Part shown: piece by piece, positions 1-64,000 of the stretch
Numbering within the stretch: position 1 is the stretch's first letter
Layout of the letters: each line of letters starts with the position of its first letter
Assembly: GCA_014360495.1 (NCBI GenBank)
Contig: JACIXR010000002.1
Coordinates: 124,001-188,000, forward strand
Source: a bacterium
GTDB taxonomy: Bacteria > Armatimonadota > JACIXR01
Reading direction: 5' to 3'
DNA: 64,000 nt
Translations under genes and position numbers: made by a program
Notes under the pieces: model-generated
What the model saw: the letters and a program-made list of their open reading frames with translations, nothing else
Told to the model about the DNA's origin: nothing
Database searches by the model: none

Positions 1-1983
1 TTGGGGATGGATGAGGAAGTGGTAATAGGTGGACTCCTCCACGATGTTCTTGAAGATGGAAAGAATATAGACCTACCTTTCATAAAATCAAATTTCGGTG
101 AAGATGTAGCTGAGTTAGTGGATGGAGTGACGAAGCTTTCCCACACGGAGCGGGAGTATTTTAAGGAGGAAAGAGAACAAGCGGAGAATATCAGAAAGTT
201 GCTATTGGCGATGGCGAAGGATATAAGGGTGATATTCATAAAGCTTGCTGATAGATTACATAATATGCAAACCCTTTATGCCTTGCCTGAGGGGAGAAGG
301 AAGAAAATGGCTTTGGAAACGATGCAGATATTCGCTCCCCTTGCCAACAGGTTAGGAATTTGGGAATTCAAATGGAGGCTTGAGGACTTAGCCTTCCAAT
401 ACCTTTACCCGAAGGAATTTGAGGATTTAAAAAGAAATTTGGAGAAGATCAGGAGAAATAGAGAGGCTGAAGTAGAGGAGGCAGCCAGGATATTAAGGGA
501 AAAACTGGCGAAGGAGAACATAGATGCTACAGTCTATGGGAGAGCAAAGCATCTTTGGAGCATTTATAATAAACTCAAAAGGGACAACATCTCCTTGGAA
601 GAAGTCTATGATTTGGTAGCTTTAAGAGTGATAGTCTATACTAAGGAGCAATGCTACATTGCCCTAAGCATTGTCCACGACACCTGGACGCCTATCCCCG
701 GGATGTTCACGGATTTCATTGCCTCTCCCAAGCCAAATGGTTATCGCTCCCTACATACCAAAGTAATAGGTCCGAGGGGAAAACCTTTAGAGGTGCAGAT
801 TAGGACTTGGGATATGCATAGGGAAGCAGAGTTCGGTTTAGCCGCTCATTGGCACTATAAAGAAGATGCCAAGGACGACAAATATTTCCTAGAGCGAATT
901 CGCCAACTCAGAAACCAGATTTTCAAGTGGCAAACCGATTATGGGGACCCCGCTGAATTTTTCCGTTCCGTTATTGAGGACCTATTTGCCGACAGGGTCT
1001 TCGTCTTCTCACCTAAAGGTGATGTGTTCGACCTTCCTGTTGGCTCCACGCCAGTTGACTTCGCCTATCTGATCCACTCGGAAATCGGAAATAAATGTGT
1101 GGGCGCAAAGGTCAATGGGAAAATCGTTCCCTTGGATTATATCCTCCAAACAGGAGATAAAGTGGAAATCCTCACAAAATCCTCCGCCCATCCTTCTTTG
1201 GAATGGCTGAGATTCGTTAAAACTCCTCATGCTAAAAGCTGTATAAAGCGATATTTCCGCCAAAGACATAAGGAAGAATTGATAGAAAAAGGGAAAGCAC
1301 TCCTTTTGAATGAGCTTTCAGAATTGGGTTATTTACCACCTGAATTCTCTTGGGAGAAGGAATTGGAGGAGATGGCTCCCCGACTGGGCTTTGCTTCTTC
1401 CAATGACCTTTTAGCTTCTTTAGGCTATGGTTCCTCCTCCGTTTCCCAGGTTATAGAAAAAATAAAGAAAAAATATCCTCCTCCCACTCCCACGATATCC
1501 GAGAGACCGCAAGTAAGCGTTAGTCTCCCAGAGGTGGGAGTTGATGGGATAATGATAAAGAGGGCGAGATGCTGCTTCCCCTTGCCGGGAGAGGAGGTTG
1601 TAGGATTCATCACAAGAGGAAAGGGAATAGTTGTCCATCGCGCTGATTGCCCAAATATGGAAAACCTACCTTCTTCCGAGAGGGAGAGATTGGTGAAACT
1701 TCAATGGGGAAGGTCGGAGAAGGCGATACCTGTAGCGATTCAAATAGAGGCAATTGATAGAATCGGATTGCTATCCGATATAAGCGCGATCATAAGCAGC
1801 GAGGGAGTGAATATAAGTTCCTTAAAAGTAAAAACGAGGAGTGATAGAACCGCTACGATAAACGCTCTCATAGATATACACGATATCCAACATCTAAATA
1901 AAGTTTTGGAGAAGATAAGCAAATTGAGCGATGTTATGGATGTATATCGTATAGGGACAATGAAAAAAGCGAGAAACCGATGA
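1..1983 (+). CDS. rel: RelA/SpoT-type (p)ppGpp synthetase/hydrolase, 5'-truncated by window edge
   Basis: Makes and degrades the alarmone (p)ppGpp in the stringent response. The reading frame is open to base 1 and begins inside the HD hydrolase domain, so perhaps 50-70 N-terminal residues lie outside the window. In window numbering, HD-domain motifs are LLHDVLED (12-19) and DRLHNMQTL (84-92). The synthetase signature GYRSLHTKV (247-255) is followed by EVQIRTWDMHREAEFG. A TGS domain begins at DRVFVF (331), a Cys-rich zinc-finger-like segment (RARCCFPLPGEEVVGF) lies near 525, and a C-terminal ACT domain covers about 580-655. Intact motifs in both catalytic halves suggest a bifunctional Rel enzyme, although the N-terminal half of the HD site cannot be seen. 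The stop overlaps the dtd start by 4 bases, a rel-dtd pairing common in bacteria. Confidence 0.95.
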   Translation: MGMDEEVVIGGLLHDVLEDGKNIDLPFIKSNFGEDVAELVDGVTKLSHTEREYFKEEREQAENIRKLLLAMAKDIRVIFIKLADRLHNMQTLYALPEGRRKKMALETMQIFAPLANRLGIWEFKWRLEDLAFQYLYPKEFEDLKRNLEKIRRNREAEVEEAARILREKLAKENIDATVYGRAKHLWSIYNKLKRDNISLEEVYDLVALRVIVYTKEQCYIALSIVHDTWTPIPGMFTDFIASPKPNGYRSLHTKVIGPRGKPLEVQIRTWDMHREAEFGLAAHWHYKEDAKDDKYFLERIRQLRNQIFKWQTDYGDPAEFFRSVIEDLFADRVFVFSPKGDVFDLPVGSTPVDFAYLIHSEIGNKCVGAKVNGKIVPLDYILQTGDKVEILTKSSAHPSLEWLRFVKTPHAKSCIKRYFRQRHKEELIEKGKALLLNELSELGYLPPEFSWEKELEEMAPRLGFASSNDLLASLGYGSSSVSQVIEKIKKKYPPPTPTISERPQVSVSLPEVGVDGIMIKRARCCFPLPGEEVVGFITRGKGIVVHRADCPNMENLPSSERERLVKLQWGRSEKAIPVAIQIEAIDRIGLLSDISAIISSEGVNISSLKVKTRSDRTATINALIDIHDIQHLNKVLEKISKLSDVMDVYRIGTMKKARNR

Positions 1984-2429
1984 GAGCAGTGATTCAACGG
2001 GTTGATTCAGCGAGCGTTTTCGTTGAGGGAGAGTTAGTTTCCTCCATAGGGAAGGGGTTGTTGGTTCTCCTCGGAGTAGAGAAGGGAGACAGCGAGAAGG
2101 ATGCTGAATATGTGGTGGATAAAATAGTAAATCTTCGCATTTTTGAAGATGAAAGTGGGAAAATGAATCTTTCCGTCAGAGATATTGGAGGGGAGGTGCT
2201 TCTCGTTTCCCAATTCACACTCCTCGCCTCAACGAGACGAGGGAGGCGTCCCGATTTCACAATGGCAGCCCCTCCCGAGGAAGCGGAGTGTCTTTTCGCT
2301 CTCGCTGTCTCCTTATTCCAAAATTACATCCCAACTAAAACGGGAATCTTTGGTAGGAAAATGTTAATAAATCTCGTTAATAACGGACCTGTTACGATAA
2401 TTTTGGACAGCAGGGAGAAAAGGTGGTAA
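1980..2429 (+). CDS. dtd: D-aminoacyl-tRNA deacylase
   Basis: Hydrolyses D-amino acids mischarged on tRNA, and glycine from tRNA-Ala in this family, in the cytosol. The 149-aa length matches bacterial Dtd. Hallmark motifs are visible: MRAVIQRV at the N-terminus, SQFTLLASTRRGRRPDF around 77-93, and the Gly-cisPro motif NNGPVTIILDS near the C-terminus. The ATG start sits in the ATGA overlap with the rel stop, implying translational coupling. The stop overlaps the following TPR gene by 7 bases. Confidence 0.96.
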   Translation: MRAVIQRVDSASVFVEGELVSSIGKGLLVLLGVEKGDSEKDAEYVVDKIVNLRIFEDESGKMNLSVRDIGGEVLLVSQFTLLASTRRGRRPDFTMAAPPEEAECLFALAVSLFQNYIPTKTGIFGRKMLINLVNNGPVTIILDSREKRW

Positions 2430-3118
2430 ACTATAATTTAATGAGGAAAATAAACAAAAAAGAGCTCCTTCGCCTTATAAACAGGGGCGATTTAGCCCTA
2501 CTAGGCCAATTTGTATCCAAAGCCTTGCAGAAATATGAGGAAGCTGCTGAGCTTGACCCTTCCTCAGCGGAGGTTTATTTCAGTTTAGCGGAATTCTTTC
2601 GCTTCGTGGGGAAGTGGCAGGAAGCTGATAAATTCTACCGTTATGCGATAAAGCTTTCTCCCAACATTTTTTATAAGTTTCGGTTGGCTCTCTTATTGAG
2701 GGATATGGGTAAATTCATGGAATCCTCCCTTCTCTTAAAGGAAGTAGTTAAAGAACAACCTAACGAACCTTATCATCATTTCGCTCTTGGGGAAGTTTTA
2801 TGGGAAATGGGTTATATGGATGGGGTCCTATATCATTTAAAGAAGGCGGTTGAACTCGACCCCCTTGATGATTTTTACCATGCTTGGTTAGGGGTTGCAT
2901 ATGCCTCACTGGGAGAATTAGAAAACGCGGAAAAGGAGCTCAAAAGGGCACATCAGCTCAAGCCACAGAGCTTGGCATATATTTATATACTTGCCGAGAT
3001 TTACTCCCTCAGGGGGGAAGAAGAACTTGCCCAATCCTATTATAAAATTGTAAATAGAATTAGTGAATATGACATGTTTCTTCTCCAAAAATTCCGAAGG
3101 AAAATCTTGTTGAAATAG
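2423..3118 (+). CDS. TPR-repeat protein
   Basis: A 231-aa protein built of tetratricopeptide repeats. Recognisable repeat signatures include ALQKYEEAAELDPSSAEVYF, ADKFYRYAIKLSPN, LYHLKKAVELDPLDDFYHAW and AEKELKRAHQLKPQSLAYIY, spaced about 34 residues. There is no signal peptide or membrane segment, so it is probably a cytosolic scaffold; the partner is unknown. The start chosen is GTG 2423, with GGGAG about 7 nt upstream; ATG 2441 is an alternative with a weaker ribosome site. It overlaps dtd by 7 bases and precedes the phosphoglycerate mutase gene by 32 bases, so it is probably in the same operon. Confidence 0.8.
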   Translation: MVNYNLMRKINKKELLRLINRGDLALLGQFVSKALQKYEEAAELDPSSAEVYFSLAEFFRFVGKWQEADKFYRYAIKLSPNIFYKFRLALLLRDMGKFMESSLLLKEVVKEQPNEPYHHFALGEVLWEMGYMDGVLYHLKKAVELDPLDDFYHAWLGVAYASLGELENAEKELKRAHQLKPQSLAYIYILAEIYSLRGEEELAQSYYKIVNRISEYDMFLLQKFRRKILLK

Positions 3119-3150
3119 ATTTTCTTTCTAAAAGAAAGGAGGCGTTCGTT

Positions 3151-4392
3151 TTGGCAAAGAAAGCTCTTCTCATAGTTGGAGATGGCATGGCTGATAGACC
3201 GGTGAAGGAATTGGGCGGCTTTACGCCGTTGGAAATCGCCCGTAAACCTTTTATGTCAAGACTGGCAAAAGAGGGAGAATGTGGCATTATGGACCCAATT
3301 GCCCCTGGCATTAGGGCTGGCTCGGATACAGCTCACCTCGCCTTGCTCGGCTATGACCCCTATCAATACTACACCGGAAGAGGAGCATTTGAGGCAGCGG
3401 GCATTGGACTGGAAGTGGAAAAGGGAGATATCTGCTTCCGCTGTAATTTCGCAACAGTTGATGAGGATACCTTAGTCGTGATTGATAGAAGGGCGGGAAG
3501 GATAAGGGAAGGAACCCATTTGCTTGCTCAAGCGCTTGATGGTATGGAGATAGACGGAGTGAAAGTGCTCTTCAAGGAATCTGTTGAGCATAGGGCAGGT
3601 CTTGTGTTAAGAGGGGAAGGTTTGGGGCATAATGTTTCCGATGCCGACCCTCATAAGGAAGGCGAGAAAGTGCATACGGTTGAACCATTGGAACCAGATG
3701 ATATCCCATCACAAAAAACCGCTAAGATTGTAAACGAATTCGTTAGGCGTTCATTTGAAATATTAAGGAACCACCCGGTAAATGTTGAAAGGAAAAAACA
3801 GGGACTTCCTCCCGCAAACATCGTCCTCCCAAGGGGAGCAGGAACAGCTCCTCATATACCCTCTTTCCAGGCAAGATATGGATTAACCGGCGCTTGCATC
3901 GTTGAAGTGGGCTTGCTGAAGGGGGTTGGGCGTTATTTGAAGATGGATGTGATAGATGTGGAAGGAGCAACTGGCTCCTTGGATACAGATGAACAAGCGA
4001 TAGCAAGAGCGGTTATCTCGGCTTTAAATGACCACGATTTCATTCTCTGCAATGTTAAAGCTCCCGATGTCGCGGGACACGATGGTGAACCATACAAAAA
4101 GGTTGAAGCAGTGGAGAAAATAGATAGGATGCTTGGCACCATTCTTTCCCAAATTACTCCAGAGGAAGTGGTAATAGTCCTCACCGCTGACCATTCAACG
4201 CCCGTCAGCGTGAAGGACCACTCCGGTGACCCCGTCCCGATAGTTATTTGGGGCGATGGAGTGAGAACCGATGATGTTGATTGTTTCGGGGAGCGTCCCT
4301 GTGCTCGTGGTGGCTTGGGGCGGATAAAAGGGTTTGATATTATGAACATCTTGACGAATCTCCTCTCCGTTCAGGAGAAGTTCGGAGCATAA
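3151..4392 (+). CDS. apgM: 2,3-bisphosphoglycerate-independent phosphoglycerate mutase, archaeal (ApgM) type
   Basis: Interconverts 3- and 2-phosphoglycerate in glycolysis and gluconeogenesis. The 413-aa length and alkaline-phosphatase-like fold match the ApgM family rather than the roughly 510-aa GpmI. Metal-binding N-terminus LLIVGDGMADRP; the probable phosphorylated serine is in RAGSDTAHLALLGYDP (about 59-74). C-terminal metal ligands are in KAPDVAGHDGEP and LTADHSTPVSVKDHSGDPVP. The start is TTG 3151 with a strong AAAGGAGG at 3136-3143. A 6-7-bp inverted repeat (CTTTCT / AGAAAG) overlaps that ribosome site and might partly occlude it. The stop overlaps trmI by one base (TAATG). Confidence 0.93.
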   Translation: MAKKALLIVGDGMADRPVKELGGFTPLEIARKPFMSRLAKEGECGIMDPIAPGIRAGSDTAHLALLGYDPYQYYTGRGAFEAAGIGLEVEKGDICFRCNFATVDEDTLVVIDRRAGRIREGTHLLAQALDGMEIDGVKVLFKESVEHRAGLVLRGEGLGHNVSDADPHKEGEKVHTVEPLEPDDIPSQKTAKIVNEFVRRSFEILRNHPVNVERKKQGLPPANIVLPRGAGTAPHIPSFQARYGLTGACIVEVGLLKGVGRYLKMDVIDVEGATGSLDTDEQAIARAVISALNDHDFILCNVKAPDVAGHDGEPYKKVEAVEKIDRMLGTILSQITPEEVVIVLTADHSTPVSVKDHSGDPVPIVIWGDGVRTDDVDCFGERPCARGGLGRIKGFDIMNILTNLLSVQEKFGA

Positions 4393-5162
4393 TGGATGAA
4401 TTCAGGGAAAACGAGTTAGCGGTCCTCTACGATAGCAGAGGGCGAAGGTATCTTATAACCCTTAAGGAGGGTGGTATGTTTCATTATCACGGTGGAGTGG
4501 TAGCCCATAACGATATAATCGGCAAAGGGGAAGGGCAGGAGATATCATCTTCCCTGGGAAACAAATTGCTCGTCTTTCGTCCCACATTGGAAGAGTATAT
4601 TCTGGAGATGCCACGAGGCGCACAAGTTATGTATGCTAAGGATTGCGCCCTCATATCTGCTTACGCCGATATCAAGCCATCCGATAGAATAGTGGAAGCG
4701 GGAACGGGCTCAGGAGCTCTCACTCTTTTCCTCTGCCGGCAAGCGAACCAGGGAATCGTTTATACTTATGAGATAAGAGAGGATTTCGCTGAAATAGCTA
4801 GGAAAAATTTGGAAAGATGGGGCGTTAAAAATTTTGTTTTAAAGATAAAGGACATATCAAAGGGAATAGACGAAAAAAATGTGGATAAGGTCGTATTGGA
4901 CTTGCCCGAGCCTTGGATAGCTATAAAACCAGCGAAGGATGCATTACGAGCGGGAGGTTTTTTCGTTTCTTTTCTCCCCACTATACTACAAGTGCATCGC
5001 TTGGTTTTATCTCTAAAGGAAATCGGTGGTTTTTCTCACTTCAGGGTTGTGGAATCGCTTGTCCGCCCTTGGGTTATTGAAGAGAGAATAGCGAGACCGG
5101 AGTTAAGGATGGTAGCTCACACTGGATTCATAGTCATAGCAAGGCGTTTAGAAAGTGGGTAG
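4392..5162 (+). CDS. trmI: tRNA (adenine-58-N1)-methyltransferase TrmI
   Basis: SAM-dependent enzyme forming m1A58 in the T-loop of tRNA, a modification important for tRNA stability at high temperature. The 256-aa protein has the small N-terminal beta domain seen in TrmI and then a Rossmann methyltransferase. The SAM motif is VEAGTGSGALTLFL (about 97-110), with YTYEIREDF after it and the catalytic-region motif VVLDLPEPW near 176. The preceding MPRGAQVMYAKDCA segment is typical of TrmI. It starts within the TAATG overlap with apgM and ends the rightward gene run; the next gene is convergent. Confidence 0.92.
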   Translation: MDEFRENELAVLYDSRGRRYLITLKEGGMFHYHGGVVAHNDIIGKGEGQEISSSLGNKLLVFRPTLEEYILEMPRGAQVMYAKDCALISAYADIKPSDRIVEAGTGSGALTLFLCRQANQGIVYTYEIREDFAEIARKNLERWGVKNFVLKIKDISKGIDEKNVDKVVLDLPEPWIAIKPAKDALRAGGFFVSFLPTILQVHRLVLSLKEIGGFSHFRVVESLVRPWVIEERIARPELRMVAHTGFIVIARRLESG

Positions 5163-5184
5163 CAAGAAGTGATAAATTGAATTA

Positions 5185-7089
5185 TTATCCCCAAAAGTGG
5201 TAGATTCGCCAGTCAAGTAGTATACCCAAGATATTAGCTAAACTGCCCACAGTGAACTCGCCAAGTATCAAGCCGAAGAAGAAAGGCAAAGCTGTTCGGT
5301 ATCCCTTCAACCCCGTAGTTTTTAAGATGATGAATTTCGCCAGCCAAGCAATGAAAATGGGGAACCACATCAAATTCATACTCCAAGAGGATGACACAGC
5401 GTATCCAATTGGATGGCAAGGCCACCAGAAGAAAGTTGTCTTCATAAATATGAGGAAAAGGCAAACGGCGAAACCTACGCCCGTGAAGATAGCGCAGAGG
5501 TCGTCCCTTTTCGTGGGAGTCTCTATCCAAGAGGATAGCCTATTGTAGGGCTCCCAGCCAAACCACACTCGCATTTTCGCAGAGGTAATCCCAATCCTGT
5601 AGCATAGGTCTAATAACGCCCAAAAGGCAACGAGGGAGCCCAGGAAGCTTGCCAAAAGCATTATCCACATAAATTTCTTCGGGTTTATATCCAACCTCTC
5701 CGCTATCTTAAATCCTTCAATCTGGTGCGGCATCGGATGGGAACGATATGCCCTATTGAAGCCCCAGTAGAGATTGAGAACGGTTAGGTTTCTGGGGGAA
5801 ATGTTCTCCACTCCCCATATTCTGGTAATCATCTGGTCAGGTCCAGCAAAGTGGAGGTCATGGACGGGCGAGCCAAGTTCAGCCCTTATCCTTGCCACAG
5901 CTATTGAGAGTATGAAGAAGATTCCTAAGGCTGTAAGAGAGATACCCCAGCTCATACCCGCCCTCACGAAAAGATAGGAAGCCAAAGGAAAACCAATTAA
6001 TATGCCGATTATCGCGGTTCTGTAGGACATCGGCTCATCGGAATCGTCCAACTCCGATTTCATCCCCAGCGCCTTCTTGAACACTTCCTTCAAATAATGC
6101 CTCGCTACCCATATAACAAAGAAGGTAACCCCTATATACGCCCCCGCTGATTGGTCGTTTATGTAAGGCATGTCCGGCCTACCAACATGTAAATTAAAGG
6201 CAACACTGAATATCCTTTGGAATTTCCAATACCAATAAAAGAACCAACAGGAAAAGGAGAGGTCAACGGGAAGGAGGAACCCAAGCCCTATGATGCAGGG
6301 AAACAGAGCAAGTGGAGTCCAACCTATAGCGTTCCAAGGTGGAGTCGTAACGTATTGACCTAAGTCGTAATCCCTTATAGGTATGTGGGGAATGGCGGGG
6401 AAATTGGCGTTGATGTTGTTTATGATGTCCACTAAGGAAGCAATGGCAAATCCTATCCACATCAATCTCTGCTTGAAGAGTGTGAAGTTCTCATCCGTCA
6501 TAGCCAGTGGCAAAAGAATTATCGGGAAGGTAAGCCTCTCCCTTTCCGTCCATTGCTTGCGAAAGATTACGTTTATGCACATCATCAAGAAAATAAGGAC
6601 CATAAAGAAGCCGGTCCAGATGAGAATGACTGGAAGCCAAGCAAGGATATGTTCTTTTGTATAAAAGCTTGACCAACCCATAAAGTACCCTTCCAAGATG
6701 TTCTTATCCGATACCATCAGCCACTTCGGGAGATATTTAAAGAAGAGAGTCTCCCATTTGTTTTCCGGCGTTGCATACCAGAAGGGATGGGTAAGGCAAG
6801 CTATGAGAACTTGATACATATCATGCCCCACCATGCAGGAACCAAGCGCCAAGATGGTATAGATAACCATCAGCTCGCCCTGAGTGAACATATAACGCGG
6901 GGCAAATTTCTTTAGTAAGAAGTTGATGAGAAGAAGGAAGAGAAGAGTGAAAACGACATTGAAGAAGAGGGACATCGTGGTAGGATGACCTGTATAAGTT
7001 ACTTTTTCCATATAGGCAACCCACCAAGAATTGAGAGGCATCAAGAGGATAGCTATGAGAACCGCTCGGAAAGTTATCGCTCTCTTCAT
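5185..7089 (-). CDS. DUF6785/DUF6784-family polytopic membrane protein, copy A
   Basis: A 634-aa integral membrane protein with many hydrophobic helices (about 12). It begins MKRAITFRAVLIAILLMPLN and carries HPTTMSLFFNVVF and the conserved ARIRAELGSPVHDLHFAGP segment typical of this uncharacterised family. No enzymatic or transporter motif is recognised. It is almost the same as copy B (8976-10889): the central 1,069 bp show no differences, whereas residues about 500-575 differ (KMRVWFGW here, KVVGPATWFGW in B). Copy A follows the GH39-like gene by 69 bases, so it is the last gene of the B-GH39-A run. A transport role for the hydrolase products is inference from context. It is convergent with trmI. 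Confidence 0.85.
   Translation of the reverse strand: MKRAITFRAVLIAILLMPLNSWWVAYMEKVTYTGHPTTMSLFFNVVFTLLFLLLINFLLKKFAPRYMFTQGELMVIYTILALGSCMVGHDMYQVLIACLTHPFWYATPENKWETLFFKYLPKWLMVSDKNILEGYFMGWSSFYTKEHILAWLPVILIWTGFFMVLIFLMMCINVIFRKQWTERERLTFPIILLPLAMTDENFTLFKQRLMWIGFAIASLVDIINNINANFPAIPHIPIRDYDLGQYVTTPPWNAIGWTPLALFPCIIGLGFLLPVDLSFSCWFFYWYWKFQRIFSVAFNLHVGRPDMPYINDQSAGAYIGVTFFVIWVARHYLKEVFKKALGMKSELDDSDEPMSYRTAIIGILIGFPLASYLFVRAGMSWGISLTALGIFFILSIAVARIRAELGSPVHDLHFAGPDQMITRIWGVENISPRNLTVLNLYWGFNRAYRSHPMPHQIEGFKIAERLDINPKKFMWIMLLASFLGSLVAFWALLDLCYRIGITSAKMRVWFGWEPYNRLSSWIETPTKRDDLCAIFTGVGFAVCLFLIFMKTTFFWWPCHPIGYAVSSSWSMNLMWFPIFIAWLAKFIILKTTGLKGYRTALPFFFGLILGEFTVGSLANILGILLDWRIYHFWG
5867..6935. 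repeat. Direct repeat block, copy A (no differences from 9667-10735)
   Basis: I compared these 1,069 bases line by line with 9667-10735 at a constant offset of 3,800 and saw no difference, including synonymous positions. The flanks of the same genes do differ (for example 5768-5805 against 9568-9605, and 6936 onward). There are no inverted terminal repeats or transposase, so this is not an insertion sequence. Recent duplication followed by local divergence, or ongoing gene conversion, would explain the pattern. Confidence 0.9.
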
Positions 7090-7110
7090 AGGTTCTTAAA
7101 TCCTTTATTC

Positions 7111-7141
7111 TTCAATATATTTGAACAAGCTTCAAGGGAAA
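7111..7141 (-). pseudogene. Remnant of the 3' end of a sugar-isomerase gene, duplicated with copy A
   Basis: Read on the minus strand, this stretch aligns with the last eight codons (ending VEAWSKI-stop) of the isomerase gene just upstream of copy B. GAAGCTTGTTCAAATATATTG here matches GAAGCTTGGTCAAAAATATAG there, and the following spacer (GAATAAAG then CCTATGAAGAG) is also shared. It therefore appears that the segmental duplication carried the isomerase tail along. It is too short to be coding now. Confidence 0.45.
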
Positions 7142-7158
7142 TAAAATAAATAGCTCAC

Positions 7159-8979
7159 TTAGGTTTTTGGTGGTGCAATAAGCTCTAAGAGAGCAACGCT
7201 ATTCGGTAGGAGAAGCGTGTGGATTTCCCACCTATTGCGCTTGGGGATTTCCCCTTCATATGTGCATTCAAGCTTCCTTACCGAGGCATCATGGAAAAGA
7301 TTATTGTGCTTCGCATCTACGAGATATAGCCTGCTCTTCCCTCCCCAAAGATTCTTGGGCAGCGGGTTTATAATCAAGTTCACCCTGCGTGGGATACCAT
7401 AGCGCTCGGGGAAGTGGACAAGCATAATCGTCATTCTTCTTCCTTTATCGTCGGAGGAAGCTATTGCACATATATCTTCGTCTCCTCCTATAATCTCCAA
7501 TCTTTTCTTCTCCATCATCGCAAATAATTGGTAAACGAAAAATGAAGGCTTGGGAAGATTGTCTCCCATTAAAAGACTCCAGCTTCCCCTAAATCTATTA
7601 TCCCCATCCTTGACATAAAAGAAACATAAAACATCTATTCCCGCGGGAATCGCAGCCCTAATCACATTATTCGCTACCCAGGAAGCACCTATTTCGTTGT
7701 CTTGTGAGAAATCATGCCACCAAGCGTAGTTAAATTCCGTGATGAAGAACCCTTTAACCCTTCTTTTAACGGACGGATATTTGTTCAGCAATGCTTTAGT
7801 CTTTTCCACTTCTTCTATATATACTTTCGGCGGGTGGAAATATTCGTGCCAAGTAATGAAATCAAGGGGGAGATTCCTCTGGGCACAGAATCTAATCAAT
7901 CCTTCCATGAAGGTTTCGCCATTCACACAATAGGGTCTTTCAGGGGAATAATCCCAAGGTCCAGAAGCATTGCAAGGTCCACCTATTAAAGCTTGAGGGT
8001 CCGCCCTTTTAATTCCCCTCACAGAAGCTTCGTAGAGTTTGAGATAAGCCTCTAAATGACTTTCCCCTGGAGGCGGTTTAAGCCATCCCGCATTAGCCTC
8101 ATTCCAAACCTCCCAATATCTCACCCTTCTCCCTCTCTCAATACACCTTTTAGCAGCTCTATAGCACAAATCCTCCCATAGCTTGTAGCTTTTAGGTGCG
8201 CTGTGGCGGTCGGGGTCAGGGATAGCGTCAAAGGGGATGGGCATATATGAAAGGCATAAAATCGGTTCAGCCCCAATCTTATATATGAAATCCACCCGCC
8301 TATCTAAATCCGACCAATCATAGATTAGCTTTCCGTTTTCCTCCCTAACCACAGATGTCAAGACGTTGTCCATCCTGAAAAATCGCGGATGTAGGGGCAA
8401 AAGAGCTTCTGCTGTCTCGGGATTATAATCAGGCATACCACCACCCTGAGATAAACCCGCTAAAGGGCGTGGCAAATCTCCCTTAATTTTTCTTGGATTG
8501 ACATAAATATAGCAGGGCTTTTCCACCTTTTCTTTCCTAAGCACCTTCAGCTCGGCTTGGTCGAATCCCACCTCCTTCTCCCCTTCTACTGGTCCGAAAA
8601 CTTTGATTTCAACTAAATGCCTTTCCCCCGGAATTGCTTTCCTCGTTAGAAGTGCCGCCCCAGGGTGGTCGTTATCGTATCTTGATTGCAAATTGCCGTC
8701 AACATAAATCTCCCCTCCCTCGGAGGTGGAGATATAAAGAGCAACAGGACAGCCCTTAGTTTCCTTGCCTTCTATCCTCGCTGGGATGTTTATCCAAACC
8801 CTTAGCCATCCCTTTTCTCCTTCCTTCATTTTGAATTTAGCTCCAGGCTCAACATTTCTCCATCTCTCTTCCCCTTCCTTACGCCAGAGCCATGTGATTT
8901 CCCTTTGGGCATCAAAGACGAGGGGATTCAGGATGAGAAGGAGAAGAAAAAGTAGAAGGGAACCCGCTTTCCTTATCAT
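7159..8979 (-). CDS. Secreted GH39-like glycoside hydrolase
   Basis: A 606-aa exported protein with an N-terminal hydrophobic signal (residues 4-22). A beta-rich region with lectin-like character covers about 25-160, and a TIM barrel of the clan GH-A type follows. The likely acid/base is Glu294 in YWEVWNEANAGW, and the likely nucleophile is Glu415 in FFITEFNYAWW. The arrangement resembles GH39 beta-xylosidases and iduronidases, but substrate cannot be read from sequence. Its ATG overlaps the stop of DUF6785 copy B by 4 bases, so the two are translationally coupled. A second DUF6785 copy follows 69 bases downstream. Confidence 0.82.
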   Translation of the reverse strand: MIRKAGSLLLFLLLLILNPLVFDAQREITWLWRKEGEERWRNVEPGAKFKMKEGEKGWLRVWINIPARIEGKETKGCPVALYISTSEGGEIYVDGNLQSRYDNDHPGAALLTRKAIPGERHLVEIKVFGPVEGEKEVGFDQAELKVLRKEKVEKPCYIYVNPRKIKGDLPRPLAGLSQGGGMPDYNPETAEALLPLHPRFFRMDNVLTSVVREENGKLIYDWSDLDRRVDFIYKIGAEPILCLSYMPIPFDAIPDPDRHSAPKSYKLWEDLCYRAAKRCIERGRRVRYWEVWNEANAGWLKPPPGESHLEAYLKLYEASVRGIKRADPQALIGGPCNASGPWDYSPERPYCVNGETFMEGLIRFCAQRNLPLDFITWHEYFHPPKVYIEEVEKTKALLNKYPSVKRRVKGFFITEFNYAWWHDFSQDNEIGASWVANNVIRAAIPAGIDVLCFFYVKDGDNRFRGSWSLLMGDNLPKPSFFVYQLFAMMEKKRLEIIGGDEDICAIASSDDKGRRMTIMLVHFPERYGIPRRVNLIINPLPKNLWGGKSRLYLVDAKHNNLFHDASVRKLECTYEGEIPKRNRWEIHTLLLPNSVALLELIAPPKT

Positions 8980-10889
8980 CCCCAGAAATGATAGATTCGC
9001 CAGTCAAGTAATATACCCAGGATATTAGCTAAACTGCCCACAGTGAACTCGCCAAGTATCAAGCCGAAGAAGAAAGGTAAAGCTGTTCGGTATCCCTTCA
9101 ACCCCGTAGTTTTTAAGATGATGAATTTCGCCAGCCAAGCAATGAAAATGGGGAACCACATCCAACTCATGCACCACGAGGAGGAAACCGCATAGCCAAC
9201 CGGGTGGAAAGGCCACCAGAAGAAGGTTGTCTTCATAAATATGAGGAAAAGGCAAACGGCGAAACCTACGCCCGTGAAGACACTGCAGAGGTTGTCCCTT
9301 TTCGCGGGAGTCTCTATCCAAGAGGATAGCCTATTGTAGGGCTCCCAGCCAAACCAGGTAGCGGGACCAACCACCTTTGCTGAAGCGGCTCCAATCTTAT
9401 AATACAGGTCTAATAGCGCCCAAAAAGCAATGAGCGAGCCCAGGAAGCTTGCCAAAAGCATTATCCACATAAATTTCTTCGGGTTTATATCCAACCTCTC
9501 CGCTATCTTAAATCCTTCAATCTGATGCGGCATCGGATGGGAACGATATGCCCTATTGAAGCCCCAATAAAGGGAAAGGACTGTGAGATTTTGGGGTGAG
9601 ATGTTCTCCACTCCCCATATTCTGGTAATCATCTGGTCAGGTCCAGCAAAGTGGAGGTCGTGAGCAGGCGAGCCAAGTTCAGCCCTTATCCTTGCCACAG
9701 CTATTGAGAGTATGAAGAAGATTCCTAAGGCTGTAAGAGAGATACCCCAGCTCATACCCGCCCTCACGAAAAGATAGGAAGCCAAAGGAAAACCAATTAA
9801 TATGCCGATTATCGCGGTTCTGTAGGACATCGGCTCATCGGAATCGTCCAACTCCGATTTCATCCCCAGCGCCTTCTTGAACACTTCCTTCAAATAATGC
9901 CTCGCTACCCATATAACAAAGAAGGTAACCCCTATATACGCCCCCGCTGATTGGTCGTTTATGTAAGGCATGTCCGGCCTACCAACATGTAAATTAAAGG
10001 CAACACTGAATATCCTTTGGAATTTCCAATACCAATAAAAGAACCAACAGGAAAAGGAGAGGTCAACGGGAAGGAGGAACCCAAGCCCTATGATGCAGGG
10101 AAACAGAGCAAGTGGAGTCCAACCTATAGCGTTCCAAGGTGGAGTCGTAACGTATTGACCTAAGTCGTAATCCCTTATAGGTATGTGGGGAATGGCGGGG
10201 AAATTGGCGTTGATGTTGTTTATGATGTCCACTAAGGAAGCAATGGCAAATCCTATCCACATCAATCTCTGCTTGAAGAGTGTGAAGTTCTCATCCGTCA
10301 TAGCCAGTGGCAAAAGAATTATCGGGAAGGTAAGCCTCTCCCTTTCCGTCCATTGCTTGCGAAAGATTACGTTTATGCACATCATCAAGAAAATAAGGAC
10401 CATAAAGAAGCCGGTCCAGATGAGAATGACTGGAAGCCAAGCAAGGATATGTTCTTTTGTATAAAAGCTTGACCAACCCATAAAGTACCCTTCCAAGATG
10501 TTCTTATCCGATACCATCAGCCACTTCGGGAGATATTTAAAGAAGAGAGTCTCCCATTTGTTTTCCGGCGTTGCATACCAGAAGGGATGGGTAAGGCAAG
10601 CTATGAGAACTTGATACATATCATGCCCCACCATGCAGGAACCAAGCGCCAAGATGGTATAGATAACCATCAGCTCGCCCTGAGTGAACATATAACGCGG
10701 GGCAAATTTCTTTAGTAAGAAGTTGATGAGAAGAAGAAAGAGAAGAGTGAAAACAACATTGAAGAAGAGGGACATCGTGGTGGGGTGCCCAGTGTAGGTT
10801 ATCACTTCCATATAGGCGACCCACCAGGAATTGAGAGGCATCAAGAGGATAGCTATGAGAACCGCTCGGAAAGTTATCGCTCTCTTCAT
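8976..10889 (-). CDS. DUF6785/DUF6784-family polytopic membrane protein, copy B
   Basis: A 637-aa paralogue of the 5185-7089 protein, three residues longer owing to KVVGPATWFGW in place of KMRVWFGW. Most of the remaining differences cluster around residues 480-580 and at residues 28-31, while the middle of the gene has no nucleotide differences from copy A. The clustered differences include FHPVGYAVSSSWCMSWMWF here against CHPIGYAVSSSWSMNLMWF. It lies 19 bases after the sugar isomerase and overlaps the GH39-like start by 4 bases, so it sits in one operon with both. Function is unknown; pairing with a secreted hydrolase suggests a part in carbohydrate use. Confidence 0.85.
   Translation of the reverse strand: MKRAITFRAVLIAILLMPLNSWWVAYMEVITYTGHPTTMSLFFNVVFTLLFLLLINFLLKKFAPRYMFTQGELMVIYTILALGSCMVGHDMYQVLIACLTHPFWYATPENKWETLFFKYLPKWLMVSDKNILEGYFMGWSSFYTKEHILAWLPVILIWTGFFMVLIFLMMCINVIFRKQWTERERLTFPIILLPLAMTDENFTLFKQRLMWIGFAIASLVDIINNINANFPAIPHIPIRDYDLGQYVTTPPWNAIGWTPLALFPCIIGLGFLLPVDLSFSCWFFYWYWKFQRIFSVAFNLHVGRPDMPYINDQSAGAYIGVTFFVIWVARHYLKEVFKKALGMKSELDDSDEPMSYRTAIIGILIGFPLASYLFVRAGMSWGISLTALGIFFILSIAVARIRAELGSPAHDLHFAGPDQMITRIWGVENISPQNLTVLSLYWGFNRAYRSHPMPHQIEGFKIAERLDINPKKFMWIMLLASFLGSLIAFWALLDLYYKIGAASAKVVGPATWFGWEPYNRLSSWIETPAKRDNLCSVFTGVGFAVCLFLIFMKTTFFWWPFHPVGYAVSSSWCMSWMWFPIFIAWLAKFIILKTTGLKGYRTALPFFFGLILGEFTVGSLANILGILLDWRIYHFWG
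9667..10735. repeat. Direct repeat block, copy B (no differences from 5867-6935)
   Basis: Partner of the 5867-6935 block. It covers roughly the N-terminal two thirds of the DUF6785 gene except for its first 150 or so bases, which have diverged. Two near-adjacent exact repeats over 1 kb are also a site where short-read assemblies can mis-join or collapse. Confidence 0.9.
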
Positions 10890-10908
10890 AGGCCCTTACA
10901 TCTTTATT

Positions 10909-11832
10909 CTATATTTTTGACCAAGCTTCAACGAAAATTCGCTTGGCACCAGCGAGAACGACTTCGGGAATTTGCCCGGGTAGGGGCTTTATCTCAAAGG
11001 AAATGACTGGTAAGCGGGTAGGCACGCTCCTCTTTAGATACCCTATGTATATAAGAGCTTCAAGAAAAGCCCTCAACTCATCAACTCCTATTTCCCCACC
11101 CTCGACCTCGAATGGAGGATGATTATCTCCATATAAAGGACTTTCCCTATTCAAAACACAGTTCCCTATATGAATATGTATTAGATAATCCGAAACGGAG
11201 ATTAGCGCCTCGTGGGGTTTTTCCCTGAGAAGGGGAAGGTGGGCAAGGTCAAGGGTCAGCCCGAAATTGCTGAACTCCTTTTTGATTTCCTCCGCTATTC
11301 TCCCCGCTTCCTCCGAAGGACCTATAAGGAATCTCTTGTCTATATCTCTATCAAAATTCTCAAGAGAAATAGTGACTATGTTTTCCTCCCCTTTTTCTTG
11401 GGCGTAGGCACAAAGCTCTTTAAGGGAAGCTATCAGCTTTTCCCTCGCCTCTTCCCTCACTTCTTCCCCCGGGTCCCTACCGCTGCAGACGGCAAGAATG
11501 CTAGCTCCAATCTTATAGGCTATATCTATGTTTCTTTTTGAGATTTCAATCGCTTTATTCCTCTCAGCTTCATCTAAACTGCAAAGGCTAACGCCTGCTT
11601 CCAATAATGAACTTTGCCCAGCGTAAATCACATCCATATGAGCCGATTTCAAGATGTCCCCTACTTTTTCGGCTAACTGAGGAGTCAGATTTGACACCTC
11701 TATTGCTCCGAAGAAATCATCTTCCACAATACTTTTTATTGTGCCAATGACCTCTTCTTCCCTTCTCAGATTGGGATATGCCATTGAATGGACTATCCCG
11801 ATATTCACCGCGCCTATCCATAAACGCTCCAC
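10909..11832 (-). CDS. Sugar phosphate isomerase/epimerase-like TIM-barrel protein
   Basis: A 307-aa protein of the xylose-isomerase-like TIM-barrel (AP-endonuclease 2) superfamily. Metal-site regions visible are VTISLENFDRD (Glu in the central strand), LTLDLAHLPLL and LIHIHIGNC, with a C-terminal VISFEIKP. Family members isomerise, epimerise or dehydrate sugars and cyclitols. The start is GTG 11832, with GGAGGTGAT whose TGA is the stop of the upstream fusion gene. Close spacing to the MFS/SpeE gene (6 bases) and DUF6785 copy B (19 bases) indicates one operon. The upstream IolB-like gene hints at cyclitol or uronate substrates, but that is inference. Confidence 0.75.
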   Translation of the reverse strand: MERLWIGAVNIGIVHSMAYPNLRREEEVIGTIKSIVEDDFFGAIEVSNLTPQLAEKVGDILKSAHMDVIYAGQSSLLEAGVSLCSLDEAERNKAIEISKRNIDIAYKIGASILAVCSGRDPGEEVREEAREKLIASLKELCAYAQEKGEENIVTISLENFDRDIDKRFLIGPSEEAGRIAEEIKKEFSNFGLTLDLAHLPLLREKPHEALISVSDYLIHIHIGNCVLNRESPLYGDNHPPFEVEGGEIGVDELRAFLEALIYIGYLKRSVPTRLPVISFEIKPLPGQIPEVVLAGAKRIFVEAWSKI

Positions 11833-11838
11833 AATTAA

Positions 11839-14196
11839 TCACCTCCTGAGATTTTTGAATCTATAAAGTTCATTTAATACATCATAATTGATGCTTTTGT
11901 AAAGCCATTTGGGCGCTGAATATTCTATCAAGGGAAGGTCATCCGTGTTGATGGGATATCCATTGCAGAATTGAAGCACTGTGTTATCAGCCATTAAAAA
12001 TCCCCATAAGACATCCTGGGCGCCTCCTATTCCTATCCTCTGCAAGCTCTCCTTTATCTCAGGATTTTCCCTTATTTTCTTTTCTATTCTCTCCAATGAT
12101 AGTTTCAAGGGCTCATTTGAACAGATGACCAACACATCGGCATAAATGGGTGGATAGTTCCAAAGAGACACTGAAGGGAAAACAGAACAAACGGTGGCAA
12201 TCATACCTTTGAAATCGCTTAGAGAGGTTATATAAGCGGGTATCCAAAGGGCAAAGATTCCTCCTTTGTTCAGGTGTTCCTTAACTATCTGATAAAATTC
12301 TCTCGTGAAGAGATTTCCTAAACCCGATATCCAGGGGTTTGATGGTTCAGATATGATGCAATCGTATTTTTCCTTTGAAAGAAATAGGAAATTGCGCCCA
12401 TCTTCTATCACGATGCGTGTCCTTGGGTCCTTCCAATACTCGTAGTTGACCTCCTTGAAGAATTTGGAAGCTTCAACCATAGCTGGTTCAATCTCGGCGC
12501 AGACTACCTCGTCAACTGGATGGCGGAGAGCGGCTCCCAGGGTGCATCCGCTTGCCAACCCGATTATCATCACTTTGCGAGGATGCTCATGAAGGAGCAA
12601 AGGCAAGTGAGCTACCATATATTGGGTAGTCAAGTCAATAAAGGAAGAGGCTTCAGTTTTCCCGTCCATTTGCAAAGCGCGAACAACTTTACCCTCATAT
12701 TCTCCCTCGGTAACCGTGATTGTTGAGGTAATGCTATCCTTATAATAGATAATCTTGCGTCCCTCCATCATCTCAATCGCAGAGCGGAGAGAGCGTTTCT
12801 CCAGGTAGTAGGGAGCATAGAGATAAACTCCGCTCGTCAACCTTTCAATGTTCCAGCGAAAGGGAATAAGCGCGAAGAAAAGCACCGCTCCGAAGATTCC
12901 CCAAGCTTCTTTTATGCTCCTTGGGGAGACTTCTCTCACTCCCCTGAGCATAATCCCACCCGCAATGATGTTGAGAAGGGAAGAGATTATTATTATTCCC
13001 GCCGCGCCCACTAACTTCATCAAAAAGAAACCAGCGAAGAAGGAACCGAGGATATTCCCGAGAGTGTTAAAGGCATAAACCTTCCCCACACCGCCTGCGA
13101 ATTGTTCCCTGCTTCTCAATGCTATCCTCGTTGCTATTGGGAAGGAGGCACCGAACAAGGAGGTGGGGATGATAAGGATGAGAGAGCAGATGATGAATTG
13201 GGTTAAATAAAAGAGATAAAAGCTACCACCGGTATATTTGAATAGCCAAAGAAAAACGATTGGAAGAAGGTCTATAAGGCGGGAGAAAAGAAGGGCGGTA
13301 AAGCCAGCTCCCATCTCTATGTAGGCGAGGAGAAGTGGAAGGTTTTTAACCCTTTCAATATAGCGCGAGATAAGAGCACTTCCAATGACAATGCCTAATA
13401 GAAACGAAGCAAGCATAGTCGTAAAGGCATAGGTGGTTATCCCGAAAACCATATGTAGCGCCCTTGTCCACGCTACCTCTAAAGCCATTGCGGAAAAACC
13501 GGAAATCCCTATAACAAGGGTCGCTAATTTAGCTGTTTCGGATGAATAGATTACGGGAGCTTGAGAGATTTCCTCTTCTCTCGCTTCCGCTACCCTATTA
13601 AGGAAGATAGAGAGAAAGAACACAAGGAAATTGAGGAAGACAGCGATTTTTATCGTATGGGATATGCCAAGATAGGGCATTAGCACAAAACCTGCTAAAA
13701 GGGTTCCTACAACAGCTCCGCTGGTGTTAACTGCATAAGCAACGCTGATGTCTTTTCCCGCTTCGCTTATCTTAGAATAACCCGAGGAAAAAGCGGGAAA
13801 GGTTCCTCCCATTAGGAAAGTAGGTGGTAGAAGAACGAGAATAACGAGAGCGAGCCGAAGCAATGCCAATCCCAACTGGGAATCTTGAAGAGAAGGGTAA
13901 AAGCCTCTATAAAGAAGGGAGATATGGGAAAGGAGAAAGGGGACCAAAAGGCATAAAACCCCTATCCCACCTTCCAGAATGCCATAGAAAAGGAGAGGAG
14001 ACTTCACTTTATCCGCGACCTTGCCGAGAACATAGCTTCCCAGCGACATGCCACCCATAAAGACGATTAAAACCGTGCTTATCGCTAAGGCAGAGGTACC
14101 AAACACCAATCCAAGCATCCTTGACCACACCACTTCATATATGAGACCCGCACAACCGGAGAGGAAGAAAAGCACAAGCCAGATTCGCCTTATCAT
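11839..14196 (-). CDS. MFS-like transporter fused to a spermidine-synthase-like domain
   Basis: About 785 aa. The N-terminal ~470 residues hold numerous hydrophobic helices with MFS-like stretches (FGTSALAISTVLIVFMGGMS; LMGGTFPAFSSG). The C-terminal part is a Rossmann aminopropyltransferase-like domain: IIGLASGCTLGAAL, EVVCAEIEPAMVEA, IEDGRNFLF and IISEPSNPWISGLGN. Such fusions are widespread, but the substrate is unknown and the classical SpeE glycine motif is altered. The start chosen is ATG 14196, in an ATGA overlap with the IolB-like stop and directly before the first helix; ATG 14211 is an in-frame alternative adding five residues. Confidence 0.8.
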   Translation of the reverse strand: MIRRIWLVLFFLSGCAGLIYEVVWSRMLGLVFGTSALAISTVLIVFMGGMSLGSYVLGKVADKVKSPLLFYGILEGGIGVLCLLVPFLLSHISLLYRGFYPSLQDSQLGLALLRLALVILVLLPPTFLMGGTFPAFSSGYSKISEAGKDISVAYAVNTSGAVVGTLLAGFVLMPYLGISHTIKIAVFLNFLVFFLSIFLNRVAEAREEEISQAPVIYSSETAKLATLVIGISGFSAMALEVAWTRALHMVFGITTYAFTTMLASFLLGIVIGSALISRYIERVKNLPLLLAYIEMGAGFTALLFSRLIDLLPIVFLWLFKYTGGSFYLFYLTQFIICSLILIIPTSLFGASFPIATRIALRSREQFAGGVGKVYAFNTLGNILGSFFAGFFLMKLVGAAGIIIISSLLNIIAGGIMLRGVREVSPRSIKEAWGIFGAVLFFALIPFRWNIERLTSGVYLYAPYYLEKRSLRSAIEMMEGRKIIYYKDSITSTITVTEGEYEGKVVRALQMDGKTEASSFIDLTTQYMVAHLPLLLHEHPRKVMIIGLASGCTLGAALRHPVDEVVCAEIEPAMVEASKFFKEVNYEYWKDPRTRIVIEDGRNFLFLSKEKYDCIISEPSNPWISGLGNLFTREFYQIVKEHLNKGGIFALWIPAYITSLSDFKGMIATVCSVFPSVSLWNYPPIYADVLVICSNEPLKLSLERIEKKIRENPEIKESLQRIGIGGAQDVLWGFLMADNTVLQFCNGYPINTDDLPLIEYSAPKWLYKSINYDVLNELYRFKNLRR

Positions 14197-15002
14197 CCGC
14201 TGGTCACCCATTCATGTGTGGGGTCATTTATGGGAATCAAGCGCCTTTCCTCTCCAGCTAAAATCCAGAGATAATAAAGGAAGTAGCCCGGGGCAGAAAC
14301 AACGGGGTGATATCCTTTGGTGATTATCACGCTATCTCTGTTTTCAATGACCAATGCTTCGTTAAGGGTTAAATCGTCGTCGTAAAGCCTCATAAGGGCG
14401 AAGCCTCCCTCAGGTTGAATTCGAAAGTGATATACCTCTTCTAACCAAATTTTTTGGGGTGGGTTATGTTCGTCGTGTCTATGGGGAGGGTAGGAAGACC
14501 AATTGCCAGGCGGGTTGAAGGTTTCACCCACCAATAACCTTTCTGCGGGGATGTCTTCCCTCAATACATCGTGAACCTCCCTGAAGAAGTTATCCCTTCC
14601 CACTTTCCTTACCCTTACATCTTCCGGCTTTATCACCACTGCTTCGCTTTTAATTTTCGCGGGCGCGAAGCAGAGGGCAGCCTCAAAATCCTTTTCCGCG
14701 AAGACGGAGAACTCGCTATTTGGAGGAATATACAGGGCATAAGCTTTCTCCTCAAAAACGTTTTTTCTCTCTCCGAGGTAAAAGGTTTTACCTTTATAAT
14801 CCACTTTTACTTTCCCTTTCAAAAGGAGGAGTAAGCATTCCTTTCCCTTCGTGGATACATCGTGCTTCCTTCCCTCCTTTAGGGAAAGAAGGGAGAGTTC
14901 TATATACTTCAAAGGAGGGGTGCCCATAGGCGGGCGAACGATTGTTATGTATTCTTTCTCTTCTTGATTTTTTCCTTTTACGAGTAAGTCATCACGAACC
15001 AT
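14193..15002 (-). CDS. IolB/KduI-family isomerase (5-deoxy-glucuronate isomerase-like)
   Basis: A 269-aa bicupin. The IolB/KduI metal-binding pattern is clear: YPPHRHDEHNPP, then LEEVYHFRIQPEGGFALMRL, then TKGYHPVVSAPGYFLYYLW. IolB converts 5-deoxy-glucuronate in myo-inositol breakdown and KduI acts on pectin-derived uronates. No other inositol gene is recognised in the window, so the physiological substrate is uncertain. There is no Shine-Dalgarno before ATG 15002, but a promoter with its -10 ten bases upstream suggests a nearly leaderless mRNA. It heads the operon leading to the DUF6785/GH39 genes. Confidence 0.82.
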   Translation of the reverse strand: MVRDDLLVKGKNQEEKEYITIVRPPMGTPPLKYIELSLLSLKEGRKHDVSTKGKECLLLLLKGKVKVDYKGKTFYLGERKNVFEEKAYALYIPPNSEFSVFAEKDFEAALCFAPAKIKSEAVVIKPEDVRVRKVGRDNFFREVHDVLREDIPAERLLVGETFNPPGNWSSYPPHRHDEHNPPQKIWLEEVYHFRIQPEGGFALMRLYDDDLTLNEALVIENRDSVIITKGYHPVVSAPGYFLYYLWILAGEERRLIPINDPTHEWVTSG

Positions 15003-15012
15003 ATTGTAAAAT

Positions 15013-15041
15013 AGTTTAAGCAGAAGTTGATTTTAAAGCAA
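15013..15041 (-). promoter_or_regulatory. Promoter for the IolB-like operon
   Basis: On the minus strand, TTGCTT (15041-15036), a 17-bp spacer and TAAACT (15018-15013) lie 10 nt before the ATG at 15002. The intergenic gap is only 54 bp and no ribosome site is seen, consistent with a transcript starting within a few bases of the start codon. Confidence 0.5.
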
Positions 15042-15056
15042 TAAATTTCTTATTAG

Positions 15057-16913
15057 TTATTCCTTGAGAATTTCTTTCGCTGATTGATAAATGCCTTCCG
15101 GCGTTAATCCTAAAAGCTGAAGGAGCTCTTCCCTTTTCCCATGCTCAACGAACCCATCTATCCCAATAAATTTGATTCTAACATCGCTCAAACCCTTGCT
15201 AAAAAGGAGATGAGCTATCTGATAGCCAAAACCACCCTGGAGAATACCTTCCTCCACAACAAGCACCCTTTTAGTTCTTCCGATGCAGCTCAAAATCAAT
15301 TCCTCATCTATTGGTTTGACGAAACGGGGATTGATTAGAGTGGCTTTTACACCGTCCTTCTCCAACATCTCAACAGCAATCTCAGCGGAATGGACCATAC
15401 TGCCTAAAGCTATTATACACAAATCTTCACCTTCTCTTCTTACCTCGCCTTTTCCGATTGGCAAAATTTGGGGGTTGTCGTAAGGAACACCGATTCCCCT
15501 CGCCCGGGGGTAACGAATAGCAAAGGGGCGATTTGAATCTAAAGCGGTTTTTAGGAGGGAAGCCAATTCCCATTCATTGGCTGGAGCGGAGATGACGAGG
15601 TTGGGAATAGGGAACAGATAGGCAATGTCAAATAATCCCTGATGGGTTGCCCCATCTTCCCCCACTATACCCGCCCTATCTATAGCGAATACAACGGGAA
15701 GATTTTGTAGGCAAACATCGTGGATTATCATATCGTATGCTCTTTGAAGGAATGTTGAATAAATCGCTACAACGGGTTTGAATCCCCTACAGGCTAAGCC
15801 AGCTGCGAAGGTAACGGCACAACCTTCTCCCATCCCCACATCAAAGAAACGAGCTGGAAATTTCTTCGCAAAAGAAGAAAGTCCTGTGCCCAATGGCATA
15901 GCGGCTGTTATCGCTATTATCCTGTCGTCCTCTTCCGCTAATGCGACCAACGAATCAGCGAAAACTTCCGTGTAAGTGGGAGGGAACGGTGGTTCCAATA
16001 CTTCACCTGTTTCCAAATTGAAAGGAGGAACTCCGTGGAATTTCTCGGGGTTTGTTTCCGCAGGTGGGTAACCTTTCCCCTTCTTAGTAAATATATGAAC
16101 CAGCGTCGGTCCAGGGATGTTTTTCGCCCTTTGTAGTATCTCTATCAGAGCTTCAAGGTCGTGTCCATCAATTGGACCCAAGTAAGTGAAGCCCAATTCC
16201 TCAAAAATCATCCCTGGGATGAATATATGTTTAACAGCTTCTTTGAATCTCTGGAGACTTTCCCAAAGGGGCATCCCCAGCGGGATTCTCCTTAAAATGA
16301 ACTCCAAGTCCTCCTTGATTTTGAGGTAGCTGGGCTCAGTTCTTATGCGTGAGAGATATTCGGAAATGGCTCCTATGCTTTTGCTTATTGACATCTCGTT
16401 ATCGTTTAGCACCACGATGACCTTCTTCTTTAAATGCCCAATATTATTGAGCGCCTCCCAACTCAATCCGCCTGTCAAAGCGCCATCTCCTATAATCGCG
16501 ACGACTTCATAATCTCTTCCTTCTAAATCCCTCGCAACGGCGAAGCCGAGCGCAGCGGGTAGAGAGGTGGAAGCGTGTCCGGCTCCAAAGGCGTCGTGTT
16601 CGCTTTCGGAAAGTTTTAAAAATCCCGAGAGCCCACCCTTCCTCCTCAAAGTATCAAACCTATCTTTACGCCCCGTGAGAAGCTTATGGGCATAGGCTTG
16701 GTGCCCAACATCGAAAACGAGCTTGTCTTTGGGTGAATCAAAAACATAATGTAGCGCTACAATTAACTCAACCGCTCCCAAGCTCGGCGCTAAATGACCT
16801 CCGTTTCTTGCTACAACCTCTAAAATCCTCCCTCTGATATCTTCACAAAGGGAATATAAATCCGATATTGAAAGGCTCTTGATATCCTTGGGAGTGTTTA
16901 TCTTCTCCAACAT
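15057..16913 (-). CDS. dxs: 1-deoxy-D-xylulose-5-phosphate synthase
   Basis: Condenses pyruvate and glyceraldehyde-3-phosphate, the first step of the MEP isoprenoid pathway. The 618-aa length is normal. Visible signatures are GGHLAPSLGAVEL, FDVGHQAYAHKLLTGR, the thiamine-diphosphate motif GDGALTGGLSWEALNN followed by VLNDNEMSIS, and in the pyrimidine domain DRAGIVGEDGATHQG. The C-terminal domain ends VEHGKREELLQLLGL. It follows the CsgG-like gene after 8 bases and so may be cotranscribed with it. Confidence 0.96.
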   Translation of the reverse strand: MLEKINTPKDIKSLSISDLYSLCEDIRGRILEVVARNGGHLAPSLGAVELIVALHYVFDSPKDKLVFDVGHQAYAHKLLTGRKDRFDTLRRKGGLSGFLKLSESEHDAFGAGHASTSLPAALGFAVARDLEGRDYEVVAIIGDGALTGGLSWEALNNIGHLKKKVIVVLNDNEMSISKSIGAISEYLSRIRTEPSYLKIKEDLEFILRRIPLGMPLWESLQRFKEAVKHIFIPGMIFEELGFTYLGPIDGHDLEALIEILQRAKNIPGPTLVHIFTKKGKGYPPAETNPEKFHGVPPFNLETGEVLEPPFPPTYTEVFADSLVALAEEDDRIIAITAAMPLGTGLSSFAKKFPARFFDVGMGEGCAVTFAAGLACRGFKPVVAIYSTFLQRAYDMIIHDVCLQNLPVVFAIDRAGIVGEDGATHQGLFDIAYLFPIPNLVISAPANEWELASLLKTALDSNRPFAIRYPRARGIGVPYDNPQILPIGKGEVRREGEDLCIIALGSMVHSAEIAVEMLEKDGVKATLINPRFVKPIDEELILSCIGRTKRVLVVEEGILQGGFGYQIAHLLFSKGLSDVRIKFIGIDGFVEHGKREELLQLLGLTPEGIYQSAKEILKE

Positions 16914-16921
16914 CTCAAATT

Positions 16922-17842
16922 TTAGTGCTTCAAGGAAGGCAAGGAGACCAAATCATCCTGGCGAATGCTGAGAGATTCGGAAAGAATCTCTCCCTTCGCT
17001 TTATCCGCCCTAACCTCGGTTATCTTAACCTCTCCTATCTTCGTTTTATCCACCCAAACTATATTTCCGCTTTCGTCTTTTATAGGATGAATCCTGTAGA
17101 CCTCTAAAACCATCCCCACTTTAATCCCCGCTTGAGCTCCTATATCCAATATCACTGTTTTCTTTTCCCTCGCTAATATTTTGCCTTGGGGAGAGAAAAG
17201 GAAGGAAAATTTCCCTATTGCGTTTTTCACCGCCTTTCTGGTCGCCTTGGCGAAGGAACTTTCTTCCCATTCCTTTGATTCCGTCCCCACGCCAGCTATC
17301 CACTTATCTAAGTCCGTGCCCACTCCAACCGAGAAACTTCTCTGCTTCTCTTCTCCTTCCCCAGTATCAGCGAAAAATATCTTACCCGTAGCGACATCTA
17401 TTATTCGGTAGTCAAACTTGACCCTTGCTATGCTTACCTTCCTCGCTCCGCCTCCGAACAAGTTCTTGAGAAACCCCAAAATTCCTCCCTTCTTTTCCTC
17501 TCTTATTCCAAATTCCGTTATTGTTCCCGTGAGAATGTAATCAACCCCCAGGAGCTTTCCCACCTTCACAGCGGTTGAGGGGTCAATCATCCCTCCTTCC
17601 CCAAGCTTTATCTCCTGCATTATCTCGTTTAGTTTGCTTCTCTCAATGACATCAAAACAGCCCATCTGAACAAGGGAAGTGACAAACATCTCGGAAACGA
17701 TTTTCCCTAAATTAGCAGTTCTTACAAGCTGGCTATCAAAGGGGATGACCGCAATCCTTTTCTTGCCCATGGGAATGGATTCCTGAGAAAAGCAAAGAGG
17801 AATTAGAAGAAGTAAAAACAAAAGAAAACGGAGTTTCCTCAT
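16922..17842 (-). CDS. CsgG/FlgT-like secreted protein
   Basis: A 306-aa exported protein with signal peptide MRKLRFLLFLLLLIPLCFS. The CsgG-type core is KRIAVIPFDS, VSEMFVTSLVQMGCFDVIER, and VGKLLGVDYILTGTITEFG (about 93-111). A C-terminal segment from about 225 (LDIGAQAGIKVGMVLEVYR) resembles the small beta domain found at the C-terminus of FlgT-like proteins. CsgG itself is an outer-membrane secretion pore, but there is no obvious lipobox here, so a periplasmic or outer-membrane accessory role is more likely. Its start overlaps the preceding small secreted-protein gene by 4 bases. Confidence 0.72.
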   Translation of the reverse strand: MRKLRFLLFLLLLIPLCFSQESIPMGKKRIAVIPFDSQLVRTANLGKIVSEMFVTSLVQMGCFDVIERSKLNEIMQEIKLGEGGMIDPSTAVKVGKLLGVDYILTGTITEFGIREEKKGGILGFLKNLFGGGARKVSIARVKFDYRIIDVATGKIFFADTGEGEEKQRSFSVGVGTDLDKWIAGVGTESKEWEESSFAKATRKAVKNAIGKFSFLFSPQGKILAREKKTVILDIGAQAGIKVGMVLEVYRIHPIKDESGNIVWVDKTKIGEVKITEVRADKAKGEILSESLSIRQDDLVSLPSLKH

Positions 17843-18426
17843 CGCTTTTCAGCCTCCATTTCTTTATTTGATTTAGAAATCACATATTTACCCTTCCCAT
17901 CATATAGGGCAACAATCAAATTTAGTTCCTTTGGTTTGCTTTTAGGTTTCCATTGTAATTCTATTGGTCTATGGCAGGTGCCAGCTGGCATTGATATTTT
18001 CCCTTCCTTTTTGGATAACAAAACGTGGTTCTCTCCGGTTATGAAAGCAACCCATTTCCCAATGAATTCCTTTTCCGAGTAATTACAAGGAGCAAATGAT
18101 AAACTGAAACCATCGTTTTGGGGAGAAATTTTCACGGAATCAAAGGAGATTTTACCCATTTCTTTTTGTTTTAGAACATTTTTCAAATTCTCATTGAGAG
18201 CGGCGACAAGCTTCTTTTCATCCCTCATCAGTGGCAAGAGTTTCCCATTTAGGGAGATGAATTTACGGGAGGAACTCTTGTAAATTACTATGTTTATTTT
18301 TTTATTGGGGAAGTTTTTCTTTAAGGAGGAAAGGAAAGAGTTTGCCTTTGGATGAGAAATTTCCACGAGGGGAGCGGAAAGGGAAAAAATCGGAATTATG
18401 ATAAGGAGTAGCAAATATCTCGTCAT
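17839..18426 (-). CDS. Uncharacterised secreted protein
   Basis: A 195-aa protein with a signal peptide (MTRYLLLLIIIPIFSLSAP) and no family I recognise. It is basic, with a central region about 80-135 that looks like beta strands and two cysteines (in PCNYSEKEF and AGTCHRPIEL) that could form a disulfide after export. It overlaps the zinc-ribbon gene upstream and the CsgG-like gene downstream by 4 bases each. It is therefore part of a coupled three-gene envelope unit. Confidence 0.65.
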   Translation of the reverse strand: MTRYLLLLIIIPIFSLSAPLVEISHPKANSFLSSLKKNFPNKKINIVIYKSSSRKFISLNGKLLPLMRDEKKLVAALNENLKNVLKQKEMGKISFDSVKISPQNDGFSLSFAPCNYSEKEFIGKWVAFITGENHVLLSKKEGKISMPAGTCHRPIELQWKPKSKPKELNLIVALYDGKGKYVISKSNKEMEAEKR

Positions 18427-18743
18427 TTGACCATCTCTTTCAACCAGTTTACCTTTTCACTTAAAAGGAGGTGAAAATTCAAAAGTTCGTCAATGGTTAT
18501 CTTGCCCATCTTTTTAAATTTCCTTATTTCCTGGGGAGTGAGTTCTCCCCTTGAACTTGTTAGAGAGGCTCTATTCCATTCCTTTTCCGCTATGAGGTAT
18601 TCTCCGATTCTCTTGCAGCGGGGACACTTGTATTTTATGGATACGAAGCTTTCCCCGAAGAGCTTGAAGTGGAAGGATATCTGGAGGATATTTTTCCGAA
18701 AGATTCTCCTTCCACAGGTGCAACGAATAATTGCAGTATTCAT
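18423..18743 (-). CDS. Small zinc-ribbon-like protein
   Basis: 106 aa with a four-cysteine metal site: RCTCGRR near residue 10 and YKCPRCKR near 41, followed by an acidic/basic helical tail that includes LTPQEIRKFKKMGKITIDELL. There is no signal or membrane segment. Function is unknown; the ribbon could bind nucleic acid or protein. ATG 18743 has GGAGGTGAATT upstream. The stop overlaps the secreted-protein gene by 4 bases. Confidence 0.6.
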   Translation of the reverse strand: MNTAIIRCTCGRRIFRKNILQISFHFKLFGESFVSIKYKCPRCKRIGEYLIAEKEWNRASLTSSRGELTPQEIRKFKKMGKITIDELLNFHLLLSEKVNWLKEMVK

Positions 18744-18791
18744 AATTCACCTCCAAATTTAAAAGCTTCTATTTATTATTTTAAGGGAATT

Positions 18792-19520
18792 TTAGAGAAG
18801 TTTCAATGGCACGAGGTTTACTTTCCCCCCTACAACGAGTTTCCCACCGAACGCGATGATTATTCCTCTTAACACTTTTGCTTTATCAAGGATTTTCTCA
18901 GTTGGTGTTCCCTTCCTGACGAGGTTAGCAAGAGCTGTTGCGAAAGCATCAGCCACTGCACAGGAAGGGGTTATCGCAACGACTGCGTCCGCCTCTCCCA
19001 TACTGAACGAAGGTCCAACCGTTCCAGAGGAGGTGCATATTCCTAAGGGTGTTTCATCCGGGTTGACGAGAATCCCAATTTTATTTGTGAAGGGTGAGTT
19101 TTCCCCTGCATAGAGCCCCACTATACGGGGCTTTGAACATTTTATAAATATATCTCCCCCATTCTCCACAATCACATCTTGGCAAAATTTCACCAACTCT
19201 TTGCCCACTAGCTCCGCTATAGCTCCCGCTACCGCAGCCATAGGTCCTATTCCCGCCTGTATTGAGGCACCCGCCATCAATCTCACTATCTCGGGAGCAT
19301 CCCGCTCAACGGGATAGGGGGCAAATGTATGGGCGAAAATAGGGTTCTTCTCAATATAATCCTCAAGCTGACGGCGGACCTCCCTGGTTTTCCTCTCCGC
19401 TATCTCTCGGCAATCCTTGTCCGTTCTTATTAATAGGTCTGTCTGCTTTATCTTTATATTATATGTTTGAAGCTCCTCTTCTTTTATCCAATCTCTATAA
19501 TACGGCGTATTGTATTTCAT
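18792..19520 (-). CDS. UPF0280 family protein (ApbE-like fold)
   Basis: 242 aa. Characteristic stretches are LMAGASIQAGIGPMAAVAGA, VENGGDIFIK, ICTSSGTVGPSFSMGEADAV and VADAFATALAN. These match the UPF0280 family, related to ApbE flavin transferases and known mostly from archaea and deep-branching bacteria. Biochemical role is unknown. It is translationally coupled (ATGA) to the MEMO-family gene upstream, so the two probably act together. The family assignment is firm; any flavin link is inference. Confidence 0.82.
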   Translation of the reverse strand: MKYNTPYYRDWIKEEELQTYNIKIKQTDLLIRTDKDCREIAERKTREVRRQLEDYIEKNPIFAHTFAPYPVERDAPEIVRLMAGASIQAGIGPMAAVAGAIAELVGKELVKFCQDVIVENGGDIFIKCSKPRIVGLYAGENSPFTNKIGILVNPDETPLGICTSSGTVGPSFSMGEADAVVAITPSCAVADAFATALANLVRKGTPTEKILDKAKVLRGIIIAFGGKLVVGGKVNLVPLKLL

Positions 19521-20368
19521 AATATAATGCCCATTGAGGCGTAGCCAACCACCTCTAACATATCTCCTATGATATCCCCCGATGTGTAATACTTATAAAG
19601 AACACCTCCTTTTGCTCCTCTTTTCCTCCCGAAGACGATAGCAGAGGCAACCCCAGCTGGTCCACACATAGTTATTTGGTGTCTTCCTATGTTGAGATAT
19701 AGCTCCGTCTCGTTTAAGGACTTAACGCATTCTATAACCATCCTATCCTTTTCCATTGCTACAGCTTTCGCTTCATAATGAGTTAAATCAGTGCTCGCTA
19801 TAACTACCGCTCTCTCACCCGAAAGGACATCAGCGAGAACATTTCCCAAATGTAGACCTACGGGTAAAGTTTGGTTATAAACCGCTATGGGAACGAAGGA
19901 AAAATCGTTTCCAAATAGATATTGTAAGAAGGGGAGCTGAACCTCTATTGAGTGCTCGTAGAGATGAGCTACGGGGTCATCCTTCACAATATCGCTGTTG
20001 GCTAGTATCCTCCTTGCCAATTCCTCGTCAATGGGGACATTTCCCAAAGGCGTTTGCCATTCCCCTTTGGCGAAGATGGATACCTCTGCTCCTAAAGCCC
20101 TATGATTTGGACCGATTATAACTATCCTTTTAGGTTTTCCATCTTTCGCCAAAGCATAATAGGCGTGGGCAGCCGCCTGTCCGGAATAAATATATCCGGC
20201 GTGCGGAACAACGAGCGCCAATATCTTCCCCTCCCCCTCCCTACTAACCTCCGGTAAGCTTCCGGGTCCTAATGGTCCTTTAAAACAATCCTCTATTTGT
20301 TTTAGAAGCCTCTCTTTATTTAGCTCATAAAAGTAACCGGCTACAGCGGGTTTTCTTGTTGTTTTCAT
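19517..20368 (-). CDS. amrB: MEMO1 family / AmmeMemoRadiSam system protein B
   Basis: A 283-aa protein of the MEMO dioxygenase-like fold. Diagnostic motifs are RKPAVAGYFYELN, VVPHAGYIYSGQAAAHAYYAL, VIIGPNHRALG, LYEHSIEVQLPFLQYLFG and IASTDLTHYEA, with the metal-ligand His residues in place. In many genomes it is found with AMMECR1 and a radical SAM protein, neither of which is in this window. Here its partner is UPF0280 (4-base overlap). The start is ATG 20368; GAGGAG abuts it unusually closely. Confidence 0.85.
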   Translation of the reverse strand: MKTTRKPAVAGYFYELNKERLLKQIEDCFKGPLGPGSLPEVSREGEGKILALVVPHAGYIYSGQAAAHAYYALAKDGKPKRIVIIGPNHRALGAEVSIFAKGEWQTPLGNVPIDEELARRILANSDIVKDDPVAHLYEHSIEVQLPFLQYLFGNDFSFVPIAVYNQTLPVGLHLGNVLADVLSGERAVVIASTDLTHYEAKAVAMEKDRMVIECVKSLNETELYLNIGRHQITMCGPAGVASAIVFGRKRGAKGGVLYKYYTSGDIIGDMLEVVGYASMGIIL

Positions 20369-20430
20369 CTCCTCTTCATCCCTTCCTTTTTAAAATTTTT
20401 TAAAATAAAAAAACTTAGTAGAGCGACGCT

Positions 20431-21159
20431 TTAATCCTGGGATGAAGATTCCTTCTTCTCCTTTACTTTGAAAATCCCGCTGAGCGGTCCCTCTATCTCT
20501 ATCCATTCGTTATCTTCTTTCGTATAAATGACCATTTTACTACAATTCATAGTTTGACCTTTCTCGTCCTTGAATTTAACATCGCCCTCCAATATTATTT
20601 TATCCTCTTTCCCCAACCATGTCACTTTCTGCGCCACGAGCTCCTTGTCCTCCTGGGTAACCACAACCTTATCCTCCAAATAAGCGATTTTATCTTTATA
20701 ATTATAAGTGATTTTCTCGCATTTCAATATGGTCTTTTCCTTCCAATACTTTTTCAAACCCTCTTTCTTTTCCTCCTTTTTCTCTTCTTCTTTCTTCTTT
20801 CTGATATTGACTACCCTCACTTCACCATTTAATACTACGATTTTTTCCTTTAGGTCAACCTCCAAAGAGAGAGCGGTTATCTCGTTCTCCTCATCTGTAA
20901 ACTTGAGATTTCCCTTAGCGGTGGCCTTCTCCGTTTCCTCATTATAGACTATCTCGTCCGCCTCTACTTTAGCCTTTTCTTTAGCATCTATCAGCTCTCC
21001 CTTAGTGAAAACATAAGTCTTAGTTTTATAATCATATTTTGCCTTCGTGAAGTGAAACTCTATCTCCCTCTCTTCCTCATCTTTATCTTCAGGAGGAGTA
21101 GCTCCCAAGAGAACAATGATAAAGAGCAAGCCAAATAGGACGAGGAGGAACTTCTTCAT
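20431..21159 (-). CDS. lptA: LptA/OstA-like lipopolysaccharide transport protein
   Basis: A 242-aa periplasmic beta-jellyroll protein, exported by MKKFLLVLFGLLFIIVLLG. Repeated OstA-type strands (KAKVEADEIVYNEETEKATA, then GNLKFTDEENEITALSLEV, then KIAYLEDKVVVTQEDKELVA) form the bridge that carries lipopolysaccharide to the outer membrane. A highly charged KKKEEEKKEEKKE linker near residue 125 splits two OstA halves, which is unusual. Coupled to lptC by a 4-base overlap. Lpt genes indicate a diderm envelope. Confidence 0.8.
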   Translation of the reverse strand: MKKFLLVLFGLLFIIVLLGATPPEDKDEEEREIEFHFTKAKYDYKTKTYVFTKGELIDAKEKAKVEADEIVYNEETEKATAKGNLKFTDEENEITALSLEVDLKEKIVVLNGEVRVVNIRKKKEEEKKEEKKEGLKKYWKEKTILKCEKITYNYKDKIAYLEDKVVVTQEDKELVAQKVTWLGKEDKIILEGDVKFKDEKGQTMNCSKMVIYTKEDNEWIEIEGPLSGIFKVKEKKESSSQD

Positions 21160-21695
21160 AGCTTCTCCGCCGTCTTCACTTTGAGCACGCCATTGTCCAC
21201 AAGGAGAAGGGAATTCTTGAGGTCCAGCTCAATATATTCCCCAATCAGGGAGGCTTTTTTAGCGTAAAATTTTGCTCCCCTCTCACAAACCAACCTTTGT
21301 TTATCCCCTTCCCATAAAAGAACGGGGGCATAGACGTTTAGTTCTTTGCTCCAAATATGCACATCCTCCAACTGAAGGTTCTTCATTATGTTATCGTAAA
21401 CAGCCTTCTTCGCCTCAAACCAAAGCTTCCCTCTTTCCCATTCGTGGAAAACCCCGTTCTTAATTCCCCAAAGATAGGTGAAGCGTTCGTCAGAGCTCTT
21501 CTCCGTTTTCTCTGCGTCCAATTCCCACTGCAAATTCCCATTGTAGCGTCCCACAATGTGGGCTTTCTTGACGAGAAGACGAAAGTTAATGTTTTTCTCT
21601 TTTATTTTTTCTTTCTCCTCTTTCCTAACGAAGAAGTAACTTCCCACGGCTAACATAAGGATAACGAGGATAATAAATGGGCTTGCTTTCCTCAC
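21156..21695 (-). CDS. lptC: LptC-like lipopolysaccharide export protein
   Basis: A 179-aa bitopic protein with an N-terminal anchor (FIILVILMLAVGSYFFV). An LptC-type periplasmic domain follows (AHIVGRYNGNLQWELDAEK, VYDNIMKNLQLEDVHIWS, LIGEYIELDLKNSLLLVDNG). The start is GTG 21695. It has no Shine-Dalgarno; a TATAAT ends 7 nt upstream, so translation probably begins at the first base of the mRNA. It precedes lptA. Confidence 0.75.
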   Translation of the reverse strand: MRKASPFIILVILMLAVGSYFFVRKEEKEKIKEKNINFRLLVKKAHIVGRYNGNLQWELDAEKTEKSSDERFTYLWGIKNGVFHEWERGKLWFEAKKAVYDNIMKNLQLEDVHIWSKELNVYAPVLLWEGDKQRLVCERGAKFYAKKASLIGEYIELDLKNSLLLVDNGVLKVKTAEKL

Positions 21696-21730
21696 ATAAA
21701 AAATTATAATACAAGGAAATAAAAAATCAA
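21683..21730. promoter_or_regulatory. Divergent promoter pair sharing a symmetric ATTATAAT -10 core
   Basis: Minus strand (lptC): TTGATT (21730-21725), 16 bp, TATAAT (21708-21703). Plus strand (sugar isomerase at 21751): TTGCTT (21683-21688), 16 bp, TATAAT (21705-21710). The two -10 hexamers overlap in the palindrome ATTATAAT at 21703-21710. The plus-strand gene additionally has a ribosome site AAAGGAGGAG before its ATG. Confidence 0.6.
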
Positions 21731-21750
21731 TTCAAAGGAGGAGAAGCAAA

Positions 21751-22887
21751 ATGGGATTAGTTGACTTGCGTGAACAAGCAAGGAGAAGAACGCCGGAAGA
21801 GCTTTTGGAACACCTTAAAAGCTTCCATCTCGATTTGAAGTTCTCTGCCGGAGTTTGGTTCTTCTCTCCCTCCGGTGGTAGATTCCACGATAGATACACG
21901 CCCCCTATGTCTATGGAGGAAATATTTGAGAAAGCACAGGGCTTGATGAAGTATGGATTGAAGGGTTTGGAAGCTCATTATCCAAACGAGATTGGCGAGG
22001 ATAACCTTGACCTTTGGAAGAAATTTCTCAAGGATAGCGGTATGAAGTTGGTGGGTATAGCGGCGAACATCTTTTATGAGAGCAGGTTTAAATTCGGCGC
22101 TCTTTCCTCGCCTCTTCCCGAGGTTAGGCGAGTTGCCATTGAGAGAGTGAAGGAGACTTTAAGGCTTGTGAAGGAGTTGGATTGCGATTTCGCGATAATC
22201 TGGCCGGGAATAGATGGCTATGAGAACAATTTCGGAATAGATTTTCAAGCTATGCGGGCGAGATTTGCTGAGGGAATAGCAGAAGCTATGGACGCTGTTC
22301 CCGGCGTGAGGATTGCCTTTGAACCAAAGCCTTACGAGCCAAGGGGAAGGATAATTTACGGCACTACAAGCGAGGGAATCCTCTTGGCTTTAAGAGTGGA
22401 AAGCCTTCTGAAATCCTCTCCAAATAGAGAACTCCTTGAAGAGGGACACTCGCTTGTTACTTTGAATCCCGAAATGGGTCATATCTTGATGGGCTATGAG
22501 GACCCTCCCTACGCTTACAGCCTGGTAATGGAATACGGGAAGCTCGCTCATACCCATTGGAATAGCCAGCCTTTGGGCAACTATGACCAAGACCTAAATG
22601 TTGGCGTCATCTCACCCGAGCTCGCGGAGGCTACACTTTATGTAATGAAGATGCACGGATACAGAGGATACTTCGGCATAGATATAAATCCTGAGCGAAT
22701 GCCGGTCGAGAGGGCGATTATAAATTGCATAGACGCGATAAAGGCTATGAACGACCGGATAGAGGCTTTAGACCACGAAAAAATAATCTATTATACCCTC
22801 CACCCAGATAAGGCGGAGGGATTATTAGAAGCTCTACTGATTAGAGCTCGTGCTCCCTATCCGGAAAAGCTCTCGCCCTTAGATTAA
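21751..22887 (+). CDS. Xylose-isomerase-like TIM-barrel sugar isomerase
   Basis: A 378-aa member of the xylose isomerase-like superfamily, close to true XylA in length. Metal-site motifs visible are VRIAFEPKPYEPRG (Glu and Lys), LVTLNPEMGHILMGYEDP (Glu, His), AHTHWNSQPLGNYDQDLNVG (metal Asp pair) and YFGIDINPERMP. The N-terminal KFSAGVWFFSPSGGRFHDRY is an active-site loop. The substrate could be xylose, rhamnose or another aldose. The start is ATG 21751 after AAAGGAGGAG. It is convergent with the next gene and overlaps it by 9 bases. Confidence 0.82.
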   Translation: MGLVDLREQARRRTPEELLEHLKSFHLDLKFSAGVWFFSPSGGRFHDRYTPPMSMEEIFEKAQGLMKYGLKGLEAHYPNEIGEDNLDLWKKFLKDSGMKLVGIAANIFYESRFKFGALSSPLPEVRRVAIERVKETLRLVKELDCDFAIIWPGIDGYENNFGIDFQAMRARFAEGIAEAMDAVPGVRIAFEPKPYEPRGRIIYGTTSEGILLALRVESLLKSSPNRELLEEGHSLVTLNPEMGHILMGYEDPPYAYSLVMEYGKLAHTHWNSQPLGNYDQDLNVGVISPELAEATLYVMKMHGYRGYFGIDINPERMPVERAIINCIDAIKAMNDRIEALDHEKIIYYTLHPDKAEGLLEALLIRARAPYPEKLSPLD

Positions 22888-23682
22888 GAGCTCCTTCGCC
22901 CGCTTAATTGCCTCCTTGCAGACCTCCAGCGGAGGTCTTGATTGATGGATTGGGTTGAATATTTCTATGGAAAGCCATCCACCGTAGCCGATTTTCTTTA
23001 AGTTAGCTATGAGCTCTTTAAGGGGGGCTTTCCCTTCGCCAGGCAATACCCTATCAGCGTCGCTCTGCTCCTCCAGCGCTTTATCGGGGGAGATGTCGTT
23101 GAAATGCACCAATGCTATCCCCTCGCCCGGCAGAGAAAGGAGGTCCGCTGGGGTTCCTCCTCCTTTCAAAAGATGAAAAACATCCACGATTACTCCACCA
23201 TTTTCGCAATTGGCTTCCTTCACTATCTCGTAGGCGGAAATCGGGTTATTGATTCCTTTCCTCATCCCGAGAAATTCAAGCCCCATAATTAAGCCCCATT
23301 CCTTCCCCATCTCGCAAAGCTCCCTGTAATCCTGAACGCTTCTCTCCAAAGGAGCCTCCGCTTCCCAAGCCACGGGACATACAAGAACGCTCCTCTCTAT
23401 CCCTATCCCTCTACACATTTCCCCTATCTTTTCCACTTCTTCCTTCACACCGCTCTTGTCATCAACTAAATGCCATCCGCCCAAAGCGCATATCTCGGGA
23501 ACCTCAAGATTAAATTCCCTTAAAAGATTTCCGATTTCCTCAAGGCTGCCACCTTGGGAGATGAATTCATCCACATCCGATACCCACAAGCCTACTCCTT
23601 CAAATCCACTTTCCGCTATCGCTTTCAATCTCTCCGGGAGAGGGTCTTTCCTCAAGCTGACCAAATTCATAGATAACCGCAT
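22879..23682 (-). CDS. Sugar phosphate isomerase/epimerase-like TIM-barrel protein
   Basis: A 267-aa TIM-barrel protein of the xylose-isomerase-like superfamily. Landmarks are LIMGLEFLGMRKG (Glu), GGVIVDVFHLLKGGG (Asp, His), IALVHFNDISPD (His, Asp) and YGGWLSIEIFNP (Glu), a typical metal-site set for hydroxypyruvate isomerase or inosose dehydratase relatives. Start choice: ATG 23688 touches the GGAGGT ribosome site, whereas ATG 23682 has a 7-base spacing, so the latter is preferred. It follows the DapA-like aldolase by about 16 bases and likely shares its operon. Confidence 0.8.
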   Translation of the reverse strand: MRLSMNLVSLRKDPLPERLKAIAESGFEGVGLWVSDVDEFISQGGSLEEIGNLLREFNLEVPEICALGGWHLVDDKSGVKEEVEKIGEMCRGIGIERSVLVCPVAWEAEAPLERSVQDYRELCEMGKEWGLIMGLEFLGMRKGINNPISAYEIVKEANCENGGVIVDVFHLLKGGGTPADLLSLPGEGIALVHFNDISPDKALEEQSDADRVLPGEGKAPLKELIANLKKIGYGGWLSIEIFNPIHQSRPPLEVCKEAIKRAKELLI

Positions 23683-23698
23683 TGCCATACCTCCTTCC

Positions 23699-24628
23699 TT
23701 AGATTTTTATTTCTATGTAAGGGATATTTTTCAGGGCTTCAATGACCCTTTCCTTCTCAGCATCTTTTGGAGGGAGAAGGGGAGGTCGGGGCACCCCTAT
23801 ATCCATCCCTGAGACCGCAGAGAAAGCAAACTTGAGTAGTGGTATTGGGTTTTTCCTGTTATTTTGCACCAAAGAAAAAATAAAGGGGTATATTTTCTGA
23901 TGGAGATAGGCAGCTTTTGGAACATCTCCTGCGAGGAAAGCCGTCATCATCTCCCTTATCGCTTTACCAACAACTTGGGCTGTCCCGCTTACCCCTCCCA
24001 CTCCGCCTTGAGCGAGAATCTGGAGTATCATTGAGTCGTCTCCAGAATAAATCGCTAAACTATCGTTGCATTCCAATATATATTTCGTCCCCTGAAGAGG
24101 ATGAATTTCCGCTTCTTCCTTTATAGCGACGATATTCTCCAACTCGCTCAATTTACCAACGGTCTCCGGCTCTATATTTGTTCCTGAGAAAAGGGGAATG
24201 TTATAAAGCATAATGGGAAGTTTCGTCTCCCTGGCAATTGCCTTGTAATGTGTCTCTATTTCCTCTTGTGTTGGCTTACAATAATAAGGGGTGACAATCA
24301 TTGCCATATCATATCCGAGTTCTTCAGCTGCTTTGGTCAAACTTATCGCTTCCCTTGTGGAAACCGCTCCCGTCCCCGCAATCAGGGGAACTTTACCGAA
24401 AGCAACATCCTTAACAGCCTTAAAGAGGGAAATTCGTTCATCCATTGTGAGGGAGAAAAATTCGCCGGTTGTTCCTCCCACGATTAATGAATCGCAAAGA
24501 TTTTCCCCAATTATATAATCAGCGATTTCCTGCGTTTTCTTTGTGTCTAAATTTCCTCTCTTATCAAAAGCGGTGAGCATAGGAACCAAGAGTCTGCCAA
24601 ATTTCTTCACTACCTCTTCTTTTTTCAT
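23699..24628 (-). CDS. DapA/NanA-family pyruvate-dependent aldolase (not necessarily DapA)
   Basis: A 309-aa class I aldolase with TIM-barrel landmarks VGGTTGEFFSLT, YNIPLFSGTN and the Schiff-base lysine in VAIKEEAE. True dihydrodipicolinate synthases usually have an Arg after YNVP (as in YNVPSRTG) to hold aspartate semialdehyde; it is absent here. A sugar-acid aldolase or dehydratase is therefore at least as likely. Context (a coupled sugar isomerase, no lysine genes) agrees. The start is ATG 24628 with GGAGG about 9 nt upstream; a longer frame to 24730 would run through the divergent promoter. Confidence 0.82.
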   Translation of the reverse strand: MKKEEVVKKFGRLLVPMLTAFDKRGNLDTKKTQEIADYIIGENLCDSLIVGGTTGEFFSLTMDERISLFKAVKDVAFGKVPLIAGTGAVSTREAISLTKAAEELGYDMAMIVTPYYCKPTQEEIETHYKAIARETKLPIMLYNIPLFSGTNIEPETVGKLSELENIVAIKEEAEIHPLQGTKYILECNDSLAIYSGDDSMILQILAQGGVGGVSGTAQVVGKAIREMMTAFLAGDVPKAAYLHQKIYPFIFSLVQNNRKNPIPLLKFAFSAVSGMDIGVPRPPLLPPKDAEKERVIEALKNIPYIEIKI

Positions 24629-24641
24629 TTGAAAAACCTCC

Positions 24642-24670
24642 TTATCAAGGGGTGTTGCTACTATTATAGT
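24642..24670 (+). promoter_or_regulatory. Promoter for the agarase-like gene, overlapping a divergent promoter
   Basis: TTATCA (24642-24647), 17 bp, TATAGT (24665-24670), then 10 nt to ATG 24681 with no ribosome site. On the opposite strand a TTTACC-17-TATAAT pair covers the same AT-rich dyad (around 24660-24680) and could serve the aldolase gene, which does have a GGAGG. Confidence 0.4.
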
Positions 24671-24680
24671 ATTATAAGAT

Positions 24681-26807
24681 ATGAGGGTAAATACGGAATT
24701 AATACTCGTTTTTCTCCTCCTTTTCTCCAACGTTGTTGGCTTTTCTAATCAAGTGGTGAGACTCTATATAGCTCGCCAATACTCTTGGGAAGAGAAGGTT
24801 GGGTTTCACCTTTACCTTCAGAGCACCTCAGAGGGCGAATCGCCTTGCAAATTGGAGAATCTTTATCTGAACCTTGGAATTGGCGATGGGAAACATTGGC
24901 GAACAATTTCCGCTCATCCTCAATGGATAAAAGATAGGGAATATATCGTTGAGGCGAAAATAGATTCTGATAGCGCCGAGCTATGGTTGGATGGAGAATT
25001 AGTGGGAAAAAGCGAGGGATATTTCGTTCCCGCTGAGGAAAATCTCACGCTTAACTATATGCCCAACTGGGCAAAGGGCAAATCCAAGTTCCTCATAGTT
25101 TTAAAGAAGATTGAACTGATCTTCTCCGATGGGCGAAAAAAAGAATACACCTTCCCTCAACTCCCCCTCCCTCTTTTCCTCTTTGAGCCGCAGTTCCCAT
25201 ATGCGCTCCAAACGAGAATTCAAAAAGGCGAATGGCTGAAAATAAAAGCTACCTTTGCTCTCCTTCCTTATCCAGATTTAAGGACGATATCCCCTTTGAT
25301 AGATGAATATGGGCAGTGTATATATGGAGATTGGGCAGGAAAAATAAAGAGCGAAGAGGAGCTTAGAAAAAGCAGAGAGGAGGAAGAAAATATTCTTTCT
25401 TCTTGGGAGATTCCGAGGGAATACGACCGCTTTGGAGGTTATAAAATAGCAGGTTGGAAGGAAAAGCCCACGGGATTCTTTAGGGTAGTGAAGAGAAACG
25501 GCTTTTTCTGGCTTATATCTCCTGAGGGGAATCCCTGCTTTTATATAGGGCTCTGTGGGGTTCCCGCTATAAACTGGGATATGACCCCGATAACTGGAAG
25601 GGAATATCTGTTTTCCTGGCTCCCTCCTAAAGAAGGGCAATTTTCCTCAAGCTGGGCAAGGGGGATAAGGGGAGACCCTGAAGTTGAGTATGTATCTTTT
25701 CATACCTGCAATATGATTCGTAAATATGGTGAGAATTGGCGGGAAATATCTCTTGAGCTCACAAAGAAGAGATTAAGAACTTGGGGATTTTCGGGAGCGG
25801 GAAAATGGAGTGAAATGGAGGGTTTACCTTGCCTTCCCGTGCTTTATAGATGGGATGTTCCCAACCTTGTTCGTCATCCCGATATATTTGACCCAACGGT
25901 AAGGGAGAAGTTCAAAGAATCCCTGCGAAAGCAGATAGAAGCGAGGAAGAACGACCCATATATCGTTGGCTGGTCTTTGGGAAATGAATATGGGGAGATA
26001 ATAAATTCTGATGAGATAAGGGAAATACTCAAAATGGGAAGCGATGTGCCAGCTAAAAGGTCTCTAATATCTTTCGCTTTAGAGGAAATTTACGGAGGAA
26101 ATCTTAAGGAGCTGAAAAAGAGATGGGGGATAAAGGGAGAGGAGAAGGAAGACATTTATAAAGATGAAATTAGCCCTCCCCCTGAAGACATTGAGAGGCT
26201 CCGGCTATATTATGCCGAAAAGTACTATGAGTTCATTTATATAACGATAAAAGGAATAGACCCAAATCATCTTTACTTCGGTTTCTGGATAACGCCAGGT
26301 TGGTGGGAAAACGAAAATGATTGGAGGTTGATAGCGAAATACTGCGATGTGATTGGTTACGACCTATATTCTTACGATTTCATGGATGTGAGGTTGAGGA
26401 AGCTGGTTGAGGAAACTAAAAAGCCCATTTTTTGCGGGGAGTTTTCCTTTCCTCCATTTTATGAGGGGAAGCGAGGATTTGGGATATGGGAGGGAGGAGT
26501 TCCGGGTGGCGTGAAGGCGAAAGATGATAGGGAAGCAGGTGAGCTTTATGGGGATTGGCTGAAAGAAGCCGCAGGAAATCCCTATTGCGTGGGTGTGAGT
26601 TGGTTCATTTATAGGGACCAACATATCACGGGGATAGGCGGTGAAAGACAGTGTTCAGAGTTGGTTTACGGTGAGCATTATGCCTTTGGAATAGTTGATA
26701 TAGGGGATAGACCTAAATGGGAGCTGGTTAAAAGAATGAGGGAAGCTAATTTCTCCGCCATAAAATGGAGGCTATTCAAAAGTGGGCTCCTTGAGGGAAA
26801 GAGGTAA
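24681..26807 (+). CDS. Secreted agarase-like clan GH-A glycoside hydrolase
   Basis: A 708-aa exported enzyme: signal peptide about 1-21, an N-terminal beta-sandwich-like region (25-240), then a TIM barrel. The phrase TGFFRVVKRNGFFWLISPEG (264-283) is typical of beta-agarase/GH50-like proteins. The probable acid/base is Glu436 in GWSLGNEYG and the nucleophile Glu587 in IFCGEFSF. Family-level placement is tentative, and agar as the actual substrate is not implied. No Shine-Dalgarno; see the promoter entry. The stop is followed after few bases by the promoter of the oxidoreductase gene. Confidence 0.72.
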   Translation: MRVNTELILVFLLLFSNVVGFSNQVVRLYIARQYSWEEKVGFHLYLQSTSEGESPCKLENLYLNLGIGDGKHWRTISAHPQWIKDREYIVEAKIDSDSAELWLDGELVGKSEGYFVPAEENLTLNYMPNWAKGKSKFLIVLKKIELIFSDGRKKEYTFPQLPLPLFLFEPQFPYALQTRIQKGEWLKIKATFALLPYPDLRTISPLIDEYGQCIYGDWAGKIKSEEELRKSREEEENILSSWEIPREYDRFGGYKIAGWKEKPTGFFRVVKRNGFFWLISPEGNPCFYIGLCGVPAINWDMTPITGREYLFSWLPPKEGQFSSSWARGIRGDPEVEYVSFHTCNMIRKYGENWREISLELTKKRLRTWGFSGAGKWSEMEGLPCLPVLYRWDVPNLVRHPDIFDPTVREKFKESLRKQIEARKNDPYIVGWSLGNEYGEIINSDEIREILKMGSDVPAKRSLISFALEEIYGGNLKELKKRWGIKGEEKEDIYKDEISPPPEDIERLRLYYAEKYYEFIYITIKGIDPNHLYFGFWITPGWWENENDWRLIAKYCDVIGYDLYSYDFMDVRLRKLVEETKKPIFCGEFSFPPFYEGKRGFGIWEGGVPGGVKAKDDREAGELYGDWLKEAAGNPYCVGVSWFIYRDQHITGIGGERQCSELVYGEHYAFGIVDIGDRPKWELVKRMREANFSAIKWRLFKSGLLEGKR

Positions 26808-26835
26808 TGACAAGGAGAGAGAAGGGATATATAAT
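26807..26835 (+). promoter_or_regulatory. Promoter of the Gfo/Idh oxidoreductase gene
   Basis: ATGACA (26807-26812, five of six consensus bases), a 17-bp spacer and TATAAT (26830-26835). The -35 begins at the last base of the preceding stop codon. The start codon at 26867 has AAAGGAGG, so this mRNA has a normal short leader. Confidence 0.65.
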
Positions 26836-26866
26836 AAGTTAAAAAGATAGAAAGGAGGTCTTTGAA

Positions 26867-27901
26867 TTGGAGAAAATCGGCGTTGGAGTAGTTGGGTTAG
26901 GCGCAATTGGACCCACCCATGCGAGGGCAGTTACGGAGATTGAAGAAGCGAAGCTCGTCGCGGTATGCGATGTTAGGGAGGATAGGGCAAGGAAGATTGG
27001 AGAGCAATTCGGAGTCGATTGGTATACGGATTATGTGAAGATGTTGGAGAGAGACGACATTCAGGTCGTCAGCATTTGCACTCCCTCTGGTATGCACGCC
27101 GATATGGGGATAATGGCTGCAAAGGCTGGGAAGCATATCATTTGCGAGAAACCATTGGATGTGACTTTGGAGAAATGCGATGCCTTGATAAAAGCGGCGA
27201 AGGAGAACAAAGTCAAATTGGGAGGGATATTCCAGCATCGCTTCGCGGAAGAAAGCAGGCTTGTAAAGAAATTGGTAGAGGAAGGCAAGCTTGGAAAGAT
27301 AGTTTTAGGGGATATGGATATGAAGTGGTATAGGAGCCAGGCATACTACGATAAAGATGCTTGGCGAGGAACCTGGGCTTTGGATGGTGGAGGATGCCTT
27401 ATGAACCAGGGAGTTCATTTCGTTGACCTCCTCCTTTGGATAATGGGACCGGTGGAATGGGTAAAAGCGGAAACAGCTACTCTCACCCATAATATTGAGG
27501 TTGAGGATACAGCCGTTGCGATATTGAAGTTCAAGAACGGAGCATTAGGGGCAATTGAAGCCACTACATCAGCTTATCCCGGGGTTTGCGCTCGCATAAG
27601 CGTTGCGGGATACAGCGGCTCGGTTGTCTGGGAAGATGATAAGATAACCTTCCTTAAAATAGAGGGAGAGGAAACCGAGGCTAAGGCGGAAAAACCGGTT
27701 ATGGCTTGGGGTGCATCCGACCCTATGGCTATACCAGCTGGGCTTCATACGAGAAACATTTACGATGTCATCAGGGCGATTATTGAGGACAGAGAACCTC
27801 TAATCACGGGGGAGGAAGCTCGCAAGGCAGTTGAGCTCAATCTTGCGATATACAAATCCGCCCAAACGGGCGAGAAGATTTTCCTGCCTTTAGATTATTG
27901 A
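26867..27901 (+). CDS. Gfo/Idh/MocA-family NAD(P)-dependent oxidoreductase
   Basis: 344 aa. The N-terminal Rossmann fold GVGVVGLGAIGPTHARAV binds NAD(P). The family's catalytic-site motif is ICEKPLDVT (about 91-99), followed by the alpha/beta domain with TWALDGGGCLMNQGVHFVDL (His in the active site). Members oxidise or epimerise sugars, cyclitols and amino sugars. TTG 26867 is the start, with AGGAGG 8 nt upstream. It is a single-gene unit between its own promoter and the tRNA-Leu promoter. Confidence 0.9.
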   Translation: MEKIGVGVVGLGAIGPTHARAVTEIEEAKLVAVCDVREDRARKIGEQFGVDWYTDYVKMLERDDIQVVSICTPSGMHADMGIMAAKAGKHIICEKPLDVTLEKCDALIKAAKENKVKLGGIFQHRFAEESRLVKKLVEEGKLGKIVLGDMDMKWYRSQAYYDKDAWRGTWALDGGGCLMNQGVHFVDLLLWIMGPVEWVKAETATLTHNIEVEDTAVAILKFKNGALGAIEATTSAYPGVCARISVAGYSGSVVWEDDKITFLKIEGEETEAKAEKPVMAWGASDPMAIPAGLHTRNIYDVIRAIIEDREPLITGEEARKAVELNLAIYKSAQTGEKIFLPLDY

Positions 27902-27927
27902 CTTTTGGTTATTTCCCGCTATATAAT
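27898..27927 (+). promoter_or_regulatory. Sigma70-type promoter of tRNA-Leu
   Basis: TTGACT (27898-27903), an 18-bp spacer and TATAAT (27922-27927), with the mature tRNA starting 19 nt after the -10. The -35 overlaps the stop codon of the oxidoreductase gene. The same TTGACT/TATAAT hexamers precede tRNA-Val. Confidence 0.85.
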
Positions 27928-27945
27928 ATATGAGAAATCTAAGGT

Positions 27946-28031
27946 GCCGAGGTGGCGGAACTGGAAGACGCGCAGGCTTGAGGGGCTTGTGGGCTTTGCC
28001 CGTGCGGGTTCAACTCCCGCCCTCGGCACCA
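27946..28031 (+). tRNA. tRNA-Leu (anticodon GAG), CCA encoded
   Basis: Acceptor stem GCCGAGG (27946-27952) pairs with CCTCGGC (28021-28027), followed by discriminator A and an encoded CCA. The anticodon stem CAGGC/GCTTG encloses loop TTGAGGG, giving anticodon GAG (reads CUC/CUU). The long variable arm (GTGGGCTTTGCCC) is the class II feature expected for leucine, and the T arm GCGGGTTCAACTCCCGC is perfect. pstS starts 34 bases later and may be cotranscribed. Confidence 0.95.
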
Positions 28032-28065
28032 TCTTGTCCCTTCCCCAATAGAAAGGAGGCTTAAT

Positions 28066-28965
28066 GTGTCGGCTGGTAAAAAAGCTCTAATAGGCTTAAC
28101 GATAATTATCCTCATAACAGTTATAATCATAATCGCTGTAAGAAGTAAGCCCCTTTCTCCCCCTCAACAACAATCAAGCGGACTTAAAGGGAAACTCGTA
28201 ATAAAAGGTTCGGATACCCTCTTGCCCTTAGCCCAAGCCTGGGCGGAAGAATTTATGAGAAGACATCCAGATGTAAGCGTATCGGTCACAGGCGGTGGTT
28301 CGGGGGTGGGTATCGCGGCTCTATTGGATGGCACCTGCGATATAGCAAATGCCTCTCGCAACCTCACTAAATCAGAGGCGGAAAGGGCAAAAAGCTTGGG
28401 TATTCAAATTCACGAGACCAAAGTTGCAATTGATGGAATTTCCGTTATCGTTAACCCTCAAAACCCCATAAACAGCCTCACCATCTCCCAGTTAAAAGAT
28501 ATCTATACTGGACGCATAAAGTCGTGGAAGGAATTAGGCGGACAGGATTTAAAGATTACCGCAGTAGGAAGGGATACCCCCTCAGGCACTTATGAGCTTT
28601 TCAAGGAGAAAGTTCTGGGTGAGGAGAATTACGCTCCCACGGTTTTGAATACTCCCTCAAACAACCAGATAGCGATGACTGTTTCCCAGGATTTGGGAGC
28701 TATAGGATATGTAGGGGTTGCTTATGCTGATAAATTCGCCAAATCTGGGAAGGTGAAGATAATAGCAATCGCAAAGGACAAAAGTTCTTCCCCTCTATTA
28801 CCAACAAAGGAAAACATTAAAAGCGAAAAGTATCCCCTTTATAGATATCTCTTCAATTACACAAGGGAGGAACCAAAGGGGATAGTCAAAGAGTATTTGG
28901 ATTTCGTTCTCTCCCCCGAGGGACAGAAAAAAGTGGAGGAAATCGGTTATATTCCTTTAAAATGA
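28066..28965 (+). CDS. pstS: Phosphate-binding protein PstS
   Basis: A 299-aa extracytoplasmic solute-binding protein of the phosphate ABC importer. An N-terminal membrane anchor (ALIGLTIIILITVIIIIAV) replaces the usual cleavable signal or lipobox. The binding-site motifs are KGSDTLLPLAQAWAEEF, VTGGGSGVGIAALLDG, IANASRNLT and GRDTPSGTYELF. The start is GTG 28066 after AAAGGAGG; an out-of-frame ATG two bases earlier is not the start. It is followed by pstC and pstA. Confidence 0.92.
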   Translation: MSAGKKALIGLTIIILITVIIIIAVRSKPLSPPQQQSSGLKGKLVIKGSDTLLPLAQAWAEEFMRRHPDVSVSVTGGGSGVGIAALLDGTCDIANASRNLTKSEAERAKSLGIQIHETKVAIDGISVIVNPQNPINSLTISQLKDIYTGRIKSWKELGGQDLKITAVGRDTPSGTYELFKEKVLGEENYAPTVLNTPSNNQIAMTVSQDLGAIGYVGVAYADKFAKSGKVKIIAIAKDKSSSPLLPTKENIKSEKYPLYRYLFNYTREEPKGIVKEYLDFVLSPEGQKKVEEIGYIPLK

Positions 28966-28975
28966 AATACTGCTT

Positions 28976-29848
28976 ATGAAGAGGAATAACATAGGGGAAA
29001 GCATTATTGAGAAGATAATATTCATAGGTGGAATAAGTGGAGTTATTATTCTTTTTCTAATATTTCTCTTCCTTTTTAAGGAAAGCTTTACTTTCTTTAT
29101 CCGCTATCCTTTAAAGGAATTCTTCTTTGGAAAGAATTGGTATCCCACGAGCGCTCCCCCCAAATTCGGTTTAATTCCCTTGCTGTTGGGTTCTCTATTA
29201 GTGACAATTGGAGCGATAGCCATATCCCTTCCCCTCGGCGTTGCCTGCGCAATTTATATCAGTGAGGTAGCTCCTCGCTGGGCGAAGGAGATTTTGAAAC
29301 CGGTTATGGAGTTGATAGCTGCAATACCCTCAGTTGTTTTGGGATTCATAGGTCTTATGATTTTGGTACCAATTATTAAGCAAGCCTTTCATTTGCCAAC
29401 TGGACTAACAGCTTTAGCCGGTTCCATAACTTTAGCATTTATGGCGCTTCCCACCATCACCAGCATATCGGAAGATGCCCTTTCCGCCTTGCCAAGAGAT
29501 TATAAGGAAGCTTCTTTCGCGCTGGGGGCAACTCATTGGCAGACAATAAGGAATGTGCTCCTTCCCGCTGCGAAGCCAGGCATTTTGGCTGCCACTATGC
29601 TCGGCTTGGGAAGGGCGATAGGGGAAACGATGGCTGTTCTGATGGTAACCGGCAACGCAGCCGTCATACCCCACACATTTCTCCAACCCGTTAGAACGAT
29701 GACCGCAACGATAGCGATGGAAATGGGAGAGGTTGTGCAGGGTGGCTTGCACTATCAAGCCCTTTTCGCAATTGGGCTCATCCTCTTCCTCATCAGCTTT
29801 GTGGTAAACTTCATCGCCGATTGGGTTATAAGCAGGCAGAAAAGATGA
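28976..29848 (+). CDS. pstC: Phosphate ABC transporter permease PstC
   Basis: A 290-aa inner-membrane permease with about six helices. The ABC permease EAA-type loop is EASFALGATHWQTIRNVLLPAAKPGI, split here by position about 175-200, and GLGRAIGETMAVLMVTG is the family signature. The start is ATG 28976, ten bases after the pstS stop, with no strong ribosome site. The stop overlaps pstA by 4 bases. Confidence 0.93.
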   Translation: MKRNNIGESIIEKIIFIGGISGVIILFLIFLFLFKESFTFFIRYPLKEFFFGKNWYPTSAPPKFGLIPLLLGSLLVTIGAIAISLPLGVACAIYISEVAPRWAKEILKPVMELIAAIPSVVLGFIGLMILVPIIKQAFHLPTGLTALAGSITLAFMALPTITSISEDALSALPRDYKEASFALGATHWQTIRNVLLPAAKPGILAATMLGLGRAIGETMAVLMVTGNAAVIPHTFLQPVRTMTATIAMEMGEVVQGGLHYQALFAIGLILFLISFVVNFIADWVISRQKR

Positions 29849-30681
29849 GATATCAACGAGTGATATTTACCTTATTGGCAATCATCACTTTCCTAACCGT
29901 CCTTCCCCTCCTCTTCATATTTGCGCTCCTTATATACCATAGCATTCCCGTCCTCAGCTTTAAATTCATCTTTGGATATCCCAAAGAGGGAATGACTGCG
30001 GGTGGGATATTCCCCGCCCTTGTAGGCACTCTATATTTAGCCCTTGGAACAGCTTTTATCTCCCTCCCCCTCGGCATAATAACCGCCATCTATCTCAACG
30101 AATATGCACCTAAGGGGAAAATCTCTCGTCTGGTCAGGATAGCGATAGTAAACCTTGCGGGAGTTCCCTCCGTTGTTTACGGGCTTTTTGGTTTAGCTGT
30201 TTTCGTTATGTTATTCCACTTCGGTGTTTCTTTGCTCGCCGGGATTTTTACCCTCTCCATTCTCGTTTTGCCCATAGTTATAACCGCAGCTGAGGAAGGG
30301 CTAAGAGCTGTTCCGATGTCTTTTAGGGAAGCGAGTTTAGCTTTAGGGGCGACGAAATGGCAAACCATATGGAAGATTATCCTGCCCAATGCTCTGCCAG
30401 GAATCGCTACAGGAGCTATTCTATCCATAAGCAGGGCGGCGGGTGAAACCGCGCCCATTCTTTTCACCTGTGCCGCTTTCTATCTTCCCCGTTTGCCCAA
30501 ATCCCCCTTTGACGAGGTTATGGCGCTTCCCTATCATGTCTATGTCATCTCAACCCAGGTTCCCGATGCACCTCTTTCCATTCAATATGGAGCCACCTTG
30601 GTTCTTTTAACCCTCGTCTTCTCCCTCAATCTAATCGCAATCATCTGGCGAATGCGCATCCGGAGAGCCAAGAAGTGGTGA
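29845..30681 (+). CDS. pstA: Phosphate ABC transporter permease PstA
   Basis: A 278-aa permease paired with PstC. Signatures are LPLGIITAIYLNEYAP, LAGVPSVVYGLFGLAVF, the loop EASLALGATKWQTIWKI, and SISRAAGETAPILFT. ATG 29845 lies in the ATGA overlap with pstC; a longer TTG start (29821) would overlap more and is not preferred. No pstB or phoU follows: the next gene is leuC with its own promoter. The ATPase must be encoded elsewhere. Confidence 0.93.
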   Translation: MRYQRVIFTLLAIITFLTVLPLLFIFALLIYHSIPVLSFKFIFGYPKEGMTAGGIFPALVGTLYLALGTAFISLPLGIITAIYLNEYAPKGKISRLVRIAIVNLAGVPSVVYGLFGLAVFVMLFHFGVSLLAGIFTLSILVLPIVITAAEEGLRAVPMSFREASLALGATKWQTIWKIILPNALPGIATGAILSISRAAGETAPILFTCAAFYLPRLPKSPFDEVMALPYHVYVISTQVPDAPLSIQYGATLVLLTLVFSLNLIAIIWRMRIRRAKKW

Positions 30682-30691
30682 GACTACAGGC

Positions 30692-30720
30692 TTGTCTAAA
30701 GCGACCATGGCGAATAAAAT
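30692..30720 (+). promoter_or_regulatory. Promoter of the leuCDB operon
   Basis: TTGTCT (30692-30697), a 17-bp spacer and TAAAAT (30715-30720), 9 nt before ATG 30730. No ribosome site precedes the ATG, so the mRNA is probably leaderless or has a leader of 2-3 nt. No leucine leader peptide or attenuator is visible in the 48-bp gap. Confidence 0.55.
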
Positions 30721-30729
30721 AAAAATATT

Positions 30730-31971
30730 ATGACGATAGCGGAAAAAATTATCTCTTCAAAAGTTGGTAAGGAAGTGCATTCAGATGAGTTCGTTATGGC
30801 GAGGGTTGACCTCGTCCTCGCAAACGATATAACCGCTCCCCTCGCTATCAAAGAGTTTCAGAAAATGGGAGCGAAGAAAGTCTTTGATGGAAGTAAAATC
30901 GTCCTCGTCCCCGACCATTACACTCCCTGCAAAGATGTTCAATCAGCGGAAAATGTGAGGTTAATGCGAGAATTCGCAAGGGAGCAAGGTATCATTTTCT
31001 ACGAGATAGGTAGGGGAGGTATAGAACACACCCTCTTGCCCGACGAGGGACTCGTCATTCCCGGTGATTTGGTGGTGGGGGCGGATTCCCATACCTGCAC
31101 TTATGGCGCTCTCTCAAGCTTTGCAACCGGCGTCGGCTCCACGGACGCCGCCTTCGCTATGGCTTTCGGCGAGATTTGGCTTCGCGTTCCCAAAACTATG
31201 CGTCTCATTTATTATGGAACCCTTCAACCTTTCGTAGAGGGCAAGGATTTAATTCTTTACACTATCGGCAAAATAGGAGTTGATGGAGCTCGTTATAAGG
31301 CAATGGAGTTTTGCGGCGAGGTAATAAGCAAGTTGAGTATGGCGGATAGGTTCACTATGTCCAATATGGCGATTGAAGCGGGTGGTAAAACAGGGCTCAT
31401 CCCTGTCGACCAGATAACGATTGATTATCTGAGACGAAGGGCAAAAAGGGAATTTCCAATCATAGAGCTTGGAGATGCTGATGAAATCGTGGAAATAGAT
31501 TGCTCCCATATTGAACCCCAAGTTGCTTGCCCATTCTCTCCTTCAAATGTGAAGCCAGTCAGGGAACTAACTCACATCCGCATAGACCAAGTTGTGATAG
31601 GCTCCTGCACCAACGGGAGATTGGAGGATTTGAGAAGAGCGGCAAGGATATTGAAGGATAAGAAAGTTCACCCGGATGTTCGCTTGATTGTCATACCCGC
31701 AACGCAAAGGATTTGGGAAGAAAGCCTCAAAGAGGGTTTATTGGAGATATTTTCCTCAGCGGGGGCAACGATATCTCCTCCTACCTGCGGTCCCTGTCTG
31801 GGAGGGCATATGGGAGTTTTGGGAAAGGGGGAGAAAGCAGTGGCAACGACGAATCGCAATTTCCCAGGTAGAATGGGGCACAAGGATAGCGAGGTATATC
31901 TGGCAAGCCCCTCTGTTGCTGCAGCTTCCGCGATTAAGGGAAGGATAGCACACCCTGAAGAGGTGATATAA
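30730..31971 (+). CDS. leuC: 3-isopropylmalate dehydratase large subunit
   Basis: Iron-sulfur isomerase of leucine synthesis, converting 2- to 3-isopropylmalate with LeuD. The 413-aa length fits the shorter archaeal/thermophile LeuC-HacA class rather than the roughly 465-aa E. coli type, so homoaconitase-like activity cannot be excluded. Cluster cysteines are in VIGSCTNGR and in SPPTCGPCLGGHMG. Substrate-region motifs are DHYTPCKD and VVGADSHTCTYGA. The next gene, leuD, starts on the base after the stop. Confidence 0.93.
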   Translation: MTIAEKIISSKVGKEVHSDEFVMARVDLVLANDITAPLAIKEFQKMGAKKVFDGSKIVLVPDHYTPCKDVQSAENVRLMREFAREQGIIFYEIGRGGIEHTLLPDEGLVIPGDLVVGADSHTCTYGALSSFATGVGSTDAAFAMAFGEIWLRVPKTMRLIYYGTLQPFVEGKDLILYTIGKIGVDGARYKAMEFCGEVISKLSMADRFTMSNMAIEAGGKTGLIPVDQITIDYLRRRAKREFPIIELGDADEIVEIDCSHIEPQVACPFSPSNVKPVRELTHIRIDQVVIGSCTNGRLEDLRRAARILKDKKVHPDVRLIVIPATQRIWEESLKEGLLEIFSSAGATISPPTCGPCLGGHMGVLGKGEKAVATTNRNFPGRMGHKDSEVYLASPSVAAASAIKGRIAHPEEVI

Positions 31972-32463
31972 TTGAAGATAAAGGGAAGAGCGATAACAGT
32001 TGGCGATAATATAGATACAGACCAGATAATACCGGCTGTGTATTTAACCTCCACTGACCCAGCTGAATTGGCTAAGCACTGCTTAGAAGGGTATGATGAT
32101 GAATTCCCCTCAAAAATCAAAGAGGGGGATATCCTCGTAGCGGGAGAAAATTTCGGCTGTGGTTCATCTCGTGAACACGCCCCTTGGGCGATAAAAGGAG
32201 CGGGAATCCAGTGCATAGTTGCCAAGTCTTTTGCTCGCATCTTCTTTAGAAACGCGATAAACATCGGTCTGCCAATAGTGGAATGTCCCGAAGGACTGGA
32301 GGTTGAAGATGGGGATGAGATAGAAGTGGATTTTGAAGAGGGCAAGGTGAGAAACATAACCAAGGGTAAGGAATGCGCAACGCAAAGCTTTCCACCGTTT
32401 TTGCAGGAGATTATCAATTCGGGCGGATTGATAGGTTATGCGAGGAGGCGTCTAAGTGGCTGA
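31972..32463 (+). CDS. leuD: 3-isopropylmalate dehydratase small subunit
   Basis: A 163-aa swivel-domain partner of LeuC. Motifs: [15 protein letters not shown] at the N-terminus and [17 protein letters not shown], which carries the substrate-binding SSRE. The length matches the short archaeal-type LeuD. The start is TTG 31972 with GAGGTGAT 5-12 nt upstream at the end of leuC. The stop overlaps the leuB start by 8 bases. Confidence 0.93.
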
Positions 32464-33544
32464 GTTCAAAATAGCAGTATTGCCTGGAGATGGAATAGGG
32501 AAGGAGGTGGTAAGGGAAGCGGTTCGTGTTTTGCAAGCGATAGGAGACAAATTCGGGCACAAATTTCATTTTAAGGAAGCTCTTGTGGGCGGCAGCGCCT
32601 ATGATGAAACAGGCGTCCCACTTCCGGCAGAGACAATGGAGATTTGCGAAAAATCTGATGCGATACTTCTAGGGGCGGTTGGAGGTGACAAATGGGATAA
32701 TCTACCTCCTCATCTCAGGCCAGAGGCAGCGCTTTTAACCTTGAGGAAGAATTTTGATTTCTTCGCCAACCTTCGCCCCGTCATTCTTTTCCCTCCCTTA
32801 ATAGACGCTTCACCCTTGAAGAAAAACGTATTGAAGGGAACCGATATGATTATCGTGAGGGAGCTTACGGGTGGTCTTTATTTCGGAAAACCGAAGGAGA
32901 GAAGGAAATTGGATGGCGAGTGGGTAGCTGTTGACTCTATGGTATACTCCGAAAGCGAGATAATAAGGATTGCGCAGGTAGCCTTCAAAATAGCGATGAA
33001 TCGGCGGAGGATTGTTCATTCCGTTGATAAAGCAAACATATTGGAGACATCTCGGCTTTGGCGGGAGGTAGTGAACGAGGTAGCCAAGGATTATCAAGAG
33101 GTAAAGCTTTATCATTTTTATGTGGATAATGCGGCTATGCAGATGATAAGGAATCCCCGCCAATTTGATGTGATATTAACGGAGAATACTTTCGGCGATA
33201 TCCTCTCGGACGAGGCGGCGATGCTCACTGGCTCCATAGGTATGCTTCCTTCCGCAAGCATAAGGGGGGATGGCTTCGGGATGTATGAGCCTGTTCACGG
33301 CTCCGCACCCGATATAGCGGGGAAAGGGATAGCAAACCCCATAGCGACGATATTATCCTCGGCGATGATGCTTCGCTTTTCTTTCCAATTGGAGGAAGAG
33401 GCGAAAGCCATAGAAAATGCTGTATTAAGGGTTTTAGAGAAGGGTTTCCGCACGCCAGATATTATGAGCAAAGGGAAGATACTCCTCTCCACGCAGGAAA
33501 TGGGAGAGAAAATAGTGGAGGAATTGGAGAGAAAAGACGGTTAA
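32456..33544 (+). CDS. leuB: 3-isopropylmalate dehydrogenase
   Basis: A 362-aa NAD-dependent oxidative decarboxylase of leucine biosynthesis. Motifs: [14 protein letters not shown], the substrate-binding [10 protein letters not shown] followed by [13 protein letters not shown], and the metal and NAD site [13 protein letters not shown] ... [20 protein letters not shown] ... [18 protein letters not shown]. The start is GTG 32456 with GAGGAGG upstream. leuA is not in the window. Confidence 0.95.
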
Positions 33545-33545
33545 A

Positions 33546-34139
33546 TTGGCTAAAGGGTTTGACCTTACGCCAGGGGAAAGGAAGGCTCTTTTAATCATAT
33601 TATTCCTTGGAATCATCGGCACGATTTTAACCGCATGGAGAACAAGCAGGACAAATCCACCTCAAGTTAAGTATGTGACTGTTCAGGTGGAAGGAGCGGT
33701 GACGAATCCAGGGATATATAGATTGCCTATTGGTTCAAGGGTTGAAGATGCTCTTCAGATAGCTGGTGGATTGAGGATGGATGCCGATATCAGCAAGCTT
33801 AACTTAGTGGCAAAGCTGAAAGATGGGCAGAGGATAAATGTTCCTTCACGGCTCACCTATCCTCCCCAGAACTATGCCCCTCAATCCTATCCCCAGCAAC
33901 AACAAATGAACTGGCAATATCCATATTATCAACAAATACCTTTAGGGAAGATAGATGTTAACACCGCAACCAAGGAAGAGCTTGCCTCCCTCCCCGGTAT
34001 AGGTCCAGCATTAGCGGAGAGAATAATTCAATACCGTCTATCGGTGGGAAGGTTCTATTCTATTGACGAGCTTCTAAATGTTCCCGGAGTAGGCGAGAAG
34101 AAATTAGAGAAGATAAAACCATATATAGAAGTTAGATGA
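33546..34139 (+). CDS. comEA: ComEA-like DNA-binding protein with SLBB and HhH domains
   Basis: 197 aa: one N-terminal membrane helix (ALLIILFLGIIGTILTAW), an SLBB segment (VQVEGAVTNPGIYRLPIGSR, about 46-65), and a Pro/Gln/Tyr-rich spacer (110-133). Tandem helix-hairpin-helix motifs follow (DVNTATKEELASLPGIGPAL ... LLNVPGVGEKKLEKI). ComEA binds DNA outside the inner membrane during transformation. The start is TTG 33546, two bases after leuB; no other competence gene is present. Confidence 0.88.
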   Translation: MAKGFDLTPGERKALLIILFLGIIGTILTAWRTSRTNPPQVKYVTVQVEGAVTNPGIYRLPIGSRVEDALQIAGGLRMDADISKLNLVAKLKDGQRINVPSRLTYPPQNYAPQSYPQQQQMNWQYPYYQQIPLGKIDVNTATKEELASLPGIGPALAERIIQYRLSVGRFYSIDELLNVPGVGEKKLEKIKPYIEVR

Positions 34140-34141
34140 AT

Positions 34142-35170
34142 TTAGAATTGTTTCAGGAATCTGAGGTCGTTTTCCAAGAAAAGGCGTATATCATCAATGC
34201 GATATTTAAGCATTGCGATTCTTTCCACTCCCATCCCGAAGGCGAAACCCTGCCATTCAGATGGGTCATAACCCACATTCCTTAACACCTGAGGATGGAC
34301 CATTCCACAGCCTAAAATCTCCAACCATCCCGTATACGAACAGACCCTGCACCCTTCTCCACCGCACATTATGCAGGAAATAGAGGCATCAGCGGATGGC
34401 TCGGTGAAAGGGAAATAGTCGGGACGGAAGCGCATCTTGACATCTTTCCCGAACATCCTCTCACAGAAAAGGGTGAGAACCCCCTTCAAATCAGAGAAGG
34501 TTATTCCCTTATCAACCATTAGCCCCTCAACCTGATGGAATGTATGGGAGTGAGTAGCATCTACTTGGTCTCTTCTGAATACTCTACCGGGAGCGATGAT
34601 GCGAATGGGGGGTTTTCTTGCCTCCATAACCCTTATCTGTACCGCTGATGTTTCCGTGCGAAGGAGGATGTCATCCGTTATATAAAAGGAATCGTGTTCA
34701 TCCCGAACAGGGTGTTCGGGAGGGATGTTAAGAGCGATGAAATTATGGTATTCCGTTTCAATCTCCGGTCCCTCAACGACCTCAAAACCGAGCCCGATGA
34801 ATATGCTCTTAATCTCATCAATTACTTGCGTGAGGGGATGTTTCCTACCGAATTGGGGGCGAATTCCTGGCAGGGTAACATCTATCATCCCCCTTTTACG
34901 GGAGATAGAACGAAGGAAGGAGAGGCGAGTTTCAATCGCCTCACTCAACTTGTTCTTTAACTCGTTTAATGCCCGCCCTATTAGGGGGCGTTGCTGAGGT
35001 GGAAAATTGGGGATGTCCTTAATCATCTGGGTTAGTTTTCCCTTCTTACCGAGGAAACTAACCCTTATCTTCTCAACCTCCTCTTCGCTCTTAGCGATAG
35101 CAAGGAGTTCCTGTGCTTCCTTTTCTATTGTCTTTATCTCTTCTTCAATATCGCTTATTGCCTTTTCCAT
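34142..35170 (-). CDS. pheS: Phenylalanyl-tRNA synthetase alpha subunit
   Basis: A 342-aa class II synthetase subunit. An N-terminal coiled coil is followed by the catalytic core: motif 2 FRRDQVDATHSHTFHQVEG, and motif 3 in FGMGVERIAMLKY. FTEPSADASISC and WLEILGCGMVHPQVL line the active site. It overlaps rplT by one base (TAATG). Unusually, pheT does not follow: the next gene is the convergent comEA, two bases away. Confidence 0.96.
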   Translation of the reverse strand: MEKAISDIEEEIKTIEKEAQELLAIAKSEEEVEKIRVSFLGKKGKLTQMIKDIPNFPPQQRPLIGRALNELKNKLSEAIETRLSFLRSISRKRGMIDVTLPGIRPQFGRKHPLTQVIDEIKSIFIGLGFEVVEGPEIETEYHNFIALNIPPEHPVRDEHDSFYITDDILLRTETSAVQIRVMEARKPPIRIIAPGRVFRRDQVDATHSHTFHQVEGLMVDKGITFSDLKGVLTLFCERMFGKDVKMRFRPDYFPFTEPSADASISCIMCGGEGCRVCSYTGWLEILGCGMVHPQVLRNVGYDPSEWQGFAFGMGVERIAMLKYRIDDIRLFLENDLRFLKQF

Positions 35171-35535
35171 TATGAGACCGTAGATAAAGCCTGTTTGGCT
35201 TTCTCTACCAAGGAACGGAAAGCTTCTGGCTCCTTTATCGCCATATCGGCGAGGGCTTTCCTGTTGATTTTTATTCCCAGTTTTGCAAGAGCACCCATAA
35301 AGAGGGAATACTTAATCCCCTCGGCACGGCAGGCAGCGTTTATCCTGGCTATCCATAGTCTGCGGAACTCTCTTTTGCGTTCCCTCCTATGGCGATAGGA
35401 ATGATAGAGGGCGTGAAGGACGGCTTCGTTGGCGTTAATGAAGCGCCTGCTCCTGGCGCCGCGGAAGCCCTCCGCCATCTTCAAAACCTTCTTATGTCTC
35501 CTTCTATTTACGATTCCGCCTTTGACTCTCGTCAT
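35170..35535 (-). CDS. rplT: 50S ribosomal protein L20
   Basis: 121 aa, the usual length. Typical start MTRVKGGIVNRRRHKKVLK and the stretches FRGARSRRFINANEAVLHAL and RLWIARINAACRAEGIKYS. It binds 23S rRNA early in 50S assembly and in many bacteria represses its own operon. GGAGG precedes ATG 35535. Confidence 0.98.
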   Translation of the reverse strand: MTRVKGGIVNRRRHKKVLKMAEGFRGARSRRFINANEAVLHALYHSYRHRRERKREFRRLWIARINAACRAEGIKYSLFMGALAKLGIKINRKALADMAIKEPEAFRSLVEKAKQALSTVS

Positions 35536-35551
35536 TTCTAAACCTCCTTAT

Positions 35552-35749
35552 TCATTGATAAGGAATGAGCTTCCTTATCCGCTTTTCCATGGTTTTGTCC
35601 ACCTCCGCCTCTCGGCGAAGGCGTCTAACTCTCGCCTCGCTCTTCTTCCTCATAAGATGGTTGAGGCGAGTATGCCTCCTCAAAAGCTTACCGCTGCCGG
35701 TTACCTTGAACCTTTTGGCCGCGGATTTCCTCGTCTTCAGTTTCGGCAT
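35552..35749 (-). CDS. rpmI: 50S ribosomal protein L35
   Basis: 65 aa, beginning MPKLKTRKSAAKRFKVTGSG, the canonical L35 N-terminus. ATG 35749 has an 8-base spacing from GGAGG; the in-frame TTG at 35755 is only about 2 bases from it and is rejected. It lies between infC and rplT, the conserved order. Confidence 0.96.
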   Translation of the reverse strand: MPKLKTRKSAAKRFKVTGSGKLLRRHTRLNHLMRKKSEARVRRLRREAEVDKTMEKRIRKLIPYQ

Positions 35750-35765
35750 AGCCAAAACCTCCTTT

Positions 35766-36281
35766 TCATTTCTTCTTGGGCATCAGGAGAACGCTCATCC
35801 TCCTGCCCTCCATCTTTATATCTCTTTCCACTATCGCATATTCCTTTAAAGCCTCTTTGATTTTATTAAGCAACTCCACACCCCTATCAGTGAATGTCAA
35901 CTCCCTCCCTCTAAAATAAACCACCACCCTCACCTTGTGTCTCTCCTCCAAAAATTCCCTTATCTTCCTCATTTTCACTTGATAATCGTGGTCGTCTATG
36001 AAAAGCCTGAACCTTATCTCCTTTACCTCTTGCGTCTTTTGCTTCTTAGATTCCTCCTTCCTCTTCTTTTCCTGTTCGTATTTATACTTTGAATAATCCA
36101 AAATTCTACAAACAGGTGGATTAGCCTGCGGTGCCACCTCCACCAAATCCAACCCCTTCTCCCTTGCTATCCTCTGCGCCTTCTGAATAGGCACTATGCC
36201 TATCTGCACACCGTTCTCATCTATCAGCCTTACTTCCCTCGCCCTTATTTCTTCGTTTACTCGCCAACGACGTTCGCTAAT
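35766..36281 (-). CDS. infC: Translation initiation factor IF-3 (AUU start)
   Basis: 171 aa. It prevents premature 50S joining and checks the start codon. The N-domain reads INEEIRAREVRLIDENG-like (VNEEIRAREVRLIDENGVQI) and the linker/C-domain has LDYSKYKYEQEKKRKEESKK and IKMEGRRMSVLLMPKKK. There is no ATG, GTG or TTG between the in-frame TAA at 36287-36285 and the conserved N-domain. The first usable codon is ATT 36281, ten bases after GGAGG (36296-36292). GTG 36209 would delete the conserved N-terminus. AUU starts are a known autoregulatory feature of infC. Confidence 0.93.
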   Translation of the reverse strand: MSERRWRVNEEIRAREVRLIDENGVQIGIVPIQKAQRIAREKGLDLVEVAPQANPPVCRILDYSKYKYEQEKKRKEESKKQKTQEVKEIRFRLFIDDHDYQVKMRKIREFLEERHKVRVVVYFRGRELTFTDRGVELLNKIKEALKEYAIVERDIKMEGRRMSVLLMPKKK

Positions 36282-36296
36282 TGATTATCAACCTCC
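36279..36296 (-). promoter_or_regulatory. infC ribosome-binding site and AUU start codon
   Basis: GGAGG (36296-36292), ten bases, then ATT (36281-36279), with an in-frame stop only two codons upstream of the ATT. IF-3 discriminates against non-canonical starts, so high IF-3 lowers its own synthesis in species where this has been tested. Confidence 0.8.
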
Positions 36297-36307
36297 CTCT
36301 GTTGAAT

Positions 36308-38089
36308 TTAGATAATATCCGTTTCATTTTCATTCGTCAAGTGATTGAGAAACTCTTCAACACTCATTGGGGACAAGTTTTCTCCCCCTCTCTTGCGAGG
36401 GGAAACTGTTTTGCTTGCCATTTCTCTATCGCCAACAACTAATGCATAGGGGATTTTAGCCATCTGAGCTTCTCTAATTCTATAATTAAGCGTTTCGTTT
36501 CTCGCGTCAACCTCAACTCTAAAATTCCTTTCCTTGATTGCTTTCGCCACCTCTTCAGCGTAAGGGATATGCCTTTCCGCTATTGGCAAAATCCTCACCT
36601 GAACGGGAGATAACCAAAGAGGAAGGGCTCCTGCATAGTGCTCTATTAAAGTTCCCATAAATCTTTCCAAGCTCCCCAGAACCGCCCTATGCACCATAAC
36701 AACGGTATGTTCCTTTCCATCCGCACCTATGTAGGTTATATTGAAGCGCTCCGGTAGGTTGAAATCCACCTGAATAGTCGGTCCCTGCCACAATCTTCCA
36801 AGGGAATCCCTAAGGCTTATATCTATCTTCGGACCGTAAAATACTCCTCCTCCCTCATCTACGATATACTCTATTCCCCTTTCCTCAAGGACCTCCTTCA
36901 AAATTCCCTCAGCCATCTCCCATCTCTCCAATGTCCCCGCATATTTCTCGGGGCGCGTGCTCAACTTATGAACATATTCCCTAAAGCCAAACCTTCTCAT
37001 CATAAAATGGGCTAATTCCAGCACATCTTCTATTTCTTTCTTTAAATCCTCCGGAGTGCAGAAAATATGGGCATCATCTTGAGTGAATCCCCTCACCCTC
37101 AGCAAACCGTGAAGAACGCCGGAGCGTTCATATCTGTAAACAGTGCCCAGTTCGGCGTATCTTATAGGTAAGTCCCTATAACTACGCTGTTTGCTTTTAT
37201 AGACTAAAATATGGAAGGGACAGTTCATCGGCTTCAGTATATACTCCACATCCTCAAACTGCATAGGAGGGTACATATTTTCTTTGTACATCTCCAGATG
37301 CCCGGAAATGCGCCACAGGTCAGCCCTCGCTATATGTGGCGTGTAAATAAGCTGGTAGCCTCTCTTTATATGCTCTTCCTTCCAAAAATCCTCAATTATC
37401 TTCCTGACAATCGCTCCTTTAGGATGCCAGAAAACCAGCCCCGCCCCCGCTTCCTCCTCTATACTAAATAGCTCAAGCGTTCTACCCAAAACTCTATGGT
37501 CCCTCTTTTCCGCTTCCTCCAGGAAGTGAAGATAATCTGCTAATTCCTCTTCACTGGGGAAAGCTGTCCCCTTTATTCTCTGTAAAGAAGGATTTCCTTC
37601 CTCTCCTTTCCAATAGGCACTTGAGATGGATAATAGCTTGAATCCTTTTGTATTTATATAAGATGTATTCTCAAGATGCGGTCCCCTGCATAAATCAACA
37701 AAGTCGCCTTGCTCATATATCGTAACAACATCTTCCTCTATCTCGTCCAAAAGCTCCAATTTGAGACTCTCTCCCCTTTGGGAGAATAGATTTTTAGCCT
37801 CCTCTTTGCTTATTTCCCTTCTTATTATGGGAAGATTCCTCCTCGCTATCTCCCGCATCTTCTCCTCTATTTTCGCTAAGTCTGCTTCCGTAAAGGGAGT
37901 TTCCTTAAGAAAATCATAGAAGAAGCCGTCCTCGGTCGCTGGACCAATGCCGAGCTTTACATCGGGAAAGAGTTCCTTCACCGCATGGGCTAAAAGGTGA
38001 GCTACTGAATGACGATATATATCTCTACCTTCGCCTTCAAAAGAGAACTCTTTAACTGAGCCGTCAGGCATAGGAACTGGAAACTTCAA
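36308..38089 (-). CDS. thrS: Threonyl-tRNA synthetase lacking the N-terminal TGS domain
   Basis: A 593-aa class II synthetase, about 50 residues shorter than usual. Only a stub (MPDGSVKEFSFEGEG) precedes the editing domain, so the TGS domain is missing. Editing-site HxxxH (HSVAH, 27-31) and CxxxH (CRGPH, 134-138) are intact. Catalytic landmarks are MNCPFHILVY (zinc Cys), YRYERSGVLHGLLRVRGFTQ, and VMVHRAVLGSLERFMG, followed by an anticodon-binding domain. The start is fixed by the 4-base ATGA overlap with the URO-D-family gene. infC follows, as in E. coli. Confidence 0.95.
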   Translation of the reverse strand: MKFPVPMPDGSVKEFSFEGEGRDIYRHSVAHLLAHAVKELFPDVKLGIGPATEDGFFYDFLKETPFTEADLAKIEEKMREIARRNLPIIRREISKEEAKNLFSQRGESLKLELLDEIEEDVVTIYEQGDFVDLCRGPHLENTSYINTKGFKLLSISSAYWKGEEGNPSLQRIKGTAFPSEEELADYLHFLEEAEKRDHRVLGRTLELFSIEEEAGAGLVFWHPKGAIVRKIIEDFWKEEHIKRGYQLIYTPHIARADLWRISGHLEMYKENMYPPMQFEDVEYILKPMNCPFHILVYKSKQRSYRDLPIRYAELGTVYRYERSGVLHGLLRVRGFTQDDAHIFCTPEDLKKEIEDVLELAHFMMRRFGFREYVHKLSTRPEKYAGTLERWEMAEGILKEVLEERGIEYIVDEGGGVFYGPKIDISLRDSLGRLWQGPTIQVDFNLPERFNITYIGADGKEHTVVMVHRAVLGSLERFMGTLIEHYAGALPLWLSPVQVRILPIAERHIPYAEEVAKAIKERNFRVEVDARNETLNYRIREAQMAKIPYALVVGDREMASKTVSPRKRGGENLSPMSVEEFLNHLTNENETDII

Positions 38090-39114
38090 TTCGCCATCAT
38101 CTCCGCAAGGGCAATGAAATTGCGGGCTGCCTTCTCGCCGAATATGCCTGACGCTGTTCCGGCAAGAATAAAGCCTATGGGTTTCAAATCCTTTATCCTT
38201 TCCATCGCTATCTTTTTAACCATCTCTTCGTCAATTTTATTCAGAATCTCCATATCGTCAAGATTTCCAACCAAACAAACATCTTCACCAATCATCTCCT
38301 GGGCTTCTTTCAAATTCACATCGCCCCAAGGGGGCGCCTCCAAAGGGTCCAGGGCATCAATTCCCAAGCTTCTCAAATCGGGAAGGAACCTCTTCACCTT
38401 TCCGTGATTATGATAATAAGCTATCGCCCCATAGCGATGTATGGTTTCAATTAAAGGAGTATCATATGGCTTGAGAAGCGCTTCTACTCCCTTCGGACCC
38501 AGCTGCTGGGTCACATATTCGCCTCCGATTATGCGGAAGGCGTCAACCCCCTCTTTGCATAAATCCTCAACCATACTTATCACTCTTTCCGTGCCGACTT
38601 CAGTAAGCTTGATTATCAGCGAGGGATTCAAAGCCCAATTGAGGCAAAAATCCTCCGGCGAGAAGAAGCTTGCTGGCAGGCAAACTCCATTTGGTATGCC
38701 CACAAGAACCAATCCTTCGTCTCTAATATAATCTCTCATTTGATGGAAATATTTAGCTGTTGGCGAGGGCTTTTCATAGGGAAGTGAGAGAAATCTCTCG
38801 GCGTCCTCTGGGGATTTGAAAGGAAATTCCCTCATAGCTTGAGTTATATCCGTTTTCGCTATCCTCCATTGGAAAACGCCGGCGGGAGTGGATAACTGGT
38901 ATAAGCCTTCGCCTATGAGTTCAACTTGATTTATATACTCACCCCAGAATGGGTCAGCACCGGAGAAGGTCTCCATCAGGATATCGGTTTTTGAGATTAG
39001 CTCTTTAGCTATATCGCTATCTGGTGGCAATTTGCCTAAGCCCCAAGGGGAGACGGGAATTCTATCAACTTTTTCCTTTCTTATAGCTTTTATAATCCTT
39101 TCTCTCGAGGTCAT
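38086..39114 (-). CDS. URO-D superfamily protein (HemE/MtaA-like)
   Basis: A 342-aa TIM-barrel of the uroporphyrinogen decarboxylase superfamily: MTSRERIIKAIRKEKVDRIP at the N-terminus, YYHNHGKVKRFLPDLRSLG and DALDPLEAPPWGDVNLKEAQ. Genuine HemE's N-terminal Arg-rich substrate motif (RQAGRY) is absent, so it is more likely one of the many methylcobamide-methyltransferase-like or unknown paralogues. His and Cys residues that could bind zinc are present but I cannot assign the site. Its ATG follows the tRNA-Val CCA end by only 10 bases with no Shine-Dalgarno. Confidence 0.78.
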   Translation of the reverse strand: MTSRERIIKAIRKEKVDRIPVSPWGLGKLPPDSDIAKELISKTDILMETFSGADPFWGEYINQVELIGEGLYQLSTPAGVFQWRIAKTDITQAMREFPFKSPEDAERFLSLPYEKPSPTAKYFHQMRDYIRDEGLVLVGIPNGVCLPASFFSPEDFCLNWALNPSLIIKLTEVGTERVISMVEDLCKEGVDAFRIIGGEYVTQQLGPKGVEALLKPYDTPLIETIHRYGAIAYYHNHGKVKRFLPDLRSLGIDALDPLEAPPWGDVNLKEAQEMIGEDVCLVGNLDDMEILNKIDEEMVKKIAMERIKDLKPIGFILAGTASGIFGEKAARNFIALAEMMAN

Positions 39115-39124
39115 AGAAGAAAAA

Positions 39125-39199
39125 TGGTGGGCGGTGTTGGAGTTGAACCAACCACCTTCTCCTCGTCAAGGAGACGTTCTCCCGCTGAACTAACCGCCC
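39125..39199 (-). tRNA. tRNA-Val (anticodon GAC), CCA encoded
   Basis: On the minus strand GGGCGGT pairs with ACCGCCC, then discriminator A and CCA. The anticodon stem TCTCC/GGAGA encloses TTGACGA, giving GAC (reads GUC/GUU). The T arm GTTGGTTCAACTCCAAC is perfect. 75 nt. The gene is followed after TTTTTCTTCT by the ATG of the URO-D-family gene. Confidence 0.96.
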
Positions 39200-39210
39200 A
39201 CCAAATAAGA

Positions 39211-39239
39211 ATTATAATTTCCCGACGACCCAAAGTCAA
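39211..39239 (-). promoter_or_regulatory. Sigma70-type promoter of tRNA-Val and probably the thrS operon
   Basis: TTGACT (39239-39234), a 17-bp spacer and TATAAT (39216-39211), 11 nt before the mature tRNA 5' end. No other promoter is visible before the URO-D-family gene, so transcription probably continues through it, thrS, infC, rpmI, rplT and pheS. Confidence 0.85.
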
Positions 39240-39243
39240 CATT

Positions 39244-39813
39244 TTAAGCCACCTCTTTGGTTGATGGCTTCAAAAACAGAACATCGCAGGGAGCATTCCT
39301 CACAACATACCGAACACTTCTACCCAAGGTAATTTCCTCGTCAGGATGCTCGGAAAGTAGCAACAAAATCATACTTGCGTTATCTTCCCTTGCCGCTTGA
39401 ACGATTCCCGCTCCCGCAAGCCTTGCCTTCACTATCTTCCCTTTGGCAATGATACCTGCTTTCTCCGCAACAACTTGAGCGTGAAGGAGAATCCTTTCCC
39501 CTTTTTCCCTTTCCTCGGGCATCTCCGCATCTGGAGGGAGAACAAGTGGTATCTCCATAACATAAACGAAGCGGAGAGGGACTTCCAATCTTTGGGCGAA
39601 ATTCGTGGCTATGTTTAGGAGCTTTTCAGATAGTGGCGAACCAGTTATTGGGACAATGATTGAGCCCTGCATCTCCTCCTCCCCTTTAGCCACTGTCTCC
39701 AAGGCAACCCTCACATAAACGGGAGGATGAAGCATCCACCAGAGGATGGAACCAACGGTTCCGCTAAAGGCAATAGCGATGATTAATCCTACAGGGCTCA
39801 GGTTAGCCTCCAT
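39244..39813 (-). CDS. UspA-like universal stress protein with N-terminal membrane helix
   Basis: 189 aa. Residues 5-27 form a hydrophobic helix (SPVGLIIAIAFSGTVGSILW), then a Usp domain: GSIIVPITGSPLSEKLL and the helix EKGERILLHAQVVAEKAG. The ATP-type loop region is weak (RSVRYVVRNAPCDVLFLKP), so nucleotide binding is uncertain. Membrane-tethered Usp domains next to APC permeases suggest a regulatory partnership. It overlaps the small membrane-protein gene by 11 bases. Confidence 0.72.
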   Translation of the reverse strand: MEANLSPVGLIIAIAFSGTVGSILWWMLHPPVYVRVALETVAKGEEEMQGSIIVPITGSPLSEKLLNIATNFAQRLEVPLRFVYVMEIPLVLPPDAEMPEEREKGERILLHAQVVAEKAGIIAKGKIVKARLAGAGIVQAAREDNASMILLLLSEHPDEEITLGRSVRYVVRNAPCDVLFLKPSTKEVA

Positions 39814-40009
39814 CTCTCTTACCTCTCAAGAGGAGAATAAGCGTTCCATAAAGCCTAAATATACCATAAGCAATTACAGCTATTCCAATCAGAAGATAAG
39901 TAGTGGAGGCATGGAGAAGGAAAGCTTGTTTAACGATGATTATCCCCAGAGCGACTATTATAACCTCCAGGAAAAGGCGAGAATATAGGACAGGCTTACT
40001 TACCTTCAT
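39803..40009 (-). CDS. Small two-helix membrane protein
   Basis: About 68 aa: MKVSKPVLYSRLFLEVIIVA then two hydrophobic helices (LEVIIVALGIIIVKQAFLL; TTYLLIGIAVIAYGIFRLY) and a basic tail. No family recognised. Two in-frame starts (40009 and 40027) each lie in a copy of an 18-bp tandem repeat and each has GGAGGG upstream; 40009 gives the smaller overlap with the permease gene. Its position between an APC permease and a membrane Usp suggests an accessory subunit. Confidence 0.6.
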   Translation of the reverse strand: MKVSKPVLYSRLFLEVIIVALGIIIVKQAFLLHASTTYLLIGIAVIAYGIFRLYGTLILLLRGKRDGG

Positions 40010-41531
40010 TTCTTCCCTCCGACGCATTTCTTCCCTCCAACGCCTTTATATATTCTTCCAGATTCTCCACCTCTCCTGCTTCTTTTAGAACTCTTATCTG
40101 CTCGTTAATCCAATCCCTTTCAATGCTTTTAAGGAGAGGGAGGTTGTTCTTTTTTCTATATAGGAAGTAGATGATTAAGCCGAGAAGGAGCCAAAGTGAG
40201 CCATAGAGTCTCGCCAAGTGATGGGTCCAGAGAACAAGAACGAAATAGAAGAATGCGCCGAGAACAGCGATGACGCCTAATACGGGAAAGTCTATATCTG
40301 AGCCGTTAATTTTAATTTTTAGATTACCGGGAATCTTATAAGGGCGTGGTGTATAAGGGTCCTTTATGCGGAGGCGAAGATGTGAGATACAAACAAGGGT
40401 ATAAGCTGTTAGCGCGCCGAAGGCGTACATATCAGCGAGGGTTTCCATAGCGCTTTTGCTCAATCCAGCGAGAACGAGTTGAATGATAACGATAGCAGAG
40501 AAGAGGAGAATCGTGCGATATGGTGTCCGATATCTTGGATGGGTTCCGCTGAACCAACCAGGAAGTAGATGGAGCTTGGACATAGAATAAGTCACTCGGG
40601 AATAACCCATCACGCCGGTGTTTGCTGAAGCGTAGAGAAGAGTAAAGCCGAGAATGGCGGTGAAAGGACCTGCGACGAAACCAATTAGGGGAAGGAATTT
40701 TGCTAAATATGCGATGGGGTCGCTCATATGCTCTGCGAGTGGCTTCCAGCCAAGGCTTCCAACACCAAGAGTGGAAAAGGCGAGGGCATAAATAAGGACA
40801 ACAAAAGTAAGGGAAATGGAGGTGCGAGGGATAATGGAAGCCGGTCTGATAGTTTCCTCGGCTGCTTGGGAGATTGTTTCCAATCCCACGAAGGCAACAA
40901 CAGCGAGCGTCATACTATAGAAGAATTGTTTCAGTCCCGGGACCTCTGTTGTTATCTGTTGGATAAAAAGTTCCGGTTTAAAGGCGAAAATGAAGCCGAT
41001 AATTATTATTAAAGACTCATTGAACATATCAATTGCTGAGAAGATCTCGTTAACTCTTGAGGATTCTCGTATGCCCCTTAAATTTATAATCATCATTGAA
41101 AGAACGAGAAAAAGCGCTTCAATTATCGGTATCCATTTGCTTTTTTGAAATGCAGGGAAAAAGAAATTTAAATAGCCAGCGGAAGCATAGGCAAAAAGGG
41201 AGACATCAATAGTGAAATCAAGAAGGAAAGCCCAGCCAGCCACAAAGCCCCAAAAATCCCCTAATCCTCTTAGGGAATAATACTGACCTCCTCCAGCCAC
41301 GGGATAAGAAGCTGCAAGTTCAGTATAGATTAACCCAATGAGGACATAGAGTATGCCAGTAATTAGGAGGGCAAGGGGAGCTGCACCCATCGCATAAGCC
41401 AAGATCAAACCGAGCGCCATATATATATCTGCCCCTACGCAAGCATATCCCCAACTAAACGAACCCCAAATACCAACTGCCCTTCTCAATGAGGGCATCT
41501 GCTCGCCTTTGCTTAATTCATCCGCAGCCAT
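39996..41531 (-). CDS. APC-family amino acid permease
   Basis: A 511-aa transporter with about 12 helices. The APC signature regions are AVGIWGSFSWGYACVGADIY (helix 1), YPVAGGGQYYSLRGLGDFWG, and FVGLETISQAAEETIRPASI. A cytosolic tail ends EGRNASEGRNEGK, which is encoded by an 18-bp tandem repeat that also supplies start signals for the next gene. The substrate is unknown; homologues move amino acids or polyamines. It follows uppP by 7 bases. Confidence 0.88.
   Translation of the reverse strand: MAADELSKGEQMPSLRRAVGIWGSFSWGYACVGADIYMALGLILAYAMGAAPLALLITGILYVLIGLIYTELAASYPVAGGGQYYSLRGLGDFWGFVAGWAFLLDFTIDVSLFAYASAGYLNFFFPAFQKSKWIPIIEALFLVLSMMIINLRGIRESSRVNEIFSAIDMFNESLIIIIGFIFAFKPELFIQQITTEVPGLKQFFYSMTLAVVAFVGLETISQAAEETIRPASIIPRTSISLTFVVLIYALAFSTLGVGSLGWKPLAEHMSDPIAYLAKFLPLIGFVAGPFTAILGFTLLYASANTGVMGYSRVTYSMSKLHLLPGWFSGTHPRYRTPYRTILLFSAIVIIQLVLAGLSKSAMETLADMYAFGALTAYTLVCISHLRLRIKDPYTPRPYKIPGNLKIKINGSDIDFPVLGVIAVLGAFFYFVLVLWTHHLARLYGSLWLLLGLIIYFLYRKKNNLPLLKSIERDWINEQIRVLKEAGEVENLEEYIKALEGRNASEGRNEGK
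40007..40042 (-). repeat. 18-bp tandem repeat carrying duplicated RBS-ATG
   Basis: Two 18-base units (40042-40025 and 40024-40007 on the minus strand) differ at one base. Each contains GGAGGGAAGAAATG. In the permease frame they encode the EGRNAS/EGRNEG repeat; in the next gene's frame they give two in-frame ribosome-site/ATG pairs six codons apart. Confidence 0.85.
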
Positions 41532-41538
41532 AGCTCAT

Positions 41539-42330
41539 CTACGTTTTAAAAATTATAACTATAAGGATAAGAAAGGCAAAAAGAAAACGATAGATAACAA
41601 AAGGAAGGAAATTTCTTTTCCTCAAATACCGAAGGAGGAAGTAAACCGCAAAATAGCTTGAGACCGCAGCTGAAAGGAAGCCCAATAGTAGGGGAAGAGG
41701 TTCTCTCAGTCCACTGGTAATGATTTCCCTTCCCTCCCAAAGAGCCGCACCCGCAATTATTGGGGTTGCAATGAGAAAGGAAAATCGTGCGCTTTCTTCT
41801 TTCTTAAGCCCGAGAGCAAGACCGGTTGTCATCGTTGCGCCCGAGCGAGAAACACCCGGAATTATCGCCAAAGCCTGAGATAGACCTATTAAAATGGCAT
41901 CCTTCCACTTGATTTCTTTTATATCTCTTTCTGCTTTCCCGAATCTATCCGCAAGCCAAAGGAGAATAGCGAATGAGGATAAAGTCAAAGCTGTTAGAGT
42001 AGGCGTCCGGAAAATGGTCTCTGCCTGTTTCTCTAAAAGAGCGCCGAAGAGCGCCCCTGGAACACAAGCGATGATTATCAAAAGGAGGAGCTCTTGATAA
42101 TAGCGGTCGCCCTTAAACGCTCCCTTTAAAATATCTTTCCAATCCTTATAAAGGAAAGCCACTAATCCCACAAGCGTTCCCAAATGCAGGGCTACATCAA
42201 AAGAAAGGGATTGATATTCCCAATTCAAGAAAACGACTGGTAGTATATAAAGATGAGCTGAGGAGGATATGGGGAAAAGTTCAGTTAAGCCTTGAACAAT
42301 CCCCAATATTATCGCGTGCAAAGGTGGCAA
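41539..42330 (-). CDS. uppP: Undecaprenyl-diphosphatase
   Basis: A 263-aa membrane phosphatase (BacA family) recycling the undecaprenyl carrier for peptidoglycan synthesis. Family motifs: the N-terminal GIVQGLTELFPISSSAHLYI and IPGVSRSGATMTTGLALGL. It contains about eight helices. The start is TTG 42330 with GAGGAGGG upstream. It lies between purA and the permease. Confidence 0.95.
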   Translation of the reverse strand: MPPLHAIILGIVQGLTELFPISSSAHLYILPVVFLNWEYQSLSFDVALHLGTLVGLVAFLYKDWKDILKGAFKGDRYYQELLLLIIIACVPGALFGALLEKQAETIFRTPTLTALTLSSFAILLWLADRFGKAERDIKEIKWKDAILIGLSQALAIIPGVSRSGATMTTGLALGLKKEESARFSFLIATPIIAGAALWEGREIITSGLREPLPLLLGFLSAAVSSYFAVYFLLRYLRKRNFLPFVIYRFLFAFLILIVIIFKT

Positions 42331-42358
42331 TTTGATAATCCCTCCTCGTTAGGGAGTC

Positions 42359-43684
42359 TTAGTCAACTGTATCTACAACGATTCTATCCCAAAAATATCC
42401 TTCCCCTTTGCTCTTCCAACCAAGCGTCTGCTCCCTGCGTGCCCCAACGGAGACAATAGAGATGGGAATGCCAACATAGGAGGATATCTTGCGGAGATAT
42501 TCCTGCGCCCCCTTTGGAAGGGAGGAGAAATCGTCTACATCTTCTATCTTCTCCCAGCCTTCCATTTCAATATATACGGGTTGACATTTGCTTAAAATAT
42601 TTGTATCCGTAGGGAATTGTTGTATCTCCTTCCCTTCAAACTTATAAGCAACGCACAATTTTAGCTTCGGAATGCCGCTTAGGACATCAAGCTTCGTTAT
42701 CGCAAGGCTATCCATCCCGTTTATCTCCACAGCATGGCGAAGGGCAACAAGGTCAAGCCACCCACAACGCCTCGGTCTTCCAGTTGTCGTTCCATACTCA
42801 TCTCCTCGCTCCCTCAGTAAATCCCCTATTTCATCTTTTATCTCCGTTGGGAATGGTCCACCACCTACCCTTGTAGTATATGCTTTACAAACCCCGATTA
42901 CCTTGTCTATCTCCTTGGGTCCGATGCCCGCCCCTACACAAACACCACCCGCTATGGGATGAGAGGAGGTTACAAAGGGATAAGTTCCATAATTTATATC
43001 AAGAAGCGCTCCCTGAGCTCCCTCAAACAATATATTTTTCCTTTGCTTCATAGCTTCTCTTATGATGAGCGATGTATTAGCAACATAGGGTCTCAGGAAT
43101 TCCCCCAGCTCCAAATATCGAGGGAGGAGTTCCTCAAGCCTTAGCTTCTCTGACTCGGGACGATAGTAAGATATTAAGAGGTTTTTCTCCTCTAAATTTA
43201 TCCTCAATTTTTCCTTTAGCACTTCTGGATTGAAGAGGTCGCTCATCCTTATGCCCACCCTTGCGGATTTGTCCGCATAGCAGGGTCCTATTCCCCTACC
43301 AGTTGTTCCGATTCTGCCCTTCCCCATCCGTTCCTCCCATATCCCATCCAAAATACGATGATATGGCATAACAATGTGGGCATTTGCCGAGATGCGCAGT
43401 CCATCCACCCTAATTCCCCTTTTCTGAAGCTCTTCTATCTCTTCCTTCAAGACCTCTGGGTCAACAACCATCCCATCGGCGATTATGCAAAGCTTATCGG
43501 GATAGAGGATTCCCGAGGGTATATGATGCAGACGAAAGACTTCCTCCCCAACCTTAACGGTATGCCCCGCATTGCTTCCCCCTTGGAAGCGGACTACGAT
43601 ATCCGCTTCCTCCGCGAGAAGGTCGGTTATCTTTCCCTTCCCCTCATCACCCCACTGCGCCCCCACTATCACAATATTCGCCAA
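42359..43684 (-). CDS. purA: Adenylosuccinate synthetase
   Basis: A 441-aa GTP-dependent enzyme joining IMP and aspartate in AMP synthesis. Motifs: IVGAQWGDEGKGKITDLLA (P-loop-like), FQGGSNAGHTV, GTTGRGIGPCYADKSAR, and GAQGALLDINYGTYPFVTSS. The start is TTG 43684; GGAGG elements precede it. ackA ends six bases upstream, so the two are cotranscribed. Confidence 0.97.
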   Translation of the reverse strand: MANIVIVGAQWGDEGKGKITDLLAEEADIVVRFQGGSNAGHTVKVGEEVFRLHHIPSGILYPDKLCIIADGMVVDPEVLKEEIEELQKRGIRVDGLRISANAHIVMPYHRILDGIWEERMGKGRIGTTGRGIGPCYADKSARVGIRMSDLFNPEVLKEKLRINLEEKNLLISYYRPESEKLRLEELLPRYLELGEFLRPYVANTSLIIREAMKQRKNILFEGAQGALLDINYGTYPFVTSSHPIAGGVCVGAGIGPKEIDKVIGVCKAYTTRVGGGPFPTEIKDEIGDLLRERGDEYGTTTGRPRRCGWLDLVALRHAVEINGMDSLAITKLDVLSGIPKLKLCVAYKFEGKEIQQFPTDTNILSKCQPVYIEMEGWEKIEDVDDFSSLPKGAQEYLRKISSYVGIPISIVSVGARREQTLGWKSKGEGYFWDRIVVDTVD

Positions 43685-43690
43685 TCCTCC

Positions 43691-44902
43691 CTAACCTCCT
43701 TCTCTCTCCAGGAGCTTGAGCGACTCCCTGGCTACTATGAGTTCCTCGTTAGTTGGGATAACCGCAACCGTTACTTTGCTATCATCAGGGGAGATAATCG
43801 CTTCCTTCCCTATCGCGGAATTGTTCCTCTCCTTATCTATCCTTATCCCGAGATAATCCATTTCCTGGCAAATCTTTTCCCTGATTGGGGGGCTCATCTC
43901 CCCAATTCCTCCTGTGAAAACGAGGACATCCAAGCCGTTCATTATAGCAACATAACCGCCGATGTATCTCTTAATTCCATAGCAGAATGCCTCTATAGCT
44001 AAAGAAGCTCTTTCGTCCCCACGGGAGGAAGCTTCCAACAAATCCCTCATATCCCCGCTTATACCGGAAATGCCTAGCAGACCGCCCCTCTTGACCAATT
44101 CCCGACAGATTTCTTCAATGGACATATTTGCTTCCCGCATAAGGAAGGGGATAACGAAGACATCCAAATCCCCACACCGGGTCGCATTCAGGACGCCCGA
44201 TTGAGCGGAAAAGCCCATAGATGTATCAAGGGATTTTCCATCCTTTATCGCACAGAGGGAGGAGGAGCCCCCTAAATGACAGGATATGATCCTCAATCCT
44301 TCTCTTGGTTTTCCCAGGAATTGAGGTGTTCTTTCCGCGATATAGTGATGGGAAGCACCATGGAAACCATACTTTGCGATTCCGTATCTCTCATACCACT
44401 CATAAGGAACTCCATAAACCCTCGCAAAGATTGGGATGGTGGTATGGAAATGTGGTTCGAATACGCCGATAAGCGGCGTTGAGGGAAGGAGTTCCTTGAA
44501 TATCCTTATAGCGTTTATGTAGGGAGCGTTATGAGCGGGAGCTACAATGGAAAATCTCTCCATTTCAGCCAAAACTTCGTCCGTTAGGAGATGAACACCC
44601 GTATACTTTCCTCCATGAACTGTTTTAAAGCCAACGGCGTCTATCTCTTCCAGGGATGAAATAACTTTCGTCTCCGGCGATAGGAGGAAATCGAGGCAAA
44701 GCTTTATAGCCGAATTGTGGTCCTTTACCTCCGTCTCACCACTGAAAGCTCTGCCGCCAACGGTATGAGCGTAGGGAGATTTCTCCGCTCCCACTCTTTC
44801 AACTTTTCCCTTTGCCAGCACATTCTCCGCTGGCATTGAGAAAAGCTGATATTTGAAGGAGGTTGACCCTACATTTGCTATAAGGATTTTCCTTCCCTTC
44901 AT
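43691..44902 (-). CDS. ackA: Acetate kinase
   Basis: A 403-aa ASKHA-fold kinase making ATP from acetyl phosphate. Landmarks: KILIANVGSTSFKYQLF, VGFKTVHGGKYTGVHLLTDE, APAHNAPYINAIRIF, YGFHGASHHYIA and VFTGGIGEMSPPIREKIC. It is 14 bases after the corrinoid-protein gene. No phosphotransacetylase is in the window. Adjacency to a corrinoid protein and its activator suggests a C1/acetyl-CoA energy link. Confidence 0.95.
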   Translation of the reverse strand: MKGRKILIANVGSTSFKYQLFSMPAENVLAKGKVERVGAEKSPYAHTVGGRAFSGETEVKDHNSAIKLCLDFLLSPETKVISSLEEIDAVGFKTVHGGKYTGVHLLTDEVLAEMERFSIVAPAHNAPYINAIRIFKELLPSTPLIGVFEPHFHTTIPIFARVYGVPYEWYERYGIAKYGFHGASHHYIAERTPQFLGKPREGLRIISCHLGGSSSLCAIKDGKSLDTSMGFSAQSGVLNATRCGDLDVFVIPFLMREANMSIEEICRELVKRGGLLGISGISGDMRDLLEASSRGDERASLAIEAFCYGIKRYIGGYVAIMNGLDVLVFTGGIGEMSPPIREKICQEMDYLGIRIDKERNNSAIGKEAIISPDDSKVTVAVIPTNEELIVARESLKLLEREGG

Positions 44903-44915
44903 AAATCCCCCCTTT

Positions 44916-45557
44916 TTAATTAACCCCTATTAACTCCTTTGCTTTATCCACAGCGGAGGCAGCATCCGGAGCGTAGCCATCCGCTCCTATCTCATCTGCC
45001 CATTGCTGTGTAACTGGAGCACCGCCGACCATTACCTTCACCTTATCCCTCAACCCCGCTTCTTTGAGGGCGTCAATCGTTATTTTCATAGAGGGCATAG
45101 TTGTTGTAAGGAGGGCAGACATAGCGAGAATTTGGGCATTATTCTCCTTAATCGCCTCAATAAACTTCTCCGGCGCTACATCCACGCCGAGGTCTATTAC
45201 CTTGAATCCGCCGCCTTCAAGCATCATTCTAACGAGATTCTTCCCTATGTCGTGAAGGTCACCCTTAACTGTTCCGATGACTACGGTTCCAATAGGCTCT
45301 ATATCGGATTGGCTGAGTATCGGGCGGAGAAGGTCTAACGCCGCATACATTGCCCTTGCAGCGATGAGGACCTCCGGTACATAATACTCGTTGTTCTTGA
45401 ATTTCTCTCCCACGACCATCATGCCCGGAATAAGCGCGTCGTCCAAGATGGTCTTCGCAGGGATGTTCTCAGCCAAAGCCTTCTCCGTCAGCTCCTTCGC
45501 AGCATTTGCGTTTCCGACTATGACTGCTTCTTTCAATGCATTCAATACTTCCGTCAT
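44916..45557 (-). CDS. Corrinoid (B12-binding) protein, MtbC/MtmC-like
   Basis: 213 aa. An N-terminal helical cap domain (1-85) and a C-terminal cobalamin-binding Rossmann domain hold the base-off ligand motif GDLHDIGKN (Asp100, His102, Gly105) and the distal MVGGAPVTQQWADEIGADGY. Such proteins carry the methyl group between a substrate methyltransferase and an acceptor. AAAGGAGGTAAG precedes the ATG. The RACo-like activator is directly upstream, but no cognate methyltransferase is adjacent. Confidence 0.93.
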   Translation of the reverse strand: MTEVLNALKEAVIVGNANAAKELTEKALAENIPAKTILDDALIPGMMVVGEKFKNNEYYVPEVLIAARAMYAALDLLRPILSQSDIEPIGTVVIGTVKGDLHDIGKNLVRMMLEGGGFKVIDLGVDVAPEKFIEAIKENNAQILAMSALLTTTMPSMKITIDALKEAGLRDKVKVMVGGAPVTQQWADEIGADGYAPDAASAVDKAKELIGVN

Positions 45558-45597
45558 TTTGTCTTACCTCCTTTTTATTTGTTTTTTAGAAATCATT

Positions 45598-47430
45598 TTA
45601 AACAGGAAAATACATTGCGTCCATAAAATAATTTGTGAATTCCGGCACGGCGGAGAGCTCAATATAATGACAACTCTTCGCTATCTCCTCCGCCCGTTTT
45701 AGCATACGGGGGGAGATTAGCGCCATCATAGCCCCCCTACCTGCCGCATTTCCAACGGGATAAATTTTATCAATTGATAGTGAAGGAAGCAAGCCAATTC
45801 TTAAGGCGCTTTCCCTCCTTATATAATTACCAAATGCTCCCGCAAGGAAAATCCCATCCAAATCGTCCTTGCTCAGTCCCTTATCCTTTAAAAGAATTTC
45901 TATCCCAGCTCTTATCGCCCCCTTCGCTAATTGCAATTCCCTCACATCCTTCTGAGTTATGAATATATCTCTGTTTATCTCGTTTTCTTTGCCCCTCACC
46001 AATATAAAGCATCTTTCCCCATCAATAGTTGTCAATCTTTCCCTGAGAGAGGGAGACAAATGGGAAGCCTCCTCATAAGACAGCATTCTACCCGTTGAAT
46101 CAATGATTCCCACTTTATACATCTCCGCAACAACATCCAATAGTCCCGAGCCACAGACCCCTTTTGGAGTTCCGCCATCAATTGTTGATAACTTCACATC
46201 ATCCGATATATAAACCCTATTAATTGCTCCCTTCGTTGCGTGCATACCGAATCTTATATGCGCGCCTTCAAAAGCGGGACCCGCGGCAGTTGAACACACC
46301 GTTATTCCATCTTCCGTCCCAAGCGCCATTTCGCCATTTGTGCCGATATCAATAGCAATATAATTCCCCTTCCTTCTATACAACTTTGTCGCTAAGATTA
46401 CACCCACTGTGTCCGCACCCACGAAACCCGCTATATTAGGGAGAACATAAACCCACCCCTCTGGGGAAATATTCAACTGGATTGTCTTCGCCCTCGTTTT
46501 CACCATTCTCGTAAAGGCAGGTACATAGGGGGTGAAAGCAAGATTACGGGCATCAACCCCCAAAAGGAAATGGGTCATACAAGTATTCCCCACGATAGTG
46601 GCTTGATATATCCTATCCTGGCAAACGCCAGTGAAACCACATATATCTTCCAACAGATTATTTACTCCCTCTATAACGCTCTTCCTCATCTCGTCCAATC
46701 CGTCTTCTCTATCTATTGTGTATCTGATGCGGGAAATCACATCGGCTCCATAAACGACTTGTGGGTTGAGCCGTGAATCGCTGGCTATCTTCCTTCCCGT
46801 GGGGAGATGCACAAGATAACCTGCTAAGGTCGTCGTCCCTATATCTATCGCTATACCGTAAATCTCATCCTCGGTATTTCCTTTCTCTACCGCTATTACC
46901 TCATCGCCCACGACGACCGCAGTCACTTTGAAATCCGATTCCCTGAGAACGCGAGGCAATTCTCTTCTTACTGTGGGAGTTAGTTTGTTTGCTTGCGGGA
47001 GGGCGGAAAGAAGTCTTTCCTCGTCTGAGCGCTGGTCGCTTAGGGACGGAATTGGAAGGGAAAGGAAGTGTTTGCTAATCGGGCATTTCCCCTTAAGTCT
47101 AACGACCATTCTTTCCAGCTCCGTCTTCTGAATAGCTTCAAGGACAGGCTCTAACAATTCAACGACGAGGTTGGTTTGGGGAATGAACTGACACGCCAAT
47201 CTAATCCCATTTGCTATCTCCTCGGGAGTCAAAAGCTTCTCCTCCGCAGGGCTTATCGGCAAGAACTCATCAACAATTCTCACCTTGCATTTCCCACATA
47301 GTCCCCTTCCACCACAGGGAGCATCTATCAATATGCCCGCCTCATAAGCTGCGTCTAATACGCTCTTTCCCTTTTTAATCCTTACTGTTTTGCCTTCCGG
47401 TTCAAATCGTAGCTCTACTTCATCGCCCAT
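45598..47430 (-). CDS. RACo-like reductive activator of corrinoid proteins (DUF4445)
   Basis: 610 aa. An N-terminal [2Fe-2S] ferredoxin domain has cysteines 39, 45, 48 and 80 (DAPCGGRGLCGKCKV ... LACQF). An ASKHA-type ATPase region follows (YGIAIDIGTTTLAGYLVHLP; YIAIDIGTNGEMALGT), with a C-terminal stretch KDDLDGIFLAGAFGNYIR. Family members use ATP to re-reduce Co(II) corrinoid. It is placed directly before its likely client corrinoid protein and after a small TPR gene whose stop lies 4 bases upstream. Confidence 0.92.
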   Translation of the reverse strand: MGDEVELRFEPEGKTVRIKKGKSVLDAAYEAGILIDAPCGGRGLCGKCKVRIVDEFLPISPAEEKLLTPEEIANGIRLACQFIPQTNLVVELLEPVLEAIQKTELERMVVRLKGKCPISKHFLSLPIPSLSDQRSDEERLLSALPQANKLTPTVRRELPRVLRESDFKVTAVVVGDEVIAVEKGNTEDEIYGIAIDIGTTTLAGYLVHLPTGRKIASDSRLNPQVVYGADVISRIRYTIDREDGLDEMRKSVIEGVNNLLEDICGFTGVCQDRIYQATIVGNTCMTHFLLGVDARNLAFTPYVPAFTRMVKTRAKTIQLNISPEGWVYVLPNIAGFVGADTVGVILATKLYRRKGNYIAIDIGTNGEMALGTEDGITVCSTAAGPAFEGAHIRFGMHATKGAINRVYISDDVKLSTIDGGTPKGVCGSGLLDVVAEMYKVGIIDSTGRMLSYEEASHLSPSLRERLTTIDGERCFILVRGKENEINRDIFITQKDVRELQLAKGAIRAGIEILLKDKGLSKDDLDGIFLAGAFGNYIRRESALRIGLLPSLSIDKIYPVGNAAGRGAMMALISPRMLKRAEEIAKSCHYIELSAVPEFTNYFMDAMYFPV

Positions 47431-47433
47431 AAG

Positions 47434-47787
47434 CTAAATTTCCTCCGTCTCCATCAGCCGCAGATGTTTCGTCGCTAAGGGATTTCCCGGGTCTATCTCC
47501 AAGACCTTTTGGAATTCCTGCTTGGCTTCCTCATACATCCCCAGCATAGCATATGTGAGGGCGAGGTCGTTTCTTGCTTGAATGAAGTTTCCATCCAACT
47601 CCACTGCCTTTCTTAGTTCTTCCAAGGATTTCTCAAATTCTCCGATGAAGCCGTAGATTAATCCCAACAAGTGATGGGCAGGAGGACATTGAGGGTCCTC
47701 TTGCAATATCTCCTGTAAGAGCGCTATTGCTTCCTTATATTTTCCTTCGTACCTAAATGCAAAAGCTTGCTGTAATTTCTCATCCAT
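47434..47787 (-). CDS. Small TPR protein
   Basis: 117 aa of about three TPR units: AFRYEGKYKEAIALLQEILQ, HLLGLIYGFIGEFEKSLEEL and LALTYAMLGMYEEAKQEF. No signal peptide. It is the first gene of the corrinoid/ackA/purA operon. It may be an assembly partner, but the role is unknown. Confidence 0.78.
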   Translation of the reverse strand: MDEKLQQAFAFRYEGKYKEAIALLQEILQEDPQCPPAHHLLGLIYGFIGEFEKSLEELRKAVELDGNFIQARNDLALTYAMLGMYEEAKQEFQKVLEIDPGNPLATKHLRLMETEEI

Positions 47788-47808
47788 TTTTGGTCATCTC
47801 AAAAATTA

Positions 47809-47838
47809 ATTATCTCAAATACATTGTTGGGTTGTCAA
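47809..47838 (-). promoter_or_regulatory. Promoter of the TPR/RACo/corrinoid/ackA/purA operon
   Basis: TTGACA (47838-47833, full consensus), an 18-bp spacer and GATAAT (47814-47809), about 21 nt before ATG 47787. The divergent aroC gene has a separate TATAAT at 47870-47875 with no clear -35. Confidence 0.7.
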
Positions 47839-47907
47839 TAAGTTTCTTCTTTAAATCCCAGAGAAATTGTATAATTTAATAATACAAATGTCCACAAAGG
47901 AGGAAAG

Positions 47908-49056
47908 ATGATAAGGTTTCTTACAGCTGGAGAGTCTCATGGTAAATGTATCCTCGTTATAATAGATGGTTTCCCCGCCGGGCTGAAAGTAGTTACCAGC
48001 TTCATAAACGAAGAGCTTCGTCGCCGGCAAATGGGTTATGGCAGGGGAAATAGAATGAAAATAGAAAGGGACAAAGTTGAAATTCTTTCAGGAGTAAGGT
48101 TAGGGAAGACAACAGGCGCTCCCATATCTTTGCTTATAAAAAATAAAGACGCACCAAATTGGGAGGAAATAATGTCCATTGAGGAAAGGGAAATTGAACC
48201 TGTCTTGCTTCCCCGTCCAGGGCATGCCGATTTGAGCGGATATCTTAAATATGGTTTGACCGATTTGAGAGATGTAATAGAGAGAGCGAGTGCGCGGGAA
48301 ACAGCGGGAAGAGTAGCGGGTGGAGCTATGGCTAAACTTCTGCTTAAGGAATTCGGCATTGAGATTTTCAGCTTCACGGTGGCGATTGGAAATGTGAGGG
48401 CAAAAGTTGAGGGGAGATGGGAAGATGTAAGGGAGAGAGCAGAGAAGTCTCCCTTAAGATGTCCAGACATGGATGCTGAGGAGAAAATGATTGAGGAAAT
48501 AGATAGGGCGAAGGAGAGGGGGGATAGCCTAGGCGGGATGTTTCAGGTTATCGCTTTAGGTGTCCCACCGGGCTTGGGAAGTTATGTGCAGTGGGATAGA
48601 AGATTGGATGCTCGCCTCGCTTTCGCAATTATGAGCATCCCATCAGTAAAGGGAGTCGAGATAGGAGAGGGGTTTTCCTCCGCTTCCCTCTACGGTTCAT
48701 CCTTTCACGACGAGATTTTCTACGATAAAAGAGAGGGGTTCTTCCGCATAACTAATAGGGCAGGAGGCATAGAAGGAGGGGTTAGCAATGGAGAGCCAAT
48801 AATCATAAGGGCAGCGTTGAAACCTATCCCTACTCTTGCGAAACCCCTCCACTCCGTTCACCTAAAGAGCAAATCATCCGCCCCCGCCCATAAGGAAAGG
48901 GCGGATGTATGCGTTATTCCCTCTGCGGGAATTATAGGGGAAGCTATGACCGCTTGGATAATCGCTGATGCTTTCCTTGAGAAGTTCGGAGGGGATTGCC
49001 TGAAAGATATGAAGAGGTCTTATGAGAATTATCTTGAGAGGTTGAAGAAGGTTTGA
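47908..49056 (+). CDS. aroC: Chorismate synthase
   Basis: A 382-aa FMN-dependent enzyme making chorismate from EPSP. Motifs: LTAGESHGKCILVIIDGFPAG, RPGHADLSGYLKYG, SARETAGRVAGGAMAKLLL, and GGIEGGVSNGEPIIIRAALKP. AAAGGAGGAAAG precedes the ATG. The stop overlaps aroK (TTGA). It is first in an aroC-aroK-aroB operon. Confidence 0.97.
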   Translation: MIRFLTAGESHGKCILVIIDGFPAGLKVVTSFINEELRRRQMGYGRGNRMKIERDKVEILSGVRLGKTTGAPISLLIKNKDAPNWEEIMSIEEREIEPVLLPRPGHADLSGYLKYGLTDLRDVIERASARETAGRVAGGAMAKLLLKEFGIEIFSFTVAIGNVRAKVEGRWEDVRERAEKSPLRCPDMDAEEKMIEEIDRAKERGDSLGGMFQVIALGVPPGLGSYVQWDRRLDARLAFAIMSIPSVKGVEIGEGFSSASLYGSSFHDEIFYDKREGFFRITNRAGGIEGGVSNGEPIIIRAALKPIPTLAKPLHSVHLKSKSSAPAHKERADVCVIPSAGIIGEAMTAWIIADAFLEKFGGDCLKDMKRSYENYLERLKKV

Positions 49057-49805
49057 GGAACCTCGTTTTATGCGGTTTTATGGGGACAGGAAAAACTACG
49101 ATAGGCAAAGCGCTCGCCTCGATACATTCCCTTCCTTTCGTTGATATTGACGACGAGATAGAGAGGAGGACGGGAATGAAGATAGTGGATATATTTTCTC
49201 GGATGGGAGAGGGACATTTCAGAGATTTGGAGGAGGAGATGATAAGGGAATTCAGCAAGGAGGAAGGGGGAATCATCGCGGTTGGAGGAGGAGCTTTGCA
49301 GAGGGAAAGCAATTTGCTCGCACTGAGAGAAAAAGGATTCCTCCTCTGCCTTCTTTCTACTCCAAAGGTTATTCTAAGAAGATTGAAGTATGACGATACC
49401 AGACCTTTGCTCAAAGGGGAGGACAAGCTTCAGAGGATAGAATCCCTTTTGAGAAAGAGATTCCCCAATTACTTGAAAGCCGACGCCTTCCTTGATACTT
49501 CATACATGTCTATTCGCGATTGCGTCAAGTATGTAGGGAGACTTTTAGATTATCTTAAAGGTGAAGCCATTCCTTCCGGTCAAACACCCGAGGTTAGGTG
49601 GGTTAAATCAGCTTTTGAAGAGAAGAAAGAGGAGTTAAAAAGCTTGCTGCAGGATAATAACGCTTCGGTGAGCCTCACTGCTGCGGTTCGTCTTTGGAAA
49701 AAAGATTTCTCCGTGGAACGTAAAATGTTGCGGAAAAAGAGAAATATATTTTTCAAATGGCTAATGGAGGAGGTCTTAGGAAGTGAGCGAGATAATATTC
49801 GTTAA
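49053..49805 (+). CDS. aroK: Shikimate kinase with C-terminal extension
   Basis: 250 aa. Residues 1-165 are a standard shikimate kinase: P-loop GFMGTGKTTIGKA (8-20), DIDDEIERRTG with the shikimate-binding Asp, FRDLEEE, VGGGALQR, and the lid R in DDTRPLL. The remaining ~80 residues (LDYLKGEAIPSGQTPEVRWV onward) are basic and helical and not part of the usual enzyme. The start is TTG 49053. The 3' end overlaps aroB by 23 bases. Confidence 0.92.
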   Translation: MRNLVLCGFMGTGKTTIGKALASIHSLPFVDIDDEIERRTGMKIVDIFSRMGEGHFRDLEEEMIREFSKEEGGIIAVGGGALQRESNLLALREKGFLLCLLSTPKVILRRLKYDDTRPLLKGEDKLQRIESLLRKRFPNYLKADAFLDTSYMSIRDCVKYVGRLLDYLKGEAIPSGQTPEVRWVKSAFEEKKEELKSLLQDNNASVSLTAAVRLWKKDFSVERKMLRKKRNIFFKWLMEEVLGSERDNIR

Positions 49806-50877
49806 TTTAGGGAAAAGAAGTTATCCAATTCTCATTGGCTGGAATACAATAGAGGTTCTTGGGGAGTGGCTTAAGGAAAGGAAGTGTAGACACTTAGCGA
49901 TAATAGCTGATGGTAGGGTGGAAGCCCTCTGGGGAGGGATGTTGAGGGAGATATTGGAAAGAGAGGGGATAAACTATTTGTTTCTTAAAGTTAAGCCGGG
50001 TGAAAGGTCAAAGAATCTTGCCTCCGCGAGGAGATTGTGGAATGAGCTTGCTGATAGCAAGGTTGATAGGGGATGGTGGCTTGCCTCTTTTGGAGGAGGA
50101 ATGATAGGGGATTTAGCAGGCTTCGTCGCAGCATCATATATGCGTGGGTTGAACTTCTTACAAATACCCACCACTCTCCTCGCCCAGGTTGACGCATCAA
50201 TAGGAGGAAAAGTCGCTATTGACCATCCAAAAGGAAAGAATTTGTTAGGTTTCTTCTATCAACCGAGATTCGTTTTAGTGGATGTCTCATTTCTTCAAAC
50301 TCTCTCTCCCAGACAATATAGAAATGGGTTGGCTGAGGTTATAAAGTATGGGGCAATAAGGGATAGGGAACTTTTGGAATTGCTCAAAGAGAAGGAGGAA
50401 AAGATAAAGGGAAAAGATGATGCTATATTGACGGAAATAGTGAAAAGGTGCATTAAAATTAAGGCTGATTATGTAGAGAAGGATGAAGAAGATGTATTAG
50501 GGATAAGGGCTCAGCTTAATTTTGGACATACAATCGGTCATATCTTGGAAAGAGAAAGCGGGTTCAGGCTTTTGCATGGGGAGGCAATATCCATTGGAAT
50601 GGTCTTCGCGAGCGAACTTTCCAGAAGGATGGGCTTGCTTTCCCAAGAAGATGTATCCTTGCTTAAATCTATCCTCTCTTCTTACGGTTTACCGCTGAAA
50701 ATTAAATTTCCTATCAGAGTTGAGAGGATAATTGAAGGTTTGGTATGGGATAAGAAAGCTAAAGAGGGGAAAATCCGATTTGTGCTTCTTAAGGGATTGG
50801 GCGAAGCCTTCCTTAGTGAGGATGTTCCTTTAGAGCTCCTTAAGGAGGTGAGTTTGGAGCTTGGAGCGAGTTATTGA
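49783..50877 (+). CDS. aroB: 3-dehydroquinate synthase
   Basis: A 364-aa NAD-dependent enzyme converting DAHP to 3-dehydroquinate. Motifs: the NAD site FGGGMIGDLAGFVAASYMRG, IPTTLLAQVDASIGGKVAID, NGLAEVIKYGAIRD and LNFGHTIGHILE with metal-binding His. The start is GTG 49783 with GGAGGAGG upstream within aroK. It ends the operon. Confidence 0.96.
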   Translation: MSEIIFVNLGKRSYPILIGWNTIEVLGEWLKERKCRHLAIIADGRVEALWGGMLREILEREGINYLFLKVKPGERSKNLASARRLWNELADSKVDRGWWLASFGGGMIGDLAGFVAASYMRGLNFLQIPTTLLAQVDASIGGKVAIDHPKGKNLLGFFYQPRFVLVDVSFLQTLSPRQYRNGLAEVIKYGAIRDRELLELLKEKEEKIKGKDDAILTEIVKRCIKIKADYVEKDEEDVLGIRAQLNFGHTIGHILERESGFRLLHGEAISIGMVFASELSRRMGLLSQEDVSLLKSILSSYGLPLKIKFPIRVERIIEGLVWDKKAKEGKIRFVLLKGLGEAFLSEDVPLELLKEVSLELGASY

Positions 50878-50939
50878 ATTAACGCTGACTTTGTGGAGCC
50901 TCCTCATTTTCTTTCTCTATTTCACTCGCTTATTTTAAA

Positions 50940-51971
50940 TTAAAGTGAATGGAGGTTTTTCACCTCGGATATTATTAGATTTACCCTTGAGCGAACAGAT
51001 TCGCTTGCTTTATGCTCGCTCCTTGAAATCGGCAATTTCACATCCAACAGCTCCCCAATAACAGCTTCAACACTGGTGTAGAGCCCATCAGCATTATACC
51101 CTCCTTCGAGAAGAAAAACGATGCCCTTCTTGTTTAGTTCTTCGTTAAGTTGCTTTAAAATCCTCGTTAAAGAAGCATATCCGAATGGTGAGAGAAACAT
51201 ACCACCTAAAGGGTCAGCGAAATGGGCATCAAATCCCGCGGAGACGGCGATTAAGTCAGGGGAAAATCTCCTCACAAGTGGCGGAAGTATCTCTTCGTAT
51301 ACCTTGATATATTCGTCATCGCCACAGCCTGCTGGGAGAGGAACATTCACCGTGAAGCCTTTCCCATCTCCTTTCCCTATTTCATCAACTTGCCCCGTTC
51401 CAGGATACCAGGGATATTGATGGGTGGAAAAATAGAGAACGCTAGCATCTTCGTAAAACATATCCTGCGTTCCATTGCCGTGATGCAAATCCCAATCCAC
51501 TATTAGGACCTTTTCAATGCCGAGTTTTTCTTGAGCATATCTCACGCCACAAGCTATGTTATTGAAGATGCAGAATCCCGCTCCCCTGTCCTGAGAGGCA
51601 TGATGTCCGGGAGGGCGAACGAGCGCGAAAGAGTGGATTCCATCTTCTATAGCGAGCTCAAAAGCCCTCATTGCCCCACCTACCGCAAGGGTTGCGATGT
51701 TGAAGCTGGCAGAAGAGACAAATGTGTCATTATCAAGCCAGCCTCCACCCATAAATGAGAGAGTCTTGATTAAATTTATGTATGATTTAGTATGAACTCG
51801 TAAGAGGTCTTCATCGCTCGCTTCAAAGGGGTCTTCCCATTTAAGATAGTCTTTAAGGGGAGAGTTCTGCAATCTGCGAACGAGCACAGCTAACCTCTGG
51901 GGTGATTCCGGGTGCTCTATTCCTCTGTTATGCAACAAATAGCGAGGAGAATAAACCAGCGAAACAGCCAT
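50940..51971 (-). CDS. Histone deacetylase family (AcuC/Apah-like) amidohydrolase
   Basis: A 343-aa zinc-dependent deacetylase-fold protein. Catalytic motifs: RPPGHHA (119-125) with the His pair, IVDWDLHHGNGTQ (157-169) with zinc-binding Asp161 and His163, and the far C-terminal LLEGGYN. HDAC-family enzymes in bacteria deacetylate small molecules (acetylpolyamines, acetoin-related) or proteins. It follows rpe by 11 bases; the real substrate is unknown. Confidence 0.9.
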   Translation of the reverse strand: MAVSLVYSPRYLLHNRGIEHPESPQRLAVLVRRLQNSPLKDYLKWEDPFEASDEDLLRVHTKSYINLIKTLSFMGGGWLDNDTFVSSASFNIATLAVGGAMRAFELAIEDGIHSFALVRPPGHHASQDRGAGFCIFNNIACGVRYAQEKLGIEKVLIVDWDLHHGNGTQDMFYEDASVLYFSTHQYPWYPGTGQVDEIGKGDGKGFTVNVPLPAGCGDDEYIKVYEEILPPLVRRFSPDLIAVSAGFDAHFADPLGGMFLSPFGYASLTRILKQLNEELNKKGIVFLLEGGYNADGLYTSVEAVIGELLDVKLPISRSEHKASESVRSRVNLIISEVKNLHSL

Positions 51972-51982
51972 TCTAATCGTCC

Positions 51983-52636
51983 TCAGCCTTTCAAGCTTTC
52001 TCTAAGCTCAATAAGAGCCTTTAAGGGATCTTCACTTTGAAAAATATAGGAACCGACAACCAAAATAGAAGCCCCGGCATCCCTTGCTTGCTTGGCTGTT
52101 ATATTATTTATCCCCCCATCAACCGCTATCTTCGTTGCATATCCTCCTTCGGAGATAATCCTTTTAGCCTTAGCAACCTTATTCAATGTGAAGGGCAAAA
52201 GCTCTTGCCCACCATAGCCGGGATTGACGGTCATTATGAGAAGAAGATCTATCATATCCCATAGTTCCTCCAAAGAGGAAAGGGGAGTTGCGGGATTGAG
52301 AGCAACTCCAGCCTTCAGCTCCTTTTCCTTTATTTTTTCCAATGCCCTATGAAGATGTGGTGTGGATTCAAGGTGGATATAAATCGCATCTGCTCCTGCC
52401 AGGGCAAATCTGTGTATATGTTTTTCCGGCTTTTCAACCATGAGATGAACATAGAAAGGGAGAGAGAAATAATTTCTCAGGGACTCCACTAAACTAGCGC
52501 CGAAGCTTATCTCGGGGACAAAGTGTCCATCCATTATATCAAAATGGAGGGAATCTATCCCCGTTTTTATTCCCTCTATTTCCCCACGCAAATCACCCTG
52601 GTCCGCAGATAAAATTGAGGCGGAGAGCTCTATCAT
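51983..52636 (-). CDS. rpe: Ribulose-phosphate 3-epimerase
   Basis: A 217-aa TIM barrel of the pentose phosphate pathway. Motifs: SILSADQGDLRGEIE, LHFDIMDGHFVPEISFG, PFYVHLMVEKPEKH, and MTVNPGYGGQELLPF, and the C-terminal VDGGINNITAKQARDAGASI. The ATG is in a 4-base overlap with the kinase-like gene stop. rpe next to a PASTA kinase is also seen in Firmicutes operons. Confidence 0.96.
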   Translation of the reverse strand: MIELSASILSADQGDLRGEIEGIKTGIDSLHFDIMDGHFVPEISFGASLVESLRNYFSLPFYVHLMVEKPEKHIHRFALAGADAIYIHLESTPHLHRALEKIKEKELKAGVALNPATPLSSLEELWDMIDLLLIMTVNPGYGGQELLPFTLNKVAKAKRIISEGGYATKIAVDGGINNITAKQARDAGASILVVGSYIFQSEDPLKALIELRESLKG

Positions 52637-54285
52637 TTTAATACTTCTTCCTTGACCAGATTCTCATCTATATACACTCTTATCGTTACTTCCGTCCCTA
52701 CACCTTCCACTTGCTGGTCTATTAAATCGCCAGGCTTATGGACATTATCATAAACGGTATGAATTCCCTCTGCGTCTTCAACTTCAATCGTTATCTTGTG
52801 GCTTTCCGCTTTATCAGGAACAACAAAACGCACTGTAGCGCTCTTTTTCTCTCCCTCAGAAGGAACCTGCGACACAGATGGTGGAGTAGCTTCTACGGGA
52901 GGACCTAAGCTAACCTTTAAGTAAACAGCTGTGCCTTTAGCTACCCTGCTATTGGGAGCAGGAGATTGCGAGATTACCTGTCCGAAAGGTATATATCTAT
53001 CTGCTACATAGCTCACATCCCCCACCGCTAAGCCCAAATCGCTCAACAGCTTCCTAGCCCTCTCCTCATCAAGGGAGCGTAAATCGGGAATAACGACATA
53101 AGGAGCACCCGTGCTGACGATTATATCAATCCTTCTTCCCTTCCTAACCAAACTCCCTGCGGGAGGTTGAGTGGAAATTATATATCCTGCCGGTATTTCC
53201 TCGTTTTCCCTCTCCAATATATCACCCAATTTCAAACCATTCTGCAAGAGAAGCGTTCTTGCTTCCTCTAAACCTTTCCTTGATAGGTCTGGAACAACCA
53301 CCTCTTGCGGGATTCCTAAACCGAGGAAGGCGTATAAGAAAAGAAAAATTAGCGCCAAACCTATCAAACTCCAGATTATTAAGACAGCGCTCCTTATGAA
53401 AGGTGTTTCCCTCTCTACCTCTATCTTCGGTCGTCCTATCCTTCCCTCTTCATCCATAGGAGACCAATTCAAGGAATAGCCATAACGAAGTGCCTCCCTA
53501 ATTTCCTTTAAATCTCCCAACATTTGGTCTATGGTTGAATATCTTTTATCCAAATCCTTCTGGAGCGCCTTTAAAACGACACCTTCAAGTGCTCTGGGGA
53601 TGCCAGGATTCAGTTTTTTCGGGGATGGGGCAGGTTCGTTGTTTTGCTTTACCACTATAGCCAATGGGTCTGGCCCCTCAAATGGAGGGGAACCTGTGAG
53701 GGCTTCAAAGAGTATCGCACCAAGGGAATAGATATCAGTTTGAGGAGAAGGAGGAGAACCGCCCGCTATCTCGGGAGCTGTATAGGGAGCTCTAAGCATA
53801 AGCGAGGCGAAGTCTCCCTTCTTTATTTGCTCTTGAAAGGGTATGAAAATGCCTGCGTTTAAAACCTTTACATGCGCTTCCGGGGTTACCACCACATTAC
53901 CCGGGTGCAAGTCTCCGTGAGCCAGCCCCGACTTATGCAGAGCAGAAAGAGCTTCTCCTATAGCAATTGCGGTATCAACAGCCACAGAAGGGTTAAATGG
54001 GGCGAGAAGCTTAAAGCGCTCCTTTAGTGACATTCCTCTTGCTTCCTCGTAAATGAGGAAAATCTTGTCATCTTCCTGGTGGATATCTATGAGGGCAAGA
54101 AGGTTTGGTTGGGTTATTCTTTTCAATTTCTCTCCGATTTCAAGGAGAGCTTCCTTCGTTTTTTCCTCCAGAGGAGGCTTGAAGACTATTAAATAATATT
54201 TCTTTCCCTCTTTTTTGATTTCGTAGGTGCTTGTCAGGGAATCCTCGCTAAGCTTCTGAAAGAGCTCAAAACCTCCCTCTATCAT
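52633..54285 (-). CDS. PASTA-domain Ser/Thr kinase-like protein, probable pseudokinase
   Basis: 550 aa. Cytosolic kinase-fold region (1-265), one membrane helix (298-323), two extracytoplasmic PASTA domains (about 328-396 and 397-467, starting VVVPDLSRKG and YVVIPDLRSLD) and a C-terminal beta domain. The catalytic HGDLHPGN (123-130) and APE (TAPEIAGG) are present, but the glycine loop is lost (QKLSEDSLTS) and DFG is replaced by NAG (143-145). It may bind rather than phosphorylate. PASTA domains normally bind peptidoglycan fragments or lipid II. Confidence 0.87.
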   Translation of the reverse strand: MIEGGFELFQKLSEDSLTSTYEIKKEGKKYYLIVFKPPLEEKTKEALLEIGEKLKRITQPNLLALIDIHQEDDKIFLIYEEARGMSLKERFKLLAPFNPSVAVDTAIAIGEALSALHKSGLAHGDLHPGNVVVTPEAHVKVLNAGIFIPFQEQIKKGDFASLMLRAPYTAPEIAGGSPPSPQTDIYSLGAILFEALTGSPPFEGPDPLAIVVKQNNEPAPSPKKLNPGIPRALEGVVLKALQKDLDKRYSTIDQMLGDLKEIREALRYGYSLNWSPMDEEGRIGRPKIEVERETPFIRSAVLIIWSLIGLALIFLFLYAFLGLGIPQEVVVPDLSRKGLEEARTLLLQNGLKLGDILERENEEIPAGYIISTQPPAGSLVRKGRRIDIIVSTGAPYVVIPDLRSLDEERARKLLSDLGLAVGDVSYVADRYIPFGQVISQSPAPNSRVAKGTAVYLKVSLGPPVEATPPSVSQVPSEGEKKSATVRFVVPDKAESHKITIEVEDAEGIHTVYDNVHKPGDLIDQQVEGVGTEVTIRVYIDENLVKEEVLK

Positions 54286-54305
54286 CTTCTCCTATGGGTT
54301 TAATT

Positions 54306-55601
54306 TTAAAGTCTGTATATCTTTGCACGGCAGTTCTTCACTCCCCTGAAAGCGTTCCGGGTGTCCAGTATGCAAGCGCAATTATCCGCTATCCATTGAT
54401 AGTCAAAAGAAGAGTGGTCAGTGGTCAAGACGACGACATCCGCCCAGGCTAAAGTTTCCTCGTTTAAATCCTTACGAATGTAATCACGCTCGGGAATCTT
54501 GGTGATATAAGGGTCAGAATAGGCCAAATTCGCCTTCTTCTCCACTAAAAGGTCCATCAATTTTACCGCAGGGGATTCCCTTAAATCCGCGATATCCTTC
54601 TTGTAGGTAACTCCAAGTATAAGGATATTTGAACCATTTAAATGCTTTCCCTCTTCGTTGAGGACATCTATCAGGATTTCCAATATCTTGCTTGGCATTC
54701 CCATATTTATGGAATCGGCTACTTCCAAAAGTAGCTCATTGTGGTCTATCCCCTTGAGGTGCCATCTTAGATAATGGGGGTCAACTGGAATGCAGTGTCC
54801 CCCCACTCCCGGACCGGGATAGAAGGCCTGGAAGCCAAATCCTTTACTTTTCGCTCCCTCTATAACCTCCCAGATATCTATCCCCAATTTCCTGCAGACA
54901 ATAGCCATCTCATTTGCAAAGGCTATATTGATGTATCTATAGGCATTTTCGTAAAGCTTTATCATCTCAGCGGTCTTCGCGTTTGATACAGGTATGACTT
55001 TATTAATTATCTGGCTATATAGCAGGTATCCCATCTCGGTGCATTTGGGCGTAACCCCACCCACTATTTTGGGAATTTTTCTCAATGTATGCTCTTTGTC
55101 CCCGGGATTTATCCTTTCAGGGGAAAAAACGAGGAAAAAATCCTTCCCTACCTTAAGATTAGCTTTACTAAGCCGTGGCAATAAAATGTCTTCGGTCGAG
55201 CCGGGATAAGTAGTGCTTTCAAGGGAAATCAACATTGGGGAATGGATATGCTTTGCAACCGAATCCGCCGCTTTTTCTATATATGAAAGGTCTGGGTCCT
55301 TATGTCGTTTAACGGGCGTGGGAACAGTAATTATGGCTGCATCAGCCTGGGCGAGAACATCGTCGGAGGTAGTGGGATTCAAAAATCCGCTATCTAAAGC
55401 GGATTTAACCTGCTCGCTGGTTACATCTTCAATATACGATTCACCTGCTTTGAGCTTCATCACCTTTTCCTCGTCTTTATCTATGGCGAAGACCATGAAC
55501 TTCTCCTCGGCAAAAGCGATAGCAAGTGGTAAGCCAACATAACCCGCCCCGATAATCGCTACCTTTGCTTCTTTCCGTTTTATTTTCTCCTCCAAACCCA
55601 T
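54306..55601 (-). CDS. UDP-sugar 6-dehydrogenase (WbpA/Ugd family)
   Basis: About 431 aa; an NAD-dependent oxidase of nucleotide sugars for surface polysaccharides. Motifs: VAIIGAGYVGLPLAIAFAEE (Rossmann), ITVPTPVKRHKDPD, ESTTYPGSTED, and the catalytic cysteine in GPGVGGHCIPVDPHYLRW. The WbpA-like GHCIPVDP favours a UDP-N-acetyl-hexosamine over UDP-glucose. ATG 55601 has GGAGG at 11 nt; an in-frame TTG at 55619 is possible. Confidence 0.88.
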   Translation of the reverse strand: MGLEEKIKRKEAKVAIIGAGYVGLPLAIAFAEEKFMVFAIDKDEEKVMKLKAGESYIEDVTSEQVKSALDSGFLNPTTSDDVLAQADAAIITVPTPVKRHKDPDLSYIEKAADSVAKHIHSPMLISLESTTYPGSTEDILLPRLSKANLKVGKDFFLVFSPERINPGDKEHTLRKIPKIVGGVTPKCTEMGYLLYSQIINKVIPVSNAKTAEMIKLYENAYRYINIAFANEMAIVCRKLGIDIWEVIEGAKSKGFGFQAFYPGPGVGGHCIPVDPHYLRWHLKGIDHNELLLEVADSINMGMPSKILEILIDVLNEEGKHLNGSNILILGVTYKKDIADLRESPAVKLMDLLVEKKANLAYSDPYITKIPERDYIRKDLNEETLAWADVVVLTTDHSSFDYQWIADNCACILDTRNAFRGVKNCRAKIYRL

Positions 55602-55621
55602 AACCCTTGACACCTCCAAAC

Positions 55622-56218
55622 CTATTCCTCTAGAACTTTCCTTCCGTCCTCTTTTATTAATTGTCTAACCCTCTCTTTGGAAAGACCGATTTTCTCTCCT
55701 ATTTCCCTTAAAGAGTAGCCTTCAAGGAAATACATCCTCAAAATGTCCTTTGAGCGCTGAGGAATGGGAGCGTATTCTATTTTTCTTTGCAAGCTCTCTA
55801 AATCCGAGGACGGGAGCTCTTCTTCCTCAGCGGGCATATCCTCAAGCGTCATTTGTTCCTCTTCGTCTTCCTGCACAGGGAGATAACCCCTCCCTTTCAA
55901 CTGCGCTTTTTCCTTCTGAAGGAAACGCCTAATAGATTGCTTTATCCATATCGTCGCATAGGTGGAAAAACTGCCCTTTTGGGGCTTATACTTATCTATC
56001 GCCTTTATCAATCCATATACTCCCTCAAGGAAGATATCCTCATAGGTAACTGTGGGAATGGATTGGGCATAGCGGTAGTATCTCCGTGCCCATTTATGCA
56101 CGAGACCAATATTCTCCTCAACGAGGGCGTCCCTCGTTGCCTTATCTCCTTGCTGGGCAGCGAGGAATCTCTCCCTCTGTAATCTTTCCTTATTGGCTAT
56201 TTTGGCTTTCTCAGGCAT
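55622..56218 (-). CDS. Sigma-70 family RNA polymerase sigma factor
   Basis: About 198 aa with sigma region 2 (ALVEENIGLVHKWARRYYRY ... TYEDIFLEGVYGLIKAIDKY ... FSTYATIWIKQSIRRFLQKE) and region 4 (LRMYFLEGYSLREIGEKIGL, then SKERVRQLIKE). An acidic linker replaces region 3. It is larger than ECF and smaller than RpoD; the target regulon is unknown. ATG 56218 is preferred: the in-frame TTG at 56257 belongs to a -35-like TTGACT. It heads the unit running to the HDAC gene. Confidence 0.87.
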   Translation of the reverse strand: MPEKAKIANKERLQRERFLAAQQGDKATRDALVEENIGLVHKWARRYYRYAQSIPTVTYEDIFLEGVYGLIKAIDKYKPQKGSFSTYATIWIKQSIRRFLQKEKAQLKGRGYLPVQEDEEEQMTLEDMPAEEEELPSSDLESLQRKIEYAPIPQRSKDILRMYFLEGYSLREIGEKIGLSKERVRQLIKEDGRKVLEE

Positions 56219-56228
56219 ACCAAATAAA

Positions 56229-56257
56229 TTTTTAAAATTTTCCGTTGGGGTAGTCAA
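56229..56257 (-). promoter_or_regulatory. Promoter of the sigma factor gene
   Basis: TTGACT (56257-56252), a 17-bp spacer and TAAAAA (56234-56229), 10 nt before ATG 56218, with no ribosome site. Confidence 0.45.
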
Positions 56258-56270
56258 GTGATAAAATAGG

Positions 56271-57152
56271 TCAAGGCAAGGGGAGGGGCACTATGTCTGT
56301 TTCCAATCCCTTATAAAGTGGGTCTTTTATCTCTATCGTTGCCTTCTCAAAGATGGGCTTTAGGACTTTTTCCGCCCTTCCTTCCTTATTAGCTTTCTCC
56401 AGCATAACGCTTCTTCTCAGGAAATCCTTCCAACTATCCAAAGTAGCTATGCGTCGGTCCTCTACCCTGATTATAACATATGCATTTGATATCTTTATGA
56501 TATCGCTTACCTTGCCCAAGGGTAGGGTCATTGCTAAATCCGCTATCTTGGGGCTAAGCGTTCTAAGTTGCCCAAGGGAAACATATCCCATATCTCCACC
56601 TTTTTCCTTAGTAGTCGTATCCTGAGAAGAATCCTTTGCAACAGTTTCAAAGAACGCACCCGCAGCTAACTTTTCTTTAGCCTTCTTTATCTCCTCTTCG
56701 CTCACATTTACTATCCACCTTAACCTCACTCTATCCAGCATAGGCTTATATTTCTTAAAGGCTTCTTCTATCTCTTTATCGGTTACAGTGATCCCCTTCG
56801 TTATTAGATTTATCTCGGCTAGGCTCTGAATGAGTTGCTTTTTATACTCTTCTAATGTCATATTCTGCTTCTCAAGGTCTTGCATAAAGTTGGGGTTTTC
56901 CCTCTTTCTAAATTCCAATTCCTTTTCCACCTCTTCATTTGAGGGATAAACCCCCTCTTTCTTGGCAGCTTGCAAGATGAGTTTTTCCCTTATTAGATTT
57001 ACTAAAACATCCCTACCAGCTACTTTTTCCGCTTCGTTCCTCAACTCCTCTTTTGTGATCTTCTCCCCATTCACAACTGCTACAACCTTCCTCCCACAAC
57101 CTGCAAGGATAAATGCACCAAGTATCATCGCGAAAATTATCAGTCTTCTCAT
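56271..57152 (-). CDS. PpiC/SurA-like peptidyl-prolyl isomerase lipoprotein
   Basis: 293 aa. The signal ends in lipobox LAGC (Cys19). A SurA-like helical N-terminal segment (GEKITKEELRNEAEKVAGRD) and a parvulin domain follow: RWIVNVSEEEIKKAKEKLA, DTTTKEKGGDMGYVSLGQL and LGKVSDIIKISNAYVIIRVE. It should fold outer-membrane or secreted proteins. Its start overlaps the glgA stop by 4 bases. Confidence 0.88.
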   Translation of the reverse strand: MRRLIIFAMILGAFILAGCGRKVVAVVNGEKITKEELRNEAEKVAGRDVLVNLIREKLILQAAKKEGVYPSNEEVEKELEFRKRENPNFMQDLEKQNMTLEEYKKQLIQSLAEINLITKGITVTDKEIEEAFKKYKPMLDRVRLRWIVNVSEEEIKKAKEKLAAGAFFETVAKDSSQDTTTKEKGGDMGYVSLGQLRTLSPKIADLAMTLPLGKVSDIIKISNAYVIIRVEDRRIATLDSWKDFLRRSVMLEKANKEGRAEKVLKPIFEKATIEIKDPLYKGLETDIVPLPLP

Positions 57153-58576
57153 CGTTCCTCCCTCTTTCGTAGTTTTATCGCTTCTTTATAAGTCTCAACA
57201 TATTTCCTTGCTGAAGACCGCCAGGAAAAATCCATCTTCATGCAATTTTCCTGTATCTTCCGCCAGATATTTTTGTTTTTGTAAAATTTCAAAGCCCTTG
57301 AGACCGCATCTGACAACGCCTGAGGGGAATATTCTTTAAACAAAAACCCGGTTCCCTCTCCTTTCGCTGGGTCAAACTCCTTCACACTATCCGCTAATCC
57401 ACCAACTTCCCTGACCACCGGAACCGTTCCATATCTCATAGCAATCATCTGCCCCAAACCGCAGGGTTCGTAAAGAGAGGGCATTAAGAAGATGTCGCAT
57501 CCACCGTAAATTTGATGAGAAAGTTTCTCGTTGAATTCTATGAAGACCTTCATTTTCTCTTTATGTTTTTCCGCCTTTTCTTTTAACCCCTCTTCTATCT
57601 CCGTTTCCCCCATACCCAGGATTATCATTTGTAAATCCCTCTCCAGTAAGTCGTCAATCGCTGATAAAAGTATATCAAAGCCTTTCTGGGGAGCAAGGCG
57701 GGAAACCATCCCTATCATGGGCACTTCCTTTTTCGGGAGCCCAACTTCGCCTTGAAGAAAATGTTTGTTTTCGCTCTTTTTCTCTAATGAATGGGAATCG
57801 TATGGAACGAAGAGATAATCATCTTTTGCGGGATTCCAGACCTCGTAATCAATCCCGTTGAGTATACCCCTTAATCTATCCCCTCTATAGGCAAGGACTC
57901 CTTCCATCCCTGCTCCAAACTCGGGTGTTTTTATCTCCTCAGCGTAGCGAGGTGATACGGTGGTTATCAAATCGCTGTAGAGAATTCCACCCTTCATAAA
58001 AGAGAAATTTCCCCAAAATTCCAGTTTATCAAAAGTGAAAAGCTCCCAAGGCAATCCCGCTAATTGCAAGGTTTGAGGTGGGAAGTTACCCTGATAGGCT
58101 AAATTGTGGATGGTAAAGATGGTTGAGATATCCTTATAGAAGCTATCCTCCTTTAAAGTCGTCTTTAAGTAAACAGGGATTAAACCCGTCTGCCAATCGT
58201 TGCAGTGGATGACATCGGGTTTCCAATCCAATTTTTTAATTAAAGATAGAACCGCTTTGGAGAAGAAAATAAATCTCTCCGCGTCATCGGGATAGCCGTA
58301 AAGGGAATCCCTTAAATAGAGCTCATCTTGTCTGATGAAAAGCGTCTTTACCCCCTCTATTGCCTCGCCTGGCTTCTCCCCAACAGCGAGAAGTTCCCTA
58401 TCGCCTATATTTATCCTCTCCTCTCCGAGATAACCGACCTGCTTATACTTTGGAAGAGCAAGCATAACTTCAAGTCCTTCCAGAGCAAGGGTTTTAGGGA
58501 GAGCACCCGCGACATCAGCGAGTCCTCCCGTCTTAGCATAAGGGAAAGCTTCCGAAGCACAAAATAAAACACGCAT
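57149..58576 (-). CDS. glgA: Glycogen synthase (ADP-glucose type)
   Basis: A 475-aa GT5 enzyme extending alpha-1,4-glucan from ADP-glucose. Motifs: SEAFPYAKTGGLADVAGALP with KTGGL at 15-19, VIHCNDWQTGLIPVYLK, MVSRLAPQKGFDIL, and the donor-site MPSLYEPCGLGQMIAMRYGT. Length is typical. The ATG at 58576 has no Shine-Dalgarno but lies 8 nt after a -10 element. Glycogen genes glgB/C are not in the window. Confidence 0.94.
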   Translation of the reverse strand: MRVLFCASEAFPYAKTGGLADVAGALPKTLALEGLEVMLALPKYKQVGYLGEERINIGDRELLAVGEKPGEAIEGVKTLFIRQDELYLRDSLYGYPDDAERFIFFSKAVLSLIKKLDWKPDVIHCNDWQTGLIPVYLKTTLKEDSFYKDISTIFTIHNLAYQGNFPPQTLQLAGLPWELFTFDKLEFWGNFSFMKGGILYSDLITTVSPRYAEEIKTPEFGAGMEGVLAYRGDRLRGILNGIDYEVWNPAKDDYLFVPYDSHSLEKKSENKHFLQGEVGLPKKEVPMIGMVSRLAPQKGFDILLSAIDDLLERDLQMIILGMGETEIEEGLKEKAEKHKEKMKVFIEFNEKLSHQIYGGCDIFLMPSLYEPCGLGQMIAMRYGTVPVVREVGGLADSVKEFDPAKGEGTGFLFKEYSPQALSDAVSRALKFYKNKNIWRKIQENCMKMDFSWRSSARKYVETYKEAIKLRKREER

Positions 58577-58584
58577 ATCTTTTA

Positions 58585-58613
58585 ATCTTAACTTAAAAAT
58601 TCAGTCCCGTCAA
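58585..58613 (-). promoter_or_regulatory. Promoter of glgA
   Basis: TTGACG (58613-58608), a 17-bp spacer and TAAGAT (58590-58585), ending 8 nt before the glgA ATG. The remaining intergenic DNA to 58761 holds nothing else that I recognise. Confidence 0.5.
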
Positions 58614-58761
58614 TTTTGTGTATAATTCCATAACATCGAGACTTCTAAGGGGGCTTCTATAACGCTCGGCCATATACTCTTAATACAAATCCAACTTTTC
58701 AGGTCGTTTCTTGCCGCTCTAAGATTCAGCTCCCCTTGTTCAATCCCGTCCTTTCAGCGGT

Positions 58762-61326
58762 TTATTTATATATCTTCAATTCCACTATATGAACACCGAT
58801 ATTTGCGGAATTGTAAAGCATATTCACCCTAACGAATCTCGCATTAAGGGAAGGAAATTCGTAAACTTCTCCTTCTGAAGTTGCCACTTTATCGTCTTTC
58901 TTCTCACCAACCTTTACCCATTTCTCCCCATCCTCCGATACCTCTATCTCGTAATGGTAGAATCTTTGCCCATCCCAAAATGTTTTCAGCAAAATCCTTG
59001 ATATTTTCTCCACCTTTCCAAGGTCAACTAAGAGCCATTGAGGAAAAGGAGAAGCTCCCCAATAAGTGGAATCATCTCCATCAACCGCGTTTAAGGGAAA
59101 AGAATTGGGTTCATAGGATGAAGCGGAGACTTTCTTCCCCAAAGCCAGGTTCCCCTTGTCTTTCGCTTTTGCTTTTTCAATTTTCTCCCTCAATTCCCTT
59201 TCCTTTCTTTCCTCTTCCTTCTTTCTGTATTCAAGATACTCCCTTACCTTTTTCTCATAGTCCAAACTAACGTTTTTCTCCTTTTTCCAAATCAATTTTA
59301 TCCATTTCGTATCAGGTGGGACCTCTATGCTTTCCCCTTGGGGAAAGCGATAGCCAACTGGAGCGTGAATGACAATCTTTTCCGGTGGCTTCCTCCAACT
59401 TGAGCGAATCCAGAGTTCAGCGCCATCGGGTAAAATCTTCATTGAGAGGGAAACGAAACCGAAGTTTGTGGGTGCGTTTAAGAAGGAAATCCATTCTCCT
59501 TCCTTAATCCAGGCTTGAGGAAGGCATGAGAAGAGATGAAGTTCGTTATTCTCCTCCCTTACGAGCATATTTCTCAAGAGGTCCAAGAACTTCCCAGCAA
59601 AACATCCGTGAGGCGTGAGATTTCCGCCGAAATCCCTGGAACTCGCTGAACACATCTCAAAACCCGCGTTGGTTGAGGTCGTGTGAAGGAGAAGGGAATA
59701 AAAGGCATCCAAGACCTTTTCCTTTTCCCCCCTTATAAGCTCGGTCTGGGGAATATCTATCCCTATATAGCCATGGAGGTTATCTCTATTAGCATAAGTC
59801 ATCAAGCCCTCGTTGAAATTCTGTTCCCTTACTTTCTTAATTGTTGCGGTCACTTTGGGGTCCCAGGGTGAAAGAACCCTGCAGGGATATACGGATTTCA
59901 AATTTCCCCAATCAAAACCTCTGCCTTCCAAGGAAGGCGGGATATACCCGTTTGTCGTTTTCGTTGCTTGCTCTAAATTCTCTAAGATGCTCTTCTTATA
60001 ATCCTCCGCCTCCCTGGCGAAAAGTTCTGCATCTTCGTTTTCTCCAAGTTCCCTCGCCATATTTATCGCTTCTAAAACTCCCTGATAAGCCCAGAAATCG
60101 TTTCCGATGATATGCCCATAGACGTTTTCGTTATCGTGGGGATGGGTAGCGGGGAGAAGTCCCCTTCCCAACCCTCCCTGTTTCTTTGTTTCCTCCCGAG
60201 TTTGAATCAGCCAATTCATCGCTTTTCTCACCGCGGGATAAACCTTCCTGGCGAAGATTTTATCTCCCGTTAGGCGAAAATGCTGACCGAATGTCCAAAG
60301 CGCCTGTCCCCAACCGTCAAGCTGCCCCTCTTGGGAAATAAACAACCCATCCGGTCGTTGATATTTAAGAAAGTAAATAGCAGACCTCTCTGCCTCAAAA
60401 GGAAATCCCCACGCATCGAGAGCTCTCACTTCAAAAGCTCCATCTCTCAACCAAAATGCATCGTATTGGAATTTGTTCACTTTCTGAATATAATCTTCGC
60501 CACTCTTCTCCCTCGCTATGAAGAGATAGACGAGATTCGCCCGATAAGTATCCACCACTTTCTTCTCTGGAACCTCAAGCCAAGCCCCTTTCCTTAACAG
60601 ATTCTCCCAAAAAGCCACCACCCTTTTCCTTGCCTTATCAATTTCAATCTTGAAATCGTCAAGTCTTTCGGGTGGAGCGGGGAAAAGAAGCATCTCAAAA
60701 TTGAACCTTTTCTCTTTTTGGGGTGGGAGCTTGATGATGTAGCCAAGAAGGAGGGCGAAATCGCTTTCCCTTTTGGCTTCCATCCTTTTCACTATATCTG
60801 CGGGAGGCAAAATGCAGAGGAGCTTCCCGTCACGGAAGACGAGTCCATCTTTATATTCGTATTGGAAATTTGGCGAGAAATCTATTTTGGGTATCCTATG
60901 CCCCACTCCCGAGAATCTTATCCCAATCCAGAAAATATCCGATTTTTCCTTTTCTCCTGTGTTCTTTATCCTCAAATCAACGAACGCAACGGGGTTATCC
61001 TCCTCGATAAAAGGGTTATCAGCAAAGAATTCAAACGAGAGTGAGAAATCTCCCTTCAAGAGCGAATACTGAACGATGGGAAGCCAACCCTTATAAAGGG
61101 TCTTGACCCTTTTCTCAAGCGGTTCCATTTTCTCTCCCCAGAGGAAAGCCATCTCGGCGCGCCCGGAGAAAAGATAGCCCTCTGGGGTTATCTCAAATGC
61201 AGCTTTGCAGTCCTTCGTCCCCACAACGGTAGTGGGGAAGGCGAAATAATCAAACGGTTCATTTAGCCCTTGAGAAAGGGCGATGATAGCAAGGAATGAT
61301 AGGAGAAAGAACTTTAAGTTTCTCAT
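58762..61326 (-). CDS. Secreted (alpha/alpha)6 glycoside hydrolase with CBM32-like domain
   Basis: 854 aa with a signal peptide (about 1-19). Residues 20-250 form a beta-sandwich. A six-hairpin catalytic domain runs about 255-620: VNKFQYDAFWLRDGAFEVRA, QLDGWGQALWTFGQHFRLTG, and DWGNLKSVYP. A charged coiled segment (about 690-720) links to a C-terminal F5/8-type C domain (NLALGKKVSASSYEPNSFPL ... LLVDLGKVEKISRI ... RFVRVNMLYN), expected to bind sugars. Trehalase/GH15/GH78-like folds fit; substrate unknown. It is monocistronic. Confidence 0.75.
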   Translation of the reverse strand: MRNLKFFLLSFLAIIALSQGLNEPFDYFAFPTTVVGTKDCKAAFEITPEGYLFSGRAEMAFLWGEKMEPLEKRVKTLYKGWLPIVQYSLLKGDFSLSFEFFADNPFIEEDNPVAFVDLRIKNTGEKEKSDIFWIGIRFSGVGHRIPKIDFSPNFQYEYKDGLVFRDGKLLCILPPADIVKRMEAKRESDFALLLGYIIKLPPQKEKRFNFEMLLFPAPPERLDDFKIEIDKARKRVVAFWENLLRKGAWLEVPEKKVVDTYRANLVYLFIAREKSGEDYIQKVNKFQYDAFWLRDGAFEVRALDAWGFPFEAERSAIYFLKYQRPDGLFISQEGQLDGWGQALWTFGQHFRLTGDKIFARKVYPAVRKAMNWLIQTREETKKQGGLGRGLLPATHPHDNENVYGHIIGNDFWAYQGVLEAINMARELGENEDAELFAREAEDYKKSILENLEQATKTTNGYIPPSLEGRGFDWGNLKSVYPCRVLSPWDPKVTATIKKVREQNFNEGLMTYANRDNLHGYIGIDIPQTELIRGEKEKVLDAFYSLLLHTTSTNAGFEMCSASSRDFGGNLTPHGCFAGKFLDLLRNMLVREENNELHLFSCLPQAWIKEGEWISFLNAPTNFGFVSLSMKILPDGAELWIRSSWRKPPEKIVIHAPVGYRFPQGESIEVPPDTKWIKLIWKKEKNVSLDYEKKVREYLEYRKKEEERKERELREKIEKAKAKDKGNLALGKKVSASSYEPNSFPLNAVDGDDSTYWGASPFPQWLLVDLGKVEKISRILLKTFWDGQRFYHYEIEVSEDGEKWVKVGEKKDDKVATSEGEVYEFPSLNARFVRVNMLYNSANIGVHIVELKIYK

Positions 61327-61347
61327 AAATCATCACACTCCGATTTT

Positions 61348-61375
61348 ATTATAAAAAAACAACGGAAAATTTGAA
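61348..61375 (-). promoter_or_regulatory. Possible promoter of the six-hairpin glycosidase gene
   Basis: TTCAAA (61375-61370), 16 bp, TATAAT (61353-61348), 21 nt before ATG 61326, with GGAGTG between. The -35 is weak. Confidence 0.35.
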
Positions 61376-61500
61376 GAAAAATTTCTCGTATAACTTGTAT
61401 ATGACGATGAACCACCCCTAATTCCTTCTCGCCTTTACTCTGTTATCCCAAGGGGCTAATCATTTTGTAATTTTCTGTTTTTTAAATAGGAGATAGGCAC

Positions 61501-61517
61501 GCCCGCCTTCGGCGGGC
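61501..61517. repeat. Perfect GC-rich hairpin in the intergenic region
   Basis: GCCCGCC-TTC-GGCGGGC, a 7-bp stem with 3-nt loop, in the otherwise AT-rich 297-bp gap 61327-61623. It is not followed by a T run on the plus strand. On the minus strand the nearest T run is about 20 bases away. It could be a terminator remnant or a small palindromic repeat; I saw no second copy in the window. Confidence 0.6.
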
Positions 61518-61623
61518 TCGCATTGGTAGTTGGTTTCCTTTCTACTTTTCGATTTCAAAGCGAATAATTGCGTAGCGAATTTTTCTCGTTAAAATTGTTT
61601 TAAACATGAAAGGAGGGATAGAA

Positions 61624-62670
61624 ATGCTCAAGGCGAAACAAATTCTCTTCCCTAGAGCGAACGAAGTTGAGCTTGAGGAATTAGATTTCGACCCAACTCC
61701 CGCTCCCGATGATGTAATCATCAAGGGAATCGTAAGTGTTATAAGCGCTGGAACGGAGCTATCCTGCCTTGCTGGAACCGCTAAATGGGCTCGCTTCCCT
61801 TTCCGCCCAGGCTATGGGATGATAGGTGAGGTCATAGCTGTGGGTGAGAAGGTTGAAGGGTTAAAGGAAGGCGATATAATCCTAACCCATAGCAATCACG
61901 CAAGCTATGCGCGGGCGCAGGTGATAACCGTCCCGATTCCTGAAGGTCTTGACCCTTTAAAAGCAGTTTTCGCCAGAATGGCGGATGTCTCCATAACCGC
62001 TTTAAGGGTTAGCTCGGCTGAATTGGGGGATAGGGTTGCAGTAATTGGTATGGGATTGGTGGGAAATCTCTGTGCTCAGCTCTTCAGCTTGGCTGGTTGT
62101 GATGTGATAGGAGTAGACAAAGTTAGAAAACGCTTAGAAGTGGCAAGAGCATGCGGGATTGAGAAGACGATAAATGCAAGCGAGGTAGACGCTGAGGAAG
62201 CAGTTAGAGAATTGACGGAGGGAGAGGGTTGTGAAATCGTTGTTGATGCTACAGGCAGTCCTCAAGTCTCGGCAACGGCTTGGAAATACGCCGCTCCCTA
62301 CGGGGAAGTCATCCTCTTGGGCTCCTTTTTCCAAAGGCCCCATGAGATGAATGTCACAGAGCTCTTGGAGCGAATCCATTTGTCAGAGTTCGGCTGTATA
62401 ACTTATAAGGGAGCCCACGAATGGCGATATCCCGTTAGGGATGAGAGGAAGGACTTCTTCCGCCTGGGCTGGCCTAAATACGAGCGTCAGAAGCATAGCG
62501 TGGAAAGAAATGCAAGGATTAATCTATCATTAATCGCTCAAGGAAAGCTGAAAGTTGAACCTCTCTTGACGCATCTCCTCAAGCCGGAACAATGCAGGGA
62601 GGCATATTTGGGCTTGAGGGATAATCCCGAGGAATATCTCGGCGTCGTCTTCGACTGGCGAGGGGCTTAA
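61624..62670 (+). CDS. MDR-family dehydrogenase (alcohol dehydrogenase-like)
   Basis: About 348 aa with a GroES-like N-terminal domain and a Rossmann domain (RVAVIGMGLVGNLCAQLFSL). The canonical zinc-site CGTD and GHE are SAGTELSCLAG and PGYGMIGE here, the BchC-like/'SAGTE' subgroup, so catalytic zinc is doubtful. ATG 61624 is preferred because AAAGGAGGG (61609-61617) directly precedes it; ATG 61606 lies upstream of that site. Likely a sugar- or polyol-linked oxidoreductase. Confidence 0.85.
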   Translation: MLKAKQILFPRANEVELEELDFDPTPAPDDVIIKGIVSVISAGTELSCLAGTAKWARFPFRPGYGMIGEVIAVGEKVEGLKEGDIILTHSNHASYARAQVITVPIPEGLDPLKAVFARMADVSITALRVSSAELGDRVAVIGMGLVGNLCAQLFSLAGCDVIGVDKVRKRLEVARACGIEKTINASEVDAEEAVRELTEGEGCEIVVDATGSPQVSATAWKYAAPYGEVILLGSFFQRPHEMNVTELLERIHLSEFGCITYKGAHEWRYPVRDERKDFFRLGWPKYERQKHSVERNARINLSLIAQGKLKVEPLLTHLLKPEQCREAYLGLRDNPEEYLGVVFDWRGA

Positions 62671-62673
62671 GCC

Positions 62674-64000
62674 CTAAAGCTTCTCCAGCTTTCCTTCGTC
62701 ACTGAGGAAGAGGTCGTTCCCCTTCTCGTCTTCAAGCCGGAGGAATAACCCCCAGTCTCCGCCACCATTCGCTACCTCAACGAGGATGAGGTTCCTCCCC
62801 GTCCTCAGCTGGGCTATACAGGAATCCTGGTCCCTCCTCGCCCCTCTGAGAGCCAGAACCTCTTGCACAAGCTCTCCATTGACCCATATGCGCATTGCAT
62901 CGTCGCTTCCAGCGAATATCTTTAACTTTATCGGTTCATCGCTGTAGATTTCCCTCACAACATAACCAGCCACATCAGTCGTCCTGCCCAGTTCGCCATA
63001 ATATTTTGCAAAATCAACGAAAGCATCCCCGGGGTTTATCTCTATCAAAGGCTGAGATAGGGCAGAGGAGATTATTGTCTCCAATTCTTCCTCGCTTATT
63101 GCCGGGAAGCTTTTCTTATCCTTCCACTCCTTCGTAATTTTAGAGAAACGCCATCTCCTCACCCAAGGGCCAATGAGAAGGGAATGAATTACCCTATCCC
63201 TTGATTCATCCCAGGGGATAAGCTTTCCATCATCACTCAAGAAGAGCTTCTTCCCGCTCTCGTCCTCAAATCTCAAAATCAATCCCCATCCGCCTTCCCA
63301 GTTGTCTACTTCAACCAAGAGGCGATTCTCCCCCTCCTGCAGGTCAACCTCGGTTGAATCTTCGTCGGGACGAACACCCCGGAGAGTTAGAACATCTTTT
63401 ACAAGCTTTCCGTTCAGCCAAATCCTCAACGAATCATCGCTCCCTGTAAGGATTCTTATCCTGCGAGGGGAATCGCTATTGATTCGCCGGAAGGCGTAGC
63501 CAGCAATGTGTTCCTTCCTGGATTTGAATACCCTTGTGAAATCAATTATTGGACCGGGGAAGCGAACCAAAGGCGATGAACTCGCTGCTCTTTCTATTTC
63601 CCTTAATTTCTCATCGGAAAGAGAAGGGAAGGAATTGTAATCTCTCCAATCAATTGTTTGACTTGCGAACTGCCAATTCTGGACACAAGGAGCAACCAAA
63701 AGACCTTCCAACCCGTAATAGAAATCGTTTCCCTCTCCATCAAATATGCGGATATTAACATCTTTAATAGAGCCTATTTTTCTCCCTAACTCCCGCAAGG
63801 GAACCAACACTTCTTTATTCAAGCTCTCTTTGAAGAGAGGGACATAAAAGTTGGACTCGCCCTTGTAATCGAATCCAAAGAACTTCAAGCCGTAATCGCA
63901 ACGAGCGATTAGAGCCAACCTATCCCTATCAATGTAAACATCCATTGCCTTCTCATCTTTCCATTCCCTCTTATCAAGGGCGAACCATCTGCTTGCCAGC
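62674..64000 (-). CDS. Tandem-repeat carbohydrate-binding-like protein, 5'-truncated by window edge
   Basis: Coding continues without a stop past ATG 63945 to the window edge (codons read WFALDKREWKDEKAMDVY), so the true start is outside. The C-terminal 423 residues show an N-terminal beta region (DVYIDRDRLALIARCDYGLK) resembling sugar-binding modules. Two ~175-residue repeats follow: each has GSDDSLRIWLNGKLVKDVLT or GSDDAMRIWVNGELVQEVLA, then LRG(V/A)R, then (W)GL(I/F)LRFED-type stretches and LFLSD(D/E)GKL. No enzyme motif is seen. It is convergent with the MDR gene, three bases away. Confidence 0.72.
   Translation of the reverse strand, partial: LASRWFALDKREWKDEKAMDVYIDRDRLALIARCDYGLKFFGFDYKGESNFYVPLFKESLNKEVLVPLRELGRKIGSIKDVNIRIFDGEGNDFYYGLEGLLVAPCVQNWQFASQTIDWRDYNSFPSLSDEKLREIERAASSSPLVRFPGPIIDFTRVFKSRKEHIAGYAFRRINSDSPRRIRILTGSDDSLRIWLNGKLVKDVLTLRGVRPDEDSTEVDLQEGENRLLVEVDNWEGGWGLILRFEDESGKKLFLSDDGKLIPWDESRDRVIHSLLIGPWVRRWRFSKITKEWKDKKSFPAISEEELETIISSALSQPLIEINPGDAFVDFAKYYGELGRTTDVAGYVVREIYSDEPIKLKIFAGSDDAMRIWVNGELVQEVLALRGARRDQDSCIAQLRTGRNLILVEVANGGGDWGLFLRLEDEKGNDLFLSDEGKLEKL

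Follow-up and report, generated by a model that had tools for sequence, protein, structure and literature searches.

Two systems described elsewhere come closest to the gene pair analysed here. In Salmonella, tufA and tufB are kept alike non-reciprocally, with identity stopping near the gene limits, and the modelled conversion walk extends ~500 nt each way (PMC5485169). In the methanogen duplicates mtrA-1 and mtrA-2, both within one operon, one part of the genes is homogenised while another is kept different (PMC4632066). Both properties were found in two genes, A and B, of a 64,000-nt stretch of bacterial DNA (the window), and the core tract of ~1 kb in these genes fits the modelled tuf walk. 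Unlike tufA and tufB, which differ at 12 sites, A and B contain strongly diverged remnants, their mosaic is far finer, and the copies lie 3.8 kb apart. The difference retained by the mtrA pair is a fused-on transmembrane domain, whereas in A and B it consists of short islands within one collinear gene. At the protein level the nearest described system is the OPT/Yellow Stripe transporter HvYS1 (7wst, 7wsr; PMC9691689), whose fold is the one predicted for B, although the Pfam OPT family was not reported for A or B.

The best explanation of the locus is that A is a diverged duplicate which has been repeatedly overwritten by B through short gene conversion, the islands being unconverted remnants. 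We assign this reading a probability of about 0.64. Gene conversion between duplicates is a known process, and the present case is a clear but ordinary example of it in a new place.

A and B are direct repeats separated by a glycoside hydrolase gene. The locus contains the following features:

4392-5162, plus strand: trmI-like tRNA methyltransferase gene, which bounds the insertion of A (PF08704, E 6.5e-30)
5185-7089, minus strand: gene A, DUF6785+DUF6784 membrane protein, 634 aa, intact; the extra copy (PF20581, E 3.9e-170)
7090-7142, minus strand: decayed copy of the B-upstream sequence (10890-10938), upstream of A, 53 nt, with the final codons of the TIM-barrel gene
7159-8979, minus strand: GH39-like glycoside hydrolase gene between A and B (PF01229, E 4.2e-26)
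8976-10889, minus strand: gene B, DUF6785+DUF6784 membrane protein, 637 aa; the ancestral position (PF20581, E 1.5e-169; PF20580, E 1.6e-31)
10909-11832, minus strand: xylose-isomerase-like TIM barrel gene (sugar-isomerase-like), upstream of B (PF01261, E 8.6e-24)

The start of the GH39-like gene overlaps the end of B. In the Pfam scan, the DUF6785 and DUF6784 models were matched end to end in both proteins, with PF20581/PF20580 scores of 567/109 bits for A and 565/109 bits for B (curated cut-offs 25/26.4). The scan also detected a KduI/IolB gene at the locus. Further upstream, and kept in the relatives, is a gene at 11839-14211 with an MFS-like N-terminal part and a spermine-synthase-like C-terminal domain.

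In the 1,914-column alignment of A and B there were 84 substitutions and a single gap, of 9 nt. All of these differences lie outside an exact core, and nearly all of them fall into about seven clusters:

A 5867-6936, minus strand: exact core, copy A, 1,070 nt (pairwise alignment)
B 9667-10736, minus strand: exact core, copy B, 1,070 nt (pairwise alignment)
A 6937-7027 / B 10737-10827, minus strand: patch 1, 14 differences; KV in A versus VI in B at residues 29-30
A 5860-5866 / B 9660-9666, minus strand: patch 2, 4 differences
A 5767-5800 / B 9567-9600, minus strand: patch 3, 14 differences
A 5566-5635 / B 9357-9435, minus strand: patch 4, 25 substitutions (codon alignment) and 9 nt lost in A
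A 5490-5514 / B 9281-9305, minus strand: patch 5, 5 differences
A 5372-5434 / B 9163-9225, minus strand: patch 6, 15 differences, including F561 to C
A 5186-5229 / B 8977-9020, minus strand: patch 7, sparse, at the 3' end of A, 6 differences

Isolated single differences were present at 5725/9525, 5287/9078, 6955/10755 and 6937/10737. The three residues deleted from A in patch 4 (V507-P509) occur in B as well as in both orthologues. A sequence-only reading of the window had described a difference-free block of about 1 kb (1,069 nt), which agrees with the exact run found here, and the divergent patches and 9-bp indel that it named are real, with limits shifted to those of patches 2, 3 and 4. Patches 1, 5, 6 and 7 had not been listed. 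Its description of a protein difference confined to one region was too narrow, since patches occur elsewhere too, although B 487-576 holds 20 of the 25 residues that are changed or missing.

The distribution of the differences was compared with a null in which they were placed randomly, weighted by orthologue variability (5,000 trials). The longest identical run spanned 1,076 alignment columns, compared with a null maximum of 349, and the differences outside the core were also more clustered than in any trial (variance/mean 3.60; at most 2.20 under the null). An HMM with two states, identical blocks alternating with divergent islands, exceeded the one-state model by ~125 log units. In its divergent state ~51% of the orthologue-variable sites and 15% of the orthologue-constant sites differed. 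The last third of the genes showed ~15 state switches in 680 nt, i.e. one every ~10-130 nt, which is finer than classical continuous conversion tracts.

Strong constraint as the cause of core identity was ruled out: none of the 356 core third positions differed between A and B, whereas 181-184 (51-52%) differed between B and its orthologues. The paralogues are thus more alike in the core than the orthologues are, silent sites included. The A-B dS was ~1.9 (1.94) in the patches, an upper view since these were picked for their divergence, and 0.006 elsewhere; the less biased HMM rate still placed island divergence at about the level between species. The divergence of A and B is therefore bimodal, being either near zero or as large as that between species. 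Third positions accounted for 52 of the 84 substitutions (62%, p 8e-8 against the expected one third), indicating purifying selection during the evolution of the patches and ruling out a mutation shower in A. Gene conversion across the core, as proposed from the sequence alone, is upheld by this bimodality, by the core third positions that differ between B and the orthologues, and by the deviant state of A.

Comparison with relatives covered two congeneric genomes (contigs CALITO010000004 and JACIXQ010000002), with one orthologue each. In both, the order is TIM-barrel gene, DUF6785, GH39 and trmI, and the window shows this order with A added. In both relatives trmI directly adjoins GH39, without a DUF6785 gene between them. 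Only the gene at the position of B is found in the two congeners, which makes A the additional copy. At most of the sites that can be polarised, B has the state of both orthologues and A deviates, so we infer that the direction of conversion was from B to A. The pattern is non-reciprocal: the ancestral order and orthologue-like patches persist in B, while the flank and ends of A have stayed diverged.

The origin of A can be traced in its upstream sequence. The 53-nt segment at 7090-7142 gave a local alignment score of 29 with the sequence upstream of B (shuffle maximum 13), while the orthologue upstream sequences scored only 12 and 10, supporting an origin of A by duplication of the B locus. 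Tandem duplication of the end of the TIM-barrel gene, DUF6785 and GH39, followed by loss of the second GH39, would produce A, although no remnant of a second GH39 was found at the locus. The spacer upstream of A is ~80% identical to that of B, with small gaps, which suggests a younger split of A and B than the patches do (dS ~1.9). No single simple history would accommodate both, unless the spacer has also been converted. In the patch tree, A was placed outside B plus the orthologues (support 84), although a grouping of A with B was not rejected (AU p 0.27), and in the non-patch tree A and B were joined at near-zero distance. The locus is a well-polarised natural example of ectopic gene conversion from an uncultivated lineage of bacteria, one for which gene order, orthologues and a decayed flank can all be consulted, and it is a warning that trees built from such duplicates mislead.

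In the proposed sequence of events, duplication of the B locus with the end of its upstream neighbour would have given rise to A, now between GH39 and trmI. We infer that RecA-type recombination between the direct repeats then copied B sequence non-reciprocally into A. The identical core may stem from a single tract of ~1.07 kb or from several that overlapped, and a series of tracts or a patchily repaired heteroduplex may have left the short blocks of identity in the last third. The fine switching there suggests either a number of short events or a single heteroduplex repaired in patches. Conversion tracts are known to be shortened and altered by mismatch repair, and the genome contains two MutS_V genes. 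The islands would be segments not yet overwritten; their dense mismatches and the 9-nt gap probably resist strand exchange.

The identity of the core could also be an assembly effect, in which similar but not identical A and B cores were collapsed by the assembler or polisher and a single sequence was placed at both loci. In an assembly graph, B-GH39-A forms a simple loop, which can be walked twice, the 1,070-nt exact repeat exceeds ordinary short reads and inserts, and the contig ends carry short repeats or overlaps of mixed length (21-213 nt), so that the data may not be long reads. The survival of isolated single differences, however, indicates that single-base differences were not generally erased, both junctions of A consist of unique sequence, and the mosaic of the last third, whose blocks are short enough for single reads, is independent of the core. 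We consider an assembly effect unlikely. The presence of one 16S gene and the absence of a DDE_Tnp_1 match in the genome are uninformative on the assembly type. About equally unlikely is a history in which B was recently copied in full to give A, and short divergent patches entered A afterwards, with other DUF6785 genes or foreign DNA as their source. Some A-specific patch residues do match other paralogues (for example IGYAVSSSWSMNL as in P2, a paralogue on contig 13 of the same genome; L for W576), but among the paralogues of this genome and the related copies examined, none closely matched any A patch along its length. The patch distances from A to P1 and P2 (0.39-0.40) were no smaller than those from B (0.37-0.39), and the sequence upstream of A is also decayed, which would not be expected of a recent full copy.

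Retention of the islands by selection, with A serving a different substrate or partner and conversion in the islands being removed, is rather improbable. In its favour, the dN of A is 2-4 times that of the orthologues in the same codons, A has lost three residues and changed F561, which is invariant in all other copies compared, and the residue differences are concentrated in B 487-576. On the other hand, the patch dN/dS is only ~0.06 (dN ~0.12, dS ~1.9), changes in the 3' end patch and in most of the 5' patch are largely or entirely silent, heterology alone is enough to block conversion, and a role of the island residues in a substrate path is hypothetical. The differing codons comprise 46 synonymous ones and 25 in which the residue is changed or lost, and the orthologue dN is 0.03-0.06 in the patch codons compared with 0.07-0.09 in the rest of the gene. 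The low dN/dS and the conservation of these codons among orthologues do not fit a hypervariable substrate loop, and with patches at both ends and throughout the last third of the gene, the suggestion of a selected substrate-facing loop was not sustained. Unconverted remnants are the simpler reading, and some functional change or relaxed constraint in A is possible given the F561 to C change and the loss of V507-P509. A broader proposal, in which DUF6785 copies flanking a glycosidase recurrently exchange fine-scale patches (tracts of ~50-130 nt), selected islands keep their specificities apart and variety is drawn from ~18 copies, seems very improbable. Conversion between DUF6785 copies in this genome was probably not a one-off event, as judged from a second pair on contig 13 (L072:7503-9419 and 13522-15435) with a DUF608/GH116-like gene between the copies. 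This pair differs by 30% overall, yet shares a 77-nt exact block where the orthologues differ by 14-26 sites. The tract was judged by cross-pair comparisons, in which the longest exact block common to comparable DUF6785 pairs was 44 nt, and it spans the conserved HDLHFAGPDQM motif.

A more useful by-product of the analysis is the proposal of an OPT fold for the uncharacterised DUF6785/DUF6784 family. The structure model of B (pLDDT 71, pTM 0.77) matches the OPT/Yellow Stripe transporter fold, as seen in the Foldseek comparison with barley Yellow Stripe 1 (E 3e-7, TM-score 0.66-0.69 over the whole chain; next match E 0.05). A threshold as loose as E 10 still gave no PF03169 (OPT) match in any of 14 DUF6785 proteins, and marginal matches to OPT segments in two DUF6785 genes of the phylum were not confirmed by whole-protein scans. 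A profile comparison with four OPT-type proteins of the phylum was weak (E 0.0057, probability 6.5%). Sequence searches of the PDB and NCBIfam returned nothing for DUF6785/DUF6784, and the papers searched included none naming DUF6785 or DUF6784, nor one describing a relation to OPT. DUF6785 copies in the genome often lie beside glycoside hydrolases (GH39, GH116-like, GH42, GH29, GH92 and GH31 types). Given these neighbours and the predicted fold, it is a reasonable guess that DUF6785/DUF6784 proteins are OPT-like importers of glycan-derived solutes.

DUF6785 was found in 69 of the 81 phylum genomes searched and in none of 14 control genomes. Many genomes of the phylum carry at least 10 DUF6785/DUF6784 copies, and 18-19 DUF6785 matches were detected in each of three genomes of the same genus. 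Interspersed repeat families of ~130-350 nt, 75-97% identical, occur at contig ends (L104-L139) and near several DUF6785 loci. It was also found that contig 5 of the same genome contains a DUF6785 remnant with in-frame stops (71789-72850), apparently a decayed copy.

Follow-up and report, generated by a model that had tools for sequence, protein, structure and literature searches.

Proteins with the OPT fold are, to our knowledge, porters of peptides and metal chelates and not of sugars, and we know of no earlier OPT-fold family of sugar transporters. Barley YS1 has been characterised as a symporter built of two domains, coupled to protons and working in an elevator-like manner (PMC9691689), and bacterial OPT porters are treated as peptide porters (PMC3924187). 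For one member of the Armatimonadota, 117 GH-domain enzymes are reported (PMC12485897). Here, we describe a locus from a bacterium of this phylum in which a GH39 hydrolase and putative sugar isomerases are encoded together with two copies of DUF6785+DUF6784, a membrane protein family without assigned function. The window analysed is a stretch of 64,000 nucleotides (contig JACIXR010000002.1, positions 124,001 to 188,000) from a genome of 2.55 Mb in 18 contigs, estimated to be 97% complete. Our main reading, to which we assign a probability of roughly 0.6, is that the DUF6785 protein of this locus imports a sugar, sugar acid or short oligosaccharide released by the exported GH39 enzyme. The OPT fold as such is known, but a sugar-linked family with this fold would be new.

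ORF calling on the window placed six closely spaced ORFs on the minus strand between positions 5185 and 15002, and their families were assigned by Pfam and NCBIfam searches (Table 1). The junctions measure -19, +6, +19, -4 and +69 bp in downstream order from the IolB-like gene. ORFs, junctions and family calls agree with a preliminary description of the locus in the places, identity and close packing of the six genes. Its upper end at 15041 does not hold, as this is not a start codon and the first start codon of the IolB-like gene is at 15002. Nor is the single promoter proposed for the six genes supported by the sequence: a scan of 4900-17200 for sigma-70-type promoters returned 13 sites against a mean of 17.6 in shuffled sequences, that is, fewer, and the dxs gene (15057-16913) lies on the same strand only 54 bp upstream of the operon. 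That sugar uptake genes of the ABC or TonB type are missing nearby is correct for the seven genes that were scanned with Pfam, and the statement is limited to these.

Table 1. Genes of the operon, with positions in the window and the basis of each assignment.
Feature	Position	Strand	Basis
IolB-like protein (5-deoxy-glucuronate isomerase family), 269 aa	14193..15002	-	TIGR04378, PDB 2qjv
MFS-like membrane domain fused to spermidine-synthase-like domain, 790 aa	11839..14211	-	NF037959, Pfam Spermine_synth
TIM-barrel sugar isomerase/epimerase (AP_endonuc_2), 307 aa	10909..11832	-	Pfam; weak IolO, ketose 3-epimerase and TM0416 matches
DUF6785+DUF6784 copy A, 637 aa, predicted OPT-fold secondary transporter, ancestral copy of the operon	8976..10889	-	Pfam, model, orthologs
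GH39-family glycoside hydrolase, 606 aa	7159..8979	-	Pfam, ortholog alignment, PDB matches
DUF6785+DUF6784 copy B, 634 aa, tandem duplicate derived from copy A	5185..7089	-	identity, absence from G001/G002

The order IolB, MFS/SpeE, TIM, DUF6785, GH39 is kept in two further genus members that were compared (G001 and G002) at 66-91% identity. The genes further upstream differ across the genus, dxs being present at this place in G001 and not in G002. The conservation of a five-gene core with one DUF6785 gene argues that the grouping is not due to chance. The DUF6785 proteins of G001 and G002 are 88-91% identical to copy A, and no counterpart of copy B was found in their operons, so that among the three genus genomes this copy is specific to the lineage of the window. 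Copies A and B are 97% identical; their genes differ at 84 of 1902 nucleotides in a mosaic pattern that includes an identical run of 1070 nucleotides. At the sites where G001 and G002 agree and the two copies differ, the ortholog base is kept by copy A in 34 cases, by copy B in 6 and by neither in 7. The pattern fits a diverged duplicate of copy A that has been partly homogenised by gene conversion, although the identical run might also be an assembly artefact. The preliminary description took both copies to be parts of the system, whereas copy B is better seen as a lineage-specific duplicate than as a conserved second component.

Both copies match DUF6785 (PF20581; 567 and 565 bits, Pfam cut-off 25) as well as DUF6784 (PF20580; 109 bits in each, cut-off 26.4). 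An AlphaFold model of copy A, built from 66 aligned sequences, reached a mean pLDDT of 94.1 and a pTM of 0.93. When this model was searched with Foldseek against 350,542 PDB chains, the only matches below E 0.001 were to barley YS1 (7wst, 4e-8; 7wsr, 1.4e-7), and VIA-align gave a Z of 24.7 to YS1 over 559 of the 637 residues at 4.0 Å, the next best scoring 4.7. The same match was obtained with a second model, built for a relative (L103:1592-3598) that shares 30% identity with the window copy (pLDDT 81.5; Foldseek 5.6e-10; VIA Z 24.3 over 551 residues, against 5.0 for the next best). The two models were folded from separate, partly overlapping alignments. SGLT structures gave no alignment above background with the DUF6785 models. 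The structural comparison suggested earlier for this family has thus pointed to a transporter fold, and we are highly confident, judging from the two models, that DUF6785+DUF6784 has the fold of OPT proteins. Very probably the two domains make up one whole OPT-type secondary transporter, and we conclude from the predicted structures that Pfam divides a single fold into DUF6785 and DUF6784.

At the level of sequence, the OPT model PF03169 had no match at E<=0.1 in either window copy and none at E<=0.001 in nine genomes that all carry DUF6785, and PDB sequences searched with a profile built on 66 DUF6785 proteins yielded neither YS1 nor any OPT chain. In the collection of papers searched, none names DUF6785, PF20581 or DUF6784. 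The family is present in 34 of the 41 Armatimonadota genomes sampled, with 3 to 28 matches where present and often 10-28, whereas 14 control genomes gave no match; in the window genome, 18 copies are full-length and one is broken. The best 80 of the 580 DUF6785 loci come mostly from Armatimonadetes and Poribacteria, and the closest relatives among the matches listed are from Armatimonadetes (L055, 64% identity); we take the window genome to belong to the Armatimonadota on these grounds. With the predicted structure, a family that is labelled as of "unknown function" and reaches tens of copies in single genomes of phyla known mainly from uncultured organisms gains a fold and a testable job.

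The hydrolase matches GH39 (PF01229) with 92.2 bits against a cut-off of 26. It starts with a hydrophobic stretch that by eye resembles a signal peptide and has an extra N-terminal sugar-binding-like domain, with matches to the sugar-binding domains of GH2 enzymes in PDB (E 0.004). Orthologs at E<=1e-40 were identified in 14 of 291 genomes, with scoring limited to four candidates in each genome. In an alignment of 12 of the 14 (L195, in which the gene was located by tblastn under a longer overlapping ORF, and L200 were left out), Glu294 in a WNE motif and Glu415 in a TE motif are invariant. These align with the WNE and ITE motifs of the beta-xylosidases, which are the nearest solved relatives (E 1e-25 in the PDB search), and we take them to be the acid/base and the nucleophile of GH39 enzymes, respectively. 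A weak similarity to alpha-L-iduronidase (E 2e-4) was also observed.

At 6 of its 14 loci, this GH39 subfamily has a DUF6785 gene no more than 3 kb away, while 0.58 is expected from the copy numbers (P 9e-6), and the same holds in 3 of 7 contexts if related groups are counted once (P 0.0023), both P values being based on rounded genome sizes. The six loci are those of the three genus members, that of G007, where DUF6785 and GH39 are divergent and 45 bp apart, and those of G228 and G229, where a TIM isomerase gene is located 13 bp upstream of DUF6785 and GH39 is 2.3 kb away. In a tree of 42 sequences, the DUF6785 partners of GH39 sit in three separate clades and well-supported branches force three changes, which suggests that the pairing arose about three times.

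At the other 8 loci, DUF6785 is not found within 3 kb. Two of these (G236 and G237, genus g131) have a TIM isomerase gene upstream of GH39 and a convergent gene for an SSF symporter beside it (PF00474; E 5e-58 and 7e-57). The best solved relative of the G237 protein, the one that was searched, is vSGLT, a bacterial sodium/glucose-type cotransporter (2xq2, E 2.7e-63). That an SGLT-type symporter replaces DUF6785 beside GH39 in this genus favours a role in the uptake of sugars or sugar acids here. We also considered that family f17 pairs GH39 with SSF for want of DUF6785, and rejected this because G236, G237 and G239 have 9-11 DUF6785 matches; within f17 there are none in G021 and G034 only. The GH39 loci of family f36 (G223-G226, with G224 at a contig end) contain kinase-like genes and no recognised transporter, and the one kinase-like gene searched in this family, from G225, matched BadF/BcrA plus ROK in Pfam. 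In G239, DUF6785 is 9.1 kb from GH39, and the GH39 gene of G220 is on a contig of 4.5 kb. Across the GH39 loci, a crude hydropathy count identified as polytopic the products of DUF6785, SSF, MFS/SpeE fusion and Na/H-exchanger-like genes and of three unidentified genes.

A joint role of DUF6785 and hydrolases, as first proposed, is thus upheld for this GH39 subfamily, which is paired above chance in three independent settings, and does not extend to a rule for hydrolases in general. With regard to the nature of that role, attachment to the released sugar found no support, whereas the predicted transporter fold together with the GH39 pairing makes uptake plausible.

The first impression of a general link came from the neighbours of DUF6785 in the window genome, which include GH39, GH116-like, GH92, GxGYxYP, GH29 and GH31 proteins, and it weakened under controls for length and position. 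When the genes directly next to DUF6785 are limited to those of at least 250 aa, strict GHs make up 7 of 24, as compared to 2 of 30 genes drawn at random from that genome (one-sided P 0.03), not counting a GH43-like protein below the cut-off (L050:7931-9013), a BNR protein (L049) and a beta-helix protein (L047). At a length of at least 500 aa, the corresponding numbers are 5 of 8 and 2 of 4, and gene length therefore explains much of the apparent excess. In eight genomes, GH39 is within 3 kb of DUF6785 in 5 of 18 cases, where 0.8 would be expected (P 8e-4); a single orthologous operon accounts for three of these five. There is no enrichment in these genomes, at the same distance, for GH2 (1/59), GxGYxYP (3/30), an EF-Tu-family control (3/46), TIM isomerases (4 among the best ~150) or URO-D (7 among the best ~150). 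Before these counts, fragments of DUF6785 were joined by visual inspection and matches below the Pfam cut-off were dropped (5 of 23 for GH39 and 3 of 62 for GH2); for the control, 50 of 96 matches were dropped as short or weak and the best 46 entered. URO-D genes within 1.5 kb of DUF6785 number 6 of 60 in the genus of the window (P 0.013) and 1 of 90 in the other five genomes, and this pairing was set aside as seen in the genus only.

Further from the window genome, a recognised hydrolase is lacking next to many or most of the DUF6785 copies of G005, G019 and G023, few of the neighbours having been given a family search. In 80 named loci, mostly from Poribacteria, 60 adjacent genes are mixed and hydrolases do not dominate; 60 of 404 distal genes served as a control by looking over only, and L084, with no surviving DUF6785 ORF, was left out of the neighbour sets. 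The Poribacterial neighbours include FG-GAP/ASPIC, PGA_cap, MR_MLE and PhyH proteins. In the window genome itself, one copy (L051) adjoins a D-aminopeptidase (Peptidase_M55).

The most serious alternative is accordingly that the OPT fold of DUF6785 serves to transport peptides, metal chelates or other solutes, and that its proximity to hydrolases reflects the richness of these genomes in such enzymes. The absence of enrichment near GH2, GxGYxYP, TIM and URO-D genes, the copies with no hydrolase beside them and the mixed neighbourhoods in Poribacteria are all in line with this explanation, and the D-aminopeptidase would suit a peptide porter. It does not account for a GH39 pairing above chance in three independent contexts, nor for the SGLT-type sugar symporter beside the same GH39 in another genus, and we consider it unlikely, albeit far from negligible. 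With up to 28 copies per genome, the family may also serve several substrate classes, in which case both explanations would be true of different copies.

The remaining enzymes of the operon provide hints about the substrate. The IolB-like protein scores 278 bits to KduI/IolB in Pfam and 249.7 to the IolB equivalog TIGR04378 in NCBIfam (cut-off 205), and it matches the IolB-like structure 2qjv with E 2.7e-42; no other iol genes were found among the seven genes scanned with Pfam. The TIM-barrel protein belongs to AP_endonuc_2 (85 bits, Pfam) and has weak matches to IolO in NCBIfam and to ketose 3-epimerases and TM0416 in PDB. The combination of an IolB-like enzyme and a TIM barrel of the ketose-3-epimerase/IolO type points to a sugar acid or a ketose.

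PslG-type GH39 enzymes trim exopolysaccharide, and the family includes envelope-acting members, so that the operon might instead remodel the surface polysaccharide of the cell itself, with GH39 trimming exopolysaccharide and DUF6785 moving an envelope precursor or recycling fragments. The SpeE-like and isoprenoid (dxs) genes nearby could be taken in the same sense. We find this improbable, as the nearest solved relatives of the hydrolase are beta-xylosidases and the two isomerases, as well as the BadF/ROK-type kinases in f36, suggest catabolism of released sugars.

The MFS/SpeE protein is a member of NF037959, a family of fused MFS/spermidine synthases (126.6 bits, cut-off 40), with 81 bits to spermine synthase in Pfam and 28.6 to MFS_1, below the cut-off of 33.4. 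Neither this gene nor IolB had a tblastn match in the 10 other GH39 loci tested, and both therefore look like additions of this genus, the fusion being probably accessory. That its MFS half is the sugar porter of the operon, with DUF6785 doing something else, is very unlikely, for although the fusion is a polytopic protein that all three genus members keep in this operon, it falls in a fusion family with a sub-threshold MFS_1 score and has no match in the other GH39 loci tested, of which several have DUF6785 or SSF.

If DUF6785 imports the product of GH39, as we favor, the pathway would consist of three steps. The hydrolase would cleave a glycoside outside the inner membrane, for which the family and the catalytic residues are evidence and the export and the substrate are presumed, and the product would probably be a monosaccharide or a short glycan. 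Transfer of this product over the inner membrane would then fall to DUF6785, working as an ion-coupled elevator in the way proposed for YS1, with the fold taken from prediction and the ion coupling and substrate surmised. Finally, the IolB-like and TIM-barrel enzymes, placed by family and with a presumed reaction, would isomerise or epimerise the product into central metabolism. A wider version is that DUF6785 forms a branch of the OPT superfamily that has gone unrecognised, that Armatimonadota and Poribacteria use it as a main class of carbohydrate uptake, and that it has been recruited to the side of hydrolases more than once and can be exchanged for symporters of the SGLT type; taken as a whole, we regard this as a tentative idea that could hold but is somewhat doubtful. 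If sugar uptake is confirmed, carbohydrates would join peptides and metal chelates among the substrates of the OPT fold, and the polysaccharide-degrading Armatimonadota would gain a candidate uptake route.

How, then, does the locus compare with known systems? The catalytic domain of its hydrolase can be aligned with the GH39 beta-xylosidases 6yyh and 2bs9 over ~445 positions, including both Glu motifs, but the enzyme differs in the extra N-terminal domain and belongs to a separate subfamily. Polysaccharide utilisation loci of the SusC/SusD type likewise combine a hydrolase, a transporter and sugar enzymes; here, however, neither SusC nor SusD was identified among the seven genes scanned with Pfam, and the locus has one porter, of the inner-membrane type, as its transporter. 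In G236 and G237, the place of DUF6785 next to this GH39 and a TIM isomerase is taken by an SGLT-type sodium/sugar symporter (SSF, PF00474), although in this one genus only and from a convergent gene that is not cotranscribed with GH39, unlike DUF6785 in the window. The solved fold of such symporters is different from the OPT-like fold of DUF6785. In that respect, the closest relative is barley YS1 (HvYS1, PDB 7wsr/7wst), whose fold DUF6785 shares over the whole length at only 12-13% identity, a structural link without an OPT sequence-model match, and in a genomic setting of hydrolases and isomerases instead of metal uptake.

Proteins of the URO-D family (PF01208) were found to be very abundant in the window's own genome and its relatives. 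Of the eight genomes surveyed, seven each yielded between 22 and 38 matches, the sole exception being the Armatimonadota relative G023, in which no PF01208 match was obtained. Several URO-D genes immediately adjoin DUF6785 in the genus to which the window belongs.

Large proteins are also encoded beside DUF6785 genes (see table). A Pfam search gave no matches for the two 700-aa proteins, which possibly represent an unrecognised enzyme or binding family, nor for the 1091-aa protein in G229. A gene of the same length as the latter adjoins DUF6785 in the related genome G228 (locus L194).

Features in the window, elsewhere in its own genome and in relatives
Feature	Position	Setting	Basis
URO-D protein	38086-39114	window	by eye
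Secreted protein, 854 aa; six-hairpin glycosidase-like, C-terminal discoidin-type (F5/8 C) domain	58762-61326	window	by eye
Xylose-isomerase-like, TIM isomerase, DapA-family, GH42-like hydrolase (secreted), Gfo/Idh/MocA oxidoreductase	21751-27901	window	by eye
700-aa protein	L040:6801-8903	adjoins DUF6785 paralog	
700-aa protein	L041:6249-8354	adjoins DUF6785 paralog	
1091-aa protein	L192:14974-18249	G229, directly downstream of GH39-linked DUF6785	
Broken DUF6785 copy, containing in-frame stops	G000:C5:71789-72850 (L054)	own genome	

Elsewhere in the window's own genome, a DUF6785 copy (L051, G000:C8) is flanked by a Peptidase_M55 D-aminopeptidase on one side and a phage-terminase-like gene on the other, an arrangement hinting that some DUF6785 copies may serve peptides.

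Besides the DUF6785/GH39 operon, the window contains what looks by eye like an additional sugar gene cluster, at 21751-27901. No adjoining sugar transporter was seen when the window was read by eye, and the genes that follow the cluster resemble, likewise by eye, those for phosphate transport, PstS/PstC/PstA.
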